From assembly GCF_003073045.1 (NCBI RefSeq), contig NC_037590.1:3498016-3562015 (forward strand): DNA of 64,000 nucleotides, in the 5' to 3' direction. The DNA comes from Pomacea canaliculata. Lineage: Eukaryota; Mollusca; Gastropoda; Architaenioglossa; Ampullariidae. The translations under genes were made by a program, and so were the position numbers. The stretch's first letter is position 1; each line of letters opens with the position of its first letter. Shown in pieces: positions 1 to 64,000 of this stretch. The notes below the pieces were generated by a model. That model saw only the letters and a program-made list of their open reading frames with translations. It ran no database searches and was not told where the DNA came from.

Positions 1-90
1 ATCCTGGAGAGAAAGTTGTCCTCAGTATTATTCAATCTGTTGCCGAGTGCCACAAGGCATGCAGGGACATGGCTCTGCTGGTGGTTTGCT
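1..90 (+). other. Possible 3' end of an exon cut by the window edge
   Basis: Frame 3 reads GEKVVLSIIQSVAECHKACR then DMALLVVC and a stop. The composition looks protein-like, but the stretch is too short to assign and has no visible upstream context. Confidence 0.15.
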
Positions 91-3000
91 AAACCTATGG
101 ATGTGGTCTGTCGCTGACCCCTCTGACCCCAAAGCCTATGCTTGGGTTCCAGCTTTTCCCTGAAGGACAGAGTTCAAGAACATGAACTGGTGTTCACGGT
201 CAGGTTGTCTGCCCGAGAAATGTCCTCGGTGACGAGAAATTGCTATGTAACAAGAAATGCAGTGTGTGATGAGAAATAGCGATGGGACGAGATGTGTGAA
301 TAATTCCAGCATTTGTAAGCGTGTCCGTGTCCATGTGCATACACATCAATGTACTACAGCAATGGCAATCGTGTTTCTCTTTAAAGCGCATTGACATGTT
401 TGTGATTGAGTAGGTGTCTGTGAGGATGGGTGTATACGTATTGTGCACTCTTATATGTGTCTATGTTTTATGTACTCGTGTCTGTACGCGTCTAAAATTC
501 TTCGTTATATGCGAATGTGTTTGTAGGTGTGCATATGTATATGCATATGTCTACGAGTCTGTTCATGTCTGTGTTTGTGTGTCTCCGTGTCTGTATGTCT
601 GTCGTGAGTTGGACATGTTCGTGTTCAAGAGTTTTTTCGTGAAATGAAGGAAGACCAGACACTTCCTGATCAACGCATGCGCAAACACGCACGTGCAGAC
701 GACGCTTGGTGCCATTTCTCAAATGTAGACTTTTTTTATCTAGTTATAGATGGATAGGATAAATAAAAATGATCCTTCCTCGCTGACGACCGCATTTTTT
801 TCACACTCTCTCTCTCTTCCCCGCTCGCTCGATGGAAGCCGACAGAGTTTCAAATGTTTTGTTTTAGGTCACGCATCGTCTGCTCAAAGTTGTTGGGAGA
901 CAATGTTTTCTACAACATTTTGTGGGCCTGTGCGGGCCAACATTTGTTGACATTTACTCATGTTGGCAGACTTGCAGAGAGTAAACATTAAATTTAAATA
1001 TTGCTTTTGTCAAGTTTAATATTTTTTCTTACAATTATCTTTTAAATAAAAGTATTTACTTATTCATTTGTGAATACATGTTACAGGCTCCTAGTTAGAA
1101 ACTTTTATCAGCATGACTTATTCGCACTGCAGAAGTTTTCTCACCTACAAAAGGCAAGAAGCCCCTTTGGTCCTATCACATTTCCTAGTCCTTTATACAT
1201 ATCATCCTGGGGCTGAAGTCATAGTAAAGAAGGAATTTACATCCATCTTTTCTGAAAGCATCTAACTGCAGTGTATCTATAATTTAATTTTTCATGATGA
1301 CCTGTGGCATGGCGGCTGGTGGAGTCCTTACAGAAGACTAGGGCATAGTTTTACTTCTTTACTAGTCTACAGCTAACCTTAGTGCATAGCAAGGAAAATA
1401 GAATGTGAAAAAACACCTTTCTTTCATCTGTTTTAATCCCACCAACACACTCCAACTTTCACATTTATTGACATTTCAAAGTTAAAGAATACCTCTCATA
1501 ATTTTAATACATGGCATAATTTTAATATATGGTATGTAATATAAAATTGTATCAGCTAAGTATGATTGTCACTGGTTAAATGGTTGTTCATTAATGGTAA
1601 TATCTTTCTGTCTTCTACATAGCTTCAGTAGGAATATAGTATAGATGAGTATAGATGCTCCAAATATGTTACATATGGCAAATTTTTGTCATAACTGTAA
1701 TAGTCAAATATAAATAATGATGTTTGAAGAATTTCTGTTTGTTCTTAAGCTATTTGTTTTTCACATTTCTTACAATGGCTGGAATTTACCGAATGCCACA
1801 TGTAAACCAGCAATGTTTGTACTAGTGTGTTCCATTTAAAGGTCTGCAAGCGACATCATCACAAGTATTAAGTTACACATAATGGAAAGTTCTAAATTGA
1901 CAATTTCAGGGGAAAGTGCGTTTAAGGAAATTGAAAAACATGAACATGAGAGATAGAAATGTACTCACAATGGATTTACACGAGGAACAGCAAATTTTAC
2001 AAGTTGGTGACAAGCAAATACAGGAGGTGTGTACACACCGTGTAATATATACATATTAGACAATGCAGATTATACAGGTTAGAGACACCCAGCGAGACAC
2101 CCATGATTCCCTCCTCCTTCCCACCCACATCCACAGCATCTTGATGACATTCCCACCTCCCAGACTTCCAAACTTCAGTCCACCTACATACAGACTTGTC
2201 GCCCACGAACTGTGGCTGGACCTCGCGACCTTTTTTGTGCTACCTGCCACTCTTCATTTCCTTCTCGCCAGCCTCGTTTCTAGCCGCTTCATTATCTTTG
2301 CCATTCTCAGTTACATCTCCTGCTGTCTGAGACCCGGATGGATGTGATGTGACGATGCGTGCAGTGATAAGCTCATCGTTGTGTACGGCCGGTCGGATGG
2401 CCGGCCTCTGCGTTCTAGCTGGTAGTCCCTCGAATTTCGGTCCATAATTTTGGTCCATCATTTCCTGTTAGTGGTCCATCCCGACAGGCGTCCAACGTTC
2501 ACTCGTCATCGGACGACGGATGACCCCCAGAGGTCAATTGTGGTCCTGCGCAGTCGATTCGTTGCTTAATGATGCCAGTCATTCCTCTGGGGTCATCTTG
2601 TTAACCTCGCTCCGAGTCCTGGTAGATACAAGCGGACAGACAGGCAGACTGACATATTGGTTGATTGACAGATTCACTCGCTGATGGATGGATGAGGTGA
2701 GTGAGTGACTTTGATACTTCCTCCAAAGGAGCTTCATTTATATTTAGAAAGGTACAGAAGCTCCAAAAGCACTTTTAATTTTCTTCTACCATAAAAGAAC
2801 TCATTTCCTCAAGAAAAGGATGCTGGCTGTCTAGCTTACGTGGTCTCTCCTTAGACCCTCGCAATCTGTCTGTCCTCCCAGAAATCTTCCAAATGGCTGC
2901 CAGACTGAACCCAGTTATAGAATCTTATCAGTGTTCCGATTAGCAATGGTCTTGGCACAAATTCAATAAAAGGGATAAACGAACCTAAAGAGTAATCTCC

Positions 3001-6000
3001 AATGTTTCAGATTCTATCTCCCCTTTCTCTTTCTCCATCTCTCTCTCTCAATCCTCTCTATCGTGATCTAACCTCTGGCAAGCTTTCTTGTGCACGTGGT
3101 TATAAATGTATGTTCTTTACTCTGTACATGTCTACATGTCAATGTCTGTAAATTATTCCACACACTGGGTATTTTGAACAAATTTTAAAGTCATTTATTT
3201 CTTTACACTCCCGGCTACTATTCTTCAGTACCGCTTTGTTTTCTCGTGACATAATTTGTTGTTTGTGTTTTTCTGTCTGGCATTTACAGAAAAAATTAGA
3301 AAAATGTCGGATAAGCACCGGCATACTCATGTGCCACGAATATTATACATAGTAAATCGTAATCTGATGTTGGAATAGATTGTTTGCAGATGACTTACAT
3401 CATGGCCGGTTGACTACTTTCAGTTGATGATATGAATGACGGATTCGCTCCTCGAATCTCGCGAGACGTGAGACTACAGAGCGAGAGAATGCGAGAATCC
3501 TCACCTGCCGAGCATTTCATTTGTCTTGGTTGTCGCTGTCGTCTTTGCTTCGAGTTCACTGATCGTGAGTGCATTTCAGTTTATCTTTTCAGCACATTGA
3601 CTCTCTTCTCCAGTGCCACTTGGGAAATTGAAAAATTCCAGACCTTGATGATTCGCATCTGCGATGTTTCGTGCAAGAATGAACTGTTAGAAACAATTTA
3701 TTGCGAGATTTTTCTGACCATTTCAATTAGTCTAGTTTTTTTCCCCTACACTTTTAGTGCATGTGTAATGGAGATGCTTAATATTAAAATTCTGTGATAT
3801 TATCTTTCGTCATATTATATTAGCTTAATTTTTTCTGCGGTATTCTCGCAAAATACAAGTGGTATGTATGGTGTGATCAGCTTGCTTTGTTTGGTCTGCT
3901 GTTCTTTATTCTCTTCCGCACGTGGAGAGAAGATATTTTATTTGGTCTGATAAATAGAACTCACAGGAGAGCAGAAGGAAAACATCTGTTCATCCTATAT
4001 TAAAATGAAAGTTCATCTCTAAATTAATGTAGCTAGCCATGTTTTAAAACTTAAGAGTTGTTGGAGAATAAAAACGTTCAGTCTTTCATGTTTCTTTTTC
4101 TTCTTGAATAATCGTGTTTGAGGTTCGGCTTCCTCAAAAGGGAAAAATAGAGACGACAATCCTTATAGAGGAAAGAAAGTTTATCTAAAAGAAAGTTTAC
4201 TGCTTTAGGAAGAAAAAGATCATGTGTGTCAGAGAGAAGAATTCGAGAGTTGTAGTTCAATCAATGTTGTTTGTTCGTCTGTCTTCCATCAGACAGCAAC
4301 ATCAACACTTTGTACGCCATGGAAACGAATATTATTATGTTTGAGTCACACACCAACTGTTATGCAGAACAGTCTTAAGCACCAGTTCTTGAAATATATC
4401 GGATAATATTATGAATACAAACATCAGAGACAGAATGCGGAAGATATAATACGGACGTCTGCTCGAGTACAGGACGCGGACAAAGAAGAGATGGACTGGA
4501 GCAAAGAGTCTGGAATCCTTGGTAGACCCTATTGTGTTGCTAGGCTTGATCCCCTGCACACATGGTTTCTAAGGGACCTCAGCAGCAGTCGGAGCTGTTT
4601 GAGTACACGTCTGCACAAACCTTTCTCCATTTTCTGAGCTAACACCTTCTTTGTCCGCCAGCCCGTGGTCCTCCGTATTGGGGAGGTGTAGGTGTCTGAC
4701 CCAGTGATTCCAGACTGCATTGTCTTGTGATTTCTGTGTGTATGAGCACTGAGGAGGGTGTCTAAGTCGGCCAGTAGTTCAGTGTAGTGAGTCTGAACAT
4801 CTTCGATTGCAATTTTAATGACAAGAAAAAGCTCTTTAATTCCAACCACACACAAAAACTATATAATCCTTTATTTCTGTCACGTGCTGTCATCTTCCAC
4901 TTAAAGCACAACGGTCTTCCAGTCGACTCATCTGCACTCTAGAATAAATTCTATAAGAAGAATGCGAGTGTTTCTGTGATTGAGACTGATAGTGTCTGTG
5001 ACAATCATGTAAAGATAGTTTGAGAAGAACGTTCAATCAATAGTCTCAAGAATAGTTGTCCTCCAGCTACTTCATTCAGTAACACGACTTTCAGCCTGTT
5101 GAAGCCAAATGTACCAGAATAATCATCGTGGAACAAAATACAGCTTTGAGTAAAAAATAGCTCACTTTTCTTTATGAACACTCACTCATACACTCTTTCT
5201 CTCTCACACAGACACCCACACGCATGTGGACACGCACGCAAACGGGATAAATGCAAAATCAGAGAGATCGGAGATGGAGAAACGACAGAGAAGGACACAA
5301 AGGTCAGCTTGGAAACTGTCAAGAAGGAAGCACAAGAAGATTTTCATGGGAAGATCGGCAATGTAGGCTAAAGACCTTCTCAGACAACTTTTCTCGGGAC
5401 TTGGAGACGGCCGTTGGTGCACTTTCCTGGAGAGAATCACTGCGAAGCACTCTCTTTGCTCTGTGAATTTGTCATTTTTCTCCCTACCTCCTCCCCACTC
5501 CCCTGTGCATGGCGTGCTTTTTCTGTGGAGCCGCAAATTGCTTGAGGATTGTTTACCTGCCGCCGTGACCCCATCAAAGGCGAGTGCGCTCTGTGCTGGG
5601 ACCCTGCGTCTGACTCCCCGATGGTCCTGTCCAGCGGTGTTTCTTGGCCCTGGTCAGTCTACTTTTCAAACTGGCACAGATTAATTAATGCCCGAGCTTT
5701 TTTTCTCTCGCTCGTTCCTCACTCTCTCTTTCGTTCCTCTCTCTATCTCTCTTCGTACATGCTTACTCTTCGGTGATATCGCTTGCTGTCCTATTATTCA
5801 TCATCACACTGCCGACTCGTGTTCACATGTGTGAAAAGACAAGTTCAGTAAAAGTGATGATGTGTATTTCAATACACTAGGTCACTGGTAAAACAATCTG
5901 GACGACGGAAAAACGGACTGGTGACTAATTTTGACTTGACCTGCAGACGTTTCTCAGCGTCTACAACCATCTGGTGAGGTCTTTAACCACTATCCTGTAG

Positions 6001-9000
6001 CTCTGTGGAAATTCCTACGGTTCAAAGAGAATGAATACATACAACATAAGCATTTTTTGCTTATGTTTGAATGATATACTTTTATAGGTATAAATTAAAT
6101 ATAATACAAGTGTGTAGAAATGGTATATTTTGTCTAATACGTAAAGTAAACGTGACTATAAATAGATATCTGATACTCTCCCTTCTCCCACAGGAGTACA
6201 GTCTGTGGACCTTTCACCCCGTTCCCCACCTACTACTGTCCGACCATTGACTAAATCTCCAAAGGGAAAGAACTGCAATCTGTGCGAACAAAGGGACAGA
6301 ACTGTCCTATAACTTGACATGAGCCCACCAATAACAACAATTTTGGCTCAGTGAGGGTTGTTAATCGTGACATCTTCATGAAGACAATCTGAGAGACAAA
6401 CAGTCCAGGAGAGTAGGAGGCAGAGCGGGTGTATTAAACAGTTGAGTCGGTGGTAGTTCCACTTAATTTATTTTTTGTTAGATGATTGAGGCACTCTGAA
6501 ACTAGCTGGCAGGTGAGTCCTTACATCGACACTTCTTTTTGAGCATAGCTACTGATTGCTGGGAAAAAATATGTTAGCACCTGTATCTGTGGATTCAATG
6601 CCATCGCCTTCAGACCCCATATCTACTTTACTCGGAAGAGGTATATAAATTAGACACATAGCCACTAATGTACAGTGTACTTCGTGTTCCACAGAAGAAA
6701 TCGACAGAAAATGGACAAGTCCTCTCAAGGCTCAGATACCAAGAAAGCGATCCCCTAATTAAACTTGTTAGCTGTTCAATAAGCTCATCTGTAGAACAAT
6801 CTGTTGTGTGTATCAAATGTGGACTGACAATCATTACACCAGATACGGACAAACATGCCTTGTCTGGACAGGATGTCTTTCGACCTTTTCAACAGACTGT
6901 CTCATTATCTTTCTTGTCATAAACTTTCGTGATTATCCGGAAACAACATCAGACAACGGTGGGAATAGCCCTGACCGTCAAGAAACCCATGAAATAATCC
7001 GACTCTGAGCGAATATTGCAAGAAATCTTCAAACCATGAAGAAAGTAGGTTCTGGGGGCTGCGGCTGTTTACTTAGAAAGCTCCGTCTCTTTGCTCAGTT
7101 AATGACAATATCGATGACTGGACTTTGGGTGAAGAGCACATTCACATCCCTACATGGTCATCTTCTCGGATCTCTCTTCAAAATATTCTGGTTGAGGAGG
7201 TGCACTGCCTGGTTATGGTTCTGTTTATACTTAGAAAGAGGAAATAGTGGGGCGATGAGATGGGTATCTGGTGATGTGTGTGTTTGTCTATGTGTAGATG
7301 TTTGTGTATCTACGTAAGAGAGATTTGATACATTTCTTATCTTTATCTAGTATTATGCCCTGCCCGTCACCCTCCTTGTCCCACCCAACTCTCAAAAAGC
7401 ATCCATCCGACTAAACGTTCTTCAACTCCAACCTAATTCTATTACAAGCAGCCAGTCGAGAAAATTCCAAGATGTTTTCGCCTCAGAGTGGGATTTACTT
7501 TTCTCAAAGATGCTGAGGTTGCAGTCAAGTCCTGTACTCAAGGCCTGGGAGTGATATATTTGTCTCTTTTCCTCTCCTCCCTTCTTTTTTGTATATCCTC
7601 TGGGGTACATTCGATGCGTGTGTGGCTCCTCATCACTTTCTCCTTGTTCCTGTGAGTGACACGTGATCGGCTGTGCCACGTGTGGTCTGCAGCAGCAGCC
7701 GCCACCTGAGTGTCCTCGCCTCCCCTTGACACAAGACAGAAGGAAGCAGCGGGGCACCACAGAGAAGAATGGATATAGAGTGTGATACATCACGGAGGAG
7801 GGATGGATATGGAGTACGACACACCACAGACCAGACCATAGACCTGTAAAGGGGATCTTAGCGGAATGCAAGACAGTGGAAGGAATGATATATGATCCTC
7901 CACCCCTATTTCTCCAACTCTTGCTCAGGCTAGTGTTCCAGACATATTGAGATATTGTCCTGGTGGGTGTTAACATTGTGAACACAGTGGACTACCAGAC
8001 CAGGTCGGGTGTGAGCTACACAGAAACTTACTCTCACCAATGAAGCTGTGTCGTCTGCAAGCCCAAACTGTGATGTACAGACTGAAAGACACCATTTTAA
8101 ACAAGTTTATTGACAGACCCTCATTCACTGAGACTGTCTTGCAGTCACTTCCATCTAAACCACAAAGATCGGGGTGTCTGTAATGACGGGTGCGAATGTG
8201 ATGCTCAGTAGTCAGAAGTCTTGCTGTTCACACAAGAGTTGACCAGCAAAGTTTATAAGAAAACAAGTTTATGTCCGGCTTGATACAGCACTGTCATCTG
8301 TTTCTTTCATCTGAGTCCTTAATCCGTATAAATCCATCACCCGATAGGTCACGGGATGCTATCGTGTTGTGGAAATCTTGTTATTTATTAGAATAATCAG
8401 CAAAGAGATATAGAGATAAAGAAAGAGGAAAAAGAAAAGTGACGGAGCAAAAAAAAAAAAGAGTGATGAGGAAAGAGAAAAAAACGAAAAAAGACAGTAA
8501 AAAGAGAATAAAAATAAAATAGAAAAATAAAGACTAGAAGTTGGGGAAAAAATGGTCAGCTGAGAGACTCAACACCTCTACAGACGTCTCGGTTGTACAG
8601 GATTATTTCCGCACAAACTTGAAGCAGACGAATGCCGATCTGCCTCGACTCCCTCACGAACTCGCCGACCCCAACTTTTTTTGAGCAAACAGGACGTGAA
8701 CCTGAAGCACAACATGGGAGCCCGGCTCTCACCTCCATTTACCTCAGGTCTCCGGTGGTGAGAAGTGTTCACCGTTGACACGTCCGTTAAAGCCTCGCGT
8801 GACTGCTGACGACTCGCGGAGGTCCTTGTCTCAAGTGGTCGAGGATTTCCTAAATGGCTTAATGCATCTCTAACCCTCCTCCACCCCTTCTTTGACGAAA
8901 GCCTTGAATAGGCTAACACGATAACTGCCGCCCAAGACCGACTGAATCCCTTGAAGTCGGCAAAATGACTCCATCATGGCGGACAGAAAACCTTTCGGCG

Positions 9001-12000
9001 AGCGGCGTGCGGCCGTTCAAAAGAAGTCCCACCCTTTCTTTGCGGGTTAGTGTGGTTCTCCTGTCCATCGACACGTCTTGAGTGACTGTAAGCTGATTGC
9101 ATTATTCTTATAAAGCCCTCTCCCAGCTCAAAGAGGACTGACATCTTTCTGGTCCTTGTGTGGGGAGCAGCTATCCTGGCCCACTGTTGATAGTTTTAGT
9201 TTTATTTATCATATTCCTGTCCTCCCCTCTCCTTCCTAATCACTTTTACTTATTTACATCTCCATTTACATAAAGCAAGAAATTGTTTTCTAGTTGTATA
9301 TTAAACTAAGCGATTTGTCAAACTGAAGTTAATTTTAAAACTAATTTTAATTTGATTCCTCGTTTTTACATCTTCTGAAGTCCTTGATCTTCTCCCAAAT
9401 GTGTCCACCCTGTGTGAAGGGATGGCACCAGTCTATGTAAGCTGTATTTAAGACATTTTGTTATTTTTCCCATGATACCTGTTTGCTTTATTTGATTAAA
9501 ATATATTAAAACATTTAATTATTACTGATTTACGTCCTACAGTAAGAGAATGAGGTCGGAGTGGATCCATAATCACTTACATCATACGGGTCCAACCTAA
9601 CGCATGCGCAGCACTGGTCTGGGTAGATGGTGCTTCCAAGAGATAGTTTACAATACCGAGCTGCTGACCACTAGCTACTTGTGGATGATGGACAGGGAAT
9701 AGACGACTTCAACAATGTCGCCCATTTTGCTTTCCTTCCTGTCCATAATCTTCTTTGAAGTAGTCTTCCACTCGAGGGAGAAGGGTCGCAAAGCTCTGAT
9801 TACTTTTTGGCACATTAGCTATGCAAATGAGGTCTGAAGGTCCACGTCTGTGACTGCTGCAGTATATCTAAAGTCTGCCCAGTGCCAGGTTGTCTCTGGA
9901 GATATTAAATTGTCATGACCCCGAGTCTTTGGGGACTGTTTTTGGAGTATCTACAGAGGACTTAGCATGGACCGGTTTGTATCTACCGGGCGTGAAGTGC
10001 CTTTCAAACGCCTTCTGATCTCCGACCTCCAGGGAGGGCAACACCTCGCAGACTGATGTGCTGACAGATTCCAGAAAAATATCCTGTGGGGACCAAAGGA
10101 CTATAAGAGGAGATAACTGCAGCAGAGAGGATGGTCTGCACGAAGTCCTCGCGAAAGTCTCGATATGTTATTAGCAGGAACATCTCTGTTGTTGACAATA
10201 AATTCAAAATACTTTGCAAAATATACATCTAGGAGATTTGTTAAGCCAGCCATGCTGAGAACCAGTCACGGCCTCCCATCAATGCAGCCAAAGAGTTGAT
10301 GTCCAGTTAAAAAAAAAGCACAACCTATTTTTCTCCATAACGGATTCAAAATATAGTTCTTAATCTTCTTTTAATAGATAAAAATATTTACATTGTCAGT
10401 GAGGGTTTTGTTAAAAACGAACCCACATCCCCACATCCGGCTTATACATCACAAACAGAAACACTAGTTTCACTGATGACAGAAAAATGTGACTGGTTGT
10501 TGTCACTGGACACTAATGAAAACGAAACTTTTCATCGACCAGTTGAAACTTCAACAACACAAAGACAACGCCGTCAGCAAGTGTTTTTATTTACTGATAT
10601 CGTGTCATATTTTCACACAATTTAGAGTATGATTTGTTTCTTGTGGTTTGTGAGGTATCCAGTTTCTTCAATAAAGCAGAAAGCGCTGCTCAGGTTAATT
10701 ACACGGATTCCACTGCCATCTGTCTCGGTGTTCTCTACAGTAGAGCCTGAGTGTAATGTCTGTGTGTCTTGCTCTTCAGTCTACATATTGAGCGACCTCC
10801 ATTGCTCTCTGGCACTCCATCCATCACTAGACTATGAAACCACAAGAGCAATTCTTTAGTTGTTAATTTGGGAAATGGAGAAAATGAGTAGGTGTGTGTA
10901 AACAGTCTTGCGGGGTCAAGAAGGAATGTGTTAACCCAGTCACATACTCAAACAACAGACCGACACACAACCGTTCAGATAAGTTAGTCTGTGATTGACT
11001 CACTTGTAGAACCCTACTTCTGCTTCACCTCACTGCAACAATCTGTTGGGGGAGGGGACAAGAACTGGGTTAAAGACCTTGGTGTCTGGATCAGTCCTTC
11101 CCTGTGTAAACACAAATTAGTTCTGTCTTTCTTGTTGCCTTCCTACAACTCTGTAAGTGTGTTAGCAGTCGCTCACATCTTTATCAAAGTACTGATCCCA
11201 AATTCTTCTCTCTAATTGCCACCTCGCGCTGACAAAAGTTTACTGAGTTGTCAAAAAAAATCATTTGATGATAGTGATGACTGTCACTTACAATTCTACA
11301 TTTTTGCTTGTTTTCATTGTACTTGGTGAACGCAAGAAGTTGGACGCCCTGAACTTTGAACTTCCTTTCTTTCATTCTGTAAGTTTGAAGCCCAGTTGAT
11401 TATATTGACTATTCTTGGGATCATGCAAAAGAACCAGCTGATGAACTCTACACCCCGCCTTCATCTTGTCCCTTTAGAGCGTGAGCAAGAGCAAACAGTG
11501 AAGGAAAAAAAGTGTATTTCTGAAGTTTGAGGCAATAAAAGTAAAACATGGTCTCATTGGGAACTTGAAGCCACAAGATGGAAAAAACTAATTATTTGAA
11601 GACTGGTTAAATCTCTTTTTATATGTATTTACAAACGGGTGTCACTAGGCGCTGGTGACCCATTCTACATCGTGCTTTTCTTACAAAATTGTGGGTGTTC
11701 TCCAGTTTAAGTTCATCGTAAGCCGACATAGTCGCCGTCAGCCAGTCTAAGCACCCTGCAGGATTTTTCTCGAAAAGTTTATTCGTCCCAAGGGACTGCA
11801 GGAAGGTGTAGGCACAGAAAATAACTGACCCTCGCCATTTTTCTCTCAATCAACACGCAGTTGAGATAACGAGTGACGGAGCCAAGACATTGCCAGAAGT
11901 GATAACCTCGAGGTGACAATGTGGTTGTAGTTGTGGTCTCTGTGCAACCGATTCTATTTGATAATATATTTATATATATTCTACACTTCTCTGATTTTTC

Positions 12001-12668
12001 AAAGATAATTGCAGATGAACCAAAAAATATGCCGGAGGTCGTGCTTTTTGCTCAGAATGCAATTGCTGTTATTACTATGACAGTAAGATATCCAAGTTTC
12101 ACTGTTTGAATGAGGGTGGTAGAAGTATGGAATGGAGTGAGGGCAAAATGGGATTGTTTTTTTAAAGATTAATCAGCTGACAGTCACAGAATGTGGATAA
12201 TCTTTTTCTCCACTGATAATGCTGTTCCAGTAAAAGTAGCAAATAAGTGTCTTTAAGATTGGTAAGAAAGAAATCAGAGAGGAGAGGTGTAGGTGAGGTC
12301 AGCAAAAGGGTTAAAAAAAACATGAGAAGGAGTGAATGTCGCTGGTGTTGCTGTTGTACAAAGATAAAAGCCGCTCGGTGCACCAGGAGCCAACTTTCCA
12401 GTCAGTGTACCAGTGGAGGTTGATAAGCAAGTAATTAATTTGTGGACGAGGAGCTGGCAACTTGACGAGCTGTCGGTGTCACGTGTTCGGTTCCTTGCTG
12501 TGACCTTTGGTTTATTTTCTGTGTTGTGGCTGGCTACAGGCTACACCTTGCTTACCTGTACAACCGTGTGCTTGACATCAGAGTTTGTGTTGACAGAGCG
12601 AGGACCGCCGTCAGTGTCTCGACCTCAACACCGATACTCAGCTGAACTTAAATGTACATTGGTAGACC
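91..12668. other. Gene-free 5' region
   Basis: No convincing exon was found on either strand. The longest frames (minus 7422-7985, 187 aa; minus 4529-4855, 108 aa) have no recognisable domain. What is visible is T/A-rich DNA, CT-rich tracts near 3030 and 5700, GT-rich DNA at 414-620 and the purine tract at 8.4 kb. It may be intergenic, or the intron of a gene outside the window. Confidence 0.6.
8401..8540 (+). repeat. Purine-rich (A/G) low-complexity tract
   Basis: Nearly all A and G for about 140 bp, including a run of 12 A, in the gene-free 5' part of the window. Confidence 0.85.
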
Positions 12669-13013
12669 GTCAGCTTCACTGTTGTGTGTCATCAACTTCA
12701 CTGTAGTGCCTCATCAGGTTCACTGTAGTGTGTCATCAGATTCACTGCAGTGTGTCATCAGATTCACCGTCAGCTTCACTGTAGTGTGTCATCCGATTCA
12801 CCGTCAGCTTCACTGTAGTGTGTCATCAGATTCACTGTAGTGTGTCATCAGCTTCACTGTAGTGCCTCATCAGCTTCACCGTCACCTTCACTGTAGTGTG
12901 TCATCAGATTCACTGTAGTGTGTCATCAGCTTCACTGTAGTGCCTCATCAGTTTCACCATCAGCTTCACTGTAGTGTGTCATCAGCTTCACTGTAGTGTG
13001 TCGTCATCTTCAC
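12669..13013 (+). repeat. 22-bp tandem repeat array upstream of cadherin copy 1
   Basis: The unit is close to agcttcactgtagtgtgtca plus tc, with about 13 copies. Some units are lengthened to 34 bp by an extra 12-bp piece (agcttcaccgtc). The array ends about 40 bp before the cadherin start codon, so it lies in the promoter or 5' untranslated region. The open frame over part of it is a by-product of the repeat. Confidence 0.85.
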
Positions 13014-13052
13014 GTTGAAAGACGTCGGCTTTACGTTCAGTGCAGCAGAGAG

Positions 13053-16000
13053 ATGTTGTTGGGCGTTCTTCTGGCTGTCATCTGCTTCTGGAGAGTAACT
13101 GGTCAGTGGATATCAGTCGACCTTTGTCTTATCTTTGCATTTTAATACTCATGAAGTCCAAATATTTGTACATATAAAAGATCGTGCGCGTGCGTGTGTG
13201 TGTGTGTGTGGGTGCGTGCGCGCGCGCAAGCATGGGTGCGCTTGGATGGAGATGAGCGGATGGCCTTAAATTAAATAAATTATGCTGGGTTTTTTTCCAG
13301 TTTAATTTTTAATTACTTCTCTCTTTTTGTCCAATTCTTCCTTTCTGTCTGTGTGTGCATATATATACTTGATATTCTAGTGTCGTGTGTGTATATATTA
13401 TTATATAGCATTTTTACGCGCTTGCGCGCACACATACACACATACACTAAATATTCTCATGTCATTGCCAAAGACTGAAGCTGTACGCCCCTGTACCCGA
13501 TGCTGTAATCGAAATCAAAGATCTCTTTCTCTCTTTCTTTTATTCACTTACTAAAAGCATGTATACTATTCTGTAACCAGGAGTTTTACACTGTGTGTGA
13601 GGGAGAGAGTGAGAGAGTGAAGGATGAGTAGAAACCTGTGATGTCACTGTTTCCTGACAAGCTCAAACACGGGGTCGGGACTGACACGTATTCATCTGCA
13701 TCCACGTCGAGTCCTACGGAAAGCTGTGCAAGTCTCTAGATATCTTCTGCTACTTTGTCCTTTCTCAGTCAGGACATGATGGCTGTCTAGCACCTTGACC
13801 TCACACGTGGTTCTGAATGTTTTCTGTTACAGTAATCTTTCTTAACAGATTTGGGGACCGAAAAGGAATCTTTTTGGGAAAAAAAGCCGTTTTTGTAGCA
13901 TTATAACTAATATTTGCAAATAAAGACAGATTACCGACAAACAACAGACCAGACTAATAGTCGGGATAATGGGTTAAGGTTTGGGACCTCTCTGAACGCG
14001 AGAAACGGTCGAGGACTGATAGTTATTTCAATTGCCACTTTCACGGACATTCTAAAATATATAAAGTGTCTCCTAGAAAGCTTTTGCCAGCTTTCTGATG
14101 CATTGGAAAGCATGTTAGTCGTCTGGTGGATCACCGTGGATGTCCTGTCGAGTACTGCTGTCGCTATCAAACGACTCCAAAGAGAAGTTCAGACATTTTG
14201 TGATGTTTAGAAAAACAAATTTCCACGATCATTGTTAAGATCCTTGTTCTCCAGGAACCTCCGAGACACATTAAAATATTTTAAATCTTTCACTGAAAAC
14301 TAATTTGTCAGCATGGACAAAAAGAATTCTACCTATAAATAGAAAGTTGATTTTAATTGATGAGCATTTACTCAATCGTTATGGTGGTGGTGGTGGTGGT
14401 GGTGGTGGTGGTGGTGGTGGTGGTGGTGGTGGTGGTGGTGATTTCCCTTTAACAACCATTACCACATTTGTTAGTTGAGGAATGTGTAATCGATGCTATC
14501 TAGCTGAATCCGCGATGATTGTGTATTAGGAGAGCTGGAAAGAAGGGTTGACAAAGCGGGTGGGGAGGCAGAGAAGGAGGGAGGGTAGTGTTACGAAAGG
14601 TCTAGTGATGGATGGTGGTGGCGTGCAAATCTTGAGTCGTTCCCTGTGCTTCCGCTGAGGAAGTGAGGATAATTTTGGCGTATTCATCTTCCGTGACTTG
14701 GTGAAGACGCGGCCAGCACTCGGCACGCAAGCGGCTCGGTCCTGAGTGGCATGTTTGGCGGCAGCACGAAGACACCATGTCGGACTTGTCTTCAAGTGAG
14801 GGCAGGAAACCGGCCCGGTGCCGCTCCCAGTGCCAATAGTCTTGCCTTCATGTGCCATGTCGAGGCTCGGGAGATTGCGAAGACTACAGCACAGAGAGAC
14901 AGACTGTCACACAGGTCGTGCCACGGACAAAGAAAGGACAGTTTGCTGGGGACACTGGACACTTAGCCGATAGCCTCCCACATGACAGCCCTTTGCGAGA
15001 ACACAAACAATTAAAGTTTGCATTCTTGTATTTTTGATTTTGTCTCACGAGGAGAATGGAGTCTGATGAGACTTTTTCTCTACCACAACATTCATTAAGT
15101 GGCATTAAATTATAAAAGAATGCTTAATCCATCCCAAGCTGTACTAAGTTTGACACCAAACGATGAAATGTAAAAAAGGGTAAATGTGACTGTGGCAGAT
15201 GCGAGAGGGCAGTGTGGGGCTAGCATGCCAGATATCGGTGGGCACCACTTTAAGGAACATGTGGAACAGGTAAGCAACAACTATATTTACTATTTCACTA
15301 TATTTCAGGTGCCCAGGGAGGGACTTGTAATGGCAACTTCATCCAACCCATATATTCCATCAAAGAGACGGATACTCCAGGTATGGTGAACACCACGTCA
15401 TTCTGATTGAAATTTTATTTCTTTGCTCACTCGCTCACCCACTCAATCCCTCACCCACTCGCTCACTCACACAGTCAATCAGTTAATCCTATGCTAAAGC
15501 CCATGCTATAAAGTGAAGTGTATTAATTGAGGTGCGCGATCTTGTAGTCATAGTGTACAGCAGCATGCCAGGATACACTCGGGCGACTAGGCCGTCACGT
15601 GCATGCAAATCCACAGGTCAGATGTCACGAGCACAATGCACAAAACACTTCTTAAAGTCTTTCATTGCCTCGTTTTACTGTCCTCTTGTGGAAAGTCAAA
15701 TCTCACCCGTCTAGAGGGGATCAAGCAGCCGACTTTATGTATTAGCACTCATTGCTGCTGACCGCGACACAAGGGGAAATCACTCGAAACAATCGCGTCA
15801 CCCTTCACGGTTGTCGTTCCTGTACCTGCTGCTTCATCCCATACACTCCTGACTGTCTACTCAAGTAGCATGCAGACATACACACGTTAGCATGCATACA
15901 TACACACATTAGCATACATACATGAACAACATACATACATAACCATACATGCAAGTACAAACACTATAAAGCAAATTTTACTTTGTGGTCAATTGAGTTT

Positions 16001-19000
16001 TGATCACATTCATCAGATATTTCAGACTTTCTTCCAACAAACTGTAAACTTACAGCCGTATGAAAAAGATCGTTATTATTCATGTTTCTTTATGTGTCCA
16101 TAGGCCAGTATTTGTATGGTTTTAGGGGATAAAACTCCACACACTCAATGCAACAGCAACCTTTATAGCAGAAAACCCTGTAGTACAGATAATCATTGGA
16201 GCTGTCAAATGTCGACAGCAAGGAAGGAAAAAGAGATGATAAGCCTGTACAGATAGTCACACGAAGAATTAGATATAATGCATGTAGTTTGTTTTGTGAC
16301 TGACCAACGAATGAAGTTACAGCAAAACTGTGGTGTACAGATGTCCCTGTAACCACCAATTTCAATCGTTTGCTGGAGTAAGAGTGCACGTGACTTTTGC
16401 CTCATGCCGCAAGGGAGGCTTCTGTGGCTGGAATTAATGCACTCTCCGAAAAACTCCGGCTTGTGCAAAGCATAAAAAGCAACAAAACACCCATTTTTCT
16501 GGGCTTTGGAAAGTTCAAAAATAATAAAACGACCCATGATTCCAGGTTCTGGAAACTGAAAACTGAGCGCCATGCAGTTCTCCTCCCTCTCCCTGCCTCG
16601 GGCCTGTCCAGCAGAAGATGTGGTGGAATGGTCGCCGGTGTGGTGAGCAGGCTCAGCTGCTAAACAAATGAGCCTCTTGCTAGCGTGACCTTGCATAAGG
16701 CGTGACCTTGCATACGAAATCTCCGGCGTCCCACGGCGGGTCATTGCGCATGCGCAGACCGCAATACTCTTCCTGCTGGCGCCCCCTACGTGATGACCGT
16801 TAACAATTCAAACCATGTGCAGACGACTGACGACGTTTGCGCCAAATGCAAATGTAACACAAGGGAAATAACTTGCAGACGTGGGTATGTCGTGGTCATC
16901 GCGATAGGAATCGAACCTTTCAGTATTCCATTCCACAATAAAAGTTAGTTTGTGTTTGAGTTTATTACATTGCTACACCACGTCTTTGTAAACCTCTGAT
17001 GTTACACACGTGCATGTACGTGTGTAGATTTTTGTATGCTTGTAAGTGACCGTAAGTGTCAACGTCAGTGATTACATATGTAGAAAAAAAGTGAATGTAG
17101 ACATTTTATGTTGCCTTTAGTCTGTGTTCAGGGTTTAATGTTATCGTTGACTGGCACAAAATTTCCTGAAAAGGGTAGATAAACATGTTTTGTATTTGTA
17201 TTGCATCCAATAACAAATAAAACTCCTCTGGGATGTAGACTTGCTGCCAGAATACGATCCTACTTGTCTGCTGACCACCCACCTAACTTGCTGCTGACAG
17301 TCTAGATGGTTTTACTCCCCATTGACCGCCCAGACAGACCTGAATCATCCCCTTTATCCCAAACCTAACTTCTATTGTTCACCCAGACAGACTTGATTCC
17401 CTGCTGATATCTCAGGCAAAACTGACCCATAATGGCCAATCCTGCATCTGCCATCCGGGTGGAAGGACTCCGGAAATTCTGTGGTGCACAATAACATGAC
17501 TAAGATCTTCTTGCACCCCAGCTTCACTTATTTCTTCCCCACCCCTGTCTCGCCATTCAGCCTGCTCGGGTATGGTGTGTGACGCTGGTATTGGCTACTT
17601 ATGTTCCTCCCACCCATCGCCAACTCCTCGAAATTCTTCACTTTTTCATATCGGACGACTTCAAGCCCATTTTTTTCGGCATAACTTCCAAATATCTGAC
17701 TGATGTTGAAAAGGTGTTGAAAATAAGTCACCGGTCTCAGGTGGTGAACCATTTTTTTCAGACCAAACTTAACAAAGCGAACTTGTACTTAAGACAGGTG
17801 ACATAAAATTGATTTTCAAGACTTTACATGTGGTCTAATTAGCATGATTGGTTTAATTATCGCTAAATCTGTCCTGGCAAGTCCTTTTTCCTTTGTCGAC
17901 ATTAAGGGAGTAGCTTGCATGCAGCTGCGGGTCGTTAACCTTCACGCATCCACCACAGGGAGGATGGTTTTATCCACAGACTGTGTTGACGACTTCATTG
18001 CTGTGGAGGGTGTGGGAGGGATGCTGTGTGTCGGGGAGGGAACAGAAGACGATGCTGGTGGGCAGGATGCTAGGTTAATGGGAGTGAAGGAGATGTTGAA
18101 GTATCTGACAAACCGTGAAATTGCGGAAATACAAGCATCTGTCAAATCTTCCATTTCATTCTCGTAGTCACTATTTCAAATAAACTGGAAGCTTTCGATA
18201 TATCAATGTAAGCATGATTTGATGACCATAATCGCGAGCGAGCAACCATAAAAGACAAAAACAAATGTGTACCCAAACACACACCTAGCTTCTTTGCTTC
18301 TTGTTTTTTGTTGTTTTTTTGTTTGTTTGTTTTTTTTTGGTGGTTTTTTTGGTGTTTTTTTTTTTTTGTTTGTTTGTTTTTTCGTTTGCTTGCTTTTTAT
18401 TGTTATTCGTGAGCCCGTTCTTTTACACGTTGTGATGTTAGTACAACACCATATTTCTACTTCCAAGGGTAGGATTAAGTTTCTGTAGACCAGCTCTAGC
18501 GATACCCTAATGTGCACTATTTTTTTATATCAAACTGGCCCGTGAACCACTCTGAAAAAACCTCCCAAAGGCAGAAATTGAACTGTTCATTGTCCACTCT
18601 GGAGAGACCAACGCTACTCTGTCACAGTGGGATTTCCGATGATTCCAACAAATGATAGGAGGCCTGGCAGAGAGGCTCCGTGAATGCCTGCAGATATTTA
18701 ATTCTGAGAGAGACTATAAATGCCAGCGCAAATGATTACAAATGGAGAAATAGAATTGGATGTAGACATTTTTATGTTCCTTTAGCTGTGTTGACGTTTT
18801 ATGTCATGTTCTAATGTTATCTTTGGCAGCCAGAACAGTTTTCTTTAAAAGAATAAAGATGTTTTGCACTGTATTGTACGTAAATAGGTATGTAATGTTT
18901 GTCAGATGTTGGACACAAACAGCTTGTAAAAGATCTTAGTTGTTGAAATCGCTTGCCATGAAAAGTTTGGTATAATGTCTGGAAAACATATAAACTACTT

Positions 19001-22000
19001 TTACTTATCTGTTTACAACACTTGGAAGAGACCACTGGCTTGAGAAGGCTTGGCATTAAATATGTAGCCGATGGTTTAATATTTCAGCATGTAGTGAGAG
19101 GATGCATTTGACAAGCAAAAATCAGGTATTCCACTCAGATCTCAAGAGTTAATCGTCTTCTTGCTTGGAATGGATAGTCTGATATCCTAGAAAGATATAC
19201 CACGAAATTTTAAGCAAATGAAAGAGTTCACATTTCATTAGTACATACTTACATACTTACATGCATAAATACATCCATAAATGATTTCAGGAAATGGTCA
19301 TTGACAAACGTGTTTAAAGACAAACAAAAACTCACTACATGTAAACAAAAAATACCACTCCAGCTAATGAATGTGGCTTTGGTTACAACAAGACAACGGT
19401 AACTATCGGCAATCTTATTCCCCTATCTACACCCAGGGATAGATAGGCAGACCTCCAGACAAAGACCTTCCATCTCCTGTTGAAGGTCTTGGCCTCCCGA
19501 TGGGGTGCAATCCACTTCAGGACTACTTCATGCACCAACAACACCAGTCGTAGACTTCCCGCTAAGCACAGATCTTTGAAGGGAGTGAAGGTCCGTGCTG
19601 TGCCACTAGGTGACCCCCACTGACCCCTTACTGGTGGTGGTGGACAGGAAGTCACCAAACACATCAGTCTGTCTGGTTCACGGACTGGGCCATGATAAAG
19701 GATACAATACATCACCGGGCTGTAAACACTCGGCCAGCAGCACGCTCCATAGACAACTAAGGCCGGCGTGGACTGTGCAAACACTCGACTGAAAGAGATA
19801 CTCGCGCGAGATCTCCAATGGCGGCGAGAACAAACTGTTGGCGGAGCAGGACAAACAATTGTAACCGTCCTTTTGTTGTTGCTTGACTCATGCGTTTTGT
19901 GACCTCCAAGGCTGTGGGGTCATTTTGTTTCCGTTTATATTTTTCCCCCGATACTTGATTCTTGCTTGCAGAAGTGTTACAAGAAAGTGTGAAGCTGTCC
20001 ATCCTGTGACAAGAGTTGCAGTTGTTTTTACGCATCTCCTGCCAAATATGAAAACTCAGAATAAATCGATCATAATATTTTTATCTGTCGTGATCTTATG
20101 ACCCGATGAATAAATGTCTTGAAGCTGCCACCTATGAGAAATAGTGGTGTGATAGGCCCGTACAGCTCATCTCAACCAATTGATGTCAGTAACCGTTTCC
20201 AACACTTTACTTATGCTGTTTACAACATTGAGCAAACATCTAACATGGAAAGGTGATTTTCTGCGATGCAAATAAGGGTTCGTTTTAATTTTTTTTCTTT
20301 GACTTTTTTCATTCATTTTTGTGAGTTACACTTGGCAGAAGCTTGCAGAATTTTACTGTGGTTCAGGTACCCGTTGTTGCTGGGTATAGGGAGCTTAACT
20401 TGACCTGCTCCCTAGCCTACTTAGTACGATCTTAAAGTTTAAAAAATATACGAGTGGTGGATTAGAGGTACTGTCCTTCAGACAGACGGGAGGACAAACA
20501 AACCTGCTGCAGAAACCGAGATCATCTTATTCCCCTGTAATGAGATTTTCTGACTTCACAAAAACCATGATTTTTTGGATGCAATCAGTTCTGTCAGTCC
20601 ATCTGTATTGCAGGGACAGAGATCCTGAGATTTTCTGCTCTGTCCAACGAGAGCTGGTCCATGGTCATCCGGTACGGAGCTTCCCTTGACCAAGTGAGAG
20701 GAATGCTGGATTCCTACCTTCGCATGGACAGCCTCGCCAACAATACCTATATGTTGGTGGTGAACAGAACCTTGGACCTTGAGGAGTTTCCGGTAACATT
20801 TATCTATGTATATACTTCACGCAAATACACACACACACCCGCGACCTAGCTGATCAATCACAAACTTCATCTTTCTCAAACATCACCACTTACAGGTTCG
20901 ATTTTTCCGCTGTCAAATACAGAGGGTTTTTTAAGTACACTCATTATTATATCATGTACTTAACACTTCTGATGCTCAGTGTCGGATTTTTTTCTTTCCA
21001 GAACATAACCTTGACGGTACTGACTGTCATCTTGAGCTGTGATGCTTTGGGCAAACCAAGAGAGGTTTAATTTTCAGTTCTCGTGCGCTTACAGATCATC
21101 CTACCGAGAACAGCATACTGATAGAGACTAAATAATTATAGTCTTAGAGATATTTCACTGTTTAATTTATGAAATCTGACTTTTACACGTTTCAGTATTC
21201 AAAAAGTACAGAAATCCATCAAAGCTTTATCTCTATGTCCAACTGATATCGTCATTTAAATGTGAGAACTTGGATTTTGCTTAACCTTTGACTTAAATGT
21301 TGTAATTATTTCTATATTACAATATTTGTTGTTTATTTTGTTTTGTAATTTGAATTCGTTGAGTGTTTTTAAAAGATTTCATGCATTTAATAGCCTTACA
21401 CATTCTCACAGACAGACCAATAATTGTAACTACTTTTTTCAGGATTTCGATGTATACCTCTTCATAAATCCTGTCAATGAATATGCTCCAGAGTTTATCG
21501 ACGGTCCTTATGTTTTTAACATCAGCGAGGTACTATTCTAGAACTCCCTCAAACATCTTTGTATTTCTGATGTTGGGGCTGCTTTAAAGAGCAGTATTTG
21601 TATGTAAGAGCGAATCTACGAACTGTGTATGAACTTCACACCTGTCTACAGAAAATGTTCACGGATTACTTTCCTCAATACTTACACGCCAGAGACTCGC
21701 TCACACAGCTTTGTACATAGGAATACTCATCACATGCTAGAAAAAATGCTGTTTGTCATTTTAGTTCATACTTGTGAGTCCGTCCGTCCGTTCGTGGGTC
21801 TGTCTGTTTATTTACCATACATTTTCCCGAGCCCTCGATTGTTCCATCTGTCTGCCTCTCTCATGTAAATGCGTGCATGCGTGTGCATGCGTGGGCTGGG
21901 GTAGGGTGGGCCGGGGTGGATGTGAGTTTGTGACTAGATGAAACAGTTATCACTAGTAAACATGGCAGCTTATCGTGAGGATAGTGGTGTTAACAGCGAT

Positions 22001-25000
22001 GCTTGTGTGTCTAGCGCTAGAATTTGAGTTGTTAGGGCTCGTCTAATCGACTGTCTTGTAGAATCTGGTTGTGAATTAGCTATGAACTCACGTTGACTCG
22101 CTTTTTGGAATTGTATTATACCGAACAGCTGCTTGAACTTATGACTACATCTTGTCCATTTGGTCGCAGAGTCAAGCGGCGGGGTCTGTTCTAATCGACC
22201 TTTTACCCCATGCACGTGACCGTGACATCAACTTAAACACAGACGAGATCAATGGCTTCGCCGTCGTTTCCTACCAAAGAAACCCGAGAGTAAGTCACAG
22301 ACTTAAGTGTATTTCAAACACTGCTGCTGTCTCGGTTGGACAAGTATTTGATAACAGTCTGACAAAATTTGATGACGATGAGAACAAGATCTGACAAAAT
22401 AAAACAACGATTAAAAATTAAAAATTAAATTATTTCGTTCTCGATATCCTGCTGTTTTGTCTTCAATTTTACGATTGCCTTCAGGGTATCTCGTTCTTTA
22501 CTATCAATTATCTTACATCTTAAGCACTGAATGTGTGTCATTTAAAATACTTTATTCACGTGTGTTTGTTTAATTTACTCTCTCAGTTCCTCCTGAATTG
22601 TCATGAACCGAAACAAGAACTTTAACTCTCTATCTCTCTCTCTCAGAGAGAGAGAACTCTTACCGTTTCTCAATTTGGAAGATAAAAATGACAAGTTATC
22701 AGCTGCATTCTTTTGGTTAATGGGTTAACAGTATTTTTTTGTGACGTTAACTTATCACTTTATTAAACCTCTTTTGGCTTTATCATCTCACCCGGGTTGT
22801 TTTTCTATAGAATGATGGAGCGGTTTACTTCAATATGACAGACGGACACAAAGGCCAGATAATCCTTGGTAAGGTCCTGGACTTTGAGCAGCTGCAGGCC
22901 ATGAACTCTACAACCCTGTGGTTAAACGTCACCGTCATGGTAGGTAAAGGTCACCAGGCAAGCTCGTAAAAACACAATGATCTACAAATGTTGGCCAACA
23001 CAGCATGTATGGAGGTTACCTAACAATATGCCCGCTCAAGTGACCCTGTTTGGTTACCCTACCGCTAGGGGCATCAGTGCATGAATGGGTTACTTGATAA
23101 TATTCTGTGTTGAAAGGACGTTTCCCGAAAGTCCTCCTGGACAACGATACAAGTCAACGTGCTGGATGACGACGACCTTGGGCCTGAGTTTTACCATGCG
23201 GGGTGTCCGGTGCTTCCCCTCAAGGAACTAATTTGTACCTTCGGGTACCATGTCAGCATACCCATAAACTTTACGGTCAGTATCTCTCTCTCTCCCCCTC
23301 TCTACCTATCTACTTCTACCTCTGCCTTTCTGTATGTCTGTTCATCTTAGTGTCGGTTTCTTGGTGGGAAAGAACACGGCAGAGAGTTTCGATTTTTATC
23401 ACTATTTATTTCTACCGAGAAGATGTCGCACCAAATGATTAGTGCGCTACACTAATGAGCAGAACGTGTGGGAGGCGGGAGAATTCCACTCTCCACCATC
23501 ACTACCATTATTCACACCCAGAAAATGGATTAATCAGGGGAGGTGAAGGCGTCAGTATGCGATTTATCAGGGGAGCTAAATGCGTCGTAAAAATTGGGCT
23601 TCGCCATCAACATGGCGTGTCCTCTACACTGTGAACTTCATTCATTGTCCTTACGGCCTCTGACTGTGGAACCTTTCCTTTTAGCTTTCTTTGTACAGTG
23701 GAACCTCGGTTAGCGAACGCCTCGGATAGCGAATATTTCGGTTAACGAACAAAAATTTCGTTAAAAGTTTGTCTCGGATAGCGAACAAAATTTCGGATAA
23801 CGAACAGCCACGTGAACCACACGTGACCGACCAGCATGTCATCATTCGCGCTCGAGACACAGTTACGATCGGTCGTTCCTTATCTATGCGCATCCTTATT
23901 TATTGATTGTTGTGCTTTAGTTTAATAAGATAATCCCCAATAATGGCTCCAAAGAAGATTAAGAGCAATTAATAGTAGTGAGGTAATGACAAGGAAGCGG
24001 CCAACAAATGAATTGAAAAAGGAAATGATTTCAAAGTATGAAGGTGGCATGTGTCTGTCGGATGTGATGTCGTATTACCGCAGAGTTTTACAAAAAGGCA
24101 GAAGGAACAGACACTGGACAAGTTTTTTCTTTAACCTCAAAGCTACAGAAAAGAGAAGTCACCCCGATTTTATAATGTCACGTGTGCTCATGGAGGGGAA
24201 TCAAAGCAGTAATTCCACCCCTTCCTCCCCACACCTGCTTCCACCCACGCCGTCAAGACGGCAAGTTTTCTGATGTTTAAATGCTTTCGTTAATGTTTTT
24301 ATGTTTATTTAACTCCATTTATATTGCATTATAACTGTTCTCATTACAAATACCTATATAGCCTGTAACTTTCAAATATTAGCGAGTCAACAGGGGCTGG
24401 GAACCAATTAAATCTATTTCCTTTATTTCTTATGGAAAAAATTGTTTCGGATAACGAACATTTCGGATAACGAACAGCTTTCCAGAACGGATTAAGTTCG
24501 TTAACCGAGGTTCCACTGTATTCCATTTTTCACTTGTCCAGTGAGGTCAGCTTTATTTACGCAGTCTAAACTTTGGACATTCCAAACCTTTAGAATTAGA
24601 CAGTAGACTTCAGTCACTAGTGACATTGCGGCTGCTTTAATAGTTATATACTTCAATTACACAAAGCAAGTCACGCACAATCGGAGACAAAATAAAATAG
24701 TAAAAAAATGATAAGTGCAATACCTACATTGTTTTTTTCTTCTAACTTCTAACTTTCTAATCAATAGTTTGATAATATATAATAAGATATCCCAGTGTAG
24801 TTCTTCTTCATACATAATGCTAGAAACTGAAGTTGTTATACGCTCAAATAAATTATTGTGCAGTTTTTGTCTAAAACTGTCGTATGTTATCGCTGATTTT
24901 TGTTGTTTGTTTTCGTTGTTTGGGGGCTTTGTGTTTTTTGCTAGGTTTTTTTTTTTTGGTACGGGGGCCACTGTTTGTTGTTGTTGTTGTTTTTTGTTTT

Positions 25001-26848
25001 GGTTTTTTTTGGTTTTTTGTTTTGTTTTGTTTTTACTTTAGGTTCATAGATTACATCATGCCATGGACTATGAAATGGGAGGTAACTAGTATTCAAGCGG
25101 AAGGCTAATACTGACAGCATTACTTTCCCTTTGAGCATGTTGTGAGGTTCGCATGATTTTTTCTCTTAAGCGGCAGGAATCTGGATTCGGTTCAGCGTAC
25201 AAGAACTAAACCCGCCATAGACAGCTGCAGACAGAGCAAGATACTGAATCAAAGCAAGAAAAGTTAAAACTTGTTTCAGTATCATTGGTCTCTGCTATTC
25301 CCTGTTCTGCACTTCACAGAAAAGTTAGTTTTGAACATGGTATGGCTCACAGAGAGAAAACGACAGTGAGCTCCTCCTATGTAATCGGTACACGTGGACT
25401 TCCTTATTACAACTAAGGTACAATATTCTGACTTGTCAAGCAGTTTGTTGAAATTATTCTAACTTGTTTTTCTGTAGGGCAACGTCCTAAGCATGAGTCC
25501 AGCAGCCATCTTCGCCCATGATCGTGACTCTCTCAACTACTCCATCCAATTCGGACTAGAAGATGCTCCCGTTGGTTCTGGAGGTGAGACCACAAGGATG
25601 CAAGCTGTGTGCACGTGCGCACATACAAACCTCACTCGTTCAGCTGCTCACTCACTAGAATTAGAGTGAAAATTGCGCTATATCAATCTGCTATTATTAT
25701 TACTATTATTATTACTATTATTATTGGTCTTAGGACGACCAAGACATCCGGGCAGTTATATAGAAAGGCTTACGACGCCAGACAAGTACATAAACACACA
25801 CACGCATACAAACACACGCACGCACAAATCGCTCACTTGTTTGTTCACTCAATATTTCCTTCTGGGGTGCGACAACATCCTGGCATTTACAGTAAAGGTC
25901 GAGAGTATGAAGCGGAATAAAGTCTAGTGTTATACAAAGATAGAAAACCGTACAAAGTATAAAGTTGCCATCATTGCATATACATACAACTCTATAAGAC
26001 ATCATTATGTCACTCACAGATGCCCTAAATGTTTCGTCTCACCTCGAGCTCGACCCCGTTACAGCAGAGATGAAGGTCATCGAACCTTTTACAGAGACCG
26101 GCAAGTTCTCTGTTAACATCGTCGTAAGTTATCTCTCTATCATTCATTTTCTTTCAGTATGGGTGTCGTGGTAATTTCATTTCCTGCACATCAGTTTCTC
26201 TAGCTTTCTACTTTTGTGCTTTTTATGTGACCTCAGGACATCCCACTTCAAGAATAAGAACCAATAAACTGAAATTAAAAAGCAATTCCACTAGTGATAA
26301 GTTTCCACTGTGGATGACTGGTAAACATACAAATGTTTCTGAAGTTCAACTATGTTTGCTGTTTAGAAACGTGCTGGAGTACGTCACGCAATGGGTCAAT
26401 GGTTGCAGGCTAAAACTCACAGAGATTAAATTATCACTTTCAGCACCATTTTTAATTATTATCAGCTTCATTTTCGATTTAAATGATTAAATGACAGTAT
26501 TAATTATCATACTTTCATCGTTGTGTTCTCCGTGTTTCGGTCGTCATTATCGCTTAACAATGATTTCGCTTATCATTCCTTCTTGTTTTAAGAAATTATT
26601 TGACATTAAAGAAATATACTGTAACCAACTCTTAAACAGTTTATCGTGTCCATTTTCCATGTTCTCTGTTTCATCAATAGCGAAGAAAGGAAGTTAGGAC
26701 AAAAAAAAGTCTGATAACACATGAGAAAATGTTTGTGGCAGGCAACAGAGCAGTCAGCACACAACTACTCCGTCCAAACCACTTTAGACATCGAAGTCTT
26801 CGTGCCGCTTACAACACGACTCACCTCAGGCACCACCTCACCACCAAT

Positions 26849-26881
<33 letters not shown>

Positions 26882-27335
26882 TTCGGGTTCGGGTTCAGGT
26901 GATAACGGGAAGAACGACACCGATAAGGTGGTGGTGATCGGTCTCGCCGTCATCGGTGCTCTGGCTTTGGCGCTGGTCGTCGCCGTCTTTGCCGTCTTCT
27001 GGGTGATGCGCAAACGTCTGCCAGTGGCCGGCGCCGAACCTGACAAGCCGAGTGTTCCTGGACCGTCCGGATCCGAGGATGTGAAAGGTCAAGACGGCCA
27101 GACCTCCGACAATGCATCTCTCCTGACGTCACTTCCGTCTGGGAGGGGAAACAAGCTGCCACCGCTGACCACGGGAGTGCAAAGTGTTGGTGACCCGGAT
27201 GTCTTTGATGGAACTCGTGTATACGAGAACATCATAAGTCCGGAATTTTTCACAACCCCAGGAAAAACCAAAGTTTCGCTTTTGCCCACGGAATATGTCA
27301 ACAGTGGAGAAAAGATCGAAGTTCATAATCCCTAA
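13053..27335 (+). CDS. Cadherin-like type I membrane protein, copy 1 (11 coding exons, 553 aa)
   Basis: Coding exons: 13053-13101, 15309-15380, 20614-20792, 21002-21064, 21443-21529, 22170-22289, 22811-22939, 23117-23275, 25478-25583, 26020-26123, 26742-27335. All junctions are GT-AG with matching phases. Residues 1-17 form a signal peptide (MLLGVLLAVICFWRVTG). The ectodomain reads as three cadherin (EC) repeats. EC1 ends in INPVNEYAPEF. EC2 carries RDRD, LDFE and VLDDDDLGPEF, which are variants of the calcium-binding DRD, LDRE and DxNDxxPxF motifs. EC3 carries AHDRD. A cysteine pair (CPVLPLKELIC) sits at the EC2/EC3 junction. A Gly-Ser linker (about residues 393-409) precedes one membrane span (about 419-444) and a 109-residue tail. 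By family it should be a calcium-dependent surface adhesion or recognition receptor. The ligand is unknown, and the tail shows no catenin-binding region I can recognise. The donor of exon 4 (gtttaa) is weak. The neighbour at 35.4-42.2 kb is a paralogue. The intron phases and domain motifs make the model solid; alternative first exons are not excluded. Confidence 0.82.
13194..13227 (+). repeat. (GT)n/(GC)n alternating purine-pyrimidine tract
   Basis: GT repeat passing into GC repeat, in intron 1 of cadherin copy 1. This is the kind of sequence able to adopt Z-DNA. Confidence 0.9.
14382..14440 (+). repeat. (TGG)n microsatellite
   Basis: About 20 uninterrupted TGG units in intron 1 of cadherin copy 1. 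On this G-rich strand such a tract could form a G-quadruplex. Confidence 0.98.
15381..20613 (+). other. Large intron of cadherin copy 1
   Basis: Between coding exons 2 and 3. It holds ACATAC repeats, a T/G-rich low-complexity block at 18.30-18.41 kb and no recognisable coding remnant. Confidence 0.7.
15876..15956 (+). repeat. ACATAC-rich tandem repeat
   Basis: Imperfect repeats of ACATACAC and TAGCATACATACAT in the 4.9-kb intron after exon 2 of cadherin copy 1. Confidence 0.7.
22633..22655. repeat. (CT)n(AG)n perfect hairpin
   Basis: A CT run meets a GA run around a single A, forming a near-perfect inverted repeat in a cadherin copy 1 intron. Confidence 0.85.
23696..24518 (+). mobile_element. 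Internally deleted pogo/Tigger-type DNA transposon (823 bp)
   Basis: The terminal inverted repeats begin CAGTGGAACCTCGGTTA at the left and end TAACCGAGGTTCCACTG at the right, flanked by TA on both sides (23694-23695 and 24519-24520), as expected for Tc1/mariner-pogo insertion. Subterminal copies of TTCGGATAACGAAC occur near both ends. Inside lies a + strand remnant of a Tigger/CENP-B-type transposase N-terminus (MTRKRPTNELKKEMISKYEG...), followed directly by a C-terminal-like segment. The catalytic DDE core is missing, so the element is non-autonomous. It lies in the intron between exons 8 and 9 of cadherin copy 1. The close match of its ends suggests a fairly recent insertion. Confidence 0.88.
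25692..25725 (+). repeat. (ATT)n microsatellite
   Basis: Imperfect ATT/ACT triplet repeat in the intron between exons 9 and 10 of cadherin copy 1. Confidence 0.9.
26850..26900 (+). repeat. Coding hexamer repeat giving a (Gly-Ser)8 linker
   Basis: Five ggctca units are followed by ggttcg, ggttcg and ggttca, inside the last exon of cadherin copy 1. They encode eight Gly-Ser pairs and a final Gly between the last EC repeat and the membrane span. Copy 2 has a Thr/Pro stalk at the same place. Confidence 0.95.
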
Positions 27336-27549
27336 CGCTTATGATTAAGTCCTGACTGTGACCTAACTGGTAGAATATAAAACTGCTACTGAGAATTTCC
27401 ACAGGTTTGATGTGAACGATAATTGAAGTCAGTCTGATAACTCAAAAGTTGCTTTGCCTTCGGAAAGATCAATGTGTTTCATGTCTTAACGGTTAATCCA
27501 GTTTTATAAAAGAGTAATTTCCAAGTACGTACGTGTGTGCGTGTTTGAA

Positions 27550-27555
27550 AATAAA
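27550..27555 (+). promoter_or_regulatory. Poly(A) signal AATAAA, cadherin copy 1
   Basis: Canonical AATAAA 215 bp after the stop codon of cadherin copy 1, followed by TG-rich sequence. Confidence 0.6.
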
Positions 27556-28259
27556 CATTTTGTAGTTTGTGTGCGAATTATCTTTTTAAATGAACCTGTG
27601 TTTATATGTCTGAATAGCATTTAGCATTTAAACATATTATATTTATGACTCTGTATCTCGAATTAAATTTTCAAAATTGCAAGTTGTGTTTGATCCTGAC
27701 TGTCTCTAAGTGCAATGTTAGTGATTTTTGAGACTCTGTGTGTATGAAGAACAAACTCCGACAGAGAGAGAACAGACTGTGTATTTATTTGATTCTGTAG
27801 TTGCATTGAGAAGTTTTCAAACTTAACAGAGTTTGTGTAGCTCCCCCACTTCCCATGTTTGCTGAAAAGCAAAAGGCGTTAGTGGTGTAAACATGTTTTA
27901 ACTGTTTTTAAATTCATGACGTCATTTATCACGCACCTTCAGAATAAACATTATTGCAACAGACATCACTGACCTTTCCTCGGCGCCTTTGCTCGTGCGA
28001 GAACAAAGTGTGTGGGTCACGTGGGGCAGCACACTGATGGCGCTTGCGTCAGAGGCTTCGACTTCCACACAGACCTTGGTGGCCAGTCTCTTTTTTACCC
28101 GCACTGTCTTGTCCCAGTCTTCACTCGCAAGTTTGCATGCACGCGATGTGGGGTGAAGAGTTGAATGTTTGGTTTGCGGGAACATGGCGGCTGGTGTCAC
28201 TGGAATTCCATCAACTCAGCATCAGAAACTGATTTTTTGTGCTGACAAAGGCTGTCAAA

Positions 28260-28440
28260 CCTTCTTTCTTTCCCTTTTTCTAATCTTCCTTTCTTTCTTT
28301 CTTCCTTTCGTTCGTCAGTCTCATTTTTTCTTTCTTTGTTAGTTTCTTAATTATTTATTCCCTATTTCATTTTCTATCTTGTTTCTTTCACTCTTTCGTT
28401 CCTTCCTTCGTTGTTCGTGTGTTCTTTTCTTTATTTCTTC
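28260..28440 (+). repeat. Polypyrimidine (CTTT)n-like low-complexity tract
   Basis: Degenerate TTTC/TTCC/TTCG repeats over about 180 bp between the cadherin genes, immediately beside the Penelope-like fragment. Confidence 0.85.
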
Positions 28441-28499
28441 GTTTGTAAATGAGTTCTTTCTTTGGTAGAAGGAAAACTAAACTTTTACATTCAGGATAA

Positions 28500-28945
28500 A
28501 AAGTAGCATTCACTGTAGCTTTTGACATGTATCCACACGCCTTCTTGAGTGATTAAAAGCTGTAGTTGTATGTTGACTGCACACTACAGTGACCCCCTTC
28601 TTCCTGATCTTACCTTTGATGTACGGGTCCATGCCGCCGAGCATCTCAGGTGAAAAAGCGGTCTTAATTGGAAATGCTAATACATATCCTTCAGTGTTGA
28701 AGTTCTCCCTCCAGAGCTTCATTCGATGAGCAAATGGTCATTGCTCGATGAGTGAGCGTGCGGACCACCCTAAAGCCCCCCAGTTAATGTTGATGCTGCT
28801 GACTATCAAACTGGAGGAAGTCATCGGTGTGCGTTAGTTTGCAGTAGACACTGGAGATCAGCCCGTCTTCTCCTCTGATGATGTCGGTATCGAGCATGGC
28901 AATGTTGTTATTCTGCTCGAACTCGTGGCTGAACGTTATTAGAAG
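28500..28945 (-). mobile_element. Decayed Penelope-like element (PLE) reverse transcriptase fragment
   Basis: The minus strand reads MLDTDIIRGEDGLISSVYCK followed by THTDDFLQFDSQQHQH, then (shifted) VVRTLTHRA, and later MDPYIKGKIRKKGVTVV. These match in order the FLD..I.R..DG...S.Y.KPTHTD.YL.F.S.H, SVVRTL..RA and PY..G.SEKI.R blocks of Penelope-type reverse transcriptases. Stops and frameshifts break it, and no GIY-YIG endonuclease is seen. It lies between the two cadherin genes. Confidence 0.7.
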
Positions 28946-30983
28946 TGCAGGATGTTCAGTTAATCTACCATTAAGTCTTTGTGGATTTTTTTCCTTTTAT
29001 TTCTCGAGCTCCAAAATTAGCTCTTCCAAGTTTTATTTATTGTTGGATTTTTTACACTCTTGTTCACTCGTTTGGAGTTTCTCGTACAGAATGTTGGCTT
29101 GTGAGCAGCAGTGTGAGGCTCGTTGACAATAGTCTGTAACAAACCTTAACTGCCGCAAAGACGAGCCTGTGTGCAAATGTCCGAGTCAGGGACGACATCA
29201 TGAAGTCAAGGCACTATCTCCATTTTTATTAGCTCACGTCGTGCCTTCGCCTACGACAACAAACACATCATCGACTACCCGTCGACTGGTTCTGACAGGC
29301 TTAACCCCTTCAGCTCAGGACAAACTAATTAAGATACGGCTGTCCAGGTTCCCAAGCACAGCCAGGATGACTGCATGTGATTGGGCACGAAAGCGTTTGA
29401 CTCAGACAAAAGAACAATCTGATCAGATGTACATTACAATTCTTAGGCGCGTGATCTGCTCATAACTTATGGTCAGTATGTATCCTGTTCAAACTGAACA
29501 CACACACACGCGCGCGCGCGTACTCTCCCGATCACAAGGTGGATATTGTAGGGGCGTTGTCACTGTAAATAATGCGGGTGCTGCAGTGAGTTTACCACGC
29601 GGAACGATGTGGGCGGTGCAGTATATGATTTGCCATGGAGCACAATGCGTGTGCGGAGCTTGCGTTTGTTTTAGGTTTCTGTGAGATGTCCGATTTTGAC
29701 AGTTTCTACAAAAAGGCCTAATTCATTAACATTTCTTCTCTGATCACGTGCTCGTTAATTTCATGTCATCCGATTAGTTTTCTAACCGTATCTACTTTTT
29801 ATCACGTCAATACTCTTCTCCAGACGAACATCTCTTGGTCCTCTACCACACTGCATCACGGGAAAGACTGCTGCATGCCCCGACTTGTAATCACCTGTCG
29901 ATGGTGAGGTAAAGCGACTGTAATAAAAAAGTAAAATATTGTTCGTCGTGCTCACAGCCATCAGCGCCGCGGCCAGTGAAAGGTACGTTCAGTGGGTTGG
30001 CACGTTGAGACGATAATAACAGCCACTCTGTGACCATTACAGTTTTATCGTGACGTTGGTAATCTCACAGGACGTTTTTTATTTCCGCAATATACCAAAG
30101 GATTATTCTATACAAAGACTGTCTAGTTTTGTTTTTATTATCACTTGTATTTCTTGTTATTGCGTGTGAGAGAGGGTGGGTGGGTAGCGTAGTGTACACA
30201 GCAACCCAGGGCACATCGTCTACTGAACGTGGCGGCCGTCGAGCGACTAGCGAGGACGTCACAGGCTAGCAATGAGAGCTCTAGCCAGGCACGAGCTGAT
30301 AAGCAGCCTGCCACACAACAGTGGCAAGATGTCTTCACACTGAGCCTCGAGTAGGGGCACCTCTGACCTACAGCATTGGCTGGCATTTGTCCTGCCGTGG
30401 TTTTCAGCCAAACAGCGGCACGAGCGATGGATGCTCTCGGGTTATAAGACATTTTGAAAATCCAGTGTCAGATCCATTATGTGAGATGGAGCACTATTAC
30501 TAACCGTCTGTACATGCCTGGACTCCCCACAAGCTACAAAGTCTGGACCTTGCGATATCTGCGAGACAAAAGGTACGAGTTGTCACACAGCATTGTCAAA
30601 CCAGAGAGTACATTTTTATTCAAACTTTCTTTTGGAAAATTCCAAAACATTAATTACTGTTTCGATTTGCTATTACTGAATAACAAGATATGTGTTGACA
30701 CTTCCATGTAGGATTTGTAAGACTTCTCTCCGTCGCGGAATCTTTAAAAACAAATCAGTAAGCTTTTCACTTTTTCGCTTTATGTCCATTTCAAATGTGT
30801 CTGAGAAAGGGTTCGTCATGGTGCACACGATTGAACTCTGGGGTCAGACACAGGTCACGGTGGTGCAAAGAAAGAATATGACACCTCATCTCTATCTCTC
30901 TCTAGGATGAAAGACTATGACTTACTGAGAAGTTTTCTATAAGATTTTTATACTCTTTGTAACCAGCATTATTTATCTATACA

Positions 30984-31000
30984 CTAACCCTAACCCTAAT
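30984..31000 (+). repeat. Short interstitial telomere-like repeat
   Basis: CTAACCCTAACCCTAAT is nearly three units of the metazoan telomere repeat (complementary strand TTAGGG). It is too short to imply a chromosome end. Confidence 0.6.
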
Positions 31001-34000
31001 CTGGAACATTCGTTGTATTATGTAATGTAACTTTTTAATAGTTGATATTACACTATACCTAGATTCACAACTTATTAATGTGATTCTTCAACAAATGTTT
31101 CTAGAGTTTACATGCACTGGCAAAAAAAACTATAGGAAACTGTGTGGAAAATTCGTTTGTCTATTTCATTGATTTTTATATTTTAGCAATGTAAACGATT
31201 ATATATATATACATTAACTACTACTGATATAGTTAACATAAACAGGATACTCTTGTAGAAATCGTAAAGGATTCTCAAAGCACGCTGAAGCTAGGTTTTT
31301 TTTCTTCATCCTACTTTGACTTCTTGACTGTATCATCAGGACTGTCATCAATACATGAAAATACTTATCAACAACAACTGCTAGTGATACAAGTATGAAG
31401 AGAGCTTTGTAACGAGAACTACATAATTGCCACTCATCAAAACTTTGTGCTGTTAAGCGACACTTAAGCTTCGCATTCTAACTGCTCTTACAAAATACAT
31501 TACTACGCCAGGGGAAGGTGACGGGGGATAAGAGGACAATGTAAGACAGGCGTGACGTTTCCTAGATACGTTACTGCCAGCTACACGGCCTTCGTAGGGT
31601 CCAGCACAAAGTGTTTTTCCTCCAACAGGTGAGACCTGAGAACTAGCAACCACGTGTGTACCAAGTCAACCTTCTTATCTACATTGTATACATTACTAAC
31701 AGACTACTTCTATCTCGTTGCACAGCAGATACTTTTGAGACTTAAGCCCACACAAACGAAAAGCATATATCTATCTGAAGCCTATGTTAGCAAATTAAGT
31801 TTGTCAAGTAGCGGTTGTTGCCTGTATGTGACATGTTTTGACTGTTCGTTGATTGTAACAGCTGTAACGTCACATGCAGTTCAGAATAAGGCACGTCAAG
31901 TTTTATGCTAAATAGTTAAACGGTTTTTCATTTATGGAATACTGAGTTATATCAGCGATATTCACATCACAAAGGACGGACCGTGATGACATAAAGCAGG
32001 TATCTAGATTCCGTTCTGCATAAAAATCAAACAATGACAGGTCGACATATTTCATGATTATGAACCAGTTAATGCACTACACCAAATTAAAGTCATCTCT
32101 TTGCATGTTGGCTGGTAGAGCTACAACCTAATGAAACTATGGTGTTCAGGTTATTTGGGGCTCTTTATATTTTACGAGGCAAATGGATTTTAATTTAAAA
32201 ATTGAATATAAATAATTTGACTCCTTCTTACATGGTCTTTTTCCCTTTTTCATCCATCTCAGATGTTATTTAACATTTCCAATATTTTTTTGTGTATTGA
32301 TATGGCTTAATAAGTCTTGAGAATCTACCGGTGGAATCTCCGCGACTTAAAAGTACACAACGACAGTCAGTTTAGGCCACAGCAATAAATCCTCCACCAA
32401 GCACTGTCCTCGATGTTGTCTGTGGAAACCAAAGCACAAAGCACACATTTTCTATAACTGTTCCAGGTGTAGGGATAGAAGGGCTAGGTGTCAGGTGTAA
32501 CAAAAGCAAAGTGAGTTTATTGTATTGTTTTGATGCCTGTCGAGCTAAGCGGAATGTGTAGAGGTGCTGGTATGAATGTGCACATTGCACATACCGGCAC
32601 GCATTAAAAAACATGAACACTGTGAGTTCATTTCATTCCCTGTTTAACTATTTCCAAAATGTCATCCTTTCCCAAAACACAAATGAGGTGTTTGTTAAAG
32701 ACCGAGAAGGTGTACACAATTCGCCAAAGTGACAAGCTGTTGTTTCAAGTCACGTGATTCGAAATAATCGATCTATTAAACTCTTGGCGACCTTGATGAC
32801 CTGTTTACTCCATGATGGGGTTAGGAGGGCTAGTTTAACATCTCGACACTGTCACCACGTGACTCGTCTAGAGGCCTCTGAGAAGCCAACGAAGAACCTC
32901 AATACAAAATTTATTTCTGATTGTATAGGAGCGGGAGTTGTGTTCGAGGACTCCCAAAAGCAAAGTGTACCATTACGGGAAACATTTCCCTTTAGGTTCA
33001 TAAGTAGTGTCTCAGTGGATACCTAGCAATATATAGCTCAGTTGCAAAAATAAATGCTTGTGAACTGCTGAACGATATTCTGTGCGAGTCTGTATGCTGC
33101 AGAACATAAAAAGAGAGAGTTAGTCTCCAATGGTAGCTATCCCAGGAGAGCAGCGATAAGTTTAAAATAATGTCCATAGGAAAGATACGGATATTTACAA
33201 TGCAATATATTGGAGCTACTAGAAATCCAGGTGAAACTAAGCAATTTGTCAGTGTCAGCTCCTTATCCCTACAAGAAGCCAAGACGACCTTTCCCTTTTA
33301 CTACCACAATGATCTTGACACATACCTGGCTTAGCTCCAGCATTCAGTTTTAAACAATCACGCCAGGGCTATAACAGTGAAAAGAAAATCAAGAGAGTCT
33401 ACCTTGACAACTACAGGAGAAATTCCACATTGACTTTTGTTTCTTATCTTTACTTTTTGCTTTTCTTGTCTGTCTTTTTTCTTCTTCTGTACAATTTCTT
33501 TCCTTTTCAGAAAAGTTTTTATTATTCGTCCATTTCCAAAAATATAAAAGTAACTATCAATAGTGTATCTTGTAGACTAGTCGTTTTCTTACTTTCTTCT
33601 TTATTTTTGTTTCCTTCCATCGGGGCTTGTTCTTTCTGTCGATTATTCTTTTTTCTTTCTCCTCAAGGCGTAAACAGTTCTGTCGCCGGTAGCAGCGAGT
33701 ACTAATATAGGAGCTGTTGTCCAAGTCAACCTCCAGGTGCAAGAGTGTCACGTAGTGTTGATGGTGCAAGCGGATGGCAAAACACCTGAAACCAACCAAA
33801 CGCTAAATGCTGTTTAGCCTCCTTAACACAGTCGTCACACGAACAAATTATGAAGGTGAGAGCGGGAGTGCAGCTGTTATTCAATGGCAGCAAGGCATTA
33901 CCCTCTCACTGCACCTGTACCTTTATGTGTGTGTGAGAGAGAGAGAGACATTCACTTCACCGATTTTCTTTAACTACCTTCTCTCGAAAAAAACAAATGC

Positions 34001-34629
34001 TCGTGTACAGCAGATGCTGTGGGTTTGCCTTCTGGGCTGTGCATGCTAGCACTTGCACAAGCACCGCGCACGAAGTTGAACTTAAGTGTAGGCGACGGTG
34101 AGAAATCCCCAGCATACATGTCATTAATTTGACTTTTATGTTGGTTCTCGCTACGCGGGGTCCGCTGGCGATCCTTCCTACTTGAGTGCTCTTGGTTTAG
34201 CACCCTAGAAACATTTTCTCAGCTAGAGCTCTGCGCTGCTTACAAGGCCCTACATGATAATATATCACAGAATATCGACCACGCTGTGTATCCAACATTG
34301 CAGACTGATTTATTCTTTGTATAAAACACGTTGTTTTTATTCTCTTCATTCATGATAGAAAGATTCTTATCATTGACTATCTGTTTCCTTTCTTAAAGAA
34401 ACACTGTTTCATAAACAGCCTGCAGGCTTCTCCTCAATCCCAGTCGTGCAGTAATTCAAGTGTTTTTAGAAAGTCATTTATGGAACCCGGCCTCTACATG
34501 TTCTCTAATATGGACGGAAAGATGATCCTAGCATATAAGACTGAAGTTTGTGAACGAGAACAAAAAAGGGTGCCGGAAGGGATGTTATACTTGAAGTTCC
34601 ATTTCTACGAAGCTTGCCTATCTACCTCA

Positions 34630-34653
34630 TTTTTTTTTTTTTTTTTTTTTTTT
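34630..34653 (+). repeat. Poly(T) tract of 24
   Basis: Uninterrupted run of 24 T in the gap between the cadherin genes. It could be the tail of a minus-strand retroposed copy, but no element body was recognised next to it. Confidence 0.9.
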
Positions 34654-35363
34654 GACAGAATCTTTTCCACCATGGTTCTGATAACATTTTTATACTTCGT
34701 TTCTGCTGTAATCAGACATCAGTAATTATTATTTAACCCTAAACATACATACACTTTTTATTTTCTTGTAGACGCCAATTATTTTAACAGTATTATTATT
34801 ATTTGTCGGCTGATATTCGTTTCATCTTGCTTTGTGCAGATCAGATTAATCGCAAGGTTAGAGCTGTGATCGAACGTTGCTATTCTGATGGCAGACGACA
34901 GACCTACCCTTCTGGAGCAGGAGAAACAGTTCTGTGGTTTCCAGACATGAGAATATGTCGATGCTCACTTTTGACAGCGATGACTTTCTGAGTTTTTCTA
35001 CAACTGACCGAAAGTTTGAGTTTTATTGACTGGCGGCAGACGACCACTTGAGTGTGTACTTGTGTGCAGATTAAACTGTTACAAGAGGACCTCACACGAA
35101 CAGACCCCAAAAGAACTGAGTAGAATAACTTCGGTTTCGTTCCTGCTTGAGTTAAAGCGAGTTAATGAAATGTGATAAAGTTTCTTAGTTTTTAGTGAAA
35201 GGAATGGTACATGCAACATTCCAACAGACGATTCTTTGCAGTCTTTCAGTGTTGTGCACCTGACTGGTAAGAGGCATGATGACAAAGTGGTGTAGGTGGA
35301 CTTCGCTGTCAGTGTAGATACTTACTGTGTATATACTGTCATCAAGGTACAGAAGTGCTCAAG

Positions 35364-38300
35364 ATGGAACAACTGTGTCTTCTCATCTGGATAATAACTG
35401 GCATCTTGCTAAGTCTTACTTTATTTACAGGTAAAGTCAACCATCTGATATCCTACGTGAATAACTGTGTGTGCGTGTGTGTGTGTTGAGAAAGAATCTA
35501 GAGATTTCATCTAAGATAATTGTAAGCGATCTTTTTCACGTGTAATTTTACTGAAATCTTCGCCACTGTATTTCTGTTTCCACAGATTGCCTGAGGTGCC
35601 CACAATATCCGCCCAGTACTGCCAGCGTGAATGAGACAGACCCGCCTGGTAGATATTTTAATTGCGTTTGTGCTTTTGTGGATAAAAAGTTAAGTTTCTG
35701 CGTGTGACAACTACCTCATTCCAGACAAAATATATAGAAATTAGTCCCTTTTGGTCTGTCTCTTTGTACTCGCGCTCAAAGCTCACTCTTTATATATATA
35801 TATAAACGTCATTTCAGGAACTAAAAACAAGACTTGCAGGTAGGCGAAAACACGCAGACTTATTCATGGGCCGAAATATTCATATTTACTAAGTATATCT
35901 TATTTCGCTAAGACTTAAAGCTAGGGATCGCTTCACAAGTGAAATGGCTGCATGCAATCTGTCGACCCTATACAGAAGGAGCAGCACTAATAGTACCTCC
36001 CTCCTATATCCACCCCCTTGACCTAAGTGATAGCACGTTGGGAAATGGACGTGGGGTGTATATCGTACAGACAGACACACTGGCGATAACAGAAAGGATG
36101 GATTTAGCGACTAGTAGGAAATTTATAACATTTAAAAAATAGGTATACGCTTAACACTGAAAACATATGTATATATACATTTACCGTGGACAATGATAGA
36201 TATTGCTTTTCACAGTACACTTTCTGGCAAACCTGACTTATGACCCTGTGCTCATCTGGAAAGTTGAACTGAGCAGTAAACCGGCACCACCTGCGCCCTC
36301 TGACCCTGGGCTCAGGAACTGGACCGTACAAGAAGCAGTGTTAATTCATCTTGATGCCGGTCGAGTGAATCTCGTTCTGAACCAAACCCTGGACCTTGAA
36401 TACATATACGACAGATGGGTAAGAGCGATGACTTAACCGTCTTGTGGGTAAAAGTCATGGAGGTTAGAAAAGGAGAGAACGAGGGGCAGGCAGGTGTGAA
36501 AGAGAGAAATGAGAAGGCAAATGAGTGAGTGAAAGTGAGAGATATAAAAGCGGATGGACAGAGTGATAAGTGAGCTGCGAAAGACCAAACAGCAGGGTGG
36601 ATAGTATCTATCATATTTTTTCAGCAAAATACTATATATAGATATAATATTAATGCTATGGAGACATTTGTATGACTCGATCTGGCATATTAAAACTGAA
36701 ACTGTATAGGGGTTTGGGACTATTGCATTTTTTTAAGTGTTGTTGTTTTGTCTTTATATCCTTTATTGTTCACGATTTAGCTGTGGGTTTCTTGCATATG
36801 TGTTTAAAATCTCACATCGTTTTTTTGCAGATATGATTAGCGGTAAGTGTGATAAATAAACATTCTTAAGCAAGAAATCTAATACATGCTCATTCTGTTC
36901 TGTCGGCTGCTCATTCATGGAGTAGATTAACTATTACTCACTCTGTTCTTCTTCTTCTCGTCTGCAGGGCTACAAGATGTTCTTGGTACAGCTCGCTTTA
37001 AAGTGCTTAGAACCAGGTCTCCCCGATGTATCAGTAAGTTGTTTTACTGCCTTTCATTGTTTTGCTGTAGTCTATGCCCCGCTTTTTCCCCGAACTTTAT
37101 TTCATCTCTAGGTCGTGTTATGCATCTAGTCCTAGAAGCAAAAGAATGTTGTTCGGTTAACTAAGCTGCTATTTTAGTAAGTAGTAAATATTTTTTTCAT
37201 CCGTCAACGTTTTCATGGGTGCCTCTCGCTTTAAAATCTGCTTTGAAAGTGTAGTAAACGTTCGTGTCACATCTGTCACGAGAAATATATTCTTGATCAC
37301 TGTCCCCATTGTATCTTCTGTATTTCTATAGGCTATGTCAATCCTGTTAATATATATTCTGTCAACAGTACGAATTTTTCTTGACTGTTGAACCCGTCAA
37401 CGAGTTTTATCCTGAATTCCTGGGAGACCCTTTCGTCCTCTACATACCGGAGGTGAGAGTTGTGTCCCCGTATGTTACTCAGCTGCAGTTAGTGGAGTGA
37501 CAGCTGCGGTTTTGATCGTACGACTTTGTGTAAAATATTTCTATCGAACAACCTTAGGTTCTGACTGGCTGGGTGACGAGGGACTTATTGGTTAATACCT
37601 GGTCGGTTGGTCGACTGGCTGCCTTGTTGATTTGGCTGGCCGCCCTCCGCCAAGGACGGTCCCAAGCCCGGCTGAAAAAGGAGGAGTAACAGTTAAGACT
37701 GTAGTCGATGGCCTATGCCCTAGGAGGGGCGAAGGGCCTAAAAGAAATACAAAAAAGTATCAGTACTTCGATGTGAAAATTTTTGTTGCTGCTGCTGTTG
37801 CTGTTGTTGAACTGTTATCAAGTCTGGAAGTCTGTCACAGTATCTGTGTAAAATTATAGCATCTAATGTTTGCTGTTTTCAGAACACGTCTGTGGACACA
37901 ACGGTTATCACCCTGAAGAACAATGCGACAGACCGCGATGTGGTCGTCAGAGACGCCGGAGACATCTTCAGTTTTACCATGGTCGTTTCCCAGCCTAACA
38001 GTATTGTGAGTTTATTTGCTACAGCATGATCACACACAATAAATTATAAAAACTGCAAAAAAATTTCTTCTTGGAAGTCTTTTCTCTGAGGTTGAACACT
38101 GCATACTTGTCTTTTGATATCTCTTTTCTCCCTCTCGAAGTATCAACAGAGATATTTAAAGTAAAAATACAAAAGTTTGATTAAAGCACAGGACAAGGAA
38201 GATTTAAGTCATGCTTAAATGATAGATACTGACTTTCTAAATCACGTCCGATCAAAATTTTAAGTTGTAAAGCAACCGTTTGCTTACACTCATGTCTAAA

Positions 38301-41300
38301 ACCCAGCATCGGGACTAACCATGAAGACGGCCATGTTCGTGGACTGCTTCGCAGAAAAATATCAAATTAAGTATAATCCCTGACATAGGCGGACACAGTG
38401 GACCAAAAAAAAATCAACTGTCAGCAGTTCTTGGAGGACCTTTTTGACAACAAAAAGTGTCCTGGATGTTCTGATGACCCCTTCTCAGGAGATTAACCTT
38501 TCGCGCGCGGTGATTCAGGGGTCACTCGACAACACAAACATGGCGGCTACTTGAACCGCTTCAGACATGTGTTTAGACCCTATTGTAAACAAACAATCGT
38601 TTTGGTTTCCGAAGTGCTGCTCGTAAATGATTCAAAAGGTCATTATCTATCATTTAAGCTAAATTTGCCATTTAATTTGCTTTTCCCTTTAACTGTGTTA
38701 GAAAAATCCCATTTGGAGATACCTAAATTAGAACTACCAAGTCTCTAAAGGCTGTAGTCAATAGAAAAACTTTATGTTCAACCTCTTTCCAAAATCCAGG
38801 TGAGAAATGGTATGTTTAAAGACATGTACCACTAACGCAGAACAGAGTTTTGGTACTTAATAATGTATTATGAATTCAACAAATGTAAATGTATTTTGCA
38901 CACTGATTAACCTTTACGTGTCAATGAAGGTTTAAAAAAAAGTGGCATGTCCTTTGCAGGTAGATGGAGGAACTCTGTTTACGATGAAATATTCTATAAA
39001 TGGCACTATAGTTGTCAAATCGACTTTGGACTTTGAGAGATTTCCGGCTGGAAGCTCAGCGTCTGTCGTGTTCAACGTCAGCGCCAGGGTTAGTTTCTGT
39101 TTTTTAACTGCTTTGTCTGTGTGTAGCCTGAGTATGAACTTTCTTCTCTTTCCCCACCTGCATGGTCTGTTTCACTTTGCACATGTCTCTATTTGAATCT
39201 CAACTACCAACATGTAACAGCAACAATCGTTTGAACAGCTACTACATCTGTCAAAATGTACGACAGTTTATTGAATACTAAATTGTCTGTATGAAAAAAT
39301 TCAGCTTCATTGACGATGAACTATTGTTGAAATAACTTTACCACTGTATTTAAGGACCAAGGTGGATTGACTAATCAGACAACTCTTACCATTCACATCC
39401 TGGATTCGGATGATCTTCCGCCGGTATTTTACTATCCCGGATGTACTGGCGGATGTAGCGTTGGCAGCTACAAGGCTTCTATCACTAGCACACAAACGGT
39501 GAAGCTTATGTTATCTGTAGTTCTCTTATATTCCTAGTTTTGTACTTTTTATTTTTCTGAAGTCCTTGAACATAAAACCTGGTTAGCTCTGGTTGCCCAA
39601 AATACCTGACAACGACTTATATTCGGAAACAAATTAAAAATTTGCACATAATTTTCAATGCAGTGGTGTAATACATCAAGCATCAAGCCAAGGCAGTAAA
39701 ACATCAAAAAGTAAAGCAGTATATCCGAACAAGTTATGGAAAAGCTTTTACTCGTTTACTGCTTATTAGGCTGTTTTTTCCCGGTGAGCCACTTCTGCAT
39801 GTGTATCTATTCCATGAGCTGCTACGTTCTTCTTCCAGGGGGTGGTGACCAACATTTCGCCTGGAAACATCACTGCCAGAGACGGCGATACCTTGGGTTT
39901 CGCTGTGTCTTACTCCATCAAGCACGGTAGGTACGAGAGTGAGCGTGCGTGCTTGCGATAGTGTGTGTGTGTGATGTATATCTGTGTGATGTATATCTGT
40001 GTGTGTGGTCGAGCGCGTAAGTGCATGCTTGTTACGTGTTGTTACCTGGTGCGTGTATTATGATGATGCTGACTATAATGATGTAATGATGATGATGGTG
40101 ATCTCTGTCTCGCAGATTTGTCAACCCAGCGTTATACGAACAACTTGCACATTAACAGCTCCACTGGTGAATTCTCCATTATCAAGCCTCTGGGTGTCGT
40201 GAACGATTCCGAAATCCTTTTGACCATAGAGGTGACAACCTTCGTGCTTTCAAAAGTCTTGCATCTTGTCAATAGCTAAAATTGAGGTACAAGAGACTTT
40301 AAAAGGCAGGTGTAGGAAAATGCATAGAGTAGTGCTTCTATTCCCTCACACGAAACACCTTAAAACTGTGTATTTCCTGTGTGAAGTGTCTACAAAGAAC
40401 CCGGATATCCAGTGAAATTAGCCCTCAGATTTTAAATAAGTGTCGGTTGCTTGTAGCAGGTATTCCCCTTATAATGCTGATGTTCTGGGACCACTTCATA
40501 TTCCTGATTCAAGTGTATCATGTTGACATGGTGGTGACGGTCAGCGGTATTATTTTACAGGCCACGGAGATATCACATCAGAGTCGTTCGTCAATAAAGT
40601 CACTGCTTCTCAAAATTCCCGACAATTCCGTGCCCTTAAACACAACACCAACACCAGAAAAACCGACAAATGGCGACAAGGAGGAGAACACGGTGATCAT
40701 CATCGTCATCGTGCTGGCGGTGGTGGTGGCTGTCGTTTTAGTCGCACTTGTCGTTCTCACGGTCCTCGTGAGGAAGTTTAGTAAGAAGGCCATCCATCCC
40801 AAAGAGAAACAGCCTCAGGGTAAGAGGGATTTAAGAGAGAGGCTGAGAAGGAATAAGGGAGGGAATGAGAGCGTAAGAGTGAATGAATGTTTGAGTACAT
40901 TTGGGATACAGATAGCATTAATTTTATATTTTAATATATTTTCTATTTGCCTGACATTTCTTTCTTTTGCTTAGGGGCCCGATATTAAATTTGGATTTAA
41001 TTTTGATTTTAATATTAATATCCATTTTCCACAATTTCAATTGTTTCTCTTTTCTTGCTCTGATTACGTATTATTAGGAGTATACTTGCACATAGCAAGC
41101 GATGCTCTAAAACATGTTATACTATCGTCATTATTGTTATTCTTATCATCATTAATCGCCTTGTCCAGAGCGAAGGGTATCGCAAGGGTCTTATATTGTT
41201 ATATATAACCATAATGTGTTTAATGTTGTCTACTGGATTGCTGGCTGACAACAGACACTGGCAGTGAGGGCAGCCAGGATGTGTTGACCAAGCAAGGCGA

Positions 41301-42210
41301 CATCAACAGCACAGACAGTGGCCAGATGTTCGCCTCGACCGCCGCACTTCACATGATATCTAACGGAAGTGTTGCCCCGGAACAGTCCAAGCTGCTGCGC
41401 GGTGGCAGGAAGTGGCGTCGCCGTGGCAGTACGTCCAGCCCAAGATCAGAGAACTCAGGAGGTGATGACAACACGGCAGACGATCGTACCTCGTCCACCA
41501 GCCGACTATACGACAGCGGCACTATTTCTTCCGTCGGCTTCCAGAACGAAAGTCTGTACGACACCCCGACATTCGCCAACGGCTTCGCACAGACGGGAGA
41601 GCTTGATGACGAGCGTTATGTCCCTTTCCCCGCCATCCACCTCCCTGGACAGAACCAGGACAAGAAGAGCCATCGACGTTCTCGTAAACAGAAGAAGCTG
41701 GAACAGGTGAGATGACTTTTCAACTGGGTGATTAAATCCTCAGCATGCAGTCGGATGGAGGTGACAATACAGTCCAGGTTGTTGATCATTTTCATAGCAA
41801 CTGATGGCGCCGACAGGGTAGTCAGGTTGATGTGTGCTAGAATGTACTTTCCAACTGGTTAATTAATCAGTAACGTGCTTTCAGATGGAGGAGAGAGTAG
41901 TAAAGGAAATTTTATACCCTAGATTATGGATACAATACACGGGTAATATACGGGTAGTTTTTACGTGTCCGAAAGTCTTTTTTACGAGTGTGATTGAATA
42001 TCATTAATTCTGGCAATATCTCTTTTTCAAAAGGCGCAGAGGATTAAAGAAGAAGAGTTTGACGGTACCAAGTCCTATCCAATGGACGCTGACCCCACCT
42101 TCTTCACCGAGGCGAAAAAGACAAAGGTCAAACTGTCGACGCGGCGTAAACCCAACACGGGACTGGACCCGAAGTTCTGGCTGACCGTCGACAACGATTT
42201 CATGGACTAA
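35364..42210 (+). CDS. Cadherin-like type I membrane protein, copy 2 (13 coding exons, 656 aa)
   Basis: Coding exons: 35364-35430, 35586-35648, 36216-36418, 36968-37033, 37369-37452, 37883-38005, 38960-39088, 39355-39498, 39839-39926, 40116-40231, 40561-40819, 41255-41706, 42034-42210, all in phase. A signal peptide of about 23 residues is followed by three EC-type repeats: EC1 ending VEPVNEFYPEF; EC2 with NATDRD, LDFE, SARDQGG and HILDSDDLPPVF; and EC3 with TARDGD. A short cysteine pair (CTGGC) lies between EC2 and EC3, and many N-glycosylation sequons are present. The membrane span (about residues 406-431, VIIIVIVLAVVVAVVLVALV...) follows a Thr/Pro-rich stalk. The cytoplasmic tail is about 225 residues, Ser/Arg/Lys-rich, and split over two extra exons compared with copy 1. 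Exons 1-10 have the same order and phases as copy 1, and exon 7 is 129 nt in both, so the pair arose by tandem duplication. The likely role is surface adhesion or recognition; no ligand can be named. Confidence 0.84.
37622..37765 (+). mobile_element. Probable LINE 3'-end fragment
   Basis: The stretch CCGCCAAGGACGGTCCCAAG followed by CCCGG, GGAGGAG and GATGGCCTATGCCCTAGGAG resembles the 3' untranslated ends of a widespread invertebrate LINE type. It terminates in an A-rich tail (AAAAGAAATACAAAAAAGTA). It lies in an intron of cadherin copy 2. The assignment is from pattern memory only. Confidence 0.4.
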
Positions 42211-42807
42211 CGGGTCACTGGACTCGTGACTGCGCATCAGGAACTTTTGGTCCTCTCTATATCAATCAGTCTTCTGTACAACTGAGTCACTGAGCCAACA
42301 ACCCGACAGGAGTTCTGAACATCAAAAGTTGGTCCCCAATGTCGTTTCACTCTTTCAGACGCACGTGTGACACGTGTATCATCTTTCTGTCTTCATGGAC
42401 AGTGTGAAATCACTTCGGTGGCCCCTGGGCGTACAGCACGGGACAGAGACCATGGTGTGGCAGTTAGGATCTGTACATCTTGTGCCCAAAAATTCTTTAT
42501 GTGTCCTCCACTCAACATAAACACGTTGCCCAAGATTTTATAACTTTGAGAAAGAGATAGAGACAGATAAGCAAGAGAGAGAGAGACAAAGAGAAGCTAC
42601 AAAATACATTTACTAGCCTTCTGTGATATGAAAAACGTTTCAGTCCATGTTCATCAATTCTGCGAGTAGTGTCGAACAATATCGTCTCAATAGAGAGTCC
42701 GTCCATTTATACTAGATATACTATACTAGATATTTTATTTGGAATTGTCTTTAGATTGCCACGAAGCGCATATAACACTCCAAACAAATTTGAAATTTTT
42801 GTGATAT

Positions 42808-42813
42808 AATAAA
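42808..42813 (+). promoter_or_regulatory. Poly(A) signal AATAAA, cadherin copy 2
   Basis: AATAAA about 600 bp after the stop codon, followed by a T-rich stretch typical of a downstream element. It implies a 3' untranslated region of roughly 620 bp. Confidence 0.6.
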
Positions 42814-42819
42814 GGTTTT

Positions 42820-44600
42820 TTCTTCCTTATCACTTTGTCGTTTTTCATGCTTCCTTTCTTAAATTGACATCATGTTACTGACTTTCATTGTGATTATTCT
42901 GTGGTTCAGTGTGGCAAAGTTGAGGTGTTTGTACATTAGTCTGCATATGATTCATATTTAAGGTTAATTTCGACCAAAACATTTAACTTGCCTTTAAAAA
43001 AGTTGACCTGGCAACCCTCAAAAACATTCTTCTGATAACTGATGCGACACCTGCGAAGTGTTAGTTCGTTGAAAGACAAGCCTGCCTGTCATCAGAAAAA
43101 GGCGTTGGTACATAAAAAACCAATGTCCCTTTCATCCCCGGTGATAACAATATAACAAAATAATAATCATTTTGCACAATAGTTTATGGCTAGCTATAAA
43201 TTTTTACGTTGTTTATTATAGTACCTTTGCTCTAAAATGTTTTTGTATATTCATGTTAGCTGACATAAGGAAACCTACATTGTTTGATTGCTTTCGATTA
43301 CTTGAAAGGAAGGTTGATTTTCCCAGAAACGGTCTACTCACAGTCGCGATGTAGTCTGGCCTACATTCAATGGCAGGTGGGAAAACTTTATCAGTCCTGG
43401 CTTACATGAGATATCCGTGTAATACACCATGGAAAGAAGTCATTAGACAATTATTTCTAACGAAGTCCTCACTTCCTATTGCATTCACGCATGCTGATCA
43501 TCTCTCAATGAAATGGGTTAATCTTTGTCTAATGTGTTTTAGGTTTCGCTGATTTTGATGGTGTAGAGGCTGAAGTCATTTGAGGGTCTCCTTAAGTATG
43601 TTTTGGAGAAAATAGTTTATCTTTTAGTGTCAGACATAAAGACAGTAGGGAACAAGGGCAACCGTTTACGGTTACTTATCAATATGTGCCTGCTTCACTG
43701 AAGTACCTGGACACGAACATGAACACATATGGTTCATGGAAATAAAATGTAACAACACTGCTTGCCAGCGGTTAGTTCGAGAGGTTGGTTTCCAAAACAA
43801 TCTACGGGCCATATATGCAAAACCAGTTTCCAGGATGTTCACATCAGCACACCGCCAGATGTCTCACCTGTAGCCATGACGCCAAATTAAAAAAAAAAAA
43901 AGAGGCATTGCGTTCATCATCACGTGACTTCCTGCCTCGTCGGTGACATCAGCATGCCAGAAAAGTTGGGGGAAAGTTGTTCGTTTGTTACCAACAGTCG
44001 TTCGTTCCAAGAAAAAAAACCTTATTTACTCCATTTTCTTGTTAATTCGGACCTATACTCGCAGCTGGCGGCAGCGTTTGGATATACAGTTGACGGGTTG
44101 TCGTGCCCTGCTGTCGGCATAATCAAAACTGTCAATACGCTCACTGCTTCGCGGAGCACGACAAGCTGTTGACAGCCCCAGAGGTAGCGACAGGAACAAG
44201 TGCGACGACAGGTGCTTGGAATACGTGCGAGAGAAAGGTCACAGTCGAGTTCACCTAAAGGTTACAGCGTGCTTTTGTTTCTACCTCAAAGGTAGATGTG
44301 TGCCTCTAGTTCACAGGCTCGACCCCAGGTGAGACTAAGTGTGGAAATAGTTTGGCAGCTAGCATTCACTATGAACAACAGTACATGAGCAACAAAGACT
44401 GTGCAGAGGATATCACCCATGTAACAACGTATCAACGTGTTTCCTTTTCCTAGGTGAATCACATTCTCGCTAAATTTATATTGTATTTAAAAATTAAAGT
44501 CAGGTCAACATAAGCCAGCACTGTACTCGTTACGCTTGTATTCCGATTGAACTTTGTAAGTTATTACTATGTCACCTGTTCGTGTTTCTAAGCGTGGAGA
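42820..44600. other. Gap between cadherin copy 2 and helical family member A
   Basis: Mostly AT-rich sequence with no recognised gene. The promoter and any untranslated first exon of member A presumably lie at the right-hand side. Confidence 0.5.
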
Positions 44601-44656
44601 CTTGTGTCCGGAACTTCTCCAGCTCCCCTTCATCTCCCCCTCGTTCACTGTGAACC

Positions 44657-45965
44657 ATGATGGCAATGCTAACCAGCAAGGATGAGTTGTTCTTTAAGTG
44701 CGCCTTACAGACCTACAAGCTGGAGAAAAGTGCGGAAACTCGAAAACACCTGCAAGAGGTTCTGGACTCCTTGAAGGCAAAGTAAGTGTGAGTTGATTGT
44801 CAATAATGCGTCTGTGCAAAGATATTTCACACCTGTGATTCGGTAAGTAACATCTGAGTTACAGTAACTGGGTTACATGTTACAGCACTCACCCAGGCAG
44901 TTTAGTTCCGGTTACACATTCCCCGCTGTACTGCAAAGAATGAGCTTCTCCCGCTCGGAAGAATGTCTCCGCTCGTTGTACCCATACGAGAACAATTATG
45001 TTAGTAACATATATGGGAACGATTCACGTTGTACTCTCGTGTGATCACTACTTCGCACTGAAGATGTTATCTTATCTCCTGTTTTTTAAATTTCAGTGTT
45101 GGTTAAGCAATTTGGAAAGGGCTCTCACTGCGTGTGTGCGTGTGTGCGTGTGTGCACATGCTCATGAGGATGAGTCATGATGTGGGATGGGTATGAGATC
45201 AATTGAAAATGCGTCTGTGTGTATGCGTGAAAGAGAGAGCTACATATAGGCAGGAAGCGAGGTGTGAACGTGACTTGCAGCCTGTACAAGTGTAGGTGTA
45301 CTTCAACTTTATCTACATGAAAGCTAAGCTATGTATCTTTGCTATTACCATGCTTGCCTGCACTTGTGTGCAATGTCACGTGCAGGTATGGGGAGCTTCA
45401 TGGTTGCATTCCATTCAAACGCAAGCTGATAAAGAGAACAGTCAAGCGGGCGTCCAGTGCAGCCTCCAAAGTGCTCGCTGACGAAAGTTGCGATGAACCT
45501 GGCGACGACGAGCAAGGACATCTAGCCACAAACATGCAAGTGTGGATCGACAATCAAAAGGCCTTTGGACGTATCAGTGAAATTAAAGCAGGTTAGAAGT
45601 CTGACCTTGTTGAATGGAAGACTTGCAACTGCCAACTTGTATGGGCGCATGCGTGTCTCATACCAATATTTAACGAAGCACAATTTATTGCTCACCGTCT
45701 CATTATCTCTCCTTTTCTCGCTTGTCTAGGTCTTATAAAGCAGGGTTTGAAGAAGGAGGACTTGGTGAAATACCTGAAGGAAGAGACCTCTGCGCATGAA
45801 AGGGACAAGAGCATCACAGATCATATGAGAAATTTGGTAATGATGGTGGAGAAACTGTACCCGGACTACAAAGCGAATGTGTCAACCACTCGGTATCTCG
45901 GACTGAAGACACAAATAGAAACTATTATTGAAAAATATGATATAGAACTTCAGCGTGTGACTTGA
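44657..45965 (+). CDS. Unrecognised helix-rich protein, tandem family member A (3 exons, 188 aa)
   Basis: Coding exons: 44657-44781, 45386-45591, 45730-45965, with intron phases 2 and 1 and a gtaagt donor at the first intron. The product is charged, lacks a signal peptide or membrane span, and alternates Lys/Arg/Glu-rich amphipathic stretches, so it is probably all-helical and cytosolic. Landmarks shared with member B are KYGELHGC, then RASSAASKVLADES at about residues 60-75, and KKEDLVKYLKEE in the last exon. The first ATG has two further in-frame ATGs within four codons (MMAML). A poly(A) signal lies 54 bp past the stop. I do not recognise the family. Remote resemblance to the TNFAIP8 helical fold was considered, but the order of conserved motifs does not match. 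The gene structure is well supported; the function is unknown. Confidence 0.75.
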
Positions 45966-46018
45966 CATTTTGACTTTTAATGTACAGTGTTTTTTGGGGC
46001 AAACCAAACCATGCCACT

Positions 46019-46024
46019 AATAAA
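46019..46024 (+). promoter_or_regulatory. Poly(A) signal AATAAA, helical family member A
   Basis: AATAAA 54 bp after the stop codon, implying a very short 3' untranslated region. Confidence 0.65.
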
Positions 46025-46442
46025 CAGACATTTATCAGCAAAACATTATTGAGAAACATTTACTCAGCCGTGAAAGCATAAACAAAGCAGATCTTTTCAC
46101 TCTTTGCACTGTAAATCCTGAATAGCAATGTTCAGACAAAAACATGTCTTCGTGCTACTTCTTCTACCATCTTCGGGTCACAGGAACAAATCTTCGACTC
46201 TCGGTTACCGAGTAGTGCTTTGATGATTGTATTTAGAGTTAGAATCGGGTGCAATTTGTTTTAATGATTGCTCGGTGCAGTGTATAACTTTTCCAAATCT
46301 GGGTAAATAATTCCCTTTCCTTCTCGATATTCACACCTATTCACACCTACAAACATAACCATGAACAAAACAGGGCAGACTCATGACGTCACCTTCGTAC
46401 ACAGACTAGCCTCATTAACATATGGTCCCAGCTCTCGCAGTA

Positions 46443-46500
46443 GTTCAATTCAATTCAATACAACTTTATTCATCCACAAGGGCAATTAGTTGTGGCCTTC
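46443..46500 (+). repeat. CAATT-rich dispersed-repeat-like segment
   Basis: Three CAATT units precede acaactttattcatccaca and agggcaatt, a sequence type that recurs at the ends of non-LTR elements in aquatic animals. It may be a retroelement terminus. No coding remnant is visible beside it. Confidence 0.3.
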
Positions 46501-47649
46501 TCAGCATAAACGCATGCATGTACAATTCTGACTTGTATGTTGCTGACCTCTTTCTCCCCATATTAATGTTTGTATTCGAGTATTTTGACAAGAGAATTGG
46601 TGTACCTACCTAGATTGAGCAATAATACCCTGCACCGAGATTAACCGAATAATTAAAAAAGCAAGTGTAACCAACCAGTCCTTTAAGTATTTATCCACTG
46701 ATGCAGTATTCAATCCAAAAGGTCTCGAGATATTGGGGATATTTGTATTTATTGTCCATGAAAACCATTTTACCGATATTTGTAATAAACTACCTTAATA
46801 ATACGCATATACCTGCTTGTGTATGAGCTGGAGAGAATGTTATTAGGTTTACATTTTTGGATAAGTCGCCGTGTGAATGTAGAAACTGTTATAAGCATCG
46901 TTTTTCCTAACTTCCCTGTCTGTTCGTGTTCCCCAGAAACCTAAAGCAACAAATTACTTCCGGTAACTTTGCCAGCTATGCGTAAAATACAAACATTCCG
47001 CGTAACAGAGGAAATATTTTTACTTAAAAACACTTTATTGTGATAACAAAACATTCTTCGTAGCTGCGAAGCAGTTTGTCCCTACAAAAGAGCTGAGTGA
47101 GGAGTTTTGTGTATATATATACAGAGAAGCATGAGATGCTGGTCGATATTTATATGTCCTTCAGCAGATAATTATAGGTCAAAGGTAAATGCAAAGTGTC
47201 TCATTACCTACTGACCGTAAGGGCGCGAAATCGTAGGTCTAGGGCACAACACAGCCCAACCCTCTTCTACCGCTCCACTGTAAAGAACTATCCTAGGATT
47301 TATTACTATTACCTAGGTAACAAATTTTAATGCCTTTTCACCTCTTAATGGTAAACACTTGATTTATACAGCGCACACTCATGTTCGTAGAGGAGCCTGC
47401 TCTTAGCGCTTGAAACAAGAACGAGACATGAACAACATATGAAAGACGGAAAGATGAACAAAAGTACTGATGACTAATAAAATACAAATATAGATAATGC
47501 AAAGAGGATGAATCGGGAAACAAAAACTGTCAAGAGTTTTGTTAATCTGCAGATGGAGAGGATTGGGAAACTTGCCAGTAAACGAAAATAAAGGAGGGGT
47601 ACCAGCACTGTGTGGACTGTTGTTATGAGTAACTTTTCATATCAATAGT

Positions 47650-47940
47650 AAACAAAAAAAACAGCTCAGGAAATTTGAGAAAAAATGTATAATGGAGAAA
47701 AATACCTTGTACATTCAGGGCCACAAGACAGACATTGCTAATGTGTCTAATGAAATCACGAAATGGGCCGAGGTTGCTCGGACTTCGCTATACTCCGGGG
47801 GAGCAGAGGATGTTTGCAGGCTGCTTACGACAGGACAAGACTTCTTTCCTGATGGTACAAAGCTAATGACAATCTTTGTAGTCCCCAAACTTGATCAACC
47901 TATAGGTGACAATGATGTAAGACCGAAATTATGGTGTTGA
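47650..47940 (+). other. Isolated coding-like exon or ORF, unknown
   Basis: An open frame from an upstream stop through ATG 47692 reads MEKNTLYIQGHKTDIANVSN, then ITKWAEVARTSLYSGGAEDV and FFPDGTKLMTIFVVPKL. Composition is balanced, without simple repeats, unlike the other intergenic frames here. A possible donor (gtgaca) follows at about 47906. It lies between helical members A and B but does not align with them. It could be an exon of an unrecognised gene, a retroposed fragment or a chance frame. Confidence 0.3.
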
Positions 47941-50784
47941 AAGTCAGTTGAAAGAAGTTGATTCAAATGAAGCCAGAAAACACTGAAGGAGAGAGGTGTG
48001 GGGAGCAAAAGGTGGTAGGGGCAGGAGGTGGGTAATGGTGGCGACAGTGGTGGTGGGACGATGAGGAGCAACAACAGCAGCAATAATTAGACTAGGGATG
48101 TTGATGGGTGATGGGTGATGGGTGATGGGCGGGAGGGAGGGAGCTACCTATGCTAATGAAGGTGATGATAAGCAGTATGTCCACACTCCAGGGATCAGTC
48201 TGTTTATGGACAGAGTTAAAAGGAGCATGCGAGTGTCACAGTGTTTGGCAGTTCGCCAGACTGCACATCGAAAAACTTACAACTGTGTATGTCAGTCCGC
48301 TTTACCTGCCTGAGAGCAAATAAGAAGTTACACCACATGGTATGTCTTTTGCGTCTGCTGTTTCTCTAAGACACATATTACTACAAAATCTCACATCAAT
48401 CGTCGTCGTCTTAACGTTTGTCGACCTGCTTATTAGCGTTTAAGGTTCAAAATATTCAAAAGAACGATAATTTAATTTTTATTTTTGTGATGACATCCAG
48501 TCATGAACAAGTCATGAATTTCAATTCGAGTGACACTATAATAATTGTTTCTGTTCTGCATGGTAACACTTCATGTTCTCCGACTGTAAGAGAAACGCCG
48601 GCAGAAGGTCCAGCAGAGAAGACTTGGAGGTGAAATCACAGACAAGTCCAGATAAAACACTCGATCAACAAATCATCGTCTCTGAACTCAATTACATTGG
48701 TCCATGTCATCGGTGATTTAAAAGCGAGGTCCTTTATCGCAGGTGCAAAGGGTGGTGGTATTTGCAGGCACCAGCAAAGCAGACCAAACAACAGCAGCAA
48801 AGCTCCTTTTCACACAGAACACAGGTAAGAAAATAGCTGTAAAAAAACAAGCCTTATAACAAACATTTATAAAATCCTCATTATTCAGCTAACAATTAAA
48901 TATAGGGTACGTTCGCTTAACTATGACCGTTTGGTGATGGAATGATGTGAGCCTAAATATTGACTAACCCTGAGTTTGTGCCAGAAAGATAGTGTTAAGT
49001 GTCGAGCAGTTCAGAGATAACAGTAAGTTGCAGTTTAAAAAGAGGAACACTCCTGAAATCCACCTAGCGTTTGCTGGCTGCGGCTAATCATAACATTACA
49101 GAAACATATAAAATATATCCTGTTTATCCTTGGTGTTATGTTATGTTGGTCTTATAATGAGCATCCTTTCTGTATTATTCATCTGCCAGTTTCTCTGTGT
49201 AGTCTCTTTTGTCGGAGTGTGTCATCTTCTTTACCTCTTTGTTTAGTTTTGTATATCTTTGTCTGTGTTGTTCCTTCAGGAAATCTGTTTCCTGCGCGTG
49301 TGCACCCATACACACACATTATGCACCACCCACAATTCAGTTCCACCACTAACTACATACATACCTAAATAAAATGTGCATGCAAAGAGCAAGTGGCATT
49401 CAGTGGTTCTGCTCATCCTGCTGAATAACATTCAAACGGTAAATGTTGAATGAACTCTTTATTGTAATATAACCTGTCTTCTTTAGTAGTACCAGTCCAC
49501 TTCTTTGATAAACTTTACATGAACAGAACAAAGTAATATTTCTTTAACAACAATAAGTCCTCCAAAGAACAAAAAGAGGCAACACTCTATTTACTCACCA
49601 CTATTTTACAGAACCCGCTTTCTCTTCCTCGCTCACTTCTAGGTGACTGGAGGTAGACACCTGCTCAAACAAAGGTACAGCCTCAATTTACGCTGGTTAC
49701 ATAAGTGTCAGGCTGATAGTTGCAGGGTGTTTCACCATTTGATGAGTCGCCAGTCTGGCCACCCTGGCAGGAATTCTTGTTCTCGACGATGATTATGTAG
49801 AGAAATGTGTTTCCTCCTACAGGTGATTTCGCGCTGTGCGGAAATTGGAGGAGGGTGGGGCAGAAGGGGTAAGGAAGTGATTACAGTTGCTGGTCGATGA
49901 TGCAGATGTCGGATGCTGTTTCTGATGCTCTTTTCCAGTTGTTATTCCCTGCTTTAGCGCCCATGAAGCCTTCTTAGTCCGCAGGTTGCCAAATCCTATG
50001 TTACTATGTTCCTATATTCTAGACTGGTTTATTATTCGGTTTCTTTTTTTTCTGGTTTATTCTACTTTTTTGTTTGTGCCTTTATTATTTATCTGTTTTA
50101 TCTGAATATTTGCCTTCATTTCTGAATTTCGCATCTCACATTTATTGCTAACTTGATGAACATTCTTTCTTCTGGAAAGAATTTACTCAGAATGTTGAAG
50201 AAAGAATATATAAAGCTTACCTCACTGTCCTTTCTAACTGGTCACTGCCCACTCGACAAGCATCACCAAACCGAAATAAGCAGAAAATTCGGTGTTAGCA
50301 TTTCCTTCGATGGTCCATTATCCACCTTCGAGGCAGCCATCTTTCGCACACGTCTTGAAAGGGGTGCAGCTGCAATATTGTTCAGTAAATTACCCCAAAT
50401 CGGAACCAGAAGCTGAGTGAGAACCGTTTGCAAAGATTGTGTATGTGTGGTCAATAACTTGATGTCCCGACAGCATTGTAAGCAAGTGTTTAAGAAAAAG
50501 AAGGACGGGGTCTATGTAATCAATCAATCTTCAGCTTAAAACCGGAAATCGCGCTTAAGGGCCGATTAGAACCCCTGTGAATGATCATCAACAAACGCAT
50601 GTTACAGCGAAAGGGGATAAGTCTCTATTTACTTACGAGGAAGTGTGTAGGCAAAGGCTACAGTAAACTTCTGATGTATCGGGCTGTGAAGTGTATCAAC
50701 AAGATGCTCTGTTGTAGTTAGACATGGCTGCATGAGGTGTTCATACCAATCTCCTTTTCTTGACAGAGTGGCCAGGCTCTTACA

Positions 50785-53105
50785 ATGACTGACATGCAGA
50801 CTGAAGCAGAAGTCCTCCAGGCGTGCGCCCGAGAGACATGGAAGCTGGAAAACTACAGAACTCGTCGACAGCACTTCCAGGCGGTCCTAGAGGACTTTCA
50901 AACCAAGTAAGTGAAGGAGCTTTGATGTTTCACATCGATGAAAGCGAAAGCCAGGATATAATTTAAGCTTTCGATTACGTACAACAAACATAATTGTGTT
51001 GCCTATTTAAAGCTGAACACATCATTTCCTTGCGAAAAAAGATGATCTAAGTACAGTGGAACTCCGGTTATTCGGTCTTCAATTAACAATGCATTCGGTT
51101 ATCTGGGATCAGCTTTTAAAAAAATGCTAGACATCACAAGACCGCCAACAATTCCGATGACAGGAATGTACACTATGTGTGTGTGACAGCTTTCAGTTTT
51201 CTTTCTTGAGCATGAAGTGGATTCAAACTTTCTAAGAGACATCCTAACACCTCGCAAACTTCGCTCGTCAATAAAATTAAAGCACTGCAAGAACACAAAG
51301 CAGCGTCTCCTCTCTGATTTTTTTTTCAAGAAAACTTCGTAAACAACACAAGAAAGGTGAGAATTTCACTGTAGACACCTATTCTAGCATTGTTTTTACG
51401 GATGATAATCCGTAATTTTTTTCTGGATGACAGGTGCCGGATGGTTGATGTTCCACTGTACCTGCATCACTTTTAGAAAGTAAAGTACAAAGCGTTCAGG
51501 GTCACGTGACATAGGTCGGAGAGGGGCTGATCAAGAACTCAAAGGAGTTACACCCATGTATATCAATCTGTTGATCATATGATATACCATCACTGAGAAG
51601 TGAGAAACTGTAGCACGTCTAATGAGTTGCTCTGTTTTATCACTCGAAAACGAGTCTGTTCATCTTTTTAAAATGTTTCAGTCCGGCAAAACAACCTCTG
51701 CAAAAATATGGTCGGTCGGTCGGTCGGTGGGTGGGTGGGTCGGTCGGTCGGTCGGTCGGTCGGTCGGTCGGTCGGTCGGTCGGTCGGTCGGTCGGTCGGT
51801 CGGTCGGTTGGCGAGTTAGGGGGTTAGTTGATTCTTTTGAATGAAATCTGTTATCAAACACCTCTTGGCAGGTACGGGGTTCTCCGAGGATGCCATCCGC
51901 TGAAGCGAATCAAGCTGCGGACCGCAGTCAGAGACGCCTCCCGCGCTGCATCTCGAGTACTGCTAGCAGACGACTCATCGGAATTCGATTGGACGGACTG
52001 CACAAATAATCAGCAGCACTTACTGAAAATCGAAGAAATTCAAAGAGGTCAGAGAAGTGATAATTTATCACGTTTGTCCCTCTTTCACTTTCAGGTTGTT
52101 GTTTTTTTTTTCAGTCACAGCTACAATGTCGTGCATGTGCGCGGTGTAGTTTAAAATGACATAAGCACTCTGTCGGTCTAAGGTTGTTTTGTTTTTTAAC
52201 CCGAAAATATGAACGAACTTTTAACCAAATTTGGAGGAAGTTTTATCAAATTCTCGTCTACGAACTTTAGCCTTTGTTTTGGTCAAACTGTCGTCAATAT
52301 TAGTCCAAAAAGGAAGAGACATTAAGAACAGGGCGGCAAAGATTATATAAGACTAGACTTGTTAATCCAACGATTTTACTTCATCGTGAACACGTTTGTT
52401 GTTGCACGTGCGAGTTATCTTGGGAGAATGGATTTGTTTCAGTCGTCCTTCGTGATTGATTTCACCGTCACTTCTTCTTCTTAGGTCTGATTCTGTCTGG
52501 AAAAAAATGATTCACCATCTTCCTCCAGAAACAGCTTTATTTTGCGGCACTTCAAGTATTACAATAAATATCCTATCACTAAATTCGTGGCATTTTTGTT
52601 TGTCGACCCTGAGTCCAATTTCTGCCAAAAAATTGTGTGGCCCGTGTCAGCATCAGAGGCGGACAAAAAATAAGGAAAGGTAGAAAGGAATAGAACAAAG
52701 CTCAGGAGAGAATAAAAGAAGTTTGCTTAAAATTGTGAAGATGGCGGAAGGACAACATCTGCCTATCTTTTATCTTCATTTCAATTTAAAAGTCTTCAAT
52801 TTTCATTTACTAATTGCTTACTGTCCATTTTATGTTTTTTAGAGTTGGCTGGTCGTCAACTGACACAGGAGCAGCTGGCGGAATATCTCAAAGTCCAGCA
52901 GCATGAAAGTGAAGAAGAGGACAAATTGTTGACTGTGATGAGAAGACTTTTAAGCCGAGTAGAAAGGCTACACTACGAGTACATCAACAGTGTAGACTCC
53001 AGTCCCTACCAGATGCTGAAACAAGAGGTGATACGGATTATCGCTGATTACGAAAACGTATCGGATCATATGTTGGAGATCCTGCAGGTACAGAAAGGAC
53101 ACTAG
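50785..53105 (+). CDS. Unrecognised helix-rich protein, tandem family member B (3 exons, 186 aa)
   Basis: Coding exons: 50785-50906, 51872-52047, 52843-53105, with the same phases (2, 1) as members A and C. It begins MTDMQTEAEVLQACARETWK. Exon 2 carries KYGVLRGCHPLKR and RDASRAASRVLLADDSSE, clearly alignable to member A. Exon 3 carries LTQEQLAEYLK and a long charged helix. There is no signal peptide or membrane span. A polypyrimidine-AG acceptor ending at 50766, just before the ATG, suggests an untranslated upstream exon. A GTAAGA donor at 48825 following a purine-rich stretch is a candidate for that exon. Intron 1 contains a 405-bp pogo-like element and a GGTC microsatellite. A poly(A) signal lies 41 bp past the stop. 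The function is unknown. Confidence 0.76.
51054..51458. mobile_element. pogo-like MITE (405 bp)
   Basis: The left end CAGTGGAACTCCGGTTATTCGG and the right end (…CCGGATGGTTGATGTTCCACTG) are imperfect inverted repeats flanked by TA. Its termini share CAGTGGAA with the Tigger-like element at 23.7 kb, but the internal sequence differs and no transposase is visible. It lies in intron 1 of helical family member B. The ends are more diverged than those of the 823-bp element, so it is probably older. Confidence 0.75.
51710..51808 (+). repeat. (GGTC)n microsatellite
   Basis: About 24 tetranucleotide units with a few GGTG variants, in intron 1 of helical family member B. They give spurious open frames of repeated PTDR and VGRS on the two strands. 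Confidence 0.98.
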
Positions 53106-53145
53106 GCTGCTGGTGTACAGCAATGTGGCGCACCCTCAAAATGGC

Positions 53146-53151
53146 AATAAA
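53146..53151 (+). promoter_or_regulatory. Poly(A) signal AATAAA, helical family member B
   Basis: AATAAA 41 bp after the stop codon, similar in spacing to member A. Confidence 0.65.
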
Positions 53152-53154
53152 TAT

Positions 53155-55848
53155 CAAAGTTACATGAGTAAAAGGTACAAAACAAAACCTGTCATAGACA
53201 CATGCGACACCCTTGTATTTCGAACGTGTTTATGTGATTGACCTATAAAGGTATGACATATATGTTCATTACATGCATGTATATATACCTACTTTCCATA
53301 TATATGTACATAAATACATAATTATATATATATACACAAAAACATATGTTTTGTGCTCTGTTAATAACAAATGATGCGTGCTGTTAAAAAAATTGGTAGC
53401 CACGTGAAGTTGCCTTTTCTACTGAAGAAAGAAAGCAATATGGGATTGCCGTTATTTAAATTCCAAACACATAAATACTAGTACCTCGTGGTGGTGGTGT
53501 GAGCGTGCTTATATCATTTGCATGCATTCAACTTTTTAGCTCGTAATCGTTCTGCTAGTTTTTAGGAAAAAGATGAGTGGACACTAATAAGCAGTTTTAA
53601 GGACCTCAGGAACGGTCTGTCGGTCCAAATATTTATAAATATATTTAGTGAATTAGTCTTTTGTACAATAAGCTGAGCTTACGCTTGCAGAACCTGACAC
53701 CATTACAGTGTCCGAGATCAAACACTAAAAAGCGAATGTTGTTGCGAGCAGTCCTAAGGAAGTTAGTTTTTCCACCTAAAGATGATTTCCCACTGAGGGA
53801 AGAGGGGTGTGCAGGAAACGGAAGTACCCGGAGAAAACCTCCGACAGATGGCCCTGCGAACAGATGTCACATACAGAGACTGTCCCGACACGAGATCCGA
53901 ATCAAGCGCCTCTGAAGTGGCGATAAACGAGTGTGTTAATCAATACTCTTTGGGCCAGGGTCACTGCATGGGGTCAGGTCATGTGTTTATCTCGACTCCG
54001 TGTAAACAAAGGTGAAGGACAAGAAGGTGGCAGTCCTGTGTCACAGACTACGCTGTTAGATGACAAATAGGATGATGAGCGGAAATATGACAGCACTCAA
54101 CCAACAGATATTCTCGTACGCTCTGCTTCCGGCTGTGCTGACGTAGTCTGTGGGCTGAGGGGTAGAGATAAACTGTGTTTAGCAAACAGTCTGCACTCCA
54201 TACTGATGACCACTGGCGTTGGTAAGACGTCTGCTTCGATGCTGCCCTGCATTCGGTGACAGCTCAGACAACGGTACGTGTTTTAGGTTAAAAAATTTAA
54301 TTTGAAATGAAAGTTTTGAGGGGTAGGTGGACGGGTGGTAGTCTATTACTTAATTGCTGCGAAAGTTTCGATAGCAATGATGACAGTGATTATAGTTGAT
54401 GATGAGCGTTCAGAGAAATATGGACGAACGTTTGAGCAAGTTTGACAAAGTTTTTCTTTTATATAACTGTTAGATAAAAGCTTCGCCACTCTTGCTCGGA
54501 CGTTTTTCTGCGTTTGTCTGGTTAAAGAACGGCCTTTACTCCTCCACAAAGCTTATCTCGAAAATACAAAATGTTCTTCTATAGAATGTTGTATGAATCA
54601 TCCAGTGTGAACACTCTTTGTGACACTGCCAGTAATTAAAGCCGATTACGATGCGTGTACTCTCTGCTGGCCTCATGCCATGCCCTGTAACACCATCGTC
54701 ATTGTTTCCTGCAGCACGTGAGATTGTCTGTCTGGCTTCCTGCACAGCTTGTCGCGTGTTTACAGCCCAGAATAACTCATCTATCTCTATAGTCTATACG
54801 ATCAGGATTTTATAGACCATTTTTTTAATTAACAAAACAGAAGCCAAATGGTAATTATCAGCAAGACATTGGTGATACCCGAATGTGGAGTTTATATTTA
54901 CACTAGCCGTGCAGCTCTCAATGGACGTTACGGAATAATTATTATTTTATGGATTGGAATCACAAATAGTAGACCTGCATGAGTGCTATTACTTTATTCC
55001 GTTCTTAAACTGCATGGATTAATTGGAAAAAGCACGACCAGACCTCCCTTTTATTTAATAAACGTGAACTACTTCTGTGGAAATTAATGGGGGACAATGA
55101 CTAAGCCTGAAGCATGGCTGTCGACTGTTTTAAATCGCTGGTGGTCCGTGATGTTTACAGTGTTAGGTGCTAACAAATAAAAACAAAGTACACACTTTTG
55201 TTGCTTATCAAGCTACAAACAGTTCCGCTCAGCACACACCTGCTGATCTCTCAGGACAGGTCATTGCAGGCCTACCTGTGTTTTTCTTGTCTGCCTCGCA
55301 ACAGTTCGCTGTGGTCTAGTAGTTGATGGTGGCTCATCAGTCATCAGTTATCAGTCTGCGGTGACCCAGCACAGGTCAGTCTGTAGCTCACATTTACATG
55401 TGTCAGCGATGAAGAGCAGCGAGCCAAAGTTTGACAGTTCGATCATTCCGGCCGAGATGTCCGTCACTGAAGATGATTTAAACTAGTCAAGACCTTACTT
55501 CAAGTAAACTAAAACTCGAAACTTCTTTCTTGAGTAAACGTTTTCATCGTTTAGTACTGACGAGGTAGAACTTTTTTAAATATGTCCGTTAGTGTCTGAG
55601 GTTAAAGGATCGCGAGTCGTTGGTTTATATCTTAGCTCCAATACATTCTTTGGATATAAAGCCATGAAGTAGAAGGCCTGACCGTTGGTGTGTTTCTGGT
55701 TGATTGGCTTTTGTTGTTTTTGTTTTTTGTTTGTTTGTTGTTGTCTTTTTACTTTCATCACTGTTCACTTTCTGTGGAGTGCATCTTCTGTATGTTGTTT
55801 TCTCTCAAGACCCGATGCTACAGATTTGGTGGACAACTCCAGACTAGG
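53155..55848. other. Gap between helical family members B and C
   Basis: Holds TA/CA microsatellites near 53.3 kb and the SINE-like core repeat at 53.8 kb. Possible untranslated first exons of member C lie at about 54.2 or 55.37 kb (GT donors after purine-rich sequence). Confidence 0.45.
53795..53945 (+). mobile_element. SINE-like conserved-core repeat (MetaSINE-type candidate)
   Basis: This contains GGAAGTACCCGGAGAAAACC and ACACGAGATCCGAATC, a conserved core shared by several animal SINE superfamilies (the CCGGAGAAAAC motif). It is in the gap between helical family members B and C. The open frame across it is not a gene. The family assignment rests on recall of the core motif and is tentative. 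Confidence 0.45.
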
Positions 55849-57321
55849 ATGCAGGAGGTTTCAAAGGCCGAGCTGCGAGAACAAGATGTCCGTGTCACGA
55901 CTGAACTGAAAGAAGTCCTGGAACAAAGCAACGACCTACGGCGAATTTTTAATCAGCTTAAAAGAAGGTCTGCTTTGAAAGTTGTCCAGTAGTATCTGTA
56001 TCCATGTTACTTCTGTTACAGATGCTTGTCACATACAAAAATGAGAAAACATGTAAATAATTGCACCAACCTCTTAGTACTAGAACTAAAATATCTAAAC
56101 GTACATTTTCTGGGCATAGAATCACGGGGGAAGGAGGGGTTCGATCAACGTTCAATATCAAATAACATCATTGGCATGACTTAAGGAAGTAGCTGCCTTT
56201 AAAAAAAACTGGTAAATGGAAGCCTTCGCTTACAGAGCCTTATGTGCTGCATCCCAAAAATAGCTGTCTGAATTTTTCGTTTTCTACCCAAACTTTTCGA
56301 GAGGCATATATTAAGACCACGATGAATTTCAAATAACATGCTCCGTATTCGTCATAAAGTTTGATCCTAAATTTGCACAGCTTGCTGTTGTTTGTTTTGC
56401 TTTGTTTGTTTGCCAAACTAAAGATGAAATGTAAATACACTCATAATCAACATGTTTGTTGAAGCTATGACAAAAACCAGGACCTCTGCTGTCCCTGTCT
56501 GTATGGTTCCTTGAGGCGAATGATACATGAAGCATGCGCTCAGGCTTCTCGGACAAAGAGCCACTACGACACTAGAAATAAAAAATCCAGGAAAGAGGCG
56601 AGAGGAGTGGTAACGCGCCTTTTAGATGAAGCCAAGAGCATCTCTGAAGCTGGCCAGGCAATCATGCACTTGGACGACGAGAGAGAAAGTAAGTCCTACC
56701 TGCGAGCTGGGGTAGCTGTAAGGAAGAAGTGAAAGACTGGAATCGAATTTTTTTTTTTTAAATAATGAAGAGAAGGATGTGAGGAGATGAAAGTTGTTTG
56801 GTTGGCTGATTGTTGTTATATGCCAAGTCACCAGCTTTGGCAGACCCGATAATTTTCTCTATCTAACCCGACAGAGAAAAAGAACTTTTATCTTTCATAA
56901 GCTAAGGCTAAACGCGCACAACAGTGAGAAACTGCAGATCGAACCCACGATCCACTAGTTACAAAGTTATCAAAGAGTGCTCAATTGTATTCATTTTCAT
57001 TTTTATTCTACATTCCTATGCACCATTCCAACAAGTATTTTTTCTGCAGAGTTAAAAAGACTGAGCAAGAAAGAGCTAAAACGTGACCTTGAGCAGAAAC
57101 AAGCAACTTTGGGTCTCGAAAAGATGGCCATTCAGCAAATGAATAACCTTCTTCAGGAGCTGGAGCGTCTAGAGGTGGAGGTCAGAAGATACTGGGTGTG
57201 GTCCCGCAAAGACCTCTTGGTGCGCGGTATTGAGAACACACTTTACGCATTTGAACAGTTGAACTGTTCAACCCCAAGAGAACCAAGACAGCAGCAACAC
57301 CGTCGAGGATATCAAGTATGA
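55849..57321 (+). CDS. Unrecognised helix-rich protein, tandem family member C (3 exons, 187 aa)
   Basis: Coding exons: 55849-55967, 56516-56688, 57050-57321, with phases 2 and 1 as in members A and B. Exon lengths (119/173/272) track those of B (122/176/263). The first donor (gtctgc) is weak and the exon 2 acceptor (ttccttgag) is unusual, so that boundary is the least certain. Exon 2 opens RMIHEACAQASR and contains GVVTRLLDEAKS. Exon 3 contains LSKKELKRDLEQKQATLGLE, corresponding to LTQEQLAEYL in B, and a long Leu/Glu-rich helix, possibly a coiled coil. The C-terminus is Gln/Arg-rich. It is more diverged than A and B are from each other. An 11-codon upstream ORF (55815-55847) ends one base before the start codon. 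Function unknown. Confidence 0.68.
56812..56978 (-). mobile_element. tRNA-derived SINE
   Basis: On the minus strand an A-box-like GAGCACTC is followed, at tRNA spacing, by GTAACTAGTGGATCGTG and the B box GGTTCGATC. A tRNA-unrelated body follows (GCGTTTAGCCTTAGCTTATG, then AAAGATAAAAG) and ends near TTGGCATATAACAAC. The copy sits in intron 2 of helical family member C, about 70 bp before the exon 3 acceptor. The exact ends are approximate, and no target-site duplication was confirmed. Confidence 0.6.
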
Positions 57322-57468
57322 GAAATGTCTGCATCAACCTCGATAAACCGGTTACAGCTCCCAGTATGTCGCCGGCTGTGCGAGTCAGCCATGCAGAACA
57401 TGATCAACGGGGGCTTGTAACATGTGTTCCTCCGCCTAATGCACGTACCTCGATCATGAACTCATATC

Positions 57469-57474
57469 AATAAA
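57469..57474 (+). promoter_or_regulatory. Poly(A) signal AATAAA, helical family member C
   Basis: AATAAA about 150 bp after the stop codon. A second one follows at 57536-57541. Confidence 0.55.
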
Positions 57475-57583
57475 TGTCCATGCCTAGATCGACTTGGACT
57501 GTGGACATTCCTGTGTCAGGTTCAGCTGGACAAACAATAAACATGACCATGCATTAGAATAAAGGTTGGTGGGATTATGAAGT

Positions 57584-57668
57584 TCTGTTTAATTGGTGGG
57601 AATTGTTTGAATCATTATGTACAGCTGATGCTCTGTTTAATTGGTGGGAAGTTTTTGAATAATTATGT
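57584..57668 (+). repeat. Short tandem duplication (two 37-bp copies, 48-bp period)
   Basis: Copies at 57584-57620 and 57632-57668 share TCTGTTTAATTGGTGGGAA followed by TTTGAAT.ATTATGT, with few differences. They lie just downstream of helical family member C. Confidence 0.9.
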
Positions 57669-57679
57669 GTATTCATGTC

Positions 57680-59050
57680 GTCAATTAGTAACTTTTTTCC
57701 AACTCGTGCACAAGCTGATTAGGTCACATACAATAATAAATACAGTATAATAATATATTGGTGACACACATACTTCCCCTGATATGGGAACACATGGCAT
57801 CTACAATATATTTTTTACAAAAACTCACTTCACCCTAATATCATACACCTCCGTCTGACCAGTTAACTGACTCAAAGCATATCTCATGCACTTAGATACA
57901 ATTAAACAGGACTGACACAAAGTACAAGAGCATAACATTCTCAGAGCTATTACACAGACTGGAAAAGATAGCTTTTTAAAGACATTTTGAAGCTGTTTGC
58001 AGTATTAGTACTTGGTACAGTTTTCTTTATCAGCCTGCAAGTCAGTATCTGTCTGCAAAGTCCATGATGATGGTCATAACAATGACTTGATGATACTGAT
58101 GGCAGCAGTTATGCAGACAGTTACAATAATGACAGCAATGTACCAACCTTTGCCCTCCATCACTTTCATACACATGCTTAGTGCAATCTACATTGCATAA
58201 ATGTAATAGGAGTCTTGCTGAAACACCCATGATAAAATGTCAGCAGTTTGCAATACTCACTGTTGCTTCAAAAATTGATCTGACTGTACAAGTTATACAA
58301 AACGGTGTCCTTAACAGCGAAGGAGAGGTACAGATTTTCTGGATCTCTGAATAATTGTTAGTGTTTAAATATTACCAAAATAGGGCCTACTTAAATTAAT
58401 GTTCCTCTTTTATTTATGTTTGCTTTCTTATGCACCTCTAACGAATTGTTGTTTATGCAATAATAGTCAAAAGCGTCATTACAACTCTAAATCAACAAGA
58501 CATTGTCTCATAATCAAGCACATGACTAAGTTGCTTATGACTGTAAAATATATAACTTCTATATGTAATCAGCATAAGATTCCTGATATGATTGATTATA
58601 GCATCAGTTCTGTTTGAGCTTATCTTGAAACATTACAGAAAAATCACTATGCCAAGCATTAGACTGGAATCTTAAACACCTTGGTAGTTTAACAGTAGGG
58701 AACATTTTGTACACCAAATAAAATTTAATTATAGTCTTGCACAGATGCGGATACATGTTTTCTTCTCTGTGCAACTTTTTCTCATTATCAACATCTGTAT
58801 AATGGCATATAATCTAGATAGTTCAGTGATTTCTGCACAGACCATACTAACAGCCAGTCAGTCCTATTACACTCTTTAGGTCTCACAGTCCTGCCTTTCT
58901 TAACTTACTGTACATCTTGTTCACTGCACTCAAGTCAGTCTTTGTTTAAATAATACCTGAGACCTTTACCTTCAGATCTGAAGGACAAGACATTCTCAGG
59001 GCTTAAAGACAACAACATTTGAGTGGCACATTTCTCAATACATGCACAGC
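57680..59050. other. AT-rich intergenic gap between convergent genes
   Basis: Between the 3' ends of helical member C (+) and BOLA1 (-). No open frame above about 75 codons and no recognised repeat. It may include an extended 3' untranslated region of either gene. Confidence 0.5.
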
Positions 59051-59051
59051 T

Positions 59052-59057
59052 TTTATT
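59052..59057 (-). promoter_or_regulatory. Poly(A) signal AATAAA, BOLA1
   Basis: Minus-strand AATAAA about 62 bp after the BOLA1 stop codon. Confidence 0.55.
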
Positions 59058-59118
59058 TGGTAATATTTAAATTCAGATAGATTAATACTAAGAAACACAC
59101 ATCAGAACCATATGTTTG

Positions 59119-62013
59119 TCACAAGCCTGCCCCACCCCTGCATGGTGGTGATGGGTCCACTTTTTGTGAACTCTTCTCCCACTGACTTGAAGTTTTGGCC
59201 TGTTAAGAAAAAAATATATATATATATAAAGAAAGGAAAAAGGTTTCCAAAATTGTTTCCTACAAATTAATTCAAAATTTCCCTAGAACTAAAGGTTTTA
59301 GCTGTCTCATTTAAAATTGTTTTTACATATCGAATATGAAAATGTGGTTGTTCATTTTACACACTATTAAACAGTGTAAACACAAATATACACACACAAA
59401 GCATGCTCACAAAACTTTTTAAATAAAAGAAGCAAGAAATCTGTAAAGAACTGAATTGAGCAACATTATGGCTTCTACAGAACTTAAAAGACATTTCAGT
59501 TTCAGCTTAAATACCAAAAAAACTATTCACGTTCTGCAAAAACGTAAGAATGTAAAATTATCAAGTAGCTTACAACAATGGACAATGCATGTAATCCTTT
59601 GGAAAACTCCTCTTGCAACAAGGTATTGATTTTTCTATGTCTCTGAAATTACAATCATTTAAAGACTGTTTTTATGTGATTCTCCAAAAGATATTTTTTA
59701 TATTAAAAAGAGCCTATCATATTAAAATCATAAATGTAAGTGCAGTGGTGATGCTGCTACTAAATGAAACATACTAAGTCAACCCTGATGTTCCTAGGAT
59801 TTAAAAACTATTGCCAAAATGAGGAAGACTTAAATCTGTCATGTGCACACAGTTGGCATTTTCCATTAACTTTAAATGAACTCCTGCAAATCAAATTTTC
59901 CAGCTTATAATAGAGCTCAGTTCTCTTTCATTAATCTAGGCAAAGAAAAATAGTTTCTCACCTCAACTAAGGACACACCCTCAAAGGCATCTGATACCAC
60001 AACAACCTTAAAGTGTGTCTCTGACCCTAATGATAAAGACAACAATGTTATAAGTGAAGCAAGTTCTGCTGAATAATAAATGGTTGCATCAAAGGACATT
60101 ATTTGCTATACTCAGAAACAAAGTATATAAACACATTGTCATAGCTTCAGCTATAATTAGTACTGCTATGGATGAAAATTCACTTTTAAATTATGCATCC
60201 ATGATAGAAAAAAATCCCTTTACATGCCCATGAATGTTTTTTTGGTTGGTTTTTTTTTTTTTGCCATCAAAAATTTTGCACTACACTGTCATTTACTTCA
60301 TTTAATACTATCTCATCTTCTCCTTGAATGCAGTGAAAAGATCCTCAACATTAGCTGATTATTTACATATACAATTACTCAAACATAAACCTTTTTCCAA
60401 GCTCCAAATACTCTATAGTTAAGTGTAGAAAAAAACACTGAACAGTAAACCAGGAAATGCTCTTACCTTTGGGAACATTGTGCATATAACTCTCATTAAC
60501 AACGTCCAGTACTTTGGGCTGAAATTAGGCCAAAAACATAAAGTTGCACAAAATTTTGTTCATTTTCTCAGCACATTTCTGTATAAAAAAGGTAAGAAAT
60601 CCAAAAGTAAGCATGGTAAATATTATTTGTAAAATATGATATTTCATGTCATATGTTTTAAGTTCCACCCTAATCATATTTTATGCAAATCAAATGATCT
60701 CTAATGTTCATACAGTGATTTAAATACCTGTAACAATAGATTTATCCCATAATTTTATAGAATGTTACAATTGTTTATCTCAAACAATGTACATCCATCT
60801 TTAAAATTAGTGTTCCTCTAAATAGCAAAAATGGTACATCTTACCTGAAATGTTGTGCTAAGTTTATCTCTGATGGAATTTTCCAATGGCTTCTGGTCAC
60901 AAAAAAACATATTTTAAGTTCTTGCTGCATTGTACATCAATGTCATCACTCATATAAATAAAATATTCAAAATATACAAGTTCAAAATTATTTTAATAGT
61001 TTAATAGCATTTGCTATGTAGTGAAAGTTAATAACACACAAAACAAAATCAGTAAGTAAAATGTAATGCCGTGGGTTTATGCGCATATGCAATAATGGAT
61101 TTGTAAAGCGCATTTTCATGATCTGACTTTTGCCTTTGGAAGACATTATTTTGAGTCCTTTGAAGTCTTTGGTCAGTTAGGGAAATTGACAAATAGAGAA
61201 TTGCAAATATCTAGCTATCACAAAAACAGACATGGTGGCAAAAACTGACAGGAAAGAGTCAGATGTGACCAATCCTGCAAAGTTCAATGAAAATAGACTT
61301 CCACACTGCATTGATGTGAGATTCAAGAGAAAATGATGTGTTGAAAGTAACACCAAGACTCTAAGCAGTCTAGGAGAGTGAAACGTTAACCCTAGAGAAA
61401 GCAGTAGAAGGTGGCAGAGGATACTGTGTGTTGTGTGGTGGTACAGACTGTATATTTTGTGTTATGTGGTGGTGCAGAACTGCTGGAGCTTGAAAACGAG
61501 GCTCGATGCTAGCAATTGCGTATCATCAGCATAGATGTGATGCTGCAGGCCAAAGTGGAGGATGGTGGAACTAAGTCGCTGGATGTACACAATGAATAAA
61601 AAATGCCCAAGAACAGAGGCACCCCAAACTTCACAGGAGCAGGCAAAAGATGTGGTGCCACAACTACCATATATTGGATGCAATAAGACAGGTAGGACCA
61701 GAAACATTTCAAAACAATAGGTATAACCACGTAAAAATGTGTGATTACGCAAATGCGTATATGGATAAAATTCAGCTTAACTGTATGTTTACAAATGTTT
61801 ACAAATGCAGTGATAAGATGGCAAAAACTATTTTGCTGATCGATCATCAATCATATATTTTAATGACTTTTATAAACCTGTTAATGTTTATAATACCTGG
61901 ACCATGGCACTCATTTGTCGACAATGGCTTGATGGTTGTGTCTGAACAGGTACCACAGACCTGAAAAGGTTTAATTTACCGAAAGGTGTAGCACCACTCA
62001 TGGATCTTGCCAT
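59119..62013 (-). CDS. BOLA1: BolA-like protein 1 (complete, 6 exons, 143 aa)
   Basis: Coding exons on the minus strand, 5' to 3': 62013-61897, 60892-60845, 60518-60467, 60026-59962, 59642-59574, 59199-59119, all GT-AG and in phase. The N-terminal ~35 residues are Arg-bearing and acid-free (MARSMSGATPFGKLN), consistent with a mitochondrial presequence. The BolA domain runs from about residue 40 to 125: KPLENSIRDKL, then VNESYMHNVPKGSETHFKVV, SDAFEGVSLVERHR and GLHALSI. The C-terminal cluster-ligand histidine of the family is present (His112), as is the RHR motif, although the usual following LVN is replaced by KIN. The C-terminus AKTSSQWEK...DPSPPCRGG matches the BOLA1-specific tail rather than BOLA2 or BOLA3. 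In the family, BOLA1 works with glutaredoxin 5 in mitochondrial Fe-S cluster handling. It is head to head with DCTN4. Human BOLA1 has 137 residues. Confidence 0.9.
61090..61760 (-). mobile_element. Decayed non-LTR retrotransposon (LINE, Jockey/CR1-like) reverse transcriptase fragment
   Basis: Minus-strand frames show WSYLSYCIQYMVVVAP, then GHFLFIVYIQRLSSTI and HHIYADDTQLLASS, which is the RT catalytic YADD block. Post-RT pieces resemble LDYCNSLFVGLP (here LDICNSLFVNFP at about 61180-61215). At least two frameshifts and several stops separate the pieces, so it is a dead 5'-truncated copy. Sequence near 61100-61130 (GCGCTTTACAAAT on the minus strand) resembles a LINE 3' end. It lies in BOLA1 intron 1, in the same orientation as BOLA1. 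Confidence 0.8.
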
Positions 62014-62333
62014 CAGATCTTAAAATCAGAAGGAAATGAGGACTCCGAAATACCACTGGCACTGATGCTAACAATTTCTAAAGAAACAAAACTATGATTA
62101 TTATTGTTAGTGACAAAGATAATGTTGTGTTATAGCTTTGCGACGTGTGCTGTTACAGGCTGCTTTGCAGACACAAACTTCTCGTCAATCCTCAACAAGC
62201 CATTGGCGTTATCTCCCATGCGTTGCAGACGTCTTTTCATCAGCCCACACCCCTAAATGTTACAAGGCACTCGATTGGCCAGTTCATTCTTGTTGGCCAA
62301 TGGCGTTAAAGAGTGACATCACTTAAGAAATAA
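62014..62333. promoter_or_regulatory. Putative bidirectional BOLA1/DCTN4 promoter with CCAAT boxes
   Basis: This is the 320-bp gap between the two divergent start codons. It holds three CCAAT boxes: ATTGG at 62202-62206 and 62274-62278, and CCAAT at 62297-62301. A CRE/ATF-like TGACATCA lies at 62314-62321. No TATA box is evident. Closely spaced CCAAT (NF-Y) boxes are typical of divergent housekeeping promoters. Transcription start sites are not visible from sequence alone. Confidence 0.6.
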
Positions 62334-63962
62334 ATGGCGACCATGATGGAGGTCGATCTTGTTCGCTATCTGTGCTCCTGCGGCAGAAGGCACCCACAAT
62401 GTCGTTTATATTTATGCAGGCATTGTCTAAAACTACGTTGCAGTGACTGTGTACAGCATGAGGTATGCTGATATAACTTATTTTTATTGTAGTTTTTACC
62501 AGACCAACTTACAATACCTATGTGCGGCAGTGCTTCATTATGACGTGCTACCGATGTCTTATTATTATTATAATACATTTATGGAGTTGGTGAAGTATTT
62601 AGATAGGTATAACAATAATGATCAGTGACATTCAATGAACAGAACACAGGTTTTATTAGTGAGTAACCATTTAGTGTTCAACAAATTCGATCAAGATACC
62701 AATAATGAATAAGCTAATCTCTGCATCCCCTGAGGTTCTCTTTTCGTCTCTTTCGTTCTTTCTGTCTGGTCTTGCTTTTACACGATCTTGCATATTTACA
62801 TGACTGTATGTGTATATTTTGCAGTTCTGAGTTTAATGTTGTAGATTCCTTCGTAAAAACAAAGTATTACATGACGTGACTTTTAGTTATATAACATCAT
62901 TATACTAGGCAGAAGAGGATTATTTATGATATGAATTTCTAAGTTTAATGTATAATTGTTGGTTTTAAAACTGTTTCAGGTAGATTCGCCATACTGCCCC
63001 AACTGTCTAGAAAATATGCCAGCATCTGAGGCAAGACTGAAGAAGAATAGGTGAATGCCTCTGTAGATAACTTAGAAAATATGTTAATTTAAATTTTGAT
63101 AGTTTTCTTTTCCTATAGGTGAAAGTGTGTACCAGGATCTGTTGAGTGCTTCGGTTTAATGGTTTATGTTATTTAATTCTAATGCTGTTTAAAATAGTCA
63201 AGCTTTGTAAAACTGTGTTTATATTCAACAGTTATATTATTAAATATTTTCAGCAATATTAAAAGCAAAAATGTTAAAATCTGCCTTTAGATGCAGCAAC
63301 TGTTTTGACTGCCCAGTTTGTGGACATACCCTAATGACTCGTGCAACAAGCCAAATGGTTACCAATCCAGAAGACCCAGGCAAATCAACACCCAAGAAGA
63401 TGTATTACATGGCTTGTGGATTTTGTCGATGGACTACGCGTGATGTTGGTTTACATGACCAGAGTGTTGGTATGTGATATATCAGTTTCAAGCTTACCTA
63501 CCAATCTCTTGTACAACAAGGTATTAGCGTACTTAAGTGAAAATCATTTATTCGATTGCCATGAAAGGTTATAATTTTTTTTTTTATGACTTGATTAACT
63601 TCTCTAGTATACATTTGAAAAACTATTTTTGTCAAAACTAATCTATATTGCTTTTTTCAGCTAATGGAGGTTGGCCTGAACAAGAAAATCCGAATGTTAA
63701 AAGGGTAAGAAGTCTAATTTTGTACCTGTAGTGAATAAAATTGGTGCTCAAAGCCTGATGATTTAGACAAATTTTACTCTGCTCAAAGATATTAGCTTCT
63801 ACAGCAGTACTTCTTTTTCAAGAATAAATTCAGCTGTTGTATTTTTTTTAATAATTTCAGATTGGTGCTCTGCTGGAGAGTTATCGGGCTGTTGCACAGC
63901 GAGAGAAAGCTGAAAGGGAGAGGAAAAAATATGTAAAGAGGCGAAGTCACCAAACTTTCCAA
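62334..63962 (+). CDS. DCTN4: Dynactin subunit 4 (p62), 5' part, runs on past the last exon seen here
   Basis: Coding exons: 62334-62462, 62980-63050, 63291-63469, 63661-63704, 63861-63962, each GT-AG and in phase. The gene continues beyond the window. The start was chosen because an in-frame stop (taa) directly precedes ATG 62334; MATMMEVD allows later starts at 62343 or 62346. About 174 residues are visible. They carry the cysteine-rich zinc-binding N-terminal region of p62: [56 protein letters not shown] and [13 protein letters not shown], then a basic helix ([14 protein letters not shown]). The match to vertebrate DCTN4 is close over SPYCP.CLENMP and [12 protein letters not shown]. In the family, p62 is part of the pointed-end complex of dynactin on the Arp1 filament, which helps dynein bind cargo. 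The 5' untranslated region is probably short. Confidence 0.95.
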
Positions 63963-64000
63963 GTAAGATAAAAAAAAGAAATTAGGTAGAGTTTACTCAT

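Follow-up and report, generated by a model that had tools for sequence, protein, structure and literature searches.

A tandem cluster of three genes for small helix-rich proteins of unrecognised family in the apple snail Pomacea canaliculata

The analyzed window, a stretch of 64,000 bases of chromosome 1 of Pomacea canaliculata (C1:3498016-3562015), contains three tandem genes, here called A, B, and C, and our analysis supports their description as a cluster encoding small, soluble-looking, helix-rich proteins of unrecognised family. In our judgment, it is very likely that A and B form an old tandem set, with C as a probable third member; no convincing match to a recognised family emerged from the libraries searched. 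All positions given below are positions of the window.

The three genes are located on the + strand and consist of three coding exons apiece. All six introns are bordered by GT-AG, and the intron phases are 2 and then 1 in each gene. The products comprise 188 aa (A), 186 aa (B), and 187 aa (C, in its preferred model). Coding exons measure 125/206/236 bases in A, 122/176/263 in B, and 119/173/272 in C, and are separated by introns of 604 and 138, 965 and 795, and 548 and 361 bases, respectively. Coordinates, strand, exon number, phases and product lengths of the original prediction were thus all reproduced.

Splice sites were scored against a general metazoan consensus, and scores are given as percentiles among all GTs or AGs of the window. 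The four donors of A and B range from the 96.5th to the 99.5th percentile, their acceptors from the 89.8th to the 99.8th. Coding exon 1 of gene A (44657..44781) ends in phase 2 at the donor AAA/GTAAGT (99.1st percentile). Exon 2 (45386..45591), which encodes KYGELHGC...ASSAASKVLADES, is bordered by an acceptor at the 89.8th and a donor at the 97.5th percentile and ends in phase 1, and exon 3 including the stop codon (45730..45965) follows an acceptor at the 99.8th percentile. In gene B, exon 1 (50785..50906) has a donor at the 99.5th percentile, exon 2 (51872..52047; KYGVLRGC...ASRAASRVLLADDS) an acceptor at the 94.7th and a donor at the 96.5th, and exon 3 including the stop codon (52843..53105) an acceptor at the 94.6th. 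Intron 1 of gene B also contains a GGTC tetranucleotide microsatellite of 24.8 copies (51710-51808).

The model of gene C is less sharply defined. Its coding exon 1 (55849..55967) and exon 2 (56516..56688) are joined across an intron with a weaker donor, AAG/GTCTGC (91st percentile), and a weak acceptor (79th percentile). The start of exon 2 is uncertain, alternatives being 56465, 56481, 56544, 56559, and 56561. Intron 2 has a donor at the 99th and an acceptor at the 87th percentile and leads into exon 3 including the stop codon (57050..57321). The preferred form of 187 aa is one of at least 14 stop-free models that begin at the same ATG.

High-scoring donors upstream of the start codons suggest that each gene may possess an extra 5' non-coding exon. 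The candidate introns are 44329..44592 in gene A (CAG/GTGAGA ... CTAAG/C; donor 99.8th, acceptor 86.9th percentile), 48825..50766 in gene B (CAG/GTAAGA ... GACAG/A; 99.9th and 99.1st), and 55375..55809 in gene C (CAG/GTCAGT ... TCAAG/A; 99.3rd and 87.9th), and the putative non-coding exon of gene A would end at 44328. On these consensus scores the candidate of gene B is the best supported of the three; since the pairs were selected visually, the percentiles make every candidate look better supported than it is. Downstream, an AATAAA begins 54 bases past the stop codon of gene A (46019..46024) and 41 bases past that of gene B (53146..53151), while the first AATAAA behind gene C (57469..57474) begins 148 bases past the stop. 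The hexamer has a background of 132 occurrences in the window, approximately one per 970 strand-bases. This is twice the mean of 69.3 found in dinucleotide shuffles.

The cluster is flanked by genes of recognised families. The upstream neighbor is a cadherin-like gene (Pfam Cadherin, E 1.6e-08). Two 3' ends of membrane proteins on the + strand (26718-27332 and 36200-42210), whose cytoplasmic tails are alike by eye, suggest that two tandem cadherin-like genes precede the cluster, the Pfam match stemming from the second one. Between gene C and the dynactin p62 gene lies a BolA-like gene fragment on the - strand (59920-60105; Pfam BolA, E 3.8e-06), which is presumably BOLA1. The first exons of the dynactin p62 gene, which we take to be DCTN4, follow on the + strand (62340-63960; Pfam E 1.8e-22). 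A literature search for Pomacea together with dynactin subunit 4 returned no paper.

A and B are genuine coding genes and homologous to each other. Their products are identical at 65 of 176 aligned residues (37%), and the local alignment scores 238, where shuffled sequences average 33.3 (z 37.9); none of 1000 shuffles came as high. The likeness extends over the complete coding region: for each of the three exons, not one of 5000 shuffles scored as well. At the first, second, and third codon positions, identity amounts to 55.1, 59.1, and 34.7%, which indicates conservation at the level of the protein rather than of the DNA. This codon-position pattern refutes the idea that A and B are chance open frames. 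The broader proposal that A, B, and C are all chance frames without coding function could draw on the unremarkable codon scores of C; given the protein-level conservation of A and B across three exons with common phases, we regard it as extremely improbable.

Synonymous change between A and B is saturated (pS 0.73, formal dS 2.58), and the two genes agree at only 8 of 27 comparable fourfold sites; pN is 0.44. Saturation at synonymous sites together with the 37% of residues kept indicates an old duplication of proteins under constraint; judged from these substitution patterns, the two are conserved rather than fast-changing. Along this line, when the gene regions were compared with their introns, no DNA match of A to either of the other two genes scored E <= 1. 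B and C matched over short segments only, and the strongest of these (E 0.008) lies in opposite orientation. Given this near-absence of DNA similarity, a recent duplication is not visible.

These numbers bear directly on the function first proposed for the cluster, namely a rapidly diverging, lineage-specific family with a possible immune or regulatory role. The term "rapidly diverging" does not follow from the data, because the synonymous sites of A and B are saturated and their duplication is old and constrained. A rapidly evolving immune family would be recognised by pN as fast as pS, which is not what A and B display. The tandem arrangement, the lack of known relatives in the libraries tried, and the low identity of C to A (20%) and B (19%) fit the proposal. 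Against it stand, besides the substitution pattern, the small number of three genes, with no further copies in the 100-kb flanks and none elsewhere at E < 0.5, and the lack of domain evidence for immunity among our family searches. We consider the proposal as a whole very unlikely.

Membership of C is probable, although not certain. In whole-protein comparisons C does not stand out from shuffled sequences: local alignments as good were obtained with 54 (A-C) and 38 (B-C) of 1000 shuffles, global alignments with 55 and 101. Anchoring the alignment at the exons changes the picture, as the summed score yields p 0.0042 for A-C and 0.0006 for B-C (5000 shuffles). Taken separately, exon 1 contributes p 0.0008 (A-C, 5000 shuffles) and 0.0124 (B-C); exon 3 lends weak support (p 0.063 and 0.055); and exon 2 is weak for B-C (p 0.051) and lends no support for A-C (p 0.50). 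All these exon-wise values are somewhat favorable to C, since its exon borders were reconstructed from the lengths of the original prediction and may have been guided by likeness. A profile of A and B was applied to 5409 ORFs from a region of 264 kb. Behind the exons of A and B themselves, its top hit is exon 3 of C (E 0.16), narrowly ahead of the next, unrelated ORF (0.38). By hhalign, positions 117-159 of the A+B alignment were paired with positions 102-144 of C at E 0.018 for this single comparison, with a probability of 2.5% against a one-sequence template.

The evidence on C may also be read differently: C could be unrelated to A and B and lie next to them by chance, or its model could be spurious in part. 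The whole-protein shuffles, the weak splice sites of intron 1, and the low hhalign probability point in this direction, as do the motifs. The original prediction had described motifs alignable in all three proteins, and this holds only in part: KYG.L.GC and ASxAASxVLxAD are confined to A and B, and C keeps just the L-S-K-K-E-L-type motif, which lies close to the beginning of its third exon. Searching the genome with C did not retrieve A or B, nor did A or B retrieve C. Codon usage ranks A at the 96th, B at the 90th, and C at an unremarkable 82nd percentile among 363 ORFs, in a test which was trained on 875 codons of neighboring genes and lacks the power to settle the status of C. On the other hand, strand, phases, and similar exon lengths are common to all three genes, and the exon-anchored alignment, the profile ranking, and the hhalign pairing also speak against a chance neighbor. 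The identical phases and strand and the near-equal exon lengths, along with the exon-wise comparison, led us to rate C as a probable family member and to regard an unrelated gene as rather unlikely. Of the claimed three-gene family, the A-B relationship is thus firmly established, while that of C fails the whole-protein shuffles and passes the exon-anchored ones.

Searches of the genome (440,159,624 bases on 24 contigs, of which C1 accounts for 45,418,568 bases) with A, B, C, exon 3 of B, and a chimeric query yielded this locus alone at E < 0.5. Since each of these searches scores no more than 4 to 9 candidates, very diverged copies could be missed, and the counts are lower bounds. Weak matches with E between 0.52 and 7.1, on contigs C1, C2, C7, C11, and C14, were attributed to chance. 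The A+B profile detected no convincing further member in the flanks of 100 kb on either side (joined region of 264 kb, including 100 N bases). The signature at the start of exon 2, AGRTAYGGNNNNYTNNNNGGNTGY, occurs at four places in the genome, compared to six for a reversed control; two of the four are A and B, and the other two, which run into a stop within 30 residues and show no family motif, were dismissed as chance. An origin from transposons, for which many copies would be expected, was rejected on the same genome-wide count, a lower bound, of a single locus at E < 0.5.

None of the libraries searched gave a convincing relative, in keeping with the statement that the proteins hold no recognised domain. 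In Pfam-A, no match comes near the curated cut-off for A, B, or C: the best are PMI_typeI_hel for A (E 0.069; 14.1 bits versus a cut-off of 23.4), HTH_37 for B (E 0.037; 14.3 versus 27), and KARI_C for C (E 0.17; 12.6 versus 29.1), none of which reclassifies a product into a known family. NCBIfam (best E 0.12) and PHROGs (best E 0.082) returned weak matches only. The PDB sequence search gave best E values of 1.1 for A, 0.88 for B, and 0.16 for the A+B profile, and the A+B+C profile reached E 0.012 with OR34 (2n41). The weak PDB sequence matches, such as OR34, LSD1, MafB, and Fos, were read as matches of composition. Viral and prokaryote contigs were searched with the A+B alignment and two peptide patterns per collection; the 90 and 29 pattern hits, respectively, included no relative. 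Titles and abstract openings of the papers listed by a literature search mention nothing of a family made up of A, B, and C.

All three proteins lack a hydrophobic span. The maximal Kyte-Doolittle mean over 19 residues is 0.44 in A, 0.55 in B, and 0.31 in C, and the N-termini are hydrophilic. By this crude hydropathy test, the claimed absence of signal peptides and membrane spans is upheld, and secreted helical cytokine-like proteins were rejected as a candidate on the same grounds. A basic helix of strongly amphipathic character comes after the conserved KYGxLxGCxPxKR in both A and B. The helical moment peaks at up to 0.69 in A (windows 54-57) and 0.64 in B (windows 53-56), and residues 42-80 carry a net charge of +4 and +3, respectively; the mean helical moment of A as a whole is only about 1.4 sd above that of its shuffles.

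AlphaFold2, run for A and B with the two-sequence A+B alignment, predicted both proteins as all-helical and with similar layouts, in agreement with the helical character proposed from the sequence. Confidence is low for A (mean pLDDT 45.4) and modest for B (63.0; pTM 0.57), and of the five models of B two exceed pLDDT 59 and three fall at 40 to 43. The model of B would form a five-helix bundle with helices at residues 7-43, 50-72, 84-103, 108-148, and 154-184. At low confidence, A shows a similar layout in which the first helix is broken into two parts and an additional short one occurs at 155-159. From the positions in B, exon 1 roughly corresponds to helix 1, exon 2 to helices 2 and 3, and exon 3 to helices 4 and 5.

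Since the model of A was too poor, the model of B was the sole query for Foldseek (threshold E <= 10), and the individual matches discussed here are among the best 50 of those to each database. None of 256 PDB and none of 212 BFVD matches lies at E <= 0.001. First among the PDB matches is a de novo designed helical protein (E 0.17), whose TM of 0.55 to the query is the best among the matches listed, followed by a chain from a complex of MCL-1 and a designed inhibitor, the partner not being specified (E 0.18, TM 0.39). The first plainly natural protein among the matches listed is a FAT domain (E 0.32, TM 0.29).

This outcome bears on another reading, that A and B belong to a known eukaryotic helical family from which they have diverged too far for searches with one or two sequences to reach it; coiled-coil subunits of complexes and four-helix bundles of the FAT or talin type would be examples. 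The alignment is indeed very shallow, and the natural proteins among the best 50 of the 256 PDB matches are generic bundles (FAT 0.32, CINP-c1orf109 0.65, TLNRD1 1.6). FAT and talin-like bundles serve protein binding. The FAT domain of focal adhesion kinase and other natural four-helix bundles (3s9o, 1k40, 6xz3) resemble the predicted A and B in being all-helical with amphipathic helices. Among the matches listed, FAT domains reach E 0.32 to 1.9 with a TM to the query of 0.26 to 0.37 and have no sequence match, and the TLNRD1 bundle reaches E 1.6 with TM 0.32. In contrast to the four-helix bundles, the model of B, at pLDDT 63, comprises five helices, of which the first and the fourth are long. 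The chains of the CINP-c1orf109 complex (9gwj, 9lgo), with 202 and 174 residues, are similar in length to A, B, and C, but the comparison (E 0.65 and 1.1, TM 0.33 and 0.32, rmsd 10.8 and 13.6) does not amount to a match. As no fold match is significant, the highest TM among those listed belongs to a designed protein, and no Pfam match comes near its cut-off, we regard descent from a known family as a real possibility that nevertheless falls clearly short of probable.

Our preferred reading remains an old tandem set without a recognised family. One ancestral gene on chromosome 1 would have undergone an old tandem duplication that gave rise to A, B, and very probably C. Each gene would encode a small intracellular helical-bundle protein, with five helices in the model of B; both cellular place and topology are deduced from the predictions. 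The long amphipathic helices may pack into a bundle or an oligomer, and the conserved basic amphipathic helix 2, following KYGxLxGCxPxKR, may bind a partner, be it a protein, a membrane, or a nucleic acid. If so, this second helix would be the likeliest contact surface. That the proteins act as non-enzymatic helical interaction modules is a tentative proposal, which we rate slightly nearer to doubtful than to probable. Points against the reading as a whole are the weak models, the lack of a significant fold match, and the failure of C in whole-protein shuffles. A bolder version, in which A, B, and C would be founders of a new metazoan family with a five-helix topology of its own, exon-split helical units, an old apple-snail cluster, and a dedicated binding module, appears to us quite unlikely.

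Orphan gene clusters are common in animal genomes. As in orphan (taxonomically restricted) families in general, the cluster consists of small proteins without a family match and of tandem paralogues; unlike such families in general, A and B are old and constrained. What the cluster adds to a sequenced mollusc chromosome is a set of orphan genes that is well delimited, old, and constrained, with exact gene models. Should the family not span the gastropods, it would be an ordinary orphan cluster; if it does, it would allow one to test to what extent conserved helical proteins escape detection by profile methods.
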